From an uncultured Aeromonas sp. (GTDB lineage Bacteria > Pseudomonadota > Gammaproteobacteria > Enterobacterales > Aeromonadaceae), in assembly GCA_945957575.1 (NCBI GenBank), contig CAMFLW010000011.1, positions 1-46,614 of the forward strand: a stretch of 46,614 nt of DNA, read 5' to 3'. A model generated the notes under the pieces. That model saw only the letters and a list, made by a program, of their open reading frames with translations. It did not search any database and was not told the DNA's origin. This document shows, piece after piece, positions 1 through 46,614 of the stretch. The position numbers were made by a program, and so were the translations under genes. Positions within the stretch are counted from its first letter, which is position 1. Each line of letters begins with the position of its first letter.

Positions 1-899
1 ATCTCGAGCAGATGGTTGAGACCAGTGACGAGTGGATCGTGGAACGCACCGGGATTCGTGAGCGCCGCATTGCCGGTGCTGATGAGACCGTTGCCACTCT
101 CTCTTACCAGGCCGCACTGCGGGCCCTGGATGCCGCGGGCCTGACCGCGGCCGATCTCGACATGATTGTGCTGGCCACCACCAGCGCAGAAAACGCATTC
201 CCGGCAGCTGCTTGCGAACTGCAAGGGCTACTGGGGGTACAGGGGATCCCTGCCTTTGACGTGGCGGCAGCCTGCGCCGGTTTCACCTATGCACTCTCCA
301 TTGCCGATCAGTTCGTCAAATCCGGCGCCGCCCGCCATGTGCTGGTCGTCGGGGCCGATGTGCTCTCCCGCATGTGCGATCCGCAAGATCGCGGCACCAT
401 CATCCTGTTTGGTGATGGGGCAGGGGCTGTGATTGTCGGTGCCAGCGAGACGCCGGGCATTCTCTCTACCCATCTTCATGCTGATGGCCGTTATGGTGAG
501 CTGCTCAAGCTGCCTCATCCCCGTCGTGGCATGCCGGGTGCCGAGCTCGAAGCCTACATGTATATGAAGGGCAACGATGTCTTCAAAGTCGCGGTCACCC
601 GTCTGAGCGAGATCGTGACCGAAACCCTGGCTGCTGCAGGCATCGAGCCGAGCGAGCTGGACTGGCTGGTGCCGCATCAGGCCAACTTCCGCATCATCAG
701 TGCCACCGCCAAGAAGCTCGGTATGAGCCTCGATAAGGTGGTGCTGACCCTCGACAAGCACGGTAATACCTCTGCCGCTTCTGTTCCGGTCGCCTTCGAC
801 GAAGGGGTGCGGGATGGCCGGATCAAACCGGGTCAGCTGGTACTGCTGGAAGCCTTTGGCGGCGGTTTTGCCTGGGGCTCTGCGCTGGTTCGCCTCTGA
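1..899 (+). CDS. fabH: 3-oxoacyl-ACP synthase III (KAS III), 5' end cut by window
   Basis: Condenses acetyl-CoA with malonyl-ACP to start each cycle of type II fatty acid synthesis in the cytoplasm. The reading frame is open from the first bases (codons Leu-Glu-Gln precede the ATG at 12), and E. coli FabH has the same residues around its position 22-25, so the real start lies about 20 codons upstream of the window. The catalytic triad is visible: Cys in [11 protein letters not shown], His in WLVPHQAN and Asn in [11 protein letters not shown]. The C-terminus [18 protein letters not shown] is typical of the family. It heads the fabH-fabD-fabG-acpP-fabF cluster, with 68 bases before fabD. Confidence 0.97.
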
Positions 900-967
900 T
901 CTTCGGCGGGATGGTGTCTCCATCATCCCGTCACCGATTTCATTTTTGTCTTATCTAAAAGGAATCA

Positions 968-1906
968 ATGATGACCCAATTTGCCATTGCCTTCCCGGGA
1001 CAAGGTTCCCAGTCCGTTGGCATGCTGGCCGAGCTGGCCGAACAACATGCCGTGATCAAGGAGACCTTCGCCGAGGCGAGCCAGGTGCTGGGTTATGACC
1101 TGTTTGCCCTGGTGATGGATGGTCCGGTTGAAGATCTGAACAAAACTTGGCGCACCCAGCCTGCGCTGCTTACAGCCTCTGTCGCCCTGTGGCGCCTGTG
1201 GCAACAGCAGGGTGGGGCAAATCCTGCCATGATGGCGGGTCACAGCCTGGGTGAGTATTCCGCGCTGGTTTGCAGCGGCGCACTCGATTTTGCCGATGCG
1301 GTCAAACTGGTCGAGCTGCGTGGTCTGGCCATGCAGGAAGCGGTACCGGAAGGCACCGGCGCCATGGCGGCCATCATCGGCCTTGATAACGAATCCATCG
1401 CCGCCAACTGCGAAAAAGCGGCACAAGGGCAGGTGGTCTCTCCGGTCAACTTCAACTCCCCGGGCCAGGTAGTTATCGCCGGTCACAAAGAGGCCGTTGA
1501 GCGCGCCAACGTGCTGATGAAAGAGTCGGGCGCCAAGCGTGCGCTGCCGCTGCCGGTCTCCGTGCCGTCTCACTGCGCGCTGATGAAACCTGCCGCAGAA
1601 AAACTGGCAGCTGCGCTGGACGGGATCGAGATCAAGGTTCCAACCATCGCTGTCATCAATAATGTCGACGTATCCTGTGAACAGGATCCGGCAGCCATCA
1701 AGCAAGCGCTGGTACGTCAGCTGTTCAGCCCGGTTCGTTGGACCGAGACTGTCGAGCGGATGGCCAATGAGGGCGTTACCCTCGAGATCGAGATGGGACC
1801 GGGCAAAGTGTTGACCGGGCTCGCCAAGCGCATCGACAAGCGCGTGGAAGGTATTCACGCCAACGATGCCGCCTCTTTCGAGCAGGCGCTGGCCCAGATC
1901 AAGTAA
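968..1906 (+). CDS. fabD: Malonyl-CoA:ACP transacylase
   Basis: Transfers malonate from CoA to acyl carrier protein, supplying the extender unit for FabH, FabF and FabB. The protein has the GQGSQ motif near the N-terminus, the nucleophile Ser in GHSLGE (residue 93 from the first ATG, 92 from the second, matching E. coli Ser92) and the second catalytic His in VPSHCALM. Two ATG codons are adjacent at 968 and 971. The AAAAGGA ribosome site ends at 963, so the second ATG has the better spacing and is probably the true start. Length (about 312 residues) is normal. The stop is 13 bases before fabG. Confidence 0.97.
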   Translation: MMTQFAIAFPGQGSQSVGMLAELAEQHAVIKETFAEASQVLGYDLFALVMDGPVEDLNKTWRTQPALLTASVALWRLWQQQGGANPAMMAGHSLGEYSALVCSGALDFADAVKLVELRGLAMQEAVPEGTGAMAAIIGLDNESIAANCEKAAQGQVVSPVNFNSPGQVVIAGHKEAVERANVLMKESGAKRALPLPVSVPSHCALMKPAAEKLAAALDGIEIKVPTIAVINNVDVSCEQDPAAIKQALVRQLFSPVRWTETVERMANEGVTLEIEMGPGKVLTGLAKRIDKRVEGIHANDAASFEQALAQIK

Positions 1907-1919
1907 ACAGGAGCAAGTG

Positions 1920-2654
1920 ATGAGCTTTACCGATAAGGTTGTGTTGGTGACCGGTGCCAGTCGTGGCATCGGCCGTGCGATTGCCGAAACATTCGTGGCC
2001 CGTGGCGCGAAAGTGGTCGGTACGGCGACCAGCGAGAGCGGTGCCGAGGCGATCAGCGCCTATCTGGGCGACAATGGCTGCGGCATGGCACTGAACGTGA
2101 CCAGCCAGGAATCCATCGAAGCCGTCTTCGCCGCCATCAAGGCGCGCTTTGGCGACATCGACATCCTGATCAACAACGCGGGGATCACCCGTGACAACCT
2201 GTTGATGCGGATGAAAGATGACGAGTGGAACGAGATCATCGATACCAATCTGACCTCTCTCTACCGTCTGAGCAAACCGGTGTTGCGTGCCATGATGAAG
2301 AAACGTCACGGTCGCATCATCAGCATTGGCTCCGTGGTGGGAACCATGGGCAATGCCGGTCAGGTCAACTATGCTGCCGCCAAGGCGGGTCTGGTTGGTT
2401 TTACCAAATCGTTGGCGCGGGAAGTGGCATCCCGTGGTATCACAGTGAACGCGGTTGCCCCCGGTTTCATCGAAACTGACATGACCCGAGCCCTGAATGA
2501 CGATCAACGTGCCGGCATCATGAGTCAGGTGCCTGCCGCCCGCTTGGGTGATCCAAAAGAAATTGCCGCAGCTGTGGTATTCTTGGCTTCTGATGAAGCA
2601 GCCTATATCACCGGCGAAACCCTGCATGTTAATGGCGGGATGTACATGGTGTAA
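1920..2654 (+). CDS. fabG: 3-oxoacyl-ACP reductase
   Basis: NADPH-dependent reduction of 3-oxoacyl-ACP, the first reductive step of the elongation cycle. It is a 244-residue short-chain dehydrogenase with TGASRGIG for NADP(H) binding near residue 12, NNAGIT in the middle, and the catalytic Ser-Tyr-Lys set (SIGSVVGTMG, then NYAAAKAG). The ATG at 1920 is preceded by an AGGAG site in the 13-base gap after fabD; the open frame continues further upstream into fabD, but only this start has a ribosome site and gives the usual family length. It ends in the typical NGGMYMV. Confidence 0.97.
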   Translation: MSFTDKVVLVTGASRGIGRAIAETFVARGAKVVGTATSESGAEAISAYLGDNGCGMALNVTSQESIEAVFAAIKARFGDIDILINNAGITRDNLLMRMKDDEWNEIIDTNLTSLYRLSKPVLRAMMKKRHGRIISIGSVVGTMGNAGQVNYAAAKAGLVGFTKSLAREVASRGITVNAVAPGFIETDMTRALNDDQRAGIMSQVPAARLGDPKEIAAAVVFLASDEAAYITGETLHVNGGMYMV

Positions 2655-2812
2655 TCAATTTGTCGTGAGATCTGTTCAAATTTGCGATAGTACGCCGAAG
2701 TTTGGCACATTTCGTGGTTTGACCAGCGGCAAGCTACTTGCAAACTCACGTCAATTGAATAAACTACCCCAACCAGACGCAAATAGCGTATTTTTAAAGG
2801 AAAATTCAGGTC

Positions 2813-3049
2813 ATGAGCAACATCGAAGAACGCGTAAAGAAAATCATCATCGAACAACTGGGTGTTAAAGAGGAAGACGTTAAGAACGCTGCCTCCTTCG
2901 TCGACGACCTGGGCGCTGACTCTTTGGATACCGTTGAACTGGTAATGGCGCTGGAAGAAGAATTCGATACCGAAATTCCTGATGAAGAAGCCGAGAAGAT
3001 CACCACTGTTCAAGCGGCTATCGACTACATCACCGCTAATCAGGAATAA
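2813..3049 (+). CDS. acpP: Acyl carrier protein
   Basis: Small acidic carrier protein (78 residues) that holds growing acyl chains on phosphopantetheine attached to the Ser of the GADSLD motif (Ser37). The sequence is nearly the enterobacterial AcpP. It has a good AAAGGA ribosome site and a 158-base upstream gap, so it probably has its own promoter as well as read-through from fabG, as expected for one of the most abundant proteins of the cell. A strong terminator follows at 3065-3090, so fabF downstream may depend on partial read-through or a separate promoter. Confidence 0.98.
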
Positions 3050-3064
3050 GTTCCTGTTCTGAAA

Positions 3065-3090
3065 GAAGCGGCCCAAGGGCCGCTTCTTTT
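3065..3090 (+). terminator. Rho-independent terminator after acpP
   Basis: A GC-rich hairpin with arms GAAGCGGCC and GGCCGCTTC around a CAAG loop, followed directly by TTTT. It sits 15 bases after the acpP stop and before fabF, and probably sets the high acpP to fabF transcript ratio. Confidence 0.88.
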
Positions 3091-3131
3091 GTATTTGTTC
3101 CTTTTCAAAACACCTCTCGGAGACTACCTCA

Positions 3132-4373
3132 GTGTCAAAACGCAGAGTCGTGGTGACCGGCTTGGGGATGCTTTCCCCGGTGGGTAACACTGCCGAATCC
3201 AGCTGGCAAGCACTGCTCAATGGGCAGAGCGGCATTTCCCTTATCGAACACTTTGATGCCAGCGAGTTTGCAACCCGCTTCGCAGGTCTGGTCAAGGATT
3301 TCGATCCCGAGCAGTACGGTATCAACCGTAAAGACGCTCGCAAGATGGATCTCTTCATTCAATACGGCATCGCGGCCGGTATGCAGGCGCTGGATGATTC
3401 CGGCCTGACCATCAATGAAGAGAATGCCGAACGTGTCGGCGTGGCGATTGGCTCCGGTATCGGCGGTCTGGGTCTGATTGAACAGAACCACGAAAGCTTG
3501 GTCAACGGCGGCCCGCGCAAGATCAGTCCCTTCTTCGTTCCGTCCACCATCATCAATATGGTGTCCGGTCATCTCTCCATCATGAAAGGTCTGCAAGGGC
3601 CGAACATTGCCGTGACTACCGCCTGTACCACGGGTACCCATGCCATCGGCATGGCGGGCCGGATGATTGCTTACGGTGATGCCGACGTGATGGTCGCCGG
3701 CGGTGCCGAGAAAGCCTCCACCGCGATGGGAATGGGTGGTTTCGCAGCAGCCAAGGCACTCTCCAACCGCAACGACGAGCCGCAAAAAGCGAGCCGTCCG
3801 TGGGATAAAGATCGCGATGGTTTCGTGCTGGGTGACGGTGCCGGTGTACTGGTGCTGGAAGAGTACGAACACGCCAAGGCCCGTGGTGCCAAGATCTACG
3901 CTGAGCTGGTCGGTTTTGGCATGAGCGGTGACGCGTACCACATGACTGCGCCTCCCGCAGATGGCAACGGTGGCGCTCGCGCCATGAAAAATGCCATCAA
4001 GGATGCCGGCATTGCCCCCGAGCAGATTGGTTACATCAACGCGCACGGTACCTCCACCCCGCTGGGTGATGTGGCTGAACTGCGTGGCATGAAGTCGGTG
4101 TTTGGTGAGCACGCCAAATCCCTGATGGTCAGCTCCACCAAGTCCATGACCGGTCACCTGTTGGGCGCCGCCGGTGCCATCGAGGCGATCATCACTGTGT
4201 TGGCCCTGCGTGATCAGATGGCGCCGCCCACCATCAACCTGGACAACCCGGATGAAGAGTGCGACCTGGATCTGGTACCCCATGTGGCCAAGCCAGGCAG
4301 CTTCGAGTACGCCCTTTCCAACTCGTTTGGTTTTGGCGGCACCAATGGCTCACTGATCTTCAAACGCGTATAA
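3132..4373 (+). CDS. fabF: 3-oxoacyl-ACP synthase II (KAS II)
   Basis: Elongating condensing enzyme that adds malonyl-ACP to acyl-ACP and, in gammaproteobacteria, makes cis-vaccenate from palmitoleate at low temperature. The Cys-His-His triad is present: Cys165 in TTACTTGTH, His305 in NAHGTSTP and His342 in [11 protein letters not shown]. Translation starts at a GTG at 3132 with CGGAG upstream; the N-terminus [17 protein letters not shown] matches the family. Length 413 is normal. It is followed by a terminator and then pabC. Confidence 0.97.
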
Positions 4374-4395
4374 TTTGCCGCAGGGCAAAGACACA

Positions 4396-4426
4396 GGCCC
4401 GATACTGCCGGTATCGGGCCTTTTTT
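4396..4426 (+). terminator. Rho-independent terminator after fabF
   Basis: Perfect ten-base stem, GGCCCGATAC against GTATCGGGCC with a five-base loop, followed by six T. It ends 15 bases before the pabC start codon, so pabC must be read through it or use a promoter that overlaps it. Confidence 0.92.
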
Positions 4427-4441
4427 ATCGGAGGGATCCCT

Positions 4442-5248
4442 TTGCTTATCAATGGCATGAAGCTTGATACCATCTCGGCCCATGATCGGGGGCTGGCCTA
4501 TGGTGACGGTCATTTTACCACCATGGCGGTCAGGGAGGGTCGCGTGTTGCAGTGGCCAGCCCATCTGGCACGGTTGCAGCTGGCCAACAACCGGCTGGGA
4601 TTGGTTGAACCGGACTGGGATCTCCTGACCCGAGAGGTTGAAGAGATGGTGGCCGAGCAGCCACAATGCGTGGCCAAGGTGATCCTGACCCGCGGCGAGG
4701 GGGGGCGGGGCTATGACGGCAGCGGATGTCAGCACACAACCCGGATTGTCACTCTGGCGCCATTTCCGACTCACTATGGCCAGTGGCAACAGGAGGGGAT
4801 CGAGATGGTGGTGTGCCGCCAGCGGATCGGTGATGCCCCCATGCTGGCCGGGCTTAAAACCTTGAATCGTCTGGAGCAGGTATTGCTGAAAAGCGAACTT
4901 GTCAGCCGAAATGCAGTCGAAGGGATAGTGCTTAACAGTCGTGGTTTTCTCATTGAAGGGGTCAGTGCCAATCTGTTTTGGCGTCGGGGCAAGACGGTGT
5001 TTACGCCCGATCTGGCCCGTTGCGGGGTTGACGGCATCATGCGCCGTCAGGTCATGGCGATGTTGAAACAGATGAGTATTGAGTTGCGTGTGGTAGAGGC
5101 TCCGCTGGAGTCACTATGGCAGGCTGAAGAGGTGTGGCTCACCAATACCCTGATGGGGGTCGTGCCGGTCAATGGCATCGAGGATATTCACTATCCCCCA
5201 GCGGTATTGAGTCGCCGTTTACAGGAGCGTTTGGTCATTGAAGTTTAA
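4442..5248 (+). CDS. pabC: Aminodeoxychorismate lyase
   Basis: PLP-dependent enzyme that releases pyruvate from 4-amino-4-deoxychorismate to give p-aminobenzoate for folate. It is a fold-type IV aminotransferase-like protein: LAYGDGHFTT near the N-terminus and the PLP lysine in KTLNRLEQVLLKSE. The start is taken as the TTG at 4442 because a strong GGAGGG lies six bases upstream and the protein then begins LLINGM, as in E. coli PabC; the open frame upstream overlaps fabF and its terminator. Product 268 residues. It overlaps mltG by 11 bases, so the two are translationally coupled. Confidence 0.93.
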   Translation: MLINGMKLDTISAHDRGLAYGDGHFTTMAVREGRVLQWPAHLARLQLANNRLGLVEPDWDLLTREVEEMVAEQPQCVAKVILTRGEGGRGYDGSGCQHTTRIVTLAPFPTHYGQWQQEGIEMVVCRQRIGDAPMLAGLKTLNRLEQVLLKSELVSRNAVEGIVLNSRGFLIEGVSANLFWRRGKTVFTPDLARCGVDGIMRRQVMAMLKQMSIELRVVEAPLESLWQAEEVWLTNTLMGVVPVNGIEDIHYPPAVLSRRLQERLVIEV

Positions 5249-6239
5249 TCGGCTTTACACCCTGCTCGCGGGGGCGGCACTGACGGTTGCCGCTGCCGGG
5301 GGCTATGTACATTACAAATGGCAACAGGTAGAGACGCTCACCAACAAGGGGCCGACCCGGCTCTTTACAGTGGAGAAGGGCGCCCATGCGGCGCGCCTGA
5401 TCGCCGAACTGGGTGAGGGGGAAACCAGCCCCTGGGCGGTACGGCTCTGGCTGCGTAGCCATCCCGAACTGGTGGCCATCAAATCGGGCACCTATGAAAT
5501 CAAGGAAGGGGCCCCTCTCAAGGAGACCCTTTCTCTGTTCGCATCGGGCAAGGAGTTTCACTTCAGCCTCACCTTCGTCGAAGGTTCCCGTTTCGAGGAT
5601 TGGCAGAAGCAACTCTCCAGCGCCCCATATCTTGAGCGGTTGACCGTAGAGCAATCAGAAGCCGACCTGGCGCAGGAGCTCGGCATCGAGAATGGCAAGC
5701 TGGAGGGGTGGTTTCTGCCGGAAACCTACGCCTATACCACCCATGCCAGCGATCTCTCGATCCTGCGTCGCGCCCATCAGGATATGGAGACTTTCCTGCA
5801 GCAGAGCTGGGAGAAACGTCAGGCCAACCTGCCTTACAAGACCCCCTATGAGGCGTTGATCATGGCCTCCATCATCGAGAAAGAGACCGGCCAGCCGGAC
5901 GAGCGGGCGCAGATCGCCTCGGTGTTTGTCAATCGACTGCGTCTGGGCATGAAGTTGCAAACCGATCCCACCGTCATTTACGGGGTGAAAGATCGCTACG
6001 ATGGCAATATTCGCCGCAGCGATCTGACCGACAAGAATCCCTACAACACCTATGTGATCGATGGTCTGCCGCCTACGCCTATTGCCATGCCGGGCAAGGC
6101 CTCCATCGAAGCTGCGCTTAACCCCAAGTCGACCGACTATCTCTACTTTGTCGCCAAGGGGGGCGGTGCCCACTATTTCTCCAAGACCCTCGATGAACAC
6201 AATCGGGCGGTTCGCGAATACATATTGAAGAAACCCTAA
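5238..6239 (+). CDS. mltG: Endolytic murein transglycosylase
   Basis: Inner-membrane lytic transglycosylase (YceG) that cleaves nascent glycan strands and is thought to set glycan chain length. It starts at a TTG inside the end of pabC, with AGGAG upstream, and the N-terminus is a single membrane anchor ([21 protein letters not shown]). The periplasmic YceG domain holds the SIIEKETG motif with the catalytic Glu (about residue 214), followed by [20 protein letters not shown] and [11 protein letters not shown]. Length 333 is normal. The stop overlaps the tmk start as TAATG. Confidence 0.95.
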
Positions 6240-6880
6240 TGTCTAAATTTATTGTGATCGAAGGATTGGAAGGGGCAGGGAAGAGCTCGGCCGTTCGTTA
6301 TGTGACCGACTATCTGCAGCGCCACGGCATCAACCGGATCGAGTGCACCCGCGAGCCGGGTGGTACGCCGCTGGCCGAGCGGATGCGGGCCATCGTCAAA
6401 GAGGTGCACGACGAGCGCCTCACCATCGAGGCGGAATTGCTGCTGATGTATGCCTCCCGGGTACAACTGGTGGAGACCCGCATCAAACCCGCACTGGCCG
6501 ACGGTGTCTGGGTGGTGGGGGATCGCCACGATCTCTCTTCCCAGGCCTATCAGGGTGGCGGCCGTGGTATCGATGCCCAGCTTATCGGTGCCATCAAGCA
6601 GTCGGTGCTCGGCAACTTCAAGCCGGATCTCACCCTCTATCTCGATATCGATCCCGCCCTTGGCTTGCAGCGCGCGCGCCATCGCGGCGAGCTGGATCGC
6701 ATCGAACTGGAGCAACTGAGCTTCTTCGAGCGTACCCGAACTCGTTATCTCGAACTGGCCGCCAAGGATGATTCCATTGTGGTGATCGATGCGGCGCAAA
6801 CGCCGGAACAGGTCAAAGCTGCCATCGAGTATGCATTGGATCACTATCTGTCGAACGAGCCGCTATGTATCCCTGGCTGA
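6239..6880 (+). CDS. tmk: Thymidylate kinase
   Basis: Phosphorylates dTMP to dTDP, essential for DNA synthesis. The P-loop GLEGAGKSS lies at residues 9-17, followed by the [15 protein letters not shown] segment that binds dTMP and the lid-containing region. It shares one base with the mltG stop and overlaps the start of holB by 16 bases, so pabC-mltG-tmk-holB form one coupled unit, as in many gammaproteobacteria. Confidence 0.96.
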
Positions 6881-7812
6881 TCCCTGACTGGCATGCTCTG
6901 AGCCAGACGGCCCAGTCCGGTCGTCTCGGCCACGCCTGGTTGTTGCTCGGCGATCCCGGTCTTGGCAAAGAACAGCTGGCCGAGCGGTTGGCGCGTCTGC
7001 ATCTTTGTCAGCAACCGGATCGCGGAGAGCCGTGCGGTCTGTGCCACTCCTGCCAGTTATTTGACAAGGGCAACCACCCGGATCTTGGCACCATCACTCG
7101 CGACAGCAAGACCATCGGAGTCGAGGCCATTCGCGAGATCTGCACCCGGCTGCAGGGCTCTGCCCAGCTCGGCCGTGGCAAGGTGGTGATCATTCCTGAT
7201 GCGGAGCGGATGACCGAATCGGCGGCCAACGCCTTGCTGAAAACCCTGGAAGAGCCGGCCGGCGACAGCTTGCTGTTGCTGATCGCTTCCCAGGTTTCCC
7301 GGTTGCTTCCCACCATTCTCAGTCGCTGTCACAAACATGTCTGTCAGTTGCCTGCAGAAGGGGAGACAGTACGCTGGTTGGCCGAGCAGGGTCATCAGGC
7401 CACTCTGGCTCAGGTGCGGATCTGTCAGGGTGCCCCGCTGCGGGTACTCGACTATATCGAGCAGCAACAGGACGGTACTCGCCGCGAATTGCTGGAGCAG
7501 TTTGTCGCCCTGAGTCAAAGTCCGGTCAAGGCGACGGCACTGTGCAGCCAGCTGGGTCAGGAGATGCAGGTCAGGTTGCACTGGTTGCAGCTCTTCTTGT
7601 GCGATGCCCTGAAAACCCAGGCCGGATGTGGTCACCATCAACTGGCAATGCCGGATCTGGCTATTTTGAGTCAACGGTTGGCGGAGCAGCACTCCAGCGA
7701 AAAACTGCTGGAGGCAGAACAAGATCTGGTTGCCCTGAAAGCGGCCTGTCAGCCGGGACAGCTCTCCAATTCCACCATTCATCTGATGAACTGGCTTAGT
7801 CGCTGGTTATAG
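6865..7812 (+). CDS. holB: DNA polymerase III delta' subunit
   Basis: Clamp-loader subunit of the replicative polymerase. It has an AAA+ fold with a modified Walker A (GDPGLGKEQ), a zinc module with Cys48, Cys57, Cys60 and Cys63, the segment [13 protein letters not shown] and the SRC arginine-finger motif (PTILSRC). Length 315 compares with 334 in E. coli. It overlaps tmk; tatD follows after 26 bases. There is no separate pilZ-like gene between holB and tatD. Confidence 0.94.
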
Positions 7813-7838
7813 AACGTCATTAGCAATAAAGGTTTTGT

Positions 7839-8618
7839 ATGTTACTCGTTGACTCCCACTGTCACCTCGATCGTCTCAGCTATGGCAGCAAACAGAGCAA
7901 TATGGCTGATGTGCTGGCCAAAGCGGCCGCGCAGGAGGTGGGATACTTTCTCTGTGTCAGCGTGACGCAAGAACAATTTCCGACCATGATGACGGCCATC
8001 GCCCCTTATCCCCAGGTGTTTGCCTCCTGCGGGGTGCATCCGCTCAATCAGGAACCCGGTGTCGATGCCGAGTTGCTGCTCAAGCAAGCTGCCGACCCAC
8101 GTGTGGTAGCCATCGGTGAGACTGGTCTCGATTACTTCTACTCACCCGAGAACAAGGAGGTTCAGCAAGCCTCCTTCCGTGAACATATCCGGGTCGCCCG
8201 TGCGCTGAACAAACCGCTGATCATTCACACTCGTGATGCCCAGCAGGATACTTTGCAGATCATGCGCGAAGAGGGGGCGGATCAGGTTGGCGGCGTGTTG
8301 CACTGTTTCACCGAGTCTCTCGAGATGGCAGAAGCGGCAATGGCGATGGGGTTCTATATCTCCATCTCGGGGATCGCTACGTTCAAGAATGCCTCGGCGT
8401 TGCAGGAGGTAGTGAAGGCATTGCCTCTCGATCGACTGTTGGTCGAAACGGATGCGCCCTATCTTGCCCCGGTTCCACATCGGGGGCGGGAGAATGAACC
8501 CGCCTTCGTGCGCGACGTTGCCCAGTTTATTGCTGACCTGCGCCAGATACCGCTGAGCGAACTGGCCGAAGCTACCAGTCGCAACTTCTTTGAGTTGTTC
8601 AAACTCGCCCGGAAATAA
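7839..8618 (+). CDS. TatD-family metal-dependent hydrolase (YcfH type)
   Basis: TIM-barrel metallohydrolase with the full set of metal ligands: His7 and His9 in DSHCHLD, Glu in GETGLDY, His in IIHTRDA, His in LHCFTE and Asp in ETDAPY. Related proteins are 3'-5' DNA exonucleases or D-aminoacyl-tRNA deacylases; the position directly after holB matches E. coli ycfH. The exact substrate cannot be read from the sequence. Last gene of the cluster, closed by a terminator. Confidence 0.92.
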   Translation: MLLVDSHCHLDRLSYGSKQSNMADVLAKAAAQEVGYFLCVSVTQEQFPTMMTAIAPYPQVFASCGVHPLNQEPGVDAELLLKQAADPRVVAIGETGLDYFYSPENKEVQQASFREHIRVARALNKPLIIHTRDAQQDTLQIMREEGADQVGGVLHCFTESLEMAEAAMAMGFYISISGIATFKNASALQEVVKALPLDRLLVETDAPYLAPVPHRGRENEPAFVRDVAQFIADLRQIPLSELAEATSRNFFELFKLARK

Positions 8619-8624
8619 GAGCTG

Positions 8625-8648
8625 ACGCCCCGTATTACGGGGCGTTTT
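8625..8648 (+). terminator. Terminator after tatD-family gene
   Basis: Stem ACGCCCCGT against ACGGGGCGT with a three-base loop, followed by TTTT, starting seven bases after the stop codon. Confidence 0.9.
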
Positions 8649-8828
8649 ACTTTCAGTAACCCGCATATAGTGGTAAAGCAAGACGCAACTAACCAAGCCG
8701 TTATCTCTCACTGTCGCAGCATTGAATTGCCATCAGCGTAATGACCCAACCTGTAAACTGTACATGAGGACTTCATTTGTTTAGGAATAACAAAGGAGCC
8801 TGATGGGGGTTAAACAGACACTCATAAG

Positions 8829-8884
8829 TATCGATAATATTCATTATCGATATTTGATGAACCTGAAGGATCCTGTAAGATCCT
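8829..8884. repeat. Two palindromes in front of the orphan recombinase gene
   Basis: The first palindrome, 8829-8852, has ten-base arms TATCGATAAT and ATTATCGATA around four bases. The second, 8867-8884, has arms AGGATC and GATCCT around six bases. They fill the last part of the 295-base gap before the recombinase. They may be operator or recombinase binding sites; the sequence alone does not decide. Confidence 0.5.
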
Positions 8885-8913
8885 CCTAAACTTCATATGA
8901 ATCATCATCTTCC

Positions 8914-9942
8914 GTGTCACATCCATCCATTTCAGGCTCAGCTCATCAGTCACTGCAAACGGTCTTTGATGCCCAGCTAAATAGCCGTGCTCGCCGCTTC
9001 CTGCGCAGTGCCAAAGCAGATTCGACCCTCAATGCCTATCAGGCGGATACCCGGATTTTTGTCTTCTGGTGCCAATTACACGGGCTGGATCCACTGCAAA
9101 CCACCCATCACGACATCATGAATTTTCTCGCAGATCAGGCTGACGGCGTATTGGCTGACTGGGTATGGCTTGATAAAAAAGAGGGAAAAGGGGAGCTGCG
9201 CAACGGTGAACCTCGCAAACCGGCAACGCTGGTACGAAGGCTCGCCGGAATCCGTTACGCCTTCAAACAAAAAGGGATTCATCCCATGCCCACCGAGCAT
9301 CCCGAAATCAAGGAGATGATGCGCGGTATTGTCAGGTTGGGGGATAACCGCAAACGCAAAACCGGCGCCCTGACTTTGCAGCCACTGACCCAAGTGCTGG
9401 ATGGCATTGACACCAATGATCTGGCAGGACTTCGCGATCGCACCCTGTTGCTCCTGATGTTCAGTGGTGCCTTGCGCCGCTCGGAAGCTGCCAGGATTGA
9501 GGTGAGTGACCTCGATTTTGTGGGGCAGGGGATCCGTCTTCGCCTCAAACCGAGCAAGCATCAACTCCATGAGACCGAGATCGCCCTTATCCCCGGCAAA
9601 CACTACTGCCCGGTTACAGCAGTTGGCAACTGGCTCAAGAAGAGCCAGATCAGTGAAGGGCCACTCTTTCGGCGGATGAATCGCTGGGGCCAACTCACTC
9701 CAGACCCTCTGGGGCCGCAGGGTATCAACCTAATGATCAAGCGGCGCACTGGTCAAGCTATCGATGACCTCTATGTCAGTGGCCACAGTTTGCGTCGTGG
9801 ATTTATCACCTCGGCCGTCACAGCCGGCAAACCGATGAACAAGATCATCGAGGTTACCCGACACAAGGATATGCGCACCCTGCAAGAGTACTTTGACGAT
9901 GCCCATAAATTCTCTGATCACGCACTGGATGGACTGCTTTAG
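8914..9942 (+). CDS. Orphan tyrosine recombinase/integrase
   Basis: Site-specific recombinase of 342 residues. An N-terminal SAM-like DNA-binding domain (roughly residues 20-140, FLRSAKADSTLNAYQADTR) precedes a catalytic domain with the first Arg in GALRRSEAAR, the HSLRRGF box (His-x-x-Arg), a His in VTRHKDMRT and the nucleophile Tyr in LQEYFDD. The likely start is the GTG at 8914; the ATG at 8897 is out of frame. No phage, transposon or cassette genes adjoin it. A small ribbon-helix-helix-like gene follows and a dif-like sequence lies five bases after its stop codon. Its target is unknown. Confidence 0.88.
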   Translation: MSHPSISGSAHQSLQTVFDAQLNSRARRFLRSAKADSTLNAYQADTRIFVFWCQLHGLDPLQTTHHDIMNFLADQADGVLADWVWLDKKEGKGELRNGEPRKPATLVRRLAGIRYAFKQKGIHPMPTEHPEIKEMMRGIVRLGDNRKRKTGALTLQPLTQVLDGIDTNDLAGLRDRTLLLLMFSGALRRSEAARIEVSDLDFVGQGIRLRLKPSKHQLHETEIALIPGKHYCPVTAVGNWLKKSQISEGPLFRRMNRWGQLTPDPLGPQGINLMIKRRTGQAIDDLYVSGHSLRRGFITSAVTAGKPMNKIIEVTRHKDMRTLQEYFDDAHKFSDHALDGLL

Positions 9943-9946
9943 CATA

Positions 9947-9975
9947 AATGCGTCACTGCATTTTTTATGTTAAAT
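9947..9975 (+). other. dif-like sequence after the orphan recombinase gene
   Basis: Five bases after the recombinase stop codon there is AATGCG, then twelve bases, then TTATGTTAAAT. The last eleven bases are identical to the XerD half of dif, and AATGCG differs by one base from the outer part of the XerC half (ACTGCG). The overall 29-base spacing equals that of the phage-derived attachment site at 46586-46614. It may be a Xer site remnant or chance. Confidence 0.4.
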
Positions 9976-10112
9976 GATATCCCATTGATCTGGTGGTATA
10001 TTTGGTTGGCTTCGTAGTTAGCTGGCTGGGTAGGGGACGCCCCCATCTTTCACCACTATGCGAAGAGAACGTGAGAGATAACCAGTAATAAAAACAAGTA
10101 TTGCAAGGTCAT

Positions 10113-10397
10113 ATGAGCCAGGAAATCAACGAGCTTGAGGCAAAAGAGACCGCCTCGCAGAACAATGCCAAGCGCCAGCGTCAGCATGTAAAACGCAAAC
10201 AAGAGAGTCATACCCGGTTGCAATGCTGGATCAGTAACCGCCATGCCGAACGGTTGGCGGCACTAGGCTTGCATCTTGAAGATAGCCAGGCATCACTCAT
10301 CGAACAGGCGATCGATCTGCTCTATCACCATGAACTGGGGAGCGAACCTCACGCAGAGAAAGTGGAGATAGCGCTGTTGGAAGAGAGTGTCGAGTAA
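10113..10397 (+). CDS. Small basic protein, ribbon-helix-helix-like
   Basis: A 94-residue protein with a charged, Lys/Arg-rich N-terminal stretch (residues 17-35) and then RLQCWISNRHAERLAALGL followed by SLIEQAIDLLYHHE, a strand-helix-helix pattern like CopG/RepA2-type repressors. It starts at ATG 10113 with AAGG upstream; a TTG four codons earlier is possible. It lies 170 bases after the tyrosine recombinase on the same strand and could control it. The function is inferred from shape only. Confidence 0.55.
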   Translation: MSQEINELEAKETASQNNAKRQRQHVKRKQESHTRLQCWISNRHAERLAALGLHLEDSQASLIEQAIDLLYHHELGSEPHAEKVEIALLEESVE

Positions 10398-10421
10398 CAA
10401 TGAGCTTGGTTAAGCAGAGAT

Positions 10422-10455
10422 AAAAAAAGCCAGGTACGAATTCCGTGTACCTGGC
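10422..10455 (-). terminator. Terminator facing the rsmF transcript
   Basis: Arms GCCAGGTAC and GTACCTGGC with a nine-base loop. On the minus strand the hairpin is followed by seven T, so it should stop transcription arriving from rsmF (stop at 10621). A second small hairpin, GGCTCT/AGAGCC, lies at 10467-10482; no other feature was found in the 223 bases between 10398 and 10620. Confidence 0.75.
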
Positions 10456-10620
10456 ATAGGGGAATTGGCTCTTTGCAGAGCCGTGCGCTAACTGGTGTTC
10501 GGATTGCCTTAAGCTTAGACAAGGCTCAAGGCTTTTCAAGAACCCGATAAAATTTCAACCAGAGTGTGGGTTTTGCAGACTCGAACAGCGTCGAGTCATC
10601 CTTCCTCGTTCAGTCAAAAA

Positions 10621-12084
10621 TCAGCCAAACAGATTGTTGTCGCGCACCAGCTCCCGGGGCAGAGCATTCTTGATCCGGCTCCCCACCCATTTCCCCATAC
10701 CCAGGGTATGACCCTGATAACGAACGATCACCTCGCCAGCGCCAGCATCCTGCTCTGGCCAGACGTCCCGTCCCATCATGAATTCCCGCGAGTTGGCACT
10801 GTCCAGTTCGACCACGCCCTTGCTCGCTTTATCACCATAGGCGAGCGCCCACTCATGGGTGAGGCGATAGCCTTTCTTGAACGTCTCGGCCAACTTGATG
10901 CCGATGCGATCGAAGCGCAGCTTGCCCTGAACCTGTTCAAACAGATGAGGAAATAGCCAGATCTCGTCATTGCGGCCAAACAGTTGACCTTGTGGCACCA
11001 CACCAAAATTGGCTTCAATTTCGCGCAGCATGGGCTCAGACTCTTTCGCTGCCAATGGCAGGAAAGGGAATTTGCCGAGCTTGCCCGGTTGGAACATGGT
11101 GTTGGGCACCGAGTGGTGCTTGCGCAATCTGGCAACGAAAAAGCCTTCACTGTCGAAGATCTGGGGCCAAACGTGCAGGTATCCTTCGGATGTGCAGGCC
11201 TGCTCTGCATGGGGGAACAGGTCGGCCAGCGAGTCAAAACTCAAGGCATCGCCAAACTTGTCCAGCAGTGACTGACAGACCTCCTGGTTCTCCTGCAAAC
11301 TGAGCGTGCAGGTGGAGTAGACCAGTACGCCACCCGGTTTCAAAGCATGGAAGGCACTCTCCAGCAGCCCCTGCTGCACCGCCGCAATCTCGTCGATGCT
11401 CTCGATGCTCCAGTTGCGCAGCGCATCTTCATCCTTGCGCACGGTACCTTCACCGGAGCAGGGGGCATCGAGCAGGATGGCGTCGAAGGTCTCCGGCAGC
11501 CACTGACCAAACACCTTGGCATCAAAGTGGGTCATCCCCACATTGGTCACCCCGCAGCGCTGAATATTGGCGCTCAATACCTTGAGCCGACTGCTGGAAA
11601 ACTCGTTGGCAACCAGCATCCCCTGATTGTTCATCAGGGCGGCGATCTGGGTAGTCTTGGAGCCGGGGGCGGCCGCTGCGTCCAGCAACATGCCGTCCGC
11701 TTTGATCTTGTCGCTGGCAAAGAGCGCCGTCACCGGCAGCATGGAGCTCGCTTCCTGAATGTAGAAGAGGCCGCTCAAATGCTCGGCCGTATTGCCGAGG
11801 GGCACGCTCTCATCTGTGCGGCTCAGCCAGAAGCCTGTCTCGCACCAAGGCACGGGCTCGAACTGCCAGCCTTGTGGCTGCATCTTTTCAACGAAGTCAG
11901 AGACGGCAATCTTGAGCGTGTTGACCCGGATACTGCGCCGCAACGGCCGCCGGCAACTTGCAACGAACTCATCCATGGAGAGATGAGCAGGCATGATGGC
12001 CGCTATATGGCGCAAAAAGTGATCGGGAAGATAGGTATTGTCGTGCACTGTGCCGTCTCGTTGACCGAAAAAGAGGGGCGACAT
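10621..12084 (-). CDS. rsmF: 16S rRNA m5C1407 methyltransferase
   Basis: SAM-dependent RNA cytosine-C5 methyltransferase (YebU) acting on C1407 of 16S rRNA in the 30S subunit. AAPGSKTTQ binds SAM; the two conserved cysteines are in DAPCSGEG (about residue 209) and STCTLS (about 259), the latter being the nucleophile. The C-terminal part (ELVRDNNLF at the end) matches the PUA-like domain of E. coli RsmF. The start is uncertain: ATG at 12084 has no clear ribosome site, and a GTG at 12048 would give VHDNTYLPDHF, closer to the E. coli N-terminus. It follows letA-letB on the same strand, the same neighbourhood as yebS-yebT-yebU. Confidence 0.94.
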   Translation of the reverse strand: MSPLFFGQRDGTVHDNTYLPDHFLRHIAAIMPAHLSMDEFVASCRRPLRRSIRVNTLKIAVSDFVEKMQPQGWQFEPVPWCETGFWLSRTDESVPLGNTAEHLSGLFYIQEASSMLPVTALFASDKIKADGMLLDAAAAPGSKTTQIAALMNNQGMLVANEFSSSRLKVLSANIQRCGVTNVGMTHFDAKVFGQWLPETFDAILLDAPCSGEGTVRKDEDALRNWSIESIDEIAAVQQGLLESAFHALKPGGVLVYSTCTLSLQENQEVCQSLLDKFGDALSFDSLADLFPHAEQACTSEGYLHVWPQIFDSEGFFVARLRKHHSVPNTMFQPGKLGKFPFLPLAAKESEPMLREIEANFGVVPQGQLFGRNDEIWLFPHLFEQVQGKLRFDRIGIKLAETFKKGYRLTHEWALAYGDKASKGVVELDSANSREFMMGRDVWPEQDAGAGEVIVRYQGHTLGMGKWVGSRIKNALPRELVRDNNLFG

Positions 12085-12124
12085 CTTATCACAGGGCCAA
12101 GAATAATCTTAAAGTGCAACAGGT

Positions 12125-12157
12125 AAAAATGAACAAGCCCGGCCAAATGCCGGGCTT
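12125..12157 (-). terminator. Hairpin between letB and rsmF
   Basis: Arms AAGCCCGGC and GCCGGGCTT around a five-base loop; on the minus strand it is followed by TGTTCATTTTT, a fair but interrupted T-run. It would end the letA-letB transcript or weaken read-through into rsmF. Confidence 0.6.
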
Positions 12158-12180
12158 GGATAGCTACGTGAGGGGCGGGT

Positions 12181-14733
12181 TCAGGGTTTGATGCGGGGGC
12201 TCCACTCCTGCCACTCTTTCTCGGCCTTGCCGTAGAGGGGATAGCTGTGACCAGCCTTGACGGTCGGCCCCATCTCTTTTTCCGGCGTATTGAAGGCAAT
12301 GCCGCCGGCAAGCAGGCTCTGCACCGTCTCCACTTCGATGGTACCGCCGGTCAGGCCAATGTCCGCCTTGACCCCGGAGGCATTCCAGAAGCGGGAGTTG
12401 GCGCGCACCAGATGGGCATATTCCTGATCTACATTAACGTCGATCACCACCTCGCTGCCATCGCGGGCCAGTGCTACCTTGGTCACGCTGCCGACCACCA
12501 TCTTGCGAAACAGCAGCGGGCTGCCAACCGAGAGGCCATTCACCGACGCGCTTTTCAGGGTGAGGGCCAAACCGGCAGGGCCGCTCTGGCTCAGGGGGAA
12601 GCTGCTGCGGCCCGCCCCTTTGCCGGGCTCAGCCTCGACAAAGGCCCCCTTGATCAGGGTATCGAGATGGGCGACACCGCCCAGACCCAGCTTGGCTTGC
12701 ACCAGGGTAAAGCGCGCGCCGGATTGCAGGAAACGCTCGGCGTACTGGCCATCCAGCTCGGCCTTGAAGATCACCTGACCCAGGGTTGGCTCCAGTTCAA
12801 TCTGCTCAATCTTGCCGATATCCACCCCGCGATAGCGGATCGGGCTACCAACTCCCAATCCCGGGTTGTTCTCGGCCACCAGAGACAGCGTGCGGATCTT
12901 TGCCTTGGCTTGATCCTTGTTGTCAAACAGCTGATGGCTGCTGCGGCCATTGGCCAGATAGTCGAACTCGATGGCGCCGCGCAGCAGGGTACCAAGGCTG
13001 CCCACCTTGACCTGCACCCCATCGACCCGCACCTTGGTGTCGATGGCCGGTTTTTTCCAGAACTGGGGTTGCTGGGCGAGGAGGGGCGCATACATCCCAT
13101 CAATCTCGAGCTCTATCTCCACTCCCTCTTTGGCGGCGCGCAGCTGTTTCACCTTGCCAGCCTCCAGCCCCAGATAGAGCACGGGAGAGCCAATACCGAT
13201 GCCGTCCGCCTGATCCGCCTTGAGTAACCAGCGCTGGGGTTTGGCATCGCGGGTACCGAGCAACGCCAGCTCCTGATTGGGGTAGAGGCGGTTAATCCGC
13301 TCGCCACTGCTCGCCTGCACCAGCTTGATGCCGCCACCCAGCCAGGCACTGGCCGGGCTGGCCTCTACCTTGATACCGCTCAGATCCGCATCTATTTGCA
13401 GCGGCGCCGCGCGATAGAAACGGGCACGGGTTAACAGATGGGCGTAAGCGGGCTGGATCTGCAGGGCCACGCTGGCATTGCCGCGCCCATCGAGATCGAG
13501 CTGGCTGATGCGACCAACCTGCAGCCCCTTGTACCAGATGGGGGCATCCTGATTCAGACCAGCCAGATCGTCCGCTTGCAACGTCACCTTGATGCCATCT
13601 TGTGGCGCCCGATCGGTCAGCGCCATCCTGGCCACTTCCTTGCCCGCCACATAGTCAAGGCGAATGGCGGGGCCAGAGAGCAGCCGATCGGCATTCTTCA
13701 CACCGGTCGGGGAGAGAGAAACGCTCTCCCACACCAGTTGGCTCTTGTCGGTGATGCGATATGCCTGCTCCGGATTGATCAGCGCCGTTACCACCCGGCC
13801 CTTGTCAGTAAGGTGGATGGGATCGACGCGACCAATTTCGATCCCCTCGTAGAGAATGGGCATTCCCTCCTTGATGGGCAGATCGCCCGCCATGATATCG
13901 ATGCGCTTGCCGCGCGCCGCTTCTGCCAGCCCCTTGTAGAGGACAAAGGTTTGCCCTTTCTCAGACTCGGGAGACGCTTTGGGGGAGTCAAAGGCGATGC
14001 CGCCGCTCAGAATGGAAGTGAGGCTGCCAGCCTCAACGCTGACGCCAGCCAAACTGAAGGAGCCCTTGATGCCACTGATGTTCCAGAAGCGGGTATCAGC
14101 TTTGACCAGATGTTCGAAACGCGGCTCGATCACCAGATCCAAAATGACGTTCTGGTTGTCCTGACCCAGGCGGGTATTGATGACGCTGCCCACTTCGATG
14201 CCGCGAAAATAGAGCTTGGCACCGATACCGACCGAGCCCAGCGAATCGGCGGTGAGGTGCAACATCCGCCCCTGAGCCTGATAGCCGGGGGGAGGGCCCT
14301 CCAGCGCATCGAAGGTCTTCTCCAGCGGATTGCTTTCGCGCCCCGGTTGCAAGTTGATATAGTTGCCGGAGACCAAAGTATCGAGACCGGATATCTCGGT
14401 CAGCGATGCCTTTGGGCTCACCAGCCAGAAGTCGGATCCCTTGCGAATAAGCGGGCGGGCACGGCTGTCAATCTTGGCCAGCACAGCGATCCGGCGACCA
14501 TCCTCCGCCAACTCCAACTCCTGCACAACACCAATGGCAACGCCTTGAAAACGGATCTGGGTCTTGCCCGGCAAAATGCCGTTGCCCTGAGCAAAGTTGA
14601 TCTGGATAAGCTGGCCACGACTCAATACCTGCTGATAGAGAAAACCACCTGCCAACAGCAGGGCTATCAAAGGCAACAGCCAGACCGGCGATAACCAGCG
14701 GCGCTTTTCAATGACGGGTTCAGCCCCGATCAT
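12181..14733 (-). CDS. letB: Lipid transport protein with seven MCE domains
   Basis: Forms a periplasmic tube that carries lipids between inner and outer membranes. After a short cytoplasmic tail there is one membrane anchor (LSPVWLLPLIALLLAGGFLY, residues 14-33), then seven MCE repeats, each with a core like GSP-x-x-Y-x-G-x-x-x-GxV (for example GSPVLYLGLEAGKV and GSPIRYRGVDIGKI). Seven repeats and 850 residues identify LetB (YebT, 877 in E. coli) rather than three-repeat PqiB. The start has AAGGAG five bases upstream. It is preceded by two letA half-genes and followed by rsmF. Confidence 0.93.
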   Translation of the reverse strand: MIGAEPVIEKRRWLSPVWLLPLIALLLAGGFLYQQVLSRGQLIQINFAQGNGILPGKTQIRFQGVAIGVVQELELAEDGRRIAVLAKIDSRARPLIRKGSDFWLVSPKASLTEISGLDTLVSGNYINLQPGRESNPLEKTFDALEGPPPGYQAQGRMLHLTADSLGSVGIGAKLYFRGIEVGSVINTRLGQDNQNVILDLVIEPRFEHLVKADTRFWNISGIKGSFSLAGVSVEAGSLTSILSGGIAFDSPKASPESEKGQTFVLYKGLAEAARGKRIDIMAGDLPIKEGMPILYEGIEIGRVDPIHLTDKGRVVTALINPEQAYRITDKSQLVWESVSLSPTGVKNADRLLSGPAIRLDYVAGKEVARMALTDRAPQDGIKVTLQADDLAGLNQDAPIWYKGLQVGRISQLDLDGRGNASVALQIQPAYAHLLTRARFYRAAPLQIDADLSGIKVEASPASAWLGGGIKLVQASSGERINRLYPNQELALLGTRDAKPQRWLLKADQADGIGIGSPVLYLGLEAGKVKQLRAAKEGVEIELEIDGMYAPLLAQQPQFWKKPAIDTKVRVDGVQVKVGSLGTLLRGAIEFDYLANGRSSHQLFDNKDQAKAKIRTLSLVAENNPGLGVGSPIRYRGVDIGKIEQIELEPTLGQVIFKAELDGQYAERFLQSGARFTLVQAKLGLGGVAHLDTLIKGAFVEAEPGKGAGRSSFPLSQSGPAGLALTLKSASVNGLSVGSPLLFRKMVVGSVTKVALARDGSEVVIDVNVDQEYAHLVRANSRFWNASGVKADIGLTGGTIEVETVQSLLAGGIAFNTPEKEMGPTVKAGHSYPLYGKAEKEWQEWSPRIKP

Positions 14734-14791
14734 ACCGACTCCTTATTTGGCTGGGTTAAACAGCACATCACACACAGAAATAGAGAACAGC

Positions 14792-15394
14792 TCAACGGGC
14801 CGCCTTGTCCCAAAGCAGCCGGGTATCGAGCATGCGGGCCGACATCATGGTCAGCACCACCACGCCGGCAAAGGCGGTTGCGCCGGGGCCGGCCCGGACG
14901 CTCAGTAGGACGCCGCGATCGACCAGCGCCACCATCAGCGAAATGACAAAGAGATCCAGCATCGACCAGCGGCCGATAAAGTCGATCACCCGATACATCA
15001 AAAGCTGGCGTTTGCGCCGCACCGGTTTGGCCCGTTGCAGCTGCCAGCAGATCCAGGCCAACCCGATTATCTTGCCCACCGGCACCAGTATGCTGGCGGT
15101 GAGCACTATGGTGGCAATCCCGCTCATCTTGCTGCGATAGAGCATCAGGATCCCGCTGAAGATGGTATCCGACTGCAATAGCCCCTTGTTGTAGAAGTGG
15201 GTAATGGGCAGCAGATTGGCGGGGAGCAGCATAAAGGTGGCCAGCGCCAGCAAGCCCCATGACCAGGCGAGAGAGCGGGGAATACGCACTTGCAGCTTGC
15301 TGCCACAGCGCGGGCAGACCTTGCCAGCCTGATAGCGCACCAGCAGGCCACAGGTGTGGCAGCCGCAGAGTCCCATTTCACGGGCGCTGGTCAT
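14792..15394 (-). CDS. LetA/PqiA-type membrane protein, second half
   Basis: A 200-residue inner-membrane protein with an N-terminal zinc-ribbon-like pair (CGCHTC and CPRCGS) and four hydrophobic segments, the layout of one PqiA domain. E. coli LetA has two such domains in one chain. The start is ATG 15394 because AAGGAGG lies seven bases upstream; that site falls within the end of the preceding half-gene, which it overlaps by 17 bases. It is the partner of letB, which begins 58 bases downstream. Confidence 0.88.
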   Translation of the reverse strand: MTSAREMGLCGCHTCGLLVRYQAGKVCPRCGSKLQVRIPRSLAWSWGLLALATFMLLPANLLPITHFYNKGLLQSDTIFSGILMLYRSKMSGIATIVLTASILVPVGKIIGLAWICWQLQRAKPVRRKRQLLMYRVIDFIGRWSMLDLFVISLMVALVDRGVLLSVRAGPGATAFAGVVVLTMMSARMLDTRLLWDKAAR

Positions 15395-16004
15395 CGCCTT
15401 CCTCCTTGAACGGGATCCGATCCCAATAGGGGGCCGGATCAAAGAGGATCAGCAAACTCATGTTGAGCAGCATCAGAATGCCGAGGCTGAGCAGCCCGCC
15501 ACCCAACCTGACATCGGCGATATCGATCAGTTTGAACAGGGCAACCAACAGGCTGACGATATAGACCTCCAGCATGGCCCAGTGACGAAACACTTCGACG
15601 GCCTTCAAGGTTGGCGCAAGGAGATGCCAGCGTTTGGCAAGGCCCGATGCCAGCGCAAAGATCCCAGTCAACAGACCGATGGGGGCCAGCACGGCGCACC
15701 AAAGCACCAGGGATGCGACCCAGAACTCCCCCTCGCCAAACAGCACAAAAATCCCGTGCAACAAGTTGGCATCGGAGTTGACGCCAGCCAGCCGCAGATA
15801 GATGAGGGGCTCGAAAAAGGCGGAGGGGAGCAGCAGAAATCCGGTGATGGTCAGCGCCATCAATTGGGAGGGACGAAAAGCATAACGGCCATAGAGATGC
15901 TGGTGACAGCGAGGGCAGTGGGCATGACGACGCAGCGGCAGCGCCTTGCGCTGGATAAGCAAGTCGCACGCCGGACAGACGATCACGGAACCGGGCTCCA
16001 TCAT
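15378..16004 (-). CDS. LetA/PqiA-type membrane protein, first half
   Basis: A 208-residue inner-membrane protein with CPACD and CPRCHQ metal-binding pairs near residues 10-35 and about four membrane segments (for example LMALTITGFLLLPSAFF). It corresponds to the N-terminal PqiA domain of LetA, expressed here as a separate polypeptide. The likely start is ATG 16004 (or 16001); a TTG at 16013 is also in frame. It is the first gene of the letA-letB unit, divergent from prpB. Split PqiA genes are known in other gammaproteobacteria, so this need not be a frameshift. Confidence 0.87.
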   Translation of the reverse strand: MMEPGSVIVCPACDLLIQRKALPLRRHAHCPRCHQHLYGRYAFRPSQLMALTITGFLLLPSAFFEPLIYLRLAGVNSDANLLHGIFVLFGEGEFWVASLVLWCAVLAPIGLLTGIFALASGLAKRWHLLAPTLKAVEVFRHWAMLEVYIVSLLVALFKLIDIADVRLGGGLLSLGILMLLNMSLLILFDPAPYWDRIPFKEEGDDQRP

Positions 16005-16092
16005 ACAATTCAACCTGTTGAAGCAATTGGTGAAATTTACCCTAAAACCGGTTCCCTGTCTTGCCTGCCTCCTTAATGTTACGAAAGTATAA

Positions 16093-16121
16093 TTGACGTT
16101 AACGTAAACGTGATATTAGAT
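16093..16121 (+). promoter_or_regulatory. prpB promoter with palindromic operator
   Basis: A near-perfect palindrome, TTGACGTTAACGTAAA (16093-16108), begins with a -35-like TTGACG; a -10-like TTAGAT follows after 17 bases (16116-16121). An operator between the -35 and -10 elements is the arrangement used by MerR-family activators, and the palindrome resembles the sites I recall for LiuR-type MerR regulators of branched-chain and fatty acid catabolism. The regulator itself is not in the window. Confidence 0.55.
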
Positions 16122-16151
16122 GGTCAAACCAGACAGATGAAAGGAGTCATG

Positions 16152-17039
16152 ATGTCCAGTTTGCCCCCCTCGGCAGGGCTGCGTTTTCGCACCGCTCTTG
16201 CCAACGAAAAGCCACTACAGATCGTCGGCACCATCAATGCCTATATGGCGCTGATGGCCGAGCGCAGCGGTTTTCAAGCTCTCTATCTCTCCGGCGCCGG
16301 GGTGGCTAACGCCTCCTATGGCTTGCCGGATCTTGGCATGACCACCCTCAACGACGTGCTGATTGATGCCGAGCGGATCACTGCTGCCACCCGTGTGCCG
16401 CTGCTGGTCGATATCGATACCGGCTGGGGCGGGGCATTCAATATCGCCCGCACCATTCGCGCGTTCGAGCGGGCCGGTGTCGCCGCTGTCCATATGGAAG
16501 ATCAGGTGGCCCAGAAGCGCTGCGGTCACCGCCCCAACAAGGCGGTGGTGTCGCTGGAGGAGATGTGCGATCGGATAAAAGCAGCAGTGGATGCCCGCGA
16601 GAATAGCGAGTTCGTCATCATGGCGCGCACCGATGCGCTGGCGGTGGAGGGGATGGAGTCGGCTCTTGAGCGCACCGCTGCCTATGTGGCCGCCGGGGCC
16701 GACATGATCTTCGCCGAGGCGGTGACCGAACTGGCTCAATACGACCAGTTCAAGCAAGCGGCCAAAGTGCCGATCCTTGCCAACATGACCGAGTTCGGCA
16801 AAACCGAGCTGTTTGACAAAGAGTTACTCGCCGCCCACGGCGTCGACATGGTGCTCTATCCCTTGAGTGCCAACCGGGCCGCCAATCAGGCCGCCCTCAA
16901 CGTCTATCACCATATTCGCCAGGATGGCCATCAACGGGCCGTCGTAGAGACCATGCAGACCCGGGAGTCGCTCTACGACTTTCTCGGATATCACCACTAC
17001 GAGCAGACACTGGATCGTCTGTTTTCAGCCAAGGAATAG
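16152..17039 (+). CDS. prpB: 2-methylisocitrate lyase
   Basis: Splits 2-methylisocitrate into pyruvate and succinate, the last step of the methylcitrate cycle for propionyl-CoA. It belongs to the isocitrate lyase/PEP mutase family, with DIDTGWGG for Mg binding and the catalytic Cys in KRCGHRP (Cys124 from the start used here). Two ATG codons (16149, 16152) follow AAAGGAG; the second has the better spacing. The prpC ribosome site overlaps its stop codon. Confidence 0.96.
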
Positions 17040-17049
17040 GAGGCAGCTT

Positions 17050-18177
17050 ATGGGGCAACAAAAACCGTTGGGCGGGGCCGGTCTGCGCGGCCAAAGCGCA
17101 GGGGAGACCAGTATCTGTACCGTGGGCAAGAGCGGCACCGGTCTCACCTATCGCGGTTACGACATCAAGGAGCTGGCCGATAGCGCCCAGTTCGAGGAGG
17201 TCGCCTATCTGCTGCTCAAGGGAGAATTGCCGAGTAACCAGCAACTGGCCGACTACAAACGCGAGCTGCGCCGCTTGCGCACGTTGCCGGCGGCGCTGCT
17301 GGAGGTGCTGGAACGCATTCCCGCCGATGCCCACCCCATGGATGTGCTGCGCACCGGCTGCTCCATGCTCGGCGATCTGGAGCCGGAAGAGGGTTTCGAG
17401 CATGAGCATGAAGTGGCGGATCGGCTGCTGGCTGCCTTCCCGGGGATCCTCATCTACTGGTACAAGTTCAGTCACGAGGGAGTTCGCATCGCCCTCGACA
17501 GCAACGAGGAGTGTATCGGTGGCCACTTTCTGGCGCTGCTGCATCAGAAAGCGCCGAGCGAGCTGGAGCGCCGGGTGATGCATGTCTCGCTCATCCTCTA
17601 CGCCGAGCATGAGTTTAACGCTTCCACCTTTGCGGCGCGGGTCTGCGCCTCGACCCTTTCCGACATGTTCTCCTGCATCACCGCCGCCATCGGCACCCTG
17701 CGTGGCCCGCTCCACGGCGGCGCCAACGAGGCGGCCATGGCGATGATCGAAGATTGGCAAGACGAGACGCAGGCAAGGCGCGAACTGCTGGCCAAGCTGG
17801 CGGCCAAGGAGAAGATCATGGGCTTTGGCCACGCCATCTACCGCACTTCTGATCCGCGTAACGTCATCATCAAGGAGTGGTCAGCCAAGCTTGCCGAGGC
17901 GGTGGGGGATGATCGTCTCTATCGCGTCTCCTGCGAGGCGGAGAAGGTGATGTGGGAAGAAAAAGAGCTCTTTCCCAACGCCGACTTCTTCCACGCCAGT
18001 GCCTATCACTACATGGGGATCCCGACCAAGCTGTTCACCCCCATCTTCGTCTGCTCGCGGGTCACCGGCTGGTGCGCCCACGTAATGGAGCAGCGCGAGC
18101 ACAACCGGATCATCCGTCCGAGCGCCGATTATGTCGGCCCGGCCCCCCGTCACTTTGTCTCTCTACAACAACGATAA
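17050..18177 (+). CDS. prpC: 2-methylcitrate synthase
   Basis: Condenses propionyl-CoA with oxaloacetate. It is a citrate synthase-fold protein of 375 residues with the catalytic residues His222 (PLHGGANEA), His261 ([13 protein letters not shown]) and Asp312 ([11 protein letters not shown]). The pattern NADFFHAS and the short length are those of methylcitrate rather than hexameric citrate synthases. AGGAGG sits six bases before the ATG and overlaps the prpB stop, so the two are coupled. Confidence 0.95.
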
Positions 18178-18187
18178 GGAAGTCACG

Positions 18188-19633
18188 ATGTCCGCCAACG
18201 TCGACGTCAACCACAGACCAGACCCCGATCAGGTGCTGGTCGATATTGCCGATTATGTCTGCAACCACCCCATTACCAGCAAGGCGGCCCTCGACACCGC
18301 CCGCTACTGCCTGATGGATACGCTCGGCTGTGGCCTGCTGGCCCTGCGCTTCCCCGAGTGCACCAAGCACCTTGGCCCCATCGTCCCCGGTACACTGGTA
18401 CCCCACGGTGCCCGGGTACCCGGTACCCAGCTCTGCCTCGATCCGGTCAAGGCAGCCTGGGACATCGGTGCCATCATCCGCTGGCTCGATTACAACGACA
18501 CCTGGCTGGCCGCCGAGTGGGGTCACCCCTCCGACAATCTGGGCGGTATTCTGGCCACTGCCGACTGGCTCTCCCGTACTCGCGTGGCCGAGGGCAAGGT
18601 GCCGCTCACCATGGCCGATGTGCTGGTAGCCATGGTCAAAGCCCACGAAATTCAGGGGGTGCTGGCGCTGGAGAACTCCTTCAATCGGGTCGGTCTCGAT
18701 CACGTGGTACTGGTCAAGGTTGCCAGCACCGCCGTGGTGACTCATATGCTGGGCGGCACCCGCGATCAGGTGATCGATGCGGTCTCCCAGGCCTGGGTCG
18801 ATGGCCAGAGCCTGCGGACCTACCGTCATGCCCCCAATGCAGGGTCGCGCAAGAGCTGGGCGGCGGGGGATGCCACCTCTCGCGCAGTGCGCCTCGCCCT
18901 TATCACCATGAGCGGCGAGATGGGCTATCCCGGTGTGCTGAGCGCCCCCAAGTGGGGTTTCTACGACGTGCTGTTCAAGGGCAACCAGTTCGCCCTCCAT
19001 CAGGGGTACGGCAGCTATGTGATGGAGAACGTGCTGTTCAAGATCTCCTATCCCGCCGAGTTTCATGCCCAGACCGCGGTGGAGTGCGCCATGAAGCTGC
19101 ATGGGCAGGTGAAGGGGCGGCTCGACGAGATAGACCGTATCGAGCTCACCACCCATGAGTCGGCCATTCGCATCATCAGCAAGGTCGGCGCCCTCAACAA
19201 CCCGGCCGATCGGGATCACTGCCTGCAGTACATGGTGGCGGTGCCGCTCATCTTCGGTCGCCTCATCGCCGAGGATTACGAGGACGATGTCGCCGCCGAT
19301 CCCCGCATCGACGCGCTACGCGACAAGATGGTGGTACAGGAGGACAAGCGCTACAGCCGTGAATATCTGGAGGCTGACAAGCGTTCCATTGCCAACGCCA
19401 TCCAGATCTTCTTCAAGGACGGTACTCACACCGCCAAGGTGGAGGTGGAGTATCCGGTCGGTCATCGTCGCCGCCGGGAGGAGGGGATCCCGCTGCTGGT
19501 GGAGAAATTCCAGCACAATCTGGCCACCCGCTTCCCGGCCAAACGGGTCAGCGACATTCTGGCCCTCTGTCAGGACGGGCCGCGGCTTGCCGCCACCCCG
19601 GTACACGCCTTTATGGATCTGCTGGTGATCTGA
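18188..19633 (+). CDS. prpD: 2-methylcitrate dehydratase
   Basis: MmgE/PrpD-family enzyme that dehydrates 2-methylcitrate to 2-methylaconitate. The 481-residue protein includes [18 protein letters not shown] and [15 protein letters not shown], typical of PrpD. The start is ATG 18188, seven bases after AAGGA; the open frame upstream overlaps prpC and lacks a ribosome site. This is the last gene of prpBCD. No prpE (propionyl-CoA synthetase), acnD/prpF or prpR adjoins the cluster, so propionyl-CoA must come from elsewhere, for example odd-chain lipid or amino acid breakdown. Confidence 0.95.
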
Positions 19634-19664
19634 CCGATATCTACCGGCGAACAGCGATAAACGA

Positions 19665-19690
19665 AAAGCGGGCCCATCGGCCCGCTTTGT
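19665..19690 (+). terminator. Terminator after prpD
   Basis: Stem AAAGCGGGCC against GGCCCGCTTT with a CATC loop, followed by a short interrupted T tract (GTCGT). It lies 31 bases after the prpD stop. Confidence 0.7.
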
Positions 19691-19882
19691 CGTCTGGCAA
19701 CGGTTACCTGGCAACTTTTGCCCAATCAGACGTTGCTGCTTCTGTCTGTTACCAACGATCGGGCCTTGCGTTGTTGTTGTGTCACCACCACGGCAACGAT
19801 CCGCTTCCCGCGCGCTGTTTCATTGACGCAACAATGACCAATTTCAACTCGATTTATTTGCAACAATCTGCGTCTATCGAAC

Positions 19883-20611
19883 TTAAGCCAGCACGCTGCT
19901 ATCACCGCTAAAAAGCGCCGTCATGATCGCCGTCTCGCGACTGGCGATGGTCTCGAGAAACTCGTTGGCACGCCCCATCTGGTGACACACCTGATACCCT
20001 CGCTCGACAAAGGAGAAGAGCTCGCCAAGCCCCGCCAGATGGGCGGGCCCTGACACCAGCTTGAGGGTCGCCCCCAGCAGCGGCTTTCTCGCCAGTCTGT
20101 CCAGCGTCATGCCAAGCTCGGTCACCAATGCAATTTGATGTTCACGGCGTGCCTGTTCACCTACGGCACGGTAGGCGATGGTGTAGTGGTCCGGCGTGAT
20201 GGGATCAATGCCATCAATGCGCCGCAGCGCCACCACCATCAGGTAGTCCAGCTCTTCGGAGAGAGCATCAAGTTCGATCGCCTGCGCCAGCACCTTGAGG
20301 CCGGACTCCGGCAACAGCCGCTCGGCGGTCGGCATCACTCGCATCACATCCGCATCGCGCCGAGCGCAATCCCCCGGGCCATAGAGATCGGTCAGAAAAA
20401 ACTCGGCGGCAGGGCCGTAGCGGTCACTCTCCAGCAGATCACGATGGGTTCGCCCCAACCGGTCGGCCTGCCACTGGCGTAGCCGATCCCGATCCTGCTG
20501 ATCCGCCGGGTGAGCACGCATCTGCTCGCGCAAGGCTGCAACCCGCTTGAGCTGGCAGTAGAGCCGACCCAGGGTGCTATCGTCGTCATGGGCATGTTCT
20601 TGATGGGTCAT
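19883..20611 (-). CDS. Conserved protein of unknown function
   Basis: A 242-residue, mostly helical, charged cytoplasmic protein without signal peptide or membrane segment. The segment RYGPAAEFFLTDLYGPGDCARRD around residue 65-90 belongs to a family I recognise from other proteobacteria only as uncharacterised (FFLxDLYGP type). The N-terminal 15 residues are His- and Asp-rich. It is convergent with prpD, and its upstream region is shared with the divergent PHA-system gene; whether it acts in lipid storage is unknown. Confidence 0.75.
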   Translation of the reverse strand: MTHQEHAHDDDSTLGRLYCQLKRVAALREQMRAHPADQQDRDRLRQWQADRLGRTHRDLLESDRYGPAAEFFLTDLYGPGDCARRDADVMRVMPTAERLLPESGLKVLAQAIELDALSEELDYLMVVALRRIDGIDPITPDHYTIAYRAVGEQARREHQIALVTELGMTLDRLARKPLLGATLKLVSGPAHLAGLGELFSFVERGYQVCHQMGRANEFLETIASRETAIMTALFSGDSSVLA

Positions 20612-20870
20612 CTACCGCTCTCTGGCCTTGGGCCCATTGATGGGGATTGAGTGATTCGAAGATACAAGTGAATGAAAAACAAGCAGCTTTTGCTTAAGGT
20701 TCTGTGCCAAGTGTAGCGCGCACAGGGGAGGGAATAAATGCCATGCCCCGCTGATGGCCTGCATCCCGCTCGACTCTGTTAAGTGAGTCCCATTTATGTG
20801 AACGGCCCTTTCACTTGTTGTGAACATGTGTTTAATATCAATAAATATCTTCTGACCCAGAGTAACAACC

Positions 20871-21203
20871 ATGTTCTTCAACTCGCTCGCTGGCAACAGC
20901 GCACTCTCTATCATTCAGATCAGCCGGCAGCATCCGTTGGGACTGGCCGCGGCCCGCCTCGCGGCCGAAGCCATTGCTGCGGACATGAGCGAGAGCTATC
21001 AACTCGATTGCGAATGGGCAGATGAAGAGGAGACCGAGCTACACTTTCGCGGCTCAGGGGTACATGGCACTCTCACCCTGGACGAAGATACCCTGGAACT
21101 GGAAGTGCATCTTGGTTTGATGCTGTTGCCGGTACGCAGCGTACTGGAGCAAGAGATCCTCGATTATGTCGATAATCGCTTACCTTGCCCCAAACATGTT
21201 TGA
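20871..21203 (+). CDS. Polyhydroxyalkanoic acid system family protein
   Basis: A 110-residue protein matching the small PHA granule-region family: ISRQHPLGLAAARLAAEAIAAD at the N-terminus, then alternating strands with YQLDCEWADEE and GTLTLDEDTLELEVHLG and an amphipathic end (EILDYVDNRL). Members are found near phasins and PHA synthases and are presumed to bind storage granules; the biochemical role is not established. The 255 bases after it contain no gene and lead into the acyltransferase gene. Confidence 0.8.
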   Translation: MFFNSLAGNSALSIIQISRQHPLGLAAARLAAEAIAADMSESYQLDCEWADEEETELHFRGSGVHGTLTLDEDTLELEVHLGLMLLPVRSVLEQEILDYVDNRLPCPKHV

Positions 21204-21458
21204 AACATATCGTGGCACAGGAATTAAATAAATCAGCGGTGAAGGATGACTGTTGGAAATAAGTTGGCAAGCCATATCGTCTGCCGAATTAATTATCCGG
21301 CGAGGTCTCTACTCTATTTTTTAAGTGATCTTTCATCTTTGTTTCATATTTCGGGGCGGCACTCATTCATGTCATCTTGATTGCATCACGCCTTCATCAG
21401 GCTATGAGGGCAGGAGTAACTTGCCGCCTCGGTAAATTCATTTTGTAGGGAAACAACC

Positions 21459-22889
21459 ATGCCACTGAGTGAATTTATCTCCTGCGTCGATACCGCCTGG
21501 TTACGCATGGACAGACCCAACAACCTGATGCAGATCATCGGCGTCCTGATGTTTGAAGGGGAGCTTGATGAAACGCGTTTGCGGGCCGGATTACGCCACA
21601 CCATTTCGGTGCAACCTCGCTTCCACCAGCGGGCCGTGTTGGAAGGGGGCTCCTACTACTGGCGCCATGACCCCGATTTCGATCTCGATCAGCACCTCAA
21701 GCGAGTGATCCTGCCGGGTAACGCAGGCAAACTCGAGCTGGAGAAGCTGGTGGCCGATCTCGCCTCGACACCGCTCAACCACCAGCGCCCCCTGTGGGAT
21801 ATGCACCTGACCGACACTTCGCTGGGTGGTCAGGCGCTGGTGGTGCGCATTCACCACGCCATGGGCGACGGCTTCTCGCTGGTGCGGGCCATGCTGACCA
21901 TGATGGATAACACCCCGGAAGGGGTGCCGCGACCACCGTCACCGGAGCCACTGGATGACAGCGATGACGAGGATGAAGAGGATTGCCACCAGGGAAGCCG
22001 TCTGGTGCGGGCTGGTCTCAAGCTGACCGGGAACCTCTGGTCCAAATATGTCGAAGTGGTTACCCATCCCACCAAGGTGGTGGATTACCTCAAGACCGGA
22101 CGGGATGTGGCGAGCGAGCTGTGTAATATCGCTACCCTCAGTGATGATTCCCCCTGCCGCCTGCGAGGCAAGACCACCAGCACCAAGCGGGTGGCATGGT
22201 CGGAGCAAATTGATCTGCCGGATATCAAGGCAGTGGGCAAGGTACTGGGCTGCTCGGTCAACGATCTGCTGATCGCCGCCACCGCAGGGGCGTTTCGCCA
22301 CTACCTGCAGGAGAAGGGGGATGATGCCAACAAGGTCAAGATCCGCGCCCTGGTGCCAGTCAATATGCGTGCACCGGACGATGAGGGGGCGCTGGGCAAT
22401 CGCTTCGGGCTGGTGGCCCTGGACTTGCCACTGGATGTTGAACACCCGTTACAGCGGCTCTATACCGTACGTGACCGGATGCAGGCGCTGCGCACCTCGC
22501 TGCAACCCGTGGTAGTGCTCAACTTGTTACATGCCCTTGGCATGGCACCCAATGCGGTGCAGCAGCAGGCAGTCGAGCTGCTCACGGCCAAGGCCAGCGC
22601 GGTGATCACCAATGTGCCTGGCCCGCAGCAGACCCTCTATCTGGCTGGAGCAAAATTGCGTCAGCCGCTGTTCTGGGTGCCGCAATCGGGGGATATCGGC
22701 GTCGGCGTCTCCATCCTCTCTTACGATCACAAGGTGCAGCTTGGCCTTATCACCGACAAGAAGCTGGTTCCGGATCCGGATCGGGTGGTCGAGCGGTTTG
22801 CAGTGGAATTCGAGCAACTGCTGTTGCTGGTGCTGATGGAGCCGGAGCTGTTGTTTGACCCCAACGGGCTGGATGCGCTGCTCGGTTGA
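21459..22889 (+). CDS. Wax ester synthase/diacylglycerol acyltransferase (WS/DGAT)
   Basis: Esterifies fatty alcohols or diacylglycerol with acyl-CoA to form wax esters or triacylglycerol. The 476-residue protein has the acyltransferase active-site motif HHAMGDG (HHxxxDG, residues 132-138), and later NDLLIAATAGAF, RALVPVNMR and the NVPGP motif near residue 385, in the family order. An acidic low-complexity insert (DDSDDEDEEDC, about residues 166-176) separates the halves. It is a single gene closed by a strong terminator; the fatty acyl-CoA reductase at 26562 would supply its alcohol substrate. Confidence 0.93.
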   Translation: MPLSEFISCVDTAWLRMDRPNNLMQIIGVLMFEGELDETRLRAGLRHTISVQPRFHQRAVLEGGSYYWRHDPDFDLDQHLKRVILPGNAGKLELEKLVADLASTPLNHQRPLWDMHLTDTSLGGQALVVRIHHAMGDGFSLVRAMLTMMDNTPEGVPRPPSPEPLDDSDDEDEEDCHQGSRLVRAGLKLTGNLWSKYVEVVTHPTKVVDYLKTGRDVASELCNIATLSDDSPCRLRGKTTSTKRVAWSEQIDLPDIKAVGKVLGCSVNDLLIAATAGAFRHYLQEKGDDANKVKIRALVPVNMRAPDDEGALGNRFGLVALDLPLDVEHPLQRLYTVRDRMQALRTSLQPVVVLNLLHALGMAPNAVQQQAVELLTAKASAVITNVPGPQQTLYLAGAKLRQPLFWVPQSGDIGVGVSILSYDHKVQLGLITDKKLVPDPDRVVERFAVEFEQLLLLVLMEPELLFDPNGLDALLG

Positions 22890-22944
22890 GCGTGCACTTA
22901 AGCGACCGGTGACGGCGTAGCCAACCGGTCAGCTCCCCTCATAA

Positions 22945-22976
22945 AAGAGGCCAACCCGCGGGTTGGCCTCTTGTTT
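22945..22976. terminator. Bidirectional terminator between convergent genes
   Basis: Thirteen-base stem, AAGAGGCCAACCC against GGGTTGGCCTCTT, followed by GTTTT on the plus strand and preceded by TATAAAA-like sequence that gives a T-run on the minus strand. It serves the WS/DGAT gene and the convergent TPR gene. Confidence 0.88.
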
Positions 22977-23004
22977 TACTACCTCTTAGTGGCATTAGTG
23001 GCGG

Positions 23005-23793
23005 TTAATCCTCAAGCTCTTCGCGCGCCGCCTCCACATCGAGGCGTTCCATGGCATCCATGGGTTCGCACTCGGCCGCTTCGGCATAGAGGGCTTCGGC
23101 CGCTTTCAGGCGGCTCTTGCCGTGCAGCATCACCTGAGCGTTGGCGTACTCCATGCGGGCGATAGCGGAGTCGGGGATCAGCGCCAGCGCCTCCTTGAAG
23201 TGACGCTCGGACTCCTCCTTCTTGGCGCCATAGGTGAGGCCGCCGATCATGGCCCCCAGCTTGTCGACGATCTCCGCATGCCAGGCGCCAAAGGCAATAT
23301 GGGCCTCGGCGTGATCTGGCGCCAGCTCCAGCGCCTTCTCAAGGCTTGCCTTGATCTTGTCGCCAATACCTTGCGAGAGAGCCTTGGAGATGGAGATGAC
23401 CTGACTGTATCGACCGAGTGCCAGCGCGTGGAAGTACCAGGCGTTGGCGTTCTTGGGCTGACGCTTTTGCAGCTTCTCGGCATGGCTGGCCGCCCGCTCG
23501 AAGGCGGAGCGCTTGGCATACTTGTCTTCCAGCAGATAGCTGGCGTGGATCACCAGCGCCTTGTTTGCCACATTGAGGCCTGCCTCACCGGCCGCTTCGC
23601 CAAGGGCGACGGCCTGGGCAAAATCCCCGGCATGATAGGCCCGCCAGGCATCCTGTACCTGCTCATCCTCGGGCCAGGGTTCGGCATCCCCCTGATGGAG
23701 ACGATCCCAGTTGTCCGCCAGCTTCTGGCCTGCATAGTCATAGGCCGCATCCGCGTAGGGGAAGGGGACAAATTCGAGTTGTGAAGTGGTCAT
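23005..23793 (-). CDS. TPR-repeat protein
   Basis: A 262-residue soluble protein made of helical repeats; several segments have the TPR pattern (AWYFHALALGRYSQ, ASLEKALELAPDHAEAHIAFGAWHAE, HFKEALALIPDSAIARMEYANA). The start is ATG 23793, behind AGGGAGA; the open frame extends 26 codons further but without a ribosome site. It is downstream of and on the same strand as the tetR/patatin pair (25-base gap), so probably in one transcript. TPR proteins are scaffolds; the partner is unknown. Confidence 0.82.
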   Translation of the reverse strand: MTTSQLEFVPFPYADAAYDYAGQKLADNWDRLHQGDAEPWPEDEQVQDAWRAYHAGDFAQAVALGEAAGEAGLNVANKALVIHASYLLEDKYAKRSAFERAASHAEKLQKRQPKNANAWYFHALALGRYSQVISISKALSQGIGDKIKASLEKALELAPDHAEAHIAFGAWHAEIVDKLGAMIGGLTYGAKKEESERHFKEALALIPDSAIARMEYANAQVMLHGKSRLKAAEALYAEAAECEPMDAMERLDVEAAREELED

Positions 23794-23818
23794 GCTTGTT
23801 CTCCCTGTAGCATGTGAA

Positions 23819-24460
23819 TCAAACCTGGTCGGTGTAGTGGTGGGCGAGGGCGCCCAGATGAGCGCGAGCATCGGCCCGCAAATAGGGTGCGACCAGCTGC
23901 ATCACCTGAAAGACGCCGAGGGCGATATCGGCGTCCGCCTTGGGATGCAGTGCCCGCTGATAAGAGATCCAGAATGTGCCAACCAGCGCCACATTGGCCG
24001 CCAGCGTGCGCATCTGTTGCGCCGTGCCCTCCATCAGCCCGACCGTTTGCAGATGGTTGCAAATGGCGATGGCGGTCTGCTCCTTGCGGCGCAGCAGGGC
24101 GGAAAAGCGCTGTTCCACCTGATGATAACCACTCATCAGGGTCGCGATATCGTAGTAGAGGAAACGGTACTGCCAGATGGCTTCAAACATCAGGTGGAGA
24201 AAGAGCCAGATATCTTCTGGCTCATCGGACGGGGTGCTGACCGCCTCCAGCAGGCGATCCATCTGCTGTTCAAATTCGCAGAACAGGGCGTTGACGATCT
24301 CCTCCTTGTTGTGGAAGTGGTAGTAGAGATTGCCCTGGCTGATCTCCATCTCGGCCGCAATGGCCGAGGTGGTGACGCTGGGTTCCCCTTGTCGATTGAA
24401 GCAGGCGAGGGCAGTGGTCAGGATCCGCTCCCGGGTACGACGTTTGGGTTTGCGATCCAT
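23819..24460 (-). CDS. TetR-family transcriptional regulator
   Basis: A 213-residue repressor-type protein. The N-terminal helix-turn-helix (RERILTTALACFNRQG, then TSAIAAEMEISQGNLYYHFHNKEEI) is standard TetR; the C-terminal part carries aromatic residues (IWQYRFLYYDIATLM) that could form a pocket for an acyl ligand, like the DUF of some lipid-sensing TetR proteins. It starts at ATG 24460, behind AAAGGAG, one base after the patatin stop. Likely controls the lipid locus; the operator was not identified. Confidence 0.9.
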   Translation of the reverse strand: MDRKPKRRTRERILTTALACFNRQGEPSVTTSAIAAEMEISQGNLYYHFHNKEEIVNALFCEFEQQMDRLLEAVSTPSDEPEDIWLFLHLMFEAIWQYRFLYYDIATLMSGYHQVEQRFSALLRRKEQTAIAICNHLQTVGLMEGTAQQMRTLAANVALVGTFWISYQRALHPKADADIALGVFQVMQLVAPYLRADARAHLGALAHHYTDQV

Positions 24461-24461
24461 G

Positions 24462-25649
24462 CTACTCCTTTGGTGATGAACGGCGCACGCCGTGGCGATA
24501 GCGTTTGGCAAGCCAGTGCTGCAACTGCTCCAGCGACTTGTCGAGGGCGGCAACCGAGCCAATGCCGGGGGCCAGCAGGGTGCGATCTTCATCGGCCAGT
24601 GCGGCCAGATTGAGCTCGAGGCCATGTTTGGCCAGCACCGGCGCAAGCTCGTCACGACGCTGCCAGAGATCGCGGCGGGTATGCTGGTAAGCGTGCTCGC
24701 AGAGGCGACGACGATCCCGGTAACTGAACACATTGGTGAAGAACATCTCGCCATCGGCAGAAGAGGGCTCAAACAGCAGGGCATCGGCGTCGGGATATTG
24801 GTGTTTGTAGCGATCCATTCCCACATGCATGCGGGAGTGGATGATGGCGCGAAAGGTCTGGGCCAATACCACCGGCAGACCGCTATCCACCAGATTGGTC
24901 GGCGCGCCGGCGGCCATGTCCGCATCATAGGGCACCAGCGGATTGATGCAGAACACCAGATCAGCCCCCTCCTGCAGCGCTACCGAAGCGTGCAGAGTCT
25001 TGATCAGCGCGCCATCGACATAGTAACGCCCGTTAATCAATGAAGGGGGAAAGAGGCCGGGCAGGGCGGCCGACGCCTGTACCGCCGCCGAGATGGGCAC
25101 GTCATCGAGCCCCGGACTGCCGAAGGCGACCGGATGGCCGGTATCGAGTTCGGTGGCGACCACAAACAACCGACTGCGCAGCTGGCGGAAATCGTTGCTA
25201 CGGCCGGGGCGAGAAAAAAACTGGGTCAGGGTGCGATCTACCCCGCGGTTGTCGAACAGTCCGGTCGGAATGGCCTTGGAGAGCCCCTGCAGCGATTCAA
25301 ACAGGCTGCGCTTCCAGGGCGCCGCCAGATAGTAGGTCAGGCTCTGCCACGCCAGCGGCGGGATCGAGGTCAGACGGTCGGCGTATTCACGAAAGGCGGG
25401 GCGCAGCAAGGTGGCCGGGTCAAACATCTCCCCCGAATCATCGCTGAGCAGGATCCGCACCAGCTTAGCCGGCGAGATGCCGTTGGCCAGCGCCGACGCC
25501 ACCACGGCCCCCGAACTGACGCCGACATAGATATCGGCATGGTCAAGGCGCAAGCCACTGATACTGTCAGAGAGGGCAGCGCAGGCACCGATCTCGTAGA
25601 TGCCGCCGAGCGGCCCGCCGCCAGCAAGGGCAATTGCGATGGTACTCAT
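24462..25649 (-). CDS. Patatin-like phospholipase/lipase
   Basis: Serine hydrolase with a Ser-Asp dyad: glycine-rich oxyanion loop GGGPLGG (residues 10-16), nucleophile Ser45 in GVSSG, and Asp in YYVDGALI. No signal peptide, so it acts inside the cell. Patatin proteins hydrolyse acyl esters of phospholipids, triacylglycerol or PHB. The gene is followed after one base by the TetR gene, and is a candidate for mobilising stored neutral lipid. 395 residues. Confidence 0.9.
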   Translation of the reverse strand: MSTIAIALAGGGPLGGIYEIGACAALSDSISGLRLDHADIYVGVSSGAVVASALANGISPAKLVRILLSDDSGEMFDPATLLRPAFREYADRLTSIPPLAWQSLTYYLAAPWKRSLFESLQGLSKAIPTGLFDNRGVDRTLTQFFSRPGRSNDFRQLRSRLFVVATELDTGHPVAFGSPGLDDVPISAAVQASAALPGLFPPSLINGRYYVDGALIKTLHASVALQEGADLVFCINPLVPYDADMAAGAPTNLVDSGLPVVLAQTFRAIIHSRMHVGMDRYKHQYPDADALLFEPSSADGEMFFTNVFSYRDRRRLCEHAYQHTRRDLWQRRDELAPVLAKHGLELNLAALADEDRTLLAPGIGSVAALDKSLEQLQHWLAKRYRHGVRRSSPKE

Positions 25650-25687
25650 AGCGTCGCTTCCCTATCCATGACAGTCTCCATGACAAG

Positions 25688-25715
25688 ACCGGCCCAGCGA
25701 AGGGCATGGGCCGGT
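25688..25715 (-). terminator. Hairpin between phasin and patatin genes
   Basis: Arms ACCGGCCCA and TGGGCCGGT, followed on the minus strand by TCTTGTC. The T-run is poor, so termination after the phasin gene may be partial. Confidence 0.4.
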
Positions 25716-25743
25716 ATCAATCACCTGCCGTCACCACGAGGGA

Positions 25744-26316
25744 TCAGGGCAGGACGCTCTCTGCTTTAGCCTTCACCTCTTTCACCGCATCTTCAGCGGC
25801 GGAGAGGAGATCGGCTGCCTGCTCAACTACGGCCTCTTTAGCCTTGGCTACCGGCGCCTTCTTTACAGGAGGCTTGCGTGCAGCGGGCTTTTTGGCGGCA
25901 GCCGGTTTGGCTTCAGCGGCCGGGGCCTCCTCTTCCTGAGCATCCAGCAACTGCTGCACCACGTCGGTCAGCTCGGCCATGCGCTTGGAGAGCTTGTCGA
26001 TATCCTTGCGGGTAGGGATGCCAAGGCTGGCCACGGCGCGGGCGACGCGATCTTCAAACACCTGCTCCAGACGGCCCCAGGTATTGGCGGTCTTGTCGGT
26101 CACTGCGGCAATCTTCTCATCGGCGCTCTGACGGGTTTTAGCCTGCAATGCTTCCCCTTCCTGCACCAGGGCTTCAAAAATTTTGCCCCCCTCTTCCTGT
26201 GCTTTGGCATAGGCACCCAGACCCGCCAACCAGATCTGCTGGGTAGACTCCTTGATGGTGGAGGTGAGTTGGTTGTCGGTTACTGACCCTGCCAGCGCTT
26301 TCAATTTCTTAGCCAT
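25744..26316 (-). CDS. Phasin with Lys/Pro/Ala-rich tail
   Basis: Granule-associated protein of 190 residues. Residues 1-115 form the helical phasin domain (IWLAGLGAYAKAQEEGGKIFEALVQEGE is diagnostic); after an acidic linker comes a histone H1-like stretch (AAAKKPAARKPPVKKAPVAK), as in Pseudomonas PhaF, which binds both granules and DNA and helps share granules between daughter cells. The start is ATG 26316, behind AAGGAGA. It is divergent from the fatty acyl-CoA reductase gene across a 245-base region. Confidence 0.9.
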   Translation of the reverse strand: MAKKLKALAGSVTDNQLTSTIKESTQQIWLAGLGAYAKAQEEGGKIFEALVQEGEALQAKTRQSADEKIAAVTDKTANTWGRLEQVFEDRVARAVASLGIPTRKDIDKLSKRMAELTDVVQQLLDAQEEEAPAAEAKPAAAKKPAARKPPVKKAPVAKAKEAVVEQAADLLSAAEDAVKEVKAKAESVLP

Positions 26317-26561
26317 GATAGTCTCCTTGATAACGACAGTTAAACGTAATGGCGACAACGACAACTGCAATCCGGTTGTGGCATTACTGATTTTCAACTT
26401 CAGTCTAGGGACAAAAAATAGAGGGTTCTACCTAATTACGAAATAGTGAATGAGTGGAAATAAGGGATGGCTCACGAACCGGCAATCGAATTGCAGATTT
26501 CCATATGATGCGTGATATATCTAACGATAAGTAACAGCCAAATCATTAGCGGAACAATGAC

Positions 26562-28535
26562 ATGAACTATTTTATCACAGGTGGCAGTGGCTTTATCGGG
26601 CGCAGGTTGATCAAAAAATTGCTGGAACGTGCGCCCGAGAATCGGGTCTATTTTTTGATACGCACCGCTCATCAGGATAAATTGCCGGAGTTGTTTGCAT
26701 TCTGGAATGTGGATGAGCAAAGAGCCGTTCCGATCATTGGCGACATGACGCTGCCACTGCTGGGGGTATCGGCCGCCGAGCAGGAACAACTCCGTGGCCA
26801 GATCGATCACATTTTCCATCTCGCTGCCATCTACGATCTCAACGCCAAGGCAGGGATCCAGCAGCAGGTCAACACCGAAGGGACCCGTCAGGCCGTGCAA
26901 CTTGCCGAGCGGCTGGGGGCGGGGCAGTTCCACCACTGCAGTTCCATCGCTGCAGCGGGCCTGTTCGACGGTCTGTTTCGGGAAGACATGTTCGATGAGG
27001 CCGAACACCTCGACATGCCTTACTTCCAGACCAAGCACGAAGCGGAAGGGATTGTGCGCAATGAGTGCACAGTTCCGTGGCGAGTCTACCGCCCGGGCAT
27101 TGTCGTCGGTGACTCCAACACCGGCGAGATGGACAAGATCGACGGCCCTTACTACTTCTTCAAGACCATCCAGAAGCTGCGTCGCCTGTTGCCACCCTGG
27201 ATGCCGGCCATCGGAGTTGAGGGCGGGCGCATCAATATCGTGCCGGTCAACTTCGTGGTCGATGCCATGGCCCATATCGCCCATCAGGAGGGAGAAGAGA
27301 ACCAAACCTTCCACCTGACCGATCCCAATCCGATGCGGGTTGGCGACATGCTCAGTACCTTCTCTCGCGCCGCCCATGCGCCGGAACCAGCCATTCGTAT
27401 CAATGCCTCTTTGTTCAGTTTCATTCCCCGCCATCTGACGGCCATGTTGATGACCATGACGCCGGTGCGCCGCATTCGCGATGCCGCCATCGCCGATCTG
27501 GGGTTGCCCAAGGATATCTTCCGTCTCATCAACTACCCGACCCGTTTTGACAGTCGCGAAACCCAACGTCTGCTCAAAGGTACCGGCATCGAAGTGCCGC
27601 CGCTGCACAGCTACGCCTGGCGGCTGTGGGACTACTGGGAGCGTCACCTCGACCCGGAGCTCTTCATCGATCGCTCCCTGCGTGGTCGGGTCGAGGGCAA
27701 GGTGGTACTGGTGACCGGCGCCACCTCCGGCATTGGCCGCGCCACCGCTCGCAAACTGGCGGGAGCGGGGGCCATCGTGGTGACCATCGCCCGCGATGAG
27801 CAGAAAATTGCCGAAACCCAGGCCGAGTTTGCCGAACTGGGGCTCACCATGCAGGTCTATCAGGGCGATCTCGCCGACCTGGCGCAGGGTGAGGCGATCA
27901 CTCGGCAGATTGTCGAGGAGCACGGCGGTGTGGATATCCTGATCAACAATGCCGGCCGCTCCATCCGCCGATCCATTGAAGACTCCTTCGAGCGATTCCA
28001 CGATCTGGAGCGCACCATGCAACTCAACTATTTCGGGGCGCTCAAGGTGATCATGGGGGTACTGCCCACCATGATTGAGAAGAAGAAGGGGCACATTATC
28101 AACATCTCCTCCATCGGGGTGTTGACCAATGCGCCGCGCTTCTCCGCCTATGTTGCCTCCAAGTCGGCCCTCGATGCCTGGGTGCGGACTGCAGCATCCG
28201 AGTTTGCCGATAAAGGGGTGAGCTTCTCCATCATCAATATGCCGCTGGTGAAAACGCCGATGGTCGCGCCGACCAAGGTGTATGAACAGGTGCCGATGAT
28301 GACACCGGAAGAGGCGGCGGATCTGGTGTGCGATACCATCATCAACAAGCATGTGCGCTTGGCGACTCGCCTCGGGGTATTTGGTCAGGTGGTGCATGCC
28401 CTGGCACCACGGGTTGCCCAGGTGATCATGAATACCAGCTTCCGCACCTTTGCCGATCCCAAGGATGGCGACAAGTCCAAGGCGACCGCCGATCAGGTCG
28501 CCGTCTCGACCCTGATCAAAGGGATCCACTTCTAA
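26562..28535 (+). CDS. Two-domain fatty acyl-CoA reductase (alcohol-forming type)
   Basis: A 657-residue fusion of two NAD(P)H-binding reductase domains. The N-terminal domain has TGGSGFIGR (residues 6-14), HLAAIYD and Tyr154-x-x-x-Lys158 (YFQTK) and resembles acyl-CoA/acyl-carrier thioester reductases. The C-terminal short-chain dehydrogenase has TGATSGIG (from residue 385), NNAGRSIRRS, SSIGVLTNAPRFSAY and Tyr530-x-x-x-Lys534. The overall length and many stretches agree with my recollection of the Marinobacter FAR that reduces acyl-CoA to fatty alcohol. Together with the WS/DGAT gene this gives a complete wax ester route. It has its own terminator. Confidence 0.9.
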   Translation: MNYFITGGSGFIGRRLIKKLLERAPENRVYFLIRTAHQDKLPELFAFWNVDEQRAVPIIGDMTLPLLGVSAAEQEQLRGQIDHIFHLAAIYDLNAKAGIQQQVNTEGTRQAVQLAERLGAGQFHHCSSIAAAGLFDGLFREDMFDEAEHLDMPYFQTKHEAEGIVRNECTVPWRVYRPGIVVGDSNTGEMDKIDGPYYFFKTIQKLRRLLPPWMPAIGVEGGRINIVPVNFVVDAMAHIAHQEGEENQTFHLTDPNPMRVGDMLSTFSRAAHAPEPAIRINASLFSFIPRHLTAMLMTMTPVRRIRDAAIADLGLPKDIFRLINYPTRFDSRETQRLLKGTGIEVPPLHSYAWRLWDYWERHLDPELFIDRSLRGRVEGKVVLVTGATSGIGRATARKLAGAGAIVVTIARDEQKIAETQAEFAELGLTMQVYQGDLADLAQGEAITRQIVEEHGGVDILINNAGRSIRRSIEDSFERFHDLERTMQLNYFGALKVIMGVLPTMIEKKKGHIINISSIGVLTNAPRFSAYVASKSALDAWVRTAASEFADKGVSFSIINMPLVKTPMVAPTKVYEQVPMMTPEEAADLVCDTIINKHVRLATRLGVFGQVVHALAPRVAQVIMNTSFRTFADPKDGDKSKATADQVAVSTLIKGIHF

Positions 28536-28560
28536 CCGGGTGATGCGATATAGAGATCAA

Positions 28561-28590
28561 CAGGGGCCTGAGCAATCAGGCCCCTGTTTT
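28561..28590 (+). terminator. Terminator after fatty acyl-CoA reductase gene
   Basis: Eleven-base perfect stem CAGGGGCCTGA/TCAGGCCCCTG with a GCAA loop and TTTTATTT behind it, between two convergent genes. Confidence 0.93.
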
Positions 28591-28614
28591 ATTTGGTAGC
28601 ACGATTAAGGAGGG

Positions 28615-29490
28615 TCAGACTCGGGACAGCAGATCAAGTAGCAGATCAGTGGTGCGGCGGGAGTAGAGCAGAGAGAGATGGCCGATGGCGGGCAACTCGA
28701 TATCGTCCATGCCCGCCAATCGTTGCCGCTCCTGCGGCATCACCACATTGTCGTGACTGGTGCGCACCGAGATGCCGGGCACGCAAAGCGGCACCGAGGC
28801 AAAACGCTGCAACCAGCCGGAACCGGGTTCCATCTCGCGGGCGTTGGCACCGAGCCCAAGGGCGGCCAGCTGACTGCCCTGATGAGGCGTAGCCAGGGTG
28901 ATCAGGCGCACGACCTTGTCACCACCATGGATAGCCAGATAGTCGCGGCAGACCAGCCCCCCCATGCTGTGACCGACCAGCACCAGCTTGTCAGCCCCGG
29001 TCTGCGCGAGCACATCGTCAATTCGCTTGGCCAGTAGCGGCACCATCTCATCGATATGACCAAATGATGGCATCAGGGTAATGGTGGCGACCACATGGCC
29101 TGCAGCCTCCAGTCGGGCGCGCTGGGTGTGCCAGATCCCGCGACTGCAACCGTAACCATGCACCAGCAATACCGGGCGCAGGCATGGACGCAGCCGATCG
29201 GGCGCCATCAATATAGGCTCGAACGGCAGCAGCCAGGTGAAGGTGTAGAGATAGGCCAGCATCTCCTGCGCCATCATCTTCACCCTGCGCCAGGGGCCGA
29301 TGGCCGGGGAGGGGTAGAAGCGGGTAAACAGCCAGCTGCCGAGCACCACCAGACAACGCAATCCAAGCAGGGCAAACACGACAAACAGCAGGGTCAGCAA
29401 CCAGGGGAGTCCCACGACCAAGTGGGCGATACTCCCGAGGAGCAGCACCTCTACCATCAGCAGGATAAACAGGTGTCGTACGATCGTCAT
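28615..29490 (-). CDS. Membrane-anchored alpha/beta hydrolase (lipase-like)
   Basis: N-terminal hydrophobic segments (LFILLMVEVLLLGSIAHLVV and WLLTLLFVVFALLGL) precede an alpha/beta hydrolase domain with VLLVHGYGCSRGIW (oxyanion region) and the nucleophile elbow GHSMGG; TLATPHQGSQLA and a C-terminal AIGHLSLL (catalytic His) follow as in triacylglycerol lipases. The start is uncertain: ATG 29490 or an upstream TTG at 29526, neither with a clear ribosome site. Convergent with the reductase gene; may degrade the lipid made by this locus. Confidence 0.85.
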   Translation of the reverse strand: MTIVRHLFILLMVEVLLLGSIAHLVVGLPWLLTLLFVVFALLGLRCLVVLGSWLFTRFYPSPAIGPWRRVKMMAQEMLAYLYTFTWLLPFEPILMAPDRLRPCLRPVLLVHGYGCSRGIWHTQRARLEAAGHVVATITLMPSFGHIDEMVPLLAKRIDDVLAQTGADKLVLVGHSMGGLVCRDYLAIHGGDKVVRLITLATPHQGSQLAALGLGANAREMEPGSGWLQRFASVPLCVPGISVRTSHDNVVMPQERQRLAGMDDIELPAIGHLSLLYSRRTTDLLLDLLSRV

Positions 29491-29602
29491 AAGGCCATGA
29501 TCCGACCAGTTAGGCGTGGAAGTCAAATGGCACTTTGAGACGGCTTGATCCAGCGCGGCTTTTGTCGCTAAACCCCGGCGAACTCTTTTCCGGTGAGGTT
29601 AT

Positions 29603-29631
29603 TTGCAATACTGTATATCCATACATATACT
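29603..29631 (+). promoter_or_regulatory. yebG promoter with LexA box
   Basis: -35 TTGCAA (29603-29608) and -10 TATACT (29626-29631) are 17 bases apart. Between and overlapping the -10 lies CTGTATATCCATACAT (29611-29626), one mismatch from the LexA consensus CTGT-N8-ACAG. This makes yebG an SOS gene, as in E. coli. Confidence 0.85.
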
Positions 29632-29660
29632 CTATCCATCATCACCAAGAGGAGGCCATC

Positions 29661-29963
29661 ATGGCTGTCGAGATCAAATATGTGGTTGTTCGTGGGGGAG
29701 TGGAAAAAATGACCTTTGCCAGCAAAAAAGAGGCCGATGCCTATGACAAGCTGCTGGATACGGCCGACGAGTTGATGACCCTGTTGGCCGGCGCCCCGAT
29801 CGAGCTGGCGCCAGAGCAGCAAGAGAGTCTGGCCTTCTACCTGGCAGAACAGCGTGATGTGCTGCAAACCCTGCTGCGTGGGGGCAAGGTTCAGGCAGGC
29901 ACGAAAGAGGAAGAGGCTCCAGCAGCCAAGCGCAAGGAGAAGCCACTCAAACAGGTGGCCTGA
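29661..29963 (+). CDS. yebG: DNA damage-inducible YebG-family protein
   Basis: Small (100-residue) SOS protein of unknown biochemical role. MAVEIKYVVVRGGVEKMTFASKKEADAYDKLLDTAD matches E. coli YebG closely over the first 36 residues; the tail is lysine-rich. ATG 29661 has a strong AAGAGGAGG site. The LexA box upstream shows the regulation. A hairpin (GGCCTG/CAGGCC, 29957-29974) overlaps the stop codon but lacks a T-run. Confidence 0.94.
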   Translation: MAVEIKYVVVRGGVEKMTFASKKEADAYDKLLDTADELMTLLAGAPIELAPEQQESLAFYLAEQRDVLQTLLRGGKVQAGTKEEEAPAAKRKEKPLKQVA

Positions 29964-30311
29964 TTGCCCAGGCCTGCTATTTCCTCGGGATAAACAGCTT
30001 GTCGCATTCACTTTACTTGCATTTAAAACCACGTTGACGGCTATTTAACCCGAGAATTTTTTAACAACGGTGCATATCCAATGCATAACTGAATAGCGTA
30101 CACCACCGATCGATGTCAGCCAGATTTATGAGTAAATAATGAGCAGTCAGCAGAGCGAGGGTCGTCCAGATCGCTCCCTGTGACCTCAACCAGCAACAAC
30201 AAGAGGCAGTACCAATCCCAACAGAAGCCCCATTCATCTATCACGCGCCCTTTTCTATCGTCTCGGCTCACAGGCTTATATCGATTCATCTCAGCATCAA
30301 CAAGCAACTCC
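29964..30311. other. Non-coding stretch before second orphan recombinase
   Basis: About 350 bases without a convincing gene. It holds a small palindrome TGCAT-ATCCA-ATGCA (30071-30085) and AT-rich sequence around 30050-30140 that may contain the recombinase promoter. If the recombinase starts at the GTG at 30180 instead of 30312, its last part is coding. Confidence 0.5.
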
Positions 30312-31622
30312 ATGACTCAACAACCATTATTCTTGCCGCCCGCCATGCCACTGTTTGACAGCATTATCTATCTGGAAGCAGGCAACCCGCAGGTCAATCA
30401 GTACCTTGCCAACCTCAGCCTAAACGATGTGCCCGATGCCGGACTGGTTTACGAACTGGCGGTCGACTGGCTGCTGGAGCAGCGCAACAGCGAAAACAAC
30501 TACAAAACCTATCGCAGCGAGCTGACCACCTTTTTGCACTGGTGCTTTCGCGAGGCTGCCATCAGCCCGAAAGATCTCACTCGCCGCATCATGATCCGCT
30601 ATCTCGACTACTGTCAGTCGCCCCCTGAGGAGTTGATCGCCTATCGCAACGTGGCACAGTTTGTCCTCGACAAGGAGTGGGGGGAACGCTTGCCCAATCC
30701 GCAATGGCGTCCGTTTTTGGGCAAACGGGAACTGGGTCGCACCTTGCCCTATCGCCTGAGCGAGCAGGCGATGAAGACCAAACTCGCCATCTTGTCGGCC
30801 TTCTTCCAATTCCTGATCCAGGAGGAGTACATGGACAGGAATCCCGCTCTGCTACTGCAGCGGGTCAAAAGGCCGCAGCAGCAGGAGGCCGATGATCAGG
30901 TGCAGGCCTTCAGCGAGTTGCAGTGGTCATATGTGATGCAGGCCGCCGATACGCTTGCCAGCGACCACCCGGAGCAGCACGAGCGCAGCCGTTTTCTCAC
31001 CATCCTGATGTACGCCTGTTATCTACGGATCTCGGAAGTCGCCGCTAGGCCGGGTTTTACGCCGGTAATGGGGCAATTCCGCCGGGATCGCAAAACCGGT
31101 GTCTGGGGCTACTTTATTCCGCAAAGCAAGGGGGGCAAACGACGTACTGTGGCGGTCTCCCGGGCGCTGTTGGCGGCACTCGAACGATACCGCCGCTTCC
31201 TAGGTCTCTCTCCCTTGCCGACACCGGACGAACAGACACCGCTGTTCGTTCGCCATAAAGCGGCTGCACACGGCCGCGAACAGGGCGAACTCAACGCCAA
31301 CCTCGGTATTCGCCAGTTACGGGATTTGATCATGGTGATCATCGGTAAAGGGGCCGAATTGGCGGAGCAAGATGGCTTTGCCCAGGATGCAGCCGAAATG
31401 CGACAACTCTCTCCCCATGCGATCCGCCACACCGGGATCACCCATGACATCAACCTGCATGGACGGCCGCTTTCCCATGTACAGGCCGATGCCGGGCATG
31501 ACAGCATCGACACCACCTCGAAATACCTGCACACCAGCAACAGCGAACGACATGAAAGCGCCCAGCAAAAGCCGCTGGATCGATTGCACCAACAAGTGAG
31601 AGATAAGCCTTCAACCAACTAG
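30312..31622 (+). CDS. Second orphan tyrosine recombinase/integrase
   Basis: Site-specific recombinase with complete catalytic set: Arg in CYLRISEVA, HAIRHTGIT (His-x-x-Arg), His in DAGHDSIDTT and Tyr in SKYLHTS. The N-terminal region (YKTYRSELTTFLHWCF) is the core-binding domain. The start is unsure: ATG 30312 gives 436 residues beginning MTQQPLFLPP; the frame is open back to a GTG at 30180 with a Ser/Thr-rich leader unlike the rest. Not similar in detail to the recombinase at 8914. No mobile-element genes adjoin it, so its substrate is unknown. Confidence 0.87.
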   Translation: MTQQPLFLPPAMPLFDSIIYLEAGNPQVNQYLANLSLNDVPDAGLVYELAVDWLLEQRNSENNYKTYRSELTTFLHWCFREAAISPKDLTRRIMIRYLDYCQSPPEELIAYRNVAQFVLDKEWGERLPNPQWRPFLGKRELGRTLPYRLSEQAMKTKLAILSAFFQFLIQEEYMDRNPALLLQRVKRPQQQEADDQVQAFSELQWSYVMQAADTLASDHPEQHERSRFLTILMYACYLRISEVAARPGFTPVMGQFRRDRKTGVWGYFIPQSKGGKRRTVAVSRALLAALERYRRFLGLSPLPTPDEQTPLFVRHKAAAHGREQGELNANLGIRQLRDLIMVIIGKGAELAEQDGFAQDAAEMRQLSPHAIRHTGITHDINLHGRPLSHVQADAGHDSIDTTSKYLHTSNSERHESAQQKPLDRLHQQVRDKPSTN

Positions 31623-31964
31623 TACCTACCCGACGCATTGTTAAGCGAAGAGGAGTCCTGAATTACAGGTAATCTATTCACTCAAATCCACATGGGGACG
31701 TCATCCCAATGACCCGTTGGTGCGCCGCCGGGACAAATTGTTCGCGATTTGCAAAAACAATCCCCGTTTCAAGGCTCGCATGAAGTGATCCGCTAAATGA
31801 TGTCTGGCCCCATGATCGCGTCATCGTGTGATCATGGGGTATTTTACCTCTCTCGCTACCTATCAATCTGTTTCCATCCTGCTGTTTGCGCCGACTTTTG
31901 CATGCTCCAGCCCGCCTGATGAGGTATAATGCGGCACTATTTTTATGGGTTCCCCGTGAGCGTG
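31623..31964 (+). promoter_or_regulatory. Intergenic region with terminator and rlmKL promoter
   Basis: No gene is supported in these 342 bases. A hairpin at 31808-31839 (CCCCATGATC against GATCATGGGG, twelve-base loop) followed by TATTTT can end transcription from the recombinase gene. A consensus -10 TATAAT lies at 31925-31930, with only a weak -35, and is the best candidate for the rlmKL promoter, which would give a leader of about 30 bases. Confidence 0.55.
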
Positions 31965-34106
31965 ATGAAAGAATTTTTTGCAACCTGCCCCAAGGGGCTG
32001 GAAAACCTGTTGGCCGACGAGCTGACCAATCTGGGCGCAGAGCAGGTCCGTGAGACCGTGGCTGGCGTCCACTTCAAAGGCGAACTGGCGGTGGGCTACA
32101 AGGCCTGTCTCTGGAGCCGTCTGGCTTCCCGCATCGTACTGGTGCTCTCCGAATTCCAGATGAACGACGATCTGGATCTCTATCTGGGCGCGCATACCAT
32201 CCCCTGGGAAGAGCACTTCTCCGGCACTGCCACCATTGCGGTGGACTTTACCGGTACCAACGCCTCCATTCGCAATACCCAATATGGCGCGTTGAAGATC
32301 AAGGATGCCATCGTCGATCGCTTTACCAAGCGCGGTCATGTGCGCCCGGACGTGGACAAGAAATCGCCGGATATTCGCATCATGGCGCATCTGGGCAAAG
32401 GCAAGGCCAATATCACGCTGGACTTGTCAGGCCCGGCGCTGCATCAGCGTTTCTATCGTCAGGGCACAGGTGAAGCACCGCTCAAAGAGAACCTGGCGGT
32501 CGCCATGATTGCTCGTAGCGGTTGGGCCGGCGAGCCCATGATGGACCCGATGTGTGGTTCCGGTACGCTGCTGATTGAAGCGGCCTTTATCGCCGCCGAC
32601 ATGGCGCCGGCCCTGCGTCGCGAGCGCTTCGGTTTTGATCGCTGGTTGCAGCACGATTGTGAGCTGTGGCAGAGCTTGATGATGGAAGCACAAGTGCGAG
32701 CCAAACGTGGCATGCAGCGCTGCGAGGTGAAACTGTTTGGTTGTGATGCCGATCCGCGCGTGCTGCTCAAAGCCCGTGATAACGCCAAAGCTGCCGGTGT
32801 CGCCCATCTCATCACCTTCAAGCAGGCCGATGTCACCAAGCTGGAAAACCCGCTGCCGATGCCGGCTGTGGAAGGGGAGGCCCGTCAGGTCGGTATGCTG
32901 ATCTCCAACCCGCCCTACGGTGAGCGTCTTGGCGAATTCCCGGCGCTGCTGGAAGTGCATCAGGCCCTCGGCGATGCCCTGCGTCGCAGCTTCCAGGGGT
33001 GGAGAGTCTCCATTCTGTCCGCATCACCCGAGCTGCTCAGCTGTCTGCGCCTGCGCGCGGACAAGCAATATCGCCTGTTCAACGGTGCCCTCGAGTGTCA
33101 GCTGCGTAACTACCAGATCGCGCTCGATGCCGTCGCCTCGCAAAAAGAGGTGGCGCAGGACTTTGCCAACCGTCTGCGCAAGAATCTGAAAGCGCTCGAG
33201 AAGTGGGCCAAGAAAGAGAATCTCGACTGCTACCGTCTCTACGACGCCGATCTGCCTGAGTACAACGCCGCCATCGACCGCTATCAGGACTACTTGGTGG
33301 TGCAGGAGTACGCGGCGCCCAAGGATATCCCCGCCCAGAAGACCCGTCAGCGTCTGCTCGACATGGTGCAGGCCGCCATCAAGGTGACCGGCATGGACGG
33401 CGAGAAGGTGATCCTGAAAGTGCGCGAGCGTCAGGAGGGCAAGCAGCAGTACCAGAAGCTCTCCGAAGAGCAGCACCGGATGGAAGTGCAGGAGTATGGG
33501 GCCCGTCTGTGGGTCAACCTCTACGACTACCTCGATACCGGTCTGTTCCTTGACCACCGTCAGACCCGCCGCATGCTGGGTCAGATGGCCAAGGGCAAGC
33601 GCTTCCTGAACCTGTTTGCCTACACCGGCAGTGCCACCGTGCACGCGGGTCTTGGCGGTGCCAGCGAAACCACCACGGTGGATATGTCACGCACCTACCT
33701 CAACTGGGCTCAGGACAACATGCGCCTCAACTCGCTGGTGGGTCGGGAGCACAAATTTGTGCAGGCCGACTGCCTGAAGTGGCTGTCGGAAGCGGACGAG
33801 CAGTACGACCTCATCTTCATCGATCCGCCCACCTTCTCCAACTCCAAGCGGATGGACGAGAGCTTCGACGTGCAGCGCGATCACCTGCTGCTGATGCAGC
33901 ACCTGAAGCGGTTGCTGGCCGCTGGTGGCACCCTGGTCTTCTCCAACAACAAGCGCCACTTCAAGATGGATCTGGCCGGTCTTGAGGCCATCGGTCTCAA
34001 GGCACAGAACATCACCGGCAAGACCCGACCCAAGGATTTCGAGCGTAACCAGCACATCCACAACTGCTGGATCATCACTCATGCCGATAGCGGGGCAGAG
34101 GCCTGA
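31965..34106 (+). CDS. rlmL: Bifunctional 23S rRNA methyltransferase (m2G2445/m7G2069)
   Basis: Two-domain rRNA methyltransferase (RlmKL), 713 residues. The N-terminal half has a THUMP region and an N6/N2-type methylase with [16 protein letters not shown] and NPPYGERLG (Asn315), acting on G2445; the C-terminal half has [18 protein letters not shown] and DPPTFSNSK (Asp620), acting on G2069. The start is ATG 31965, giving [13 protein letters not shown] in line with the E. coli protein; upstream in-frame codons include GTG 31956. The stop overlaps the next ATG (TGATG). Confidence 0.95.
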
Positions 34107-34336
34107 TGCTGACCCTGTTTCACACCGACGGTTGCCACCTGTGTGAACAGGCGTGGGCGCTGGTGGAGGAGGCGGGGGCAGGCGATGTGACCCGCCGCTG
34201 CGACATCATGGACGATGCCGGCTGGCTTGAGGCCTATCGGGTGCGTATCCCGGTGCTGCGGGACGAGGCTGGCCGCGAGCTGGGCTGGCCCTTCACGCTG
34301 GTGGAGCTCAAAGGCTGGCTCGCTCGTCAGGGTTGA
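34106..34336 (+). CDS. Small glutaredoxin-family protein
   Basis: A 76-residue thioredoxin-fold protein with a CHLC active site at residues 10-13 (LFHTDGCHLCEQA) and cis-Pro loop IPVLRDEAG. It belongs to the DUF836/glutaredoxin-like family commonly linked to rlmKL or uup. Translation is coupled to rlmL by a TGATG overlap. The redox partner is unknown. Confidence 0.88.
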   Translation: MLTLFHTDGCHLCEQAWALVEEAGAGDVTRRCDIMDDAGWLEAYRVRIPVLRDEAGRELGWPFTLVELKGWLARQG

Positions 34337-34353
34337 TTTGTGATTTGACGATG

Positions 34354-34388
34354 AAACGGGGGCAGACCCAGTCTGTTGCCCGTTTTTT
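34354..34388 (+). terminator. Terminator before uup
   Basis: Interrupted stem AAACGGG...CAGAC against GTCTG...CCCGTTT with a CCA loop, ending in six T, 18 bases after the glutaredoxin stop. Confidence 0.75.
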
Positions 34389-34409
34389 CATATGAGATAA
34401 GGAACGAAC

Positions 34410-36323
<1,914 letters not shown>

Positions 36324-36427
36324 GTTCCCTGTAATTTAAATTTAATTGAGTTCAGTGCCTTATGTCACAGAGGGGGGTTAGTATGGAAATTTTTGTTTGA
36401 CCCTCCCTCCCTGCTGGGGTAAAGATG

Positions 36428-36460
36428 AAAGCGACCGATGAAGAATTGGTCGCTTTTTTT
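36428..36460 (+). terminator. Terminator-like hairpin in the rmf leader
   Basis: Nine-base stem AAAGCGACC/GGTCGCTTT with an eleven-base loop, followed by a T-run of seven. It ends about 24 bases before the rmf start codon and just ahead of its ribosome site. It may close the uup transcript or act as an attenuator inside the rmf leader. Confidence 0.8.
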
Positions 36461-36484
36461 GTTCCACGAAGAGGGTCGTAGATG

Positions 36485-36661
36485 ATGAAGAGACAGAAAC
36501 GGGACCGTCTGGAAAGAGCTCGTGCTCGTGGTTATCAGGCTGGCGTGGTCGGCAAACAGAAAGAAGCGTGTCCGTATCAATGCCTGGATGCCCGAGGGCA
36601 TTGGCTTGGTGGTTGGCGTGACGCCATGGAAGGGCGGGGCTCAGGCCTCTTCATGAAGTAG
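36485..36661 (+). CDS. rmf: Ribosome modulation factor
   Basis: A 58-residue basic protein that dimerises 70S ribosomes into inactive 100S particles in stationary phase. MKRQKRDRLERARARGYQAG and CPYQCLDARGHWLGGWRDAM are nearly identical to E. coli Rmf, with a slightly longer C-terminus. Two ATG codons lie at 36482 and 36485; the second gives the known N-terminus. AAGAGGG upstream is the ribosome site. It keeps the E. coli neighbours fabA and uup, although pqiABC is missing between them. Confidence 0.95.
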   Translation: MKRQKRDRLERARARGYQAGVVGKQKEACPYQCLDARGHWLGGWRDAMEGRGSGLFMK

Positions 36662-36689
36662 TAGGTACTTCATCACTCATTACAAAAGG

Positions 36690-36713
36690 AAAGGGGCCAT
36701 TGTGGCCCCTTTG
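36690..36713 (+). terminator. Terminator after rmf
   Basis: Ten-base stem AAAGGGGCCA/TGGCCCCTTT with a three-base loop, between the convergent rmf and fabA genes. On the minus strand it is followed by TTCCTTTTG, so it probably serves fabA too. Confidence 0.8.
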
Positions 36714-36745
36714 CATTAATGCTGTTTTACCACTAATCAGAGAGA

Positions 36746-37306
36746 TCAGAATGCGGTGGTATCTTTGAACAGGCCCACTTTCAGATCGGTGGCGCTGTAG
36801 ATCGGACGGCCGTCGACTTCGACCACGCCATCAGCAATCCCCATCACCAGCTTGCGGTTGATGACCCGCTTGAAGGTGATCTTGTAGGTCACTTTCTTGG
36901 CGGTCGGCAGGATCTGGCCGGTAAATTTCACTTCACCGACACCCAGCGCACGGCCTTTGCCCGGGCCGCCTTTCCAGCCGAGGAAGAAGCCAACCAGCTG
37001 CCACATGGCATCCAGACCGAGACAGCCCGGCATCACGGGATCACCCGGGAAGTGGCAATCGAAGAACCAGAGATCGGGGGTAATGTCGAGCTCTGCCAGG
37101 ATCTCGCCCTTGCCGTGCTCGCCACCGTTGTCATTGATCTTGACGATGCGATCCATCATCAACATGTTGGGGGCGGGCAGCTGACTGTTACCCTCACCAA
37201 ACAGTTCGCCACGGCTGCAAGCCAGCAGCTCTTCACGGGTAAAAGAGTGCTTGCCCTGTTCGCACAGGGAAAGGCGGGCTTCCATGGTTGGATTGTCTAC
37301 GGTCAC
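36746..37306 (-). CDS. fabA: 3-hydroxydecanoyl-ACP dehydratase/isomerase
   Basis: Dehydrates 3-hydroxyacyl-ACP and isomerises trans-2- to cis-3-decenoyl-ACP, the branch point for unsaturated fatty acids. Catalytic His85 is in [12 protein letters not shown] and Asp99 in LGLDAMWQL, shifted by 15 from E. coli (His70, Asp84) because of a longer N-terminus. The start is a GTG at 37306 with AAGGAA seven bases upstream; the extra residues (to about 20) are unlike E. coli. A FabR box lies in the promoter. Confidence 0.96.
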
Positions 37307-37344
37307 ACTGAGTTTCCTTCAAATGAATAAAGCTGCGACAATTT

Positions 37345-37362
37345 AGCGTACAGTTGTTCGCT
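37345..37362 (-). promoter_or_regulatory. FabR-type operator in front of fabA
   Basis: AGCGTACA-GT-TGTTCGCT, an 18-base near-palindrome 39 bases upstream of the fabA start. It agrees with the FabR site as I recall it from E. coli fabA and fabB; FabR represses unsaturated fatty acid synthesis in response to membrane composition. Confidence 0.8.
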
Positions 37363-37379
37363 AAACAACTCCGATCACT

Positions 37380-39359
37380 TCATCCGCGGCCAAACAGGCG
37401 CCCCAGCAGGGATTGCAGCAGTCCGACTTTGGCAGTGGAGCCGTTCAACTCGTCCAACCGCTCCTGAATACGGCCAAACAAGGTATCGGGCATATCAGGC
37501 TCACCCGCGACACAGCCAGTCAGCAACTCGATGGCCTCTTCCACATGATCCACCGGGTGGATATGGAACTGGCCCGCTTCAACCGCTGCAATCACCTCGT
37601 CAGAAAGGTTCAGCTGCTGGATGTTGGTACCCGGCAGAATGATCCCTTGCTTGCCGGTGATGCCGTGGATCTTGCACACCCGGAAGAAGCCTTCGATCTT
37701 CTCGTTAACGCCACCCACCGCCTGCACATTGCCAAACTGATCGACCGCACCGGTTACGGCGAAGTGCTGATAGATAGGCTGGCGGGCGAGGGCAGAGAGC
37801 AGGGCACACAGGCCAGTCAGGGAGGCACTGTCGCCATCGATTTCATGGTAAGACTGTTCAAAAACCAGATTGGCCGACAAGGGAGAGGGGTTCTCTGCGC
37901 CAAATTTGTTGGAGAGATAACCGTGGATAATCATCATCGCCTTGGCGTGGATATGACCGGCCAGCTCGGCTTTGCGCTCGATATCCGCCACATCGCCATC
38001 ACCAAGGTGTACGGTAGCGGTGAGGCGCACCGGTTCACCGAAGTCATAAGGATGACCGGAGACCTGAATAACCGACAGGCCGTTGATCTGGCCGATCTCT
38101 TCGCCATCGGTTTGCAGCAGAATTTGGCCGTCGATGACGCCCTGATCGGACTGCTCAACCAGATAGTTGAGGCGGTAATCCTGCTCCTCCAGCGCGCCGC
38201 GAATATGCTCGTCGCTCACCACCTCAGCTCCCAGCTCCCGGGCCAGACTGTCAGACATTCGCATGATGGCGGCCAGTTGTACTTCGGAGAGCGACAGCCA
38301 TTCCTGATGGTCACAGAGACGGCTGGCATGACGACAGAGGGCGGCAAGGGCGGCTGGCGTGAAGTCAAGCAGGCCCCAACGCTCACGCAACCAGGCCAGA
38401 TATTGCAAAAACTCCTGCAGATCCTCTTCAATATTCACCTCTGACACCAGATCAGCGCGCAGGAAGATGCGCTCGGACATATCCCGATCCAGCATCTGGA
38501 ACTCGGCCACGTCGAGTCGGTCACCCACCAGAATGAGCTTGAGCTTGATTGGGGTCGCCTCAGGCGCGAAGAAGGGGGTCAGGGTTTTCCCTTCCTGATA
38601 GGCGTTCCAGTCCAGCTCGCCTTTTTGCATGGCATTCTTTAGCTTGAACCAGAGGTGCGGCTGATCCAGCAACTCATCCAGTTGCAAAATAAGGTAGCCA
38701 CCGTTGGCTTCGCGCAGCAAACCTGGCTCCAGAAGGTGCTGATTGGCATACACAGAGCCTTGTTCGGTCTGGTAATTGATGGAACCAAACAGGGTGTCCC
38801 AGTTAAGATCGCGGCCATAAATCACTGGCGCTTCCTGCGCCTCGTGATGGATCAGCAGGTTGATCAATACTGGGTGCTGGAACTCCAGACCCAATGCCAC
38901 GTGAGCCGCCAGGTCGGAGAGGAAATCATCGATCTTCGGATCGTTGTTCTGCTTGCGCATGATGCGGGTCACGATACGCTCGGCATCGAGATGGTGGCTC
39001 AACAGCTTGAGCAGTTCACCAACCATCTCACAAAACTCGATACCTGTGCCCGGTTGCAGTCGTAGCCAGATAGGTTTGTAGGGGTTGTTCAGATTCTCGG
39101 TATAGCAGAGATCAAACAGGTCACCATCTTTACCATGAGAGTCGGCAATCAGCGTTTGGCAAACGCCTTCGTAATCTGCGCCGGGGAACCCGTTGAGCAG
39201 CATGACCGGACAGTCGCCATCAAAACTGGCAAGACGCTTGATGCCGGAAATAGCTCTGGGTTGCAGTGCCGCAAAGGGGATGGATTCAAGCTCGCTGAGC
39301 TTGGGGAACTGTTCAATCGCAAAAGCGGGTTTTAATTGTTCTGATGTTAATTCAGCCAC
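37380..39359 (-). CDS. lonH: Lon-like protease, YcbZ/LonH type
   Basis: A 659-residue protein with a degenerate AAA-like N-terminal half (no intact Walker A visible) and a C-terminal Lon protease domain. The Ser-Lys dyad is Ser511 (DGDSASLTGL) and Lys554 (VNEKIEGFF), 43 residues apart as in Lon. It lies next to fabA as ycbZ does in E. coli. Substrates are unknown. In E. coli matP is the divergent neighbour; here the dif site and a prophage occupy that place. Confidence 0.9.
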   Translation of the reverse strand: MAELTSEQLKPAFAIEQFPKLSELESIPFAALQPRAISGIKRLASFDGDCPVMLLNGFPGADYEGVCQTLIADSHGKDGDLFDLCYTENLNNPYKPIWLRLQPGTGIEFCEMVGELLKLLSHHLDAERIVTRIMRKQNNDPKIDDFLSDLAAHVALGLEFQHPVLINLLIHHEAQEAPVIYGRDLNWDTLFGSINYQTEQGSVYANQHLLEPGLLREANGGYLILQLDELLDQPHLWFKLKNAMQKGELDWNAYQEGKTLTPFFAPEATPIKLKLILVGDRLDVAEFQMLDRDMSERIFLRADLVSEVNIEEDLQEFLQYLAWLRERWGLLDFTPAALAALCRHASRLCDHQEWLSLSEVQLAAIMRMSDSLARELGAEVVSDEHIRGALEEQDYRLNYLVEQSDQGVIDGQILLQTDGEEIGQINGLSVIQVSGHPYDFGEPVRLTATVHLGDGDVADIERKAELAGHIHAKAMMIIHGYLSNKFGAENPSPLSANLVFEQSYHEIDGDSASLTGLCALLSALARQPIYQHFAVTGAVDQFGNVQAVGGVNEKIEGFFRVCKIHGITGKQGIILPGTNIQQLNLSDEVIAAVEAGQFHIHPVDHVEEAIELLTGCVAGEPDMPDTLFGRIQERLDELNGSTAKVGLLQSLLGRLFGRG

Positions 39360-39408
39360 TTAAGACATCCGGTCGAAGATAGGATCAATTGTTGCCATTA
39401 TACACTGT

Positions 39409-39801
39409 TCAATAAGTGGTGATAGGAAACAAGATACGTAATTTAACATAATATACATTATGCGCAGTGTTGTCAGGCCCATGGCTAGGGGTCAGGAATA
39501 CAGCAGCCGCAAGGGCTATAGCCGTGCTGGTGCTTTTTGAGTACCTCGCTAAAATGTCATACCACGCCTGTTTCAGCTCGGGATCTGTCTCTCTGACGGC
39601 GGCAAGGCTTAACATCACTTCTTTAGCGTCTAGGCCGATTTCCTCGGCAATCTTTTTTGCTGTCGCATCAGTGAGTTGCACTTTGCCAGTGGTCAGGCTG
39701 GAGATGTGCGACTTGGTAAAACCAAGCTCGGCAGCGACTTGCTGATATTGGGTTAGCTTTTTGGTTTTCATGTATGCCTGAATCAGTGCTTTTGAGTCCA
39801 T
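39409..39801 (-). CDS. Phage repressor-like XRE protein (DUF3693 type)
   Basis: A 130-residue protein whose first 60 residues form a Cro/CI-type helix-turn-helix (YQQVAAELGFTKSHISSLTTG), followed by the DAKEVMLSLAAVRETDPELKQAWYDI region typical of DUF3693 proteins of inoviruses. The start is ATG 39801 with AGGAAA upstream. Its 3' end runs through dif into the chromosome: residues 112-115 are encoded by the shared XerC half and 116-130 by chromosomal DNA. Divergent from the phage operon, with operators between them. Presumed lysogeny repressor, like RstR. Confidence 0.82.
   Translation of the reverse strand: MDSKALIQAYMKTKKLTQYQQVAAELGFTKSHISSLTTGKVQLTDATAKKIAEEIGLDAKEVMLSLAAVRETDPELKQAWYDILARYSKSTSTAIALAAAVFLTPSHGPDNTAHNVYYVKLRILFPITTY
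39441..39468 (-). other. dif: Chromosome dif site (left end of prophage)
   Basis: On the plus strand the 28-base site reads XerD half ATTTAACATAA, central TATACA, XerC half TTATGCGCAGT. Its complement differs from E. coli dif only at the first two bases. This is where XerC/XerD resolve chromosome dimers, so the window is in the replication terminus. As the left junction of the prophage it is a hybrid, but all parts are canonical, so it should stay functional. Confidence 0.95.
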
Positions 39802-39872
39802 TTTGCTGTTTCCTCGCTTGCTTCGTTGGGCATATAACACACCTATTAGGGCCAAAAGTCACCCGTTGTTAG

Positions 39873-39918
39873 TCAGATTTAAATCTGATCTAATCCAGTC
39901 AGTCCATTATAAATCTGA
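39873..39918. promoter_or_regulatory. Probable repressor operators
   Basis: In the 124 bases between the divergent repressor and early genes lies a perfect 16-base palindrome TCAGATTTAAATCTGA (39873-39888), and the half-site AAATCTGA recurs at 39911-39918, eight bases before the first early gene. The placement is that of phage repressor binding sites. Confidence 0.65.
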
Positions 39919-39925
39919 TTGACCT

Positions 39926-40177
39926 ATGACCTACTTTAGCCAACAAAACCTTGATTCGCCTGCTCTCATAGAGCGCAAGGTCTATTGGCAGGCAGAGCCA
40001 ACCGGCGATTATTCCGCTTGTGTGGCTGGTCAGGTCGAGATGTTTCGTGATCTGCATGAGCTGCGGGTCTATCTGTCGATGACGTACCCCGATACCGTGT
40101 TCGAGCTGGTCGAAGTGACCGAGGACACTTGGCAGGGTTTTTATGATCAGGGAGTCTTTTTTGATGACTGGTCATAA
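39926..40177 (+). CDS. Small phage early protein of unknown function
   Basis: An 83-residue acidic protein (MTYFSQQNLDSPALIERK..., many Asp, Glu and aromatic residues), no signal peptide or membrane segment. It is the first gene after the operators and overlaps the replication initiator, so it is likely co-expressed with it. I do not recognise the family. ATG 39926 lacks a strong ribosome site. Confidence 0.65.
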   Translation: MTYFSQQNLDSPALIERKVYWQAEPTGDYSACVAGQVEMFRDLHELRVYLSMTYPDTVFELVEVTEDTWQGFYDQGVFFDDWS

Positions 40178-41699
40178 CCCCGTTAACGCCATGATGCCGA
40201 TAAATAGCGTTATCGGCACCAAAACCTTGATCGACTATCTGTCGTTCACGTGGGCACCTGTCGAGTTGATCCAGATGAAAGAGCTTGCCAAGCAAGGCGC
40301 ACTGCTCAAAGCCATTCCGCGCTTTGATACCAAGGTAAAAGCTCTGCAAGCGGCTATTTCTGAGCCTCCTGTCGAGGGGCTGCGTTACCTGTGGAAGCGT
40401 CCTGTTGGCTTCGCTCCTCTCGCCCACTTTGACAAGGTGACTGACCGTCTGTGTGACAAGGCCGAACGGCTGGGGGTCTCCCCTACCCCGACTGTCGGTT
40501 ATGACAAGACTACCGAGCGGTTGAGCCTTCAGGGTGTGCCCAAGTCCCCTTCCCCTGTCGTTACCTTGTCCATGACAGAGATGATGGAACGTGCATTGCA
40601 CTCCGGTTACAAGGCCCGTGCCGACATTCGCAAGGAATTGAAGGCGGTCTGTTCCTCCCTGCTCAAGTTCTCACAGTTTGAAGTGGTCGAGGGTGCCAAG
40701 TATTGGGAAGCCTACAACGATTTGATCGACTGCTATGGGGTGCAATTTCTCGATGCCCTGTGCTGCTCTGAGCTTGAATTGTGGCTTGAAGAACTCAACA
40801 CCAAGATCGGGGTGCCTATTCCTGAGCCTCGTTTCACAATGCGCCCTCGCCGCTCCGGTCTGCATGGGTATGCCAATTCTGCTGATCTGCTGTGTGATGG
40901 TCTCCCCTGCGGTCTGATTGGTTGGGGTGCTGCCAACCATGGTTGCATGGTTAGTTTTTCTGGTGTGGGCTGTGCCGCCCTCGATATGCAAGCGTTGCAC
41001 TCCGTTATCTCTAACATGCCATCCGTCCGTATCACTCGTGTGGATTTGGCGCTTGATGACTACACAGGCGAAGTGATCAGTTATCAGGGGGCCATTGATG
41101 GCGCTCAAGCGGGGGAGTTTCATCCCGAGCGGGGCCGCGCTCCGGCGTGGATGAAAATTGAATCCGGTGAATTTGTTATTCCCGAGATTGCCAAGGGCAT
41201 TTCTAAGCGTTTCGGTATGGTGCCGACTAAAGGTTGTTCTTTTTATGTTGGCAGTCGGATTAATGGTAAATGCGCTCGGATATATGAGAAGGGTAAACAA
41301 ATGCAATCGGCAGAGAACCCAAATTGGGTGCGTGCCGAAGGCGAGTTGCACAATAAAGATCGGATAATACCGCTCGATGTATTGATTAATCCCGATCCTT
41401 ATTTTGCAGGGATGTATCCGCAGTTTTCCAAGTGGCTGGATGACGTGAAGCAATCGGAGTGCGTTCCGGTACGTGTTACCACCTTTAAAAACAAGTTCAA
41501 GACCAGTCGGGACAATGCTGTTTTCCATATGTCTCGGATGGCGGGCCGCCTTGTTAATTGGTTAGCAAGCATTGAAGGGCTTTCCCCTGCAACGATTGTT
41601 CACCAATTAACAGCGCATCTTAAAGAAGATGATATTCCAGCGCGGTTAAGAATGCCGCTACCGCCCGAGTTTATATCGGGTGAACATTGTTTAGTTTGA
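40143..41699 (+). CDS. Phage replication initiation protein (RstA/pII-like)
   Basis: Rolling-circle initiator that should nick the phage double-stranded form. A 518-residue protein with the replication initiation factor pattern: SVRITRVDLALDDYTG in the middle, then CSFYVGSRINGKCARIYEKGKQ (candidate catalytic Tyr) and NWVRAEGELHNKDR. Two starts are possible: ATG 40143 with AGGG five bases upstream, or ATG 40164 with AGGGAG nine bases upstream (511 residues). It overlaps the previous gene by 35 or 14 bases. Confidence 0.88.
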   Translation: MIRESFLMTGHNPVNAMMPINSVIGTKTLIDYLSFTWAPVELIQMKELAKQGALLKAIPRFDTKVKALQAAISEPPVEGLRYLWKRPVGFAPLAHFDKVTDRLCDKAERLGVSPTPTVGYDKTTERLSLQGVPKSPSPVVTLSMTEMMERALHSGYKARADIRKELKAVCSSLLKFSQFEVVEGAKYWEAYNDLIDCYGVQFLDALCCSELELWLEELNTKIGVPIPEPRFTMRPRRSGLHGYANSADLLCDGLPCGLIGWGAANHGCMVSFSGVGCAALDMQALHSVISNMPSVRITRVDLALDDYTGEVISYQGAIDGAQAGEFHPERGRAPAWMKIESGEFVIPEIAKGISKRFGMVPTKGCSFYVGSRINGKCARIYEKGKQMQSAENPNWVRAEGELHNKDRIIPLDVLINPDPYFAGMYPQFSKWLDDVKQSECVPVRVTTFKNKFKTSRDNAVFHMSRMAGRLVNWLASIEGLSPATIVHQLTAHLKEDDIPARLRMPLPPEFISGEHCLV

Positions 41700-41733
41700 C
41701 CTATAAATCAGGTTCTTCAACGAGGTAAATATT

Positions 41734-42054
41734 ATGTCCCTGCTCACTGCTGTTCTGGTAACTCGCGTTACTCACGGTTATGGTGTGTCCCGCAAATCTG
41801 GCGCTCCGGTGCCTTATGACTTCGCGCAAGTGGAATATCTGGCTCCAGCTAATAACGTGAATAAACCTGAGTGCAATATTCACTCATGGGGTTATGAAGT
41901 TCGCCAACTTGCCCTTCGCAATGACTCTGTGACCATTAAAGAGATGGCCGACTGTCCTAAGTTGGTCGCTATTGATTTGGTGCTTGAAGCGGATCCCCAG
42001 AATCCGACCCGTAACGTGGTTGTTGGTTTCCAGCCTACTAAAAAGCCGGCGTAA
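41734..42054 (+). CDS. Phage ssDNA-binding protein candidate (RstB/pV position)
   Basis: A 106-residue protein (SLLTAVLVTRVTHGYGVSRKSG, EYLAPANNV, WGYEVRQLALRND) that resembles the DUF1293 proteins found after the initiator in Vibrio and related inoviruses. By position it should coat phage ssDNA or assist integration, as RstB does. Ribosome site GAGG lies before ATG 41734. The function is inferred from place and resemblance. Confidence 0.7.
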   Translation: MSLLTAVLVTRVTHGYGVSRKSGAPVPYDFAQVEYLAPANNVNKPECNIHSWGYEVRQLALRNDSVTIKEMADCPKLVAIDLVLEADPQNPTRNVVVGFQPTKKPA

Positions 42055-42114
42055 CCGCCGCGCAACGAGGAGGAGGAGCGAGAGCGCGCAGCGAGCGACG
42101 ACGAGGGCGCGATA

Positions 42115-42348
42115 ATGCTTTGTCTAGATATTACCTCCGAGGGTTATGCCCGTTTATCTGAGGGGGATTCTTGCAGTTATGTCTTGTTGACTTTGCAAGA
42201 ACATAACCGATTAACGGATATATCGAGTTGGTTTGAATTTGATATATCTACTGTAACTGCGGCTTTTGGTTTTGGATTGGCAATTTGGGTTGTCGGTCTT
42301 AAGTTGGGCGCTATTGCCCGTGTTATTGTTGGTGCAAAAAGAGGATAG
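42115..42348 (+). CDS. Small phage membrane protein (possible minor coat)
   Basis: A 77-residue protein with a polar N-terminal half and a C-terminal membrane segment (VTAAFGFGLAIWVVGLKLGAIARVIVG) ending in basic residues. Its place just before the major coat gene corresponds to pVII/pIX-like minor coat genes. A purine-rich stretch with GAGGAGGAG lies 40 bases upstream, but no normal ribosome site is directly before the ATG. Confidence 0.65.
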   Translation: MLCLDITSEGYARLSEGDSCSYVLLTLQEHNRLTDISSWFEFDISTVTAAFGFGLAIWVVGLKLGAIARVIVGAKRG

Positions 42349-42353
42349 ATAAA

Positions 42354-42578
42354 ATGAAAAAACTTTCTGGCTTGTTCCGTAACAGTTGTATTGCTGCTGT
42401 TGCTTCTGTTTCTGCTATGGGTGTTGCTCATGCTGAGGGCGGTGGTTCTGCTGCCGCTGCGGGTGCTGCGCTCGATACCGCGCTTGCAGACGTTAATGCC
42501 ACCTCTCCCAAAGTGATGTTGGTTGTTGCTGCTGTTGTTGGGGTTGGTATTCTGATCGCCCTTATTCGCAAGGCTTAA
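42354..42578 (+). CDS. Phage major coat protein (pVIII-like)
   Basis: A 74-residue precursor: signal peptide MKKLSGLFRNSCIAAVASVS... with cleavage expected after AHA (about residue 27), then an acidic/Ala-rich N-terminus (EGGGSAAAAG), one membrane helix (VMLVVAAVVGVGILIALI) and a basic end (RKA) facing the DNA. This is the typical pVIII structure. A terminator with a UUCG loop follows. Confidence 0.9.
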   Translation: MKKLSGLFRNSCIAAVASVSAMGVAHAEGGGSAAAAGAALDTALADVNATSPKVMLVVAAVVGVGILIALIRKA

Positions 42579-42652
42579 GCCATGTCCCTGCTTGTTGGGA
42601 CGCTCTGGTTTTTGTTCTTTGTCGAGGGATGGCGGACATCCTTTTCAATCTG

Positions 42653-42676
42653 AGGCGGCTTCGGTCGCCTTTTTTT
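42653..42676 (+). terminator. Terminator after the major coat gene
   Basis: Seven-base stem AGGCGGC/GTCGCCT closed by a TTCG tetraloop and followed by six T. Inoviruses commonly have a terminator here, between gene VIII and gene III, giving high coat and low pIII expression. Confidence 0.92.
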
Positions 42677-42690
42677 ATATTGGGGGCTGT

Positions 42691-43971
42691 GTGCGCATAG
42701 GTTGGTTTTTTTTGTGTTTTCCATCGTTGGCATTTGCTGTTGCTGGTTGCCCTGTGGGTGTTCAGTTGGGCAATGTGACGATGGCAACGCCTTTGCCTAT
42801 TTGCCTTAAGTTCGAGGGTTCCGAGCTTGGTGGGTGTGAGGTTGATTGTAATGGGGTTTGCGTTGAGCTTCCTTTAGCGAATACAAAGGGGCCTGTTGAG
42901 ACTACTGGTACTGCCTGTGTTGTTTCTGATACTGGTGGCGGTGATGGCGATTCGGGGGGCGGTGGTACTGGTGGCGGTGGTTCTTTGGATGGTTGGATTG
43001 ATTTTGATCCTGTTATTGGTGACTCAACGGGCACTTCTGTTTCTGCTGCTATTGCTAAGCTGAATAAAAATCTCGGCGGTGCTTTCCGTCAGGTTATTGA
43101 AGGTACTAAGCAGGATTCCTCTAATATTAATCTTATTGCTCACAGTGCTGAATCTGTTGCTGCTGATATGAAGTCGTCTTTATATTATTTGGATCGTCTT
43201 TCAACTGATGCCTTTAATACTTCAACCGGTGTTTCTAATCTTTTGGGTTCTTCTAATCAGGCTAATGAATATTTGAGCTCTATTAGTTCTAAGTTAGATG
43301 GTATTGCGTCGGGTGGTTCTTCTGGTGGGACTTCACCTTTTGATGTTGATATGGCTAGGGCTTTGGTTCAAAATTCATATTCCATAAATTCAAATGTCTC
43401 TAGCATTCATAACTCTCTCTCTCCGTTATCTGGTCAGTTAAGCGGTGTTCTGAGTATGCAAGGTGAATTGATTGGAACCGTTAAAGGTGTCGGTGGGAAT
43501 ATATCTAGCGCTTTGAGTGAAATTTCTAACAATCGCCCGTGGGGTGGTCGTGAATTTTCCCTGTTGATGGATAAGTTGGATGGCCTTGGTGATGGTTCTG
43601 GTGGTCAGGGTGTTGATTATTCAAAGATGCCGGGTTCATCTGATAATCCTTTGTCTGTTGGTGGCGGTAGTTATAGTTCTGCTTGTTCTGGTGCTAATTG
43701 TTTTTTTGATGTTCCGGCAATTGAAAAGAAATTGGCTGATTCAAATAAATTACTTACCGATAAGTATGGTTCTATTTCTGATGATGTGAAAGAGGTTTTT
43801 TCTTTTAATCTTACTGGTTCTGCTGATCCTTTGGAGTGTTTGGAGCTATTTACACATCAGGGTAAGGAATACACTGTTTGTCCTCCGTCTGGGGATTATT
43901 GGAAGACTCTGGCGGCGTTGATGATGTTTATTTTTTACTTTATTGCTCTGATGGTTATATTTAAGAGGTGA
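42691..43971 (+). CDS. Phage adsorption protein (pIII-like)
   Basis: A 426-residue minor coat protein expected at the virion tip, binding host pilus and TolA. The start is a GTG at 42691 with GGGGG just upstream, giving a signal peptide (VRIGWFFLCFPSLAFA); a longer frame to 42592 would cross the terminator. A Cys-rich N-terminal domain (six Cys by residue 75) is followed by a Gly-rich linker (GGGDGDSGGGGTGGGGS), a Ser-rich middle and a C-terminal membrane anchor (LAALMMFIFYFIALMVIF). Low-GC codon use. Confidence 0.87.
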   Translation: MRIGWFFLCFPSLAFAVAGCPVGVQLGNVTMATPLPICLKFEGSELGGCEVDCNGVCVELPLANTKGPVETTGTACVVSDTGGGDGDSGGGGTGGGGSLDGWIDFDPVIGDSTGTSVSAAIAKLNKNLGGAFRQVIEGTKQDSSNINLIAHSAESVAADMKSSLYYLDRLSTDAFNTSTGVSNLLGSSNQANEYLSSISSKLDGIASGGSSGGTSPFDVDMARALVQNSYSINSNVSSIHNSLSPLSGQLSGVLSMQGELIGTVKGVGGNISSALSEISNNRPWGGREFSLLMDKLDGLGDGSGGQGVDYSKMPGSSDNPLSVGGGSYSSACSGANCFFDVPAIEKKLADSNKLLTDKYGSISDDVKEVFSFNLTGSADPLECLELFTHQGKEYTVCPPSGDYWKTLAALMMFIFYFIALMVIFKR

Positions 43972-43975
43972 TCTA

Positions 43976-44290
43976 ATGGAATGGCTTGGTGATTTTTTTG
44001 GTTCGTTCTTTAACGATATATATCAATTGGCCGTGCAATTTGCGGCATGGTTTGCTGTGCGTATGGCGGTTCAGTGGGTAGAGTTTAAGTTGTTTCTGTT
44101 GACGTTTACTTGGGATGTGGCAAAGGAGGTTTTATTGAATATCCATTTTAGTGAATTACTCTCCTCCTCCTTCAATTCATTGCCTCCCAGTGTTCGGGGG
44201 GTATTGCTGTACCTTCATTTTGATAAAGGTTTGGCGATACTTTCTCAGGCATTCGTTACCCGCTTCATGCTTAATATGATGGGGTGGTAA
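43976..44290 (+). CDS. Phage minor coat protein (pVI-like, DUF2523 type)
   Basis: A 104-residue hydrophobic protein with helices YQLAVQFAAWFAVRMAVQWVEF and a C-terminal segment ILSQAFVTRFMLNMMGW, the usual features of pVI. It sits between the pIII-like and Zot genes, four bases after the former; its stop codon abuts the Zot ATG directly. Confidence 0.85.
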   Translation: MEWLGDFFGSFFNDIYQLAVQFAAWFAVRMAVQWVEFKLFLLTFTWDVAKEVLLNIHFSELLSSSFNSLPPSVRGVLLYLHFDKGLAILSQAFVTRFMLNMMGW

Positions 44291-45493
44291 ATGTCCATCA
44301 AGATCCACCATGGCGCCCCAGGCTCTTACAAGTCGTCAGGGGCGATTCATACCGATGTTCTGCCTGCCATTAAGGCTGGCCGTCATATCATAACCAACGT
44401 GCGCGGCTTCACTGCTGAGCGTTGCCGTGAGGTACTTGGTAATGCGGTGCCGGAAGGCTTTCAAGTAACTTATATCGAGACTGAATCGCAGGACGGGCGT
44501 GATAGGTTCGCTCGGTTCTATCACTGGGCGCCGAAGGGGGTGTTTTTCCTTGTCGATGAAGTGCAACGGATCTTTCCGCCTTCATGGCGCCAGAGTGATT
44601 TAGACCGTCTTGATTATCCAAATGGGCCGGATGCTGCCAAGGCAGATGGCCGACCTGAAACTATAGACGTTGCATTTGATATGCACCGTCACCATAACTG
44701 GGATTTTGTATTTACAACTCCGAATATCAAAAAGGTGCATGCTGTTATTCGGGCGGCTGCTGAAACTGCAATACGTCATACTAATATGGGTTTGTTGGGT
44801 ATTGGTGGGCGTTATAAGACGGTTTTACATCTGGCTGATAATAGCGGGTCGTCAATGTCCGATGTATTGCAAGCCAAGCCATTTAATAAGGTGCCAGAAT
44901 ATGTTTTCAAACTTTATGACTCAACTACAACAGGTAAGGTCTCGGATACAATCGCAGGCAGCTCGATGTTTCGAGATCCTAAAATACTTTTTTTTCTGGC
45001 GCTTATGGGGGTGTGTATCTTCTTCGGTTTCATTAAGCCGCAGTATCTTGATAAGCCTGATAAGGCCGTTGCGCCCTCTTCTGCCGCTGTTCCGCCTTCT
45101 GGGGAGGTGGGTGGTACGTCCGGTGCTGGGGTACGTGCTAGCGGCGCTCCTGCTGCGTCTGCTGGCGGGGTTCTTTCTGTAGGGCCTTTCTCGGGGCATA
45201 GGTTGATCATTAGCTGCCATCAGTTGATAAAGGATGACCGGGGATCATATCGGGTTGAGTATTGTTTCTCCTTGCGCAAGGGGGATGATGTTCAGCCTCT
45301 TTATTCTGACGATTGGCCTGATGAATTGGCTCGTGTTGATCCTATTAGTGCGTGCCATGCTGTTGTTCGTTATCAGGGCAAGCCTGTTGATGTGTATTGT
45401 GATCCTGATGGGGATGCTCTGCGCCGGAAGTATAATGCAGCTCTCTTTGCTGGTAGTGATGTTAAAAACAAGCCAAGTGATGACCGGTCATAA
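44291..45493 (+). CDS. Phage assembly ATPase, Zot/pI family
   Basis: Inner-membrane assembly protein that drives extrusion of the filament. Walker A GAPGSYKSS (residues 8-16), Walker B VFFLVDEVQRIF (about 83-94), one membrane segment (ILFFLALMGVCIFFGF, about 232-247), a Pro/Ser/Gly-rich spacer and a periplasmic C-terminal domain with four Cys. Related to zonula occludens toxin of CTX phage; whether the C-terminus has toxin activity cannot be said from sequence. No pIV secretin is encoded, so export would use a host secretin. Confidence 0.92.
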   Translation: MSIKIHHGAPGSYKSSGAIHTDVLPAIKAGRHIITNVRGFTAERCREVLGNAVPEGFQVTYIETESQDGRDRFARFYHWAPKGVFFLVDEVQRIFPPSWRQSDLDRLDYPNGPDAAKADGRPETIDVAFDMHRHHNWDFVFTTPNIKKVHAVIRAAAETAIRHTNMGLLGIGGRYKTVLHLADNSGSSMSDVLQAKPFNKVPEYVFKLYDSTTTGKVSDTIAGSSMFRDPKILFFLALMGVCIFFGFIKPQYLDKPDKAVAPSSAAVPPSGEVGGTSGAGVRASGAPAASAGGVLSVGPFSGHRLIISCHQLIKDDRGSYRVEYCFSLRKGDDVQPLYSDDWPDELARVDPISACHAVVRYQGKPVDVYCDPDGDALRRKYNAALFAGSDVKNKPSDDRS

Positions 45494-46142
45494 ATAGCGG
45501 TAACTGCGTAACGCTGAATTTTATGTTAAATAGGGTGGTGAGCTGTGCGAACCAGTGACACACCCCCGCAGTTTCGTCTACCCCAAGCCCCGAAGGGGCT
45601 GTAAGCGCAATCCTCGCATCCACCCCGAGGCTTTGCAGCCTCCTGCGCGGCTCACGATGCGATAGCATCGGCTCTGCTGCTTCCCGTTCATGGCATCCAC
45701 CCCTTTCCCTGCCAAACCGTCTTTGAGGCCACTATGGAGCGCTCGGTCGGAAAGGTTGAGGAAGGAGCGAAGCGAGGACGAGACCTTGTAGGCCATGGAG
45801 CGCGTGTGGTGACAAATATATCTGCGTGTCGGAGACAAAAGACACTCTGGGTCTTGCACCTCTTTAGGGATATCGGGTTTCTCGCGGCATTTTTTTTAGC
45901 CTCCCCCCCCGTGTAGTAATACGGGGGGAATTCTACGGCTACCCTCTTCCCCTACCGTCTACCCCGGCACTCTCCTTTTTGCCCTTTGATTACTCGATGG
46001 TGGGGCCATACGGGCAACCTCTTGGCTTAGGCTCACTCGGGCGAGTGTTTAGAGCAGGGGCGTCCTTACTAAAGCGCGGGGGGCGCAGCCTCCAGCTTTT
46101 GCGGCGCTACGCGCCGACACATGTCTTTTCTATCAACCCAAC
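45494..46142. other. Phage intergenic region with hairpin cluster (origin/packaging candidate)
   Basis: About 650 bases without a convincing gene. Hairpins: 45586-45600 (AGCCCC/GGGGCT), 45627-45642 (GAGGCT/AGCCTC), 45655-45670 (CGATGC/GCATCG), 45905-45928 (CCCCCCGT/ACGGGGGG), 46034-46047 (CACTC/GAGTG) and 46102-46116 (CGGCGC/GCGCCG). Filamentous phages hold the replication origin and packaging signal in such a region. Short open frames here (for example 45979-46239) cross the hairpins and look accidental. Confidence 0.6.
45503..45531 (+). other. Second, inverted dif-like site inside the phage
   Basis: Ten bases after the Zot stop codon: ACTGCG, twelve bases, then TTATGTTAAAT. The outer six bases of the XerC half and the whole XerD half match dif exactly; the spacing (29 in total) equals that of the site at 46586-46614, and the orientation is opposite to it. 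CTX phage forms its attachment site from two inverted dif-like copies in ssDNA, though only about 90 bases apart. Confidence 0.6.
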
Positions 46143-46164
46143 AAAATGGGGGCCTCCGCCCCCA
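46143..46164 (-). terminator. Terminator after the DUF3653-type gene
   Basis: Stem TGGGGGC/GCCCCCA with a four-base loop; on the minus strand it is followed by TTTTGTT. It lies just after the stop codon at 46169 and would also end a repressor-DUF3653 transcript in the phage circle. Confidence 0.8.
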
Positions 46165-46168
46165 AACA

Positions 46169-46519
46169 TCACATCACACCTAGCTTTTTCCTCCAGTAGA
46201 AGGCAGCCATCTGCCGTTCTGATCTCTCCACCTGGATGATGGCGAGCGCCTCTATCCTGCGCCTGTCGAACCTTACTCCTGTTGGCGAGATCAGGCAGTC
46301 ATTTGCCATTCTCCAGCCTTCCCAGTGCTTCCATATGGTGGGTAGCTCTCTTCCTGAAGCCATGCGCATTAGCCGTTTATAGACAGGTGGGATCTCTTTG
46401 CCCTTATCCCAATATGTGACCTGCCTCACAGAAACAAAACAAAGATTGGCCGTCTCTTCCTCTGATAAACCGCACTCAAACCAGCGAAAAATGAAGTTTT
46501 TGGTCAATTCTCGTTCCAT
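46169..46519 (-). CDS. Phage regulatory-type protein (DUF3653-like)
   Basis: A 116-residue basic protein with an HTH-like N-terminal part (FECGLSEEETANLCFVSVRQVTYWDKG) and the segment WEGWRMANDCLISPTGVRFDRRRI, which I associate with DUF3653 proteins of Vibrio and Aeromonas inoviruses. The start is set at ATG 46519 (MERELTKNF); the frame is open up to a TTG at 46594 that lies inside the attachment site. In the circular phage it directly follows the repressor gene on the same strand; in the prophage it is at the other end. Confidence 0.75.
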   Translation of the reverse strand: MERELTKNFIFRWFECGLSEEETANLCFVSVRQVTYWDKGKEIPPVYKRLMRMASGRELPTIWKHWEGWRMANDCLISPTGVRFDRRRIEALAIIQVERSERQMAAFYWRKKLGVM

Positions 46520-46585
46520 CCAAGTAAATACCTGATAAACCAGCAAAATTGCGTGGGTTGGCTTATCGGCGGGTTTCGGATGGGC

Positions 46586-46614
46586 ATTTAACAAAACGTC
46601 GCATTATGCGCAGT
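46586..46614 (-). other. Right attachment site of the prophage (dif-like)
   Basis: Plus strand: XerD-like half ATTTAACAAAA (one change from dif), seven-base centre CGTCGCA, XerC half TTATGCGCAGT identical to the left site. The abnormal centre and XerD half should be phage-derived; the XerC half completes the chromosome. The window ends exactly at its last base. Confidence 0.88.

Follow-up and report, generated by a model that had tools for sequence, protein, structure and literature searches.

A probable neutral-lipid storage cassette of nine genes in Aeromonas

Described wax ester systems and the Aeromonas locus

The wax ester pathway of Marinobacter aquaeolei VT8 combines an acyl-CoA reductase (Maqu_2507, which we take to be a member of the NF005539 family) with a WS/DGAT acyltransferase. 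The same two kinds of enzyme, likened by family and domains, were found in the window, i.e., the whole 46,614-nucleotide stretch of DNA analyzed here, which comes from a fragmented assembly of the genus Aeromonas. Unlike in M. aquaeolei VT8, the Aeromonas pair sits in a nine-gene cassette together with a phasin, lipases, a regulator, and an FFLEELY motif protein. The excerpts of a sediment study (PMC10351704) describe scaffolds on which WS/DGAT lies close to a reductase with 49.5 to 61.9% identity to Maqu_2507; two of these scaffolds also encode a PHA-system protein. The mycobacterial FCR1 (Rv3391), described in the excerpts of PMC3522743 as a reductase that serves wax ester synthesis, resembles the window reductase in its length of about 650 residues but is actinobacterial. 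Homologues on a Tsukamurella plasmid are 40–41% identical to the window reductase.

Also close are clusters of Betaproteobacteria (Azonexus, Dechloromonas, Crenobacter, Accumulibacter, and Rhodoferax), whose genes, gene order, and orientation are for the most part those of the cassette. The Aeromonas block differs from them in lying between prpD and yebG and in carrying the FFLEELY gene beside WS/DGAT, whereas in 15 of the 17 non-Aeromonas loci with this gene, among the best 80 named reductase loci from our scan, it stands on the reductase side and does not adjoin WS/DGAT. No report of wax esters made by Aeromonas was among the literature matches listed, in keeping with the initial annotation, which knew of no such description, and the two mentions of Aeromonas in the excerpts of PMC6355812 were one PHA-synthase study and its reference.

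Gene content and extent of the cassette

The genes named in the initial annotation were all open where it had placed them, and family searches confirmed their families (Table 1). Its interval, 20871..29490, holds these parts, but the unit is wider, with nine genes. The TPR-like gene, inside that interval, and the FFLEELY gene, outside it, had not been listed there.

Table 1. Features of the cassette, in window coordinates
Feature	Position	Strand	Basis
Whole cassette (nine genes, FFLEELY protein to lipase)	about 19637..29600		missing as a block at empty sites; borders approximate
FFLEELY motif protein, 242 aa	19883..20611	-	NF047641 234 bits, cut-off 55
PHA_gran_rgn protein, 110 aa	20871..21203	+	PF09650 2.7e-25; TIGR02610 over cut-off
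WS/DGAT acyltransferase (wax ester/triacylglycerol synthase, by family), 476 aa	21459..22889	+	PF03007, PF06974, TIGR02946, HHAMGDG
TPR-like protein, 263 aa	23005..23796	-	weak TPR_17/TPR_19, below gathering
TetR-family regulator, 213 aa	23819..24460	-	PF13972 2.6e-40, PF00440
Patatin-like lipase, 395 aa	24462..25649	-	PF01734 1.4e-29; GVSSG and VDGA motifs in translation
Phasin, PF05597 type, 192 aa	25744..26322	-	PF05597 1.3e-35
Imperfect palindrome, 18 bp, phasin/reductase gap, candidate operator	26418..26435	+	best matrix site in window
Two-domain alcohol-forming fatty acyl-CoA reductase (by family), 657 aa	26562..28535	+	PF07993 and PF00106, NF005539
Alpha/beta hydrolase, lipase or esterase	28615..29490	-	GHSMGG; PF00561, PF07819

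The reductase matches the NF005539 family over its full length (974 bits against a cut-off of 549, spanning residues 1–657 of 657) and carries PF07993 N-terminally and PF00106 C-terminally on a single chain, which bears out the two-domain, 657-residue enzyme first proposed. The nucleotide-binding glycines and YxxxK were present in both domains in 103 of the 103 rows collected. Residues 376–657 are 46% identical to a 296-aa Acinetobacter SDR, and the 28 matches among solved structures at E up to 1e-20 were other SDR-type enzymes and MxaA, none of them labelled as a fatty acyl-CoA reductase. The WS/DGAT gene is likewise intact, exceeding the cut-off of TIGR02946 (378 bits against 310) and the curated cut-offs of PF03007 and PF06974. 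Its HHAMGDG motif, already noted in the initial annotation and confirmed here, lies at residue 132 and aligns with the HH...DG of the solved relatives 6chj and 7nxg; the HHxxxDG catalytic motif and active-site residues were kept in 56 of the 56 rows collected. Because the active-site residues are kept in both sets, the assignment of the two enzymes goes beyond chance. Grouping of the reductase with unrelated dehydrogenases, which had been named as the outcome that would speak against a wax ester locus, was not observed, as the protein is a full-length two-domain family member and its relatives co-occur with WS/DGAT.

The nine genes, arranged in five blocks of alternating strand, were absent as one piece at four empty sites (G006, G008, G023, and G028), where DNA homology to the window ends at 19549–19636 and restarts at 29601–29660. 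At these sites prpD runs directly into yebG, while in carriers the block sits between them. A search for att repeats found only a short 10-mer that recurs near each end of the cassette. The tyrosine-recombinase-like gene at 30180–31622 was considered as part of the cassette and rejected; it lies outside, because it also stands at all four empty sites.

In the gap from which the phasin and reductase genes diverge, an 18-bp imperfect palindrome is conserved in the upstream-region alignment, for which only consistently oriented rows were used. With a matrix built without Aeromonas, the copy at 26418 scored as the best site of the whole window (15.0, against 8.6 for the next); it was the one strong site, and a shared operator upstream of WS/DGAT was not found. 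Among the best 80 loci, the palindrome was present in 29 of 32 with a full local TetR and in 8 of 9 without one, and the latter count does not support an exclusive link between this regulator and the site. The local TetR is the nearest candidate binder, not one singled out by the data.

Distribution, co-occurrence, and origin

The reductase, WS/DGAT, and phasin (the last by its strong hits) were found in an identical set of 20 of the 37 genus genomes, which answers the question of conservation across Aeromonas raised in the initial annotation. On a genus tree built from RlmL alone, this co-occurrence comes down to only about four changes (four at the least), the cassette being gained or lost as one block.

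WS/DGAT was present in 35 of the 37 reductase-bearing genomes tested, compared with 21 of 369 in the class sample; the two genomes without it were both of Competibacter type. In the best 80 reductase loci, some of which are incomplete, WS/DGAT fell within the locus DNA in only 37, and 22 of 24 genomes without it near the reductase locus hold it elsewhere. Other members recurred in the same 80 loci: a TetR match in 62 (five of them under 140 residues), patatin in 56, the TPR-like protein in 54, and the alpha/beta hydrolase in 25. No named Marinobacter sequence was among these best 80. Within the order, reductase and WS/DGAT lie side by side in three families, and two families other than that of Aeromonas have looser clusters with the reductase, TetR, WS/DGAT, two phasins, and PHA_gran_rgn.

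Of the phylogenies suggested for both enzymes, that of the reductase was run, and Aeromonas nests among Betaproteobacteria in it. The foreign-phylogeny test gave a p-AU of 0.000149; the group used is a taxonomic one, although the test followed inspection of the tree. Gene order and orientation in Betaproteobacteria, e.g., in Azonexus (L095), Crenobacter (L096), and Dechloromonas (L097), match those of the cassette, and L096 and L097 are among the betaproteobacterial loci that likewise have PHA_gran_rgn upstream of WS/DGAT. Crenobacter caeni has a match to every cassette gene except the lipase. Two marks of a horizontally acquired genomic island, empty sites (in four genomes) and a foreign phylogeny, were found, and the cassette was apparently acquired by Aeromonas from another bacterial group. 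Its design is shared with Betaproteobacteria and is not new.

Proposed function and alternative explanations

The initial annotation proposed that the cluster makes, coats, and mobilizes neutral lipid. At the sequence level this proposal fits the nine genes best, and we consider it probable that they form a self-contained storage cassette comprising the reductase, WS/DGAT, a phasin coat, lipases, and a regulator. The two-domain reductase would convert fatty acyl-CoA to fatty alcohol, and WS/DGAT would join the alcohol or a diacylglycerol to a second acyl-CoA, yielding wax ester and possibly triacylglycerol. Coating of the droplets would fall to the PF05597 phasin, with the PHA_gran_rgn protein as a probable partner, and acyl chains would be released again by the patatin and the alpha/beta hydrolase. 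A regulator may act at the palindrome at 26418. If this reading is true, bacteria of a group found in water and fish can store wax or oil besides, or instead of, PHA, and the clean empty sites and the presence/absence pattern provide ready natural controls.

The cassette might instead store mainly triacylglycerol or another ester, with the reductase detoxifying aldehydes or alcohols, or supplying them for another purpose, and wax esters being minor. WS/DGAT is described as producing triacylglycerol and wax ester alike in the excerpts of PMC6355812, and the reductase often stands without a nearby WS/DGAT in the best 80 loci and without any in the two Competibacter-type genomes. However, both enzymes occupy the same 20 genus genomes and adjoin each other in three families of the order, and we regard this alternative as unlikely. 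That the nine genes share no common function is scarcely credible; the five alternating-strand blocks and the unrelated flanking prpBCD and yebG would fit it, but the block-wise absence at the empty sites, the order kept in Betaproteobacteria, and the conserved operator-like site argue against it.

An accessory PHA locus, with the phasin, PHA_gran_rgn, and patatin working on PHA granules and the two lipid enzymes as mere bystanders, seems very improbable to us. The phasin and PHA_gran_rgn families take their names from PHA granules, PHA synthase was found in 8 of the 20 carriers, and Accumulibacter, a PHA accumulator, is among the betaproteobacterial relatives. Against this, a search for PhaC_N and class III synthases detected none in the other 12 carriers, which include G000 (80.5% complete) and the one- to three-contig assemblies G021, G029, and G033; all 12 keep the phasin. 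The family search recognized no PHA synthase within the cassette. The PHA operon of G003 (phasin-PhaC-MaoC), the only one inspected, is likewise a storage-granule locus with a phasin but is separate from the cassette, and its own phasin belongs to another family (PF09361), with no significant similarity to that of the cassette. The latter scores 122.6 for PF05597 against a Pfam gathering score of 28.8 and falls just below the NCBIfam cut-off of TIGR01837 (91.3 against 94.7); three genus genomes without the cassette give marginal phasin matches (E 6.7e-6 to 9.4e-6).

Judged from these findings, the cassette phasin is more likely a coat of wax-ester or triacylglycerol droplets; the excerpts of PMC2667194 and PMC5648520 contain no phasin on wax-ester droplets. 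It would then be a candidate droplet coat, testable in genomes that offer no interference from PHA. We give about even chances to a more specific reading of the storage cassette, in which a phasin coat has switched from PHA granules to droplets of wax ester or triacylglycerol, Aeromonas acquired a nine-gene droplet kit of Betaproteobacteria together with its phasin and keeps it in species with no PHA synthase, and FFLEELY is an unrecognized, widespread component of neutral-lipid storage. In that case, the FFLEELY family, which has no assigned function and for which the literature search returned nothing, would gain a testable role. Class-wide, this family tracks WS/DGAT (9/11 against 12/358).

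Gene content and distribution in Aeromonas

Nine genes of the candidate wax ester storage cassette were located between prpBCD and yebG in the window. The HHxxxDG catalytic residues were present in all 56 WS/DGAT rows of the alignment, and YxxxK was intact in both domains of the alcohol-forming acyl-CoA reductase in all 103 aligned rows.

Features of the cassette and other sequences in the window
Feature	Position	Coordinates	Strand
prpD	beside cassette	18131-19633	
10-mer TTATTTGCAA, first copy	near cassette end	19854-19863	
FFLEELY protein	gene 1	19883-20611	-
PHA_gran_rgn	gene 2		+
WS/DGAT	gene 3		+
TPR-like	gene 4		-
TetR	gene 5		-
Patatin	gene 6		-
Phasin	gene 7		-
Palindrome nTAGAGnnnnCAnACTAA	between phasin and reductase	26418-26435	
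Two-domain reductase	gene 8	26562-28535	+
Alpha/beta hydrolase	gene 9		-
10-mer TTATTTGCAA, second copy	near cassette end	29599-29608	
Tyrosine-recombinase-like gene	adjoins cassette	30180-31622	
Rep_trans and Zot-domain proteins	elsewhere in window	40143-45493	

Across the window's genome and 36 other genomes of the genus (n = 37), the reductase, WS/DGAT, and cassette phasin were found in an identical set of 20 genomes (carriers). The phasin matches in carriers had E-values below 1e-76, and marginal matches (6.7e-6 to 9.4e-6) occurred in three non-carriers (G007, G009, and G020); in G004, only 73 residues of WS/DGAT were present, in a fragment at the end of a contig. The FFLEELY gene was detected in 11 of the 23 genus genomes searched, and these 11 were the carriers among the 23. 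The nine genes were found in one order in all eight further genus genomes in which the full stretch was read (G003, G033, G022, G010, G026, G011, G027, and G019). In G022 (A. diversa), the prpD side was longer, and no yebG match was found within the stretch examined.

The adjacent prpD gene was present in 19 of 20 carriers versus 4 of 17 non-carriers. All four prpD-bearing non-carriers had an empty site: yebG came directly after prpD, and the two protein matches were separated by 137 to 246 bases. The other 13 non-carriers gave no match to prpD at E 1e-100. The carrier pattern required at least four changes on the RlmL tree (shuffled mean, 12.6), and thus the number of independent observations is smaller than the 37 genomes. 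As the RlmL of the window was closest to that of G033 (100% after rounding), yet its reductase was closer to that of G026 (98%) than to that of G033 (93%), the sequences suggest that the cassette may have recombined within the genus. The tyrosine-recombinase-like gene adjoining the cassette also stands at empty sites and therefore belongs to the backbone; in G033, it was broken into two frames. The 10-mer near both cassette ends may be a chance occurrence.

Relatives and origin of the cassette

When named genomes were scanned using the reductase alignment, the best 80 loci comprised six from Aeromonas and 74 others (66 from Betaproteobacteria, four from Gammaproteobacteria, and four from neither), with reductase identities of 59 to 70% for the 74. 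Reductases from three genomes that belong to the same order as the window but to different families were 51 to 56% identical. Betaproteobacterial loci showed the same order and orientation: WS/DGAT (+), TPR (-), TetR (-), patatin (-), phasin (-), reductase (+), and lipase (-). Among the best 80 loci, including incomplete ones and the six from Aeromonas, the neighbours were phasin (73), TetR (62), patatin (56), TPR (54), WS/DGAT (37), lipase (25), FFLEELY (23), and PHA_gran_rgn (7, rising to 25 with the low-complexity filter off).

In a quick reductase tree of 97 rows, from which six named Aeromonas rows were left out as copies, Aeromonas formed one clade with Crenobacter caeni as its sister, followed further out by an Azonexus/Dechloromonas group and then an Accumulibacter group. 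A second, careful tree built from 35 rows picked by hand agreed. In the WS/DGAT tree of 50 rows, built without short matches and without the six named Aeromonas rows, Aeromonas adjoined the same betaproteobacteria, but the outgroup was very distant and several branches were weak. The donor may instead have been an unsampled gammaproteobacterium, as the scan for reductase relatives kept near relatives only. With the 35 rows, a single clade of the 11 gammaproteobacterial reductase rows, a group defined by taxonomy but tested after inspection of the 97-row tree, was rejected (p-AU 0.000149).

Associations of WS/DGAT and of the cassette phasin

The reductase and wax synthase go together. Genomes of 37 of the 80 reductase loci were hand-chosen for testing (13 whose locus contains WS/DGAT and 24 whose locus does not), and PF03007 was above the cut-off in 35 of them, including 22 of the 24, and in none of 14 control genomes. 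The two exceptions were Competibacter-type assemblies. Compared with the class-wide WS/DGAT rate of 21/369, Fisher's p was about 2e-33, with genomes treated as independent and kinship ignored. In G046 and G056, from two other families of the order, the reductase (54-55% identical), TetR (33-35%), WS/DGAT (22-23%), two phasins, and PHA_gran_rgn all lay within about 12 kb; in G037, the reductase was present with WS/DGAT elsewhere in the genome. A second SDR, with a single domain (L042, 15543-16394), adjoins the G046 cluster and shares 30% identity with a portion of the reductase.

FFLEELY, a family with no assigned function, also tracks WS/DGAT across the class. Of 369 genomes from the class, among them that of the window, 11 had a FFLEELY match over the cut-off, and WS/DGAT was found in nine of these versus 12 of the 358 without FFLEELY (p = 4.8e-11, or 6.9e-10 minus the window's genome, treating genomes as independent and ignoring kinship). 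The 11 genomes span eight families, seven of which have WS/DGAT. The name FFLEELY was not found in the literature searched.

PHA synthase (PhaC, PF07167) was detected in 12 of 17 non-carriers versus 8 of 20 carriers (including A. salmonicida, A. piscicola, and G019, where it was in two pieces), and was not detected in the remaining 12 carriers, which included A. allosaccharophila, A. lacus, and A. diversa. A class III PHA synthase model gave nothing over the cut-off in the 20 carriers and five PhaC-free non-carriers, and its weak cross-hits were confined to the eight PhaC-bearing carriers. Of these 12 carriers, the window's genome (237 contigs, 3.39 Mb, the window being contig C11) was only 80.5% complete, but G021, G029, and G033 were in one to three contigs. 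The one PHA operon read in a PhaC-bearing carrier (G003) was phasin-PhaC-MaoC, and its 116-aa phasin belonged to a different family (PF09361), with no significant similarity to the cassette phasin. The most straightforward interpretation is that the phasin of the cassette acts on lipid produced by the cassette itself.

Intergenic palindrome and published systems

The 18-bp imperfect palindrome between phasin and reductase was sought in 41 hand-picked loci of the 72 with phasin coordinates and exceeded the 99% level of shuffles in 37, the matrix having been fitted to these same loci. With a matrix from 31 non-Aeromonas sites, the site at 26418 scored highest in the whole window (15.0 versus 8.6 for the next), and refitting on six shuffled sets gave 0 to 4 strong sites versus 32 for the real set. 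The palindrome passed in 29 of 32 loci with a local TetR (L128, L132, and L153 failed) and in eight of the nine that lack a full match to it (L114 failed). The most evident candidate binder is the local TetR; as the palindrome was present with or without it, the site does not require the local TetR, and the link to TetR is putative. Some short words, AAAAAATAGAG and CACTCATTCA among them, are common to the sequence upstream of WS/DGAT (21254-21370) and the phasin/reductase gap (26413-26464); they may be due to chance.

The cassette parts list is partly known, as PMC10351704 describes sediment scaffolds with WS/DGAT together with a reductase that shares 49.5 to 61.9% identity with Marinobacter Maqu_2507; a PHA-system protein accompanies them on two betaproteobacterial scaffolds, and a phasin on another. 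Mycobacterial FCR1 converts acyl-CoA to alcohol, and its mutants were impaired in wax ester, according to PMC3522743. As far as the papers listed by our searches show, the following are new: the Aeromonas cassette together with its empty sites, retention of the phasin where PHA synthase is missing, the palindrome between phasin and reductase, and the FFLEELY-WS/DGAT association.

Elsewhere, the window encodes a replication-initiation protein of the Rep_trans type together with a Zot-domain protein, a pairing as in filamentous phages.
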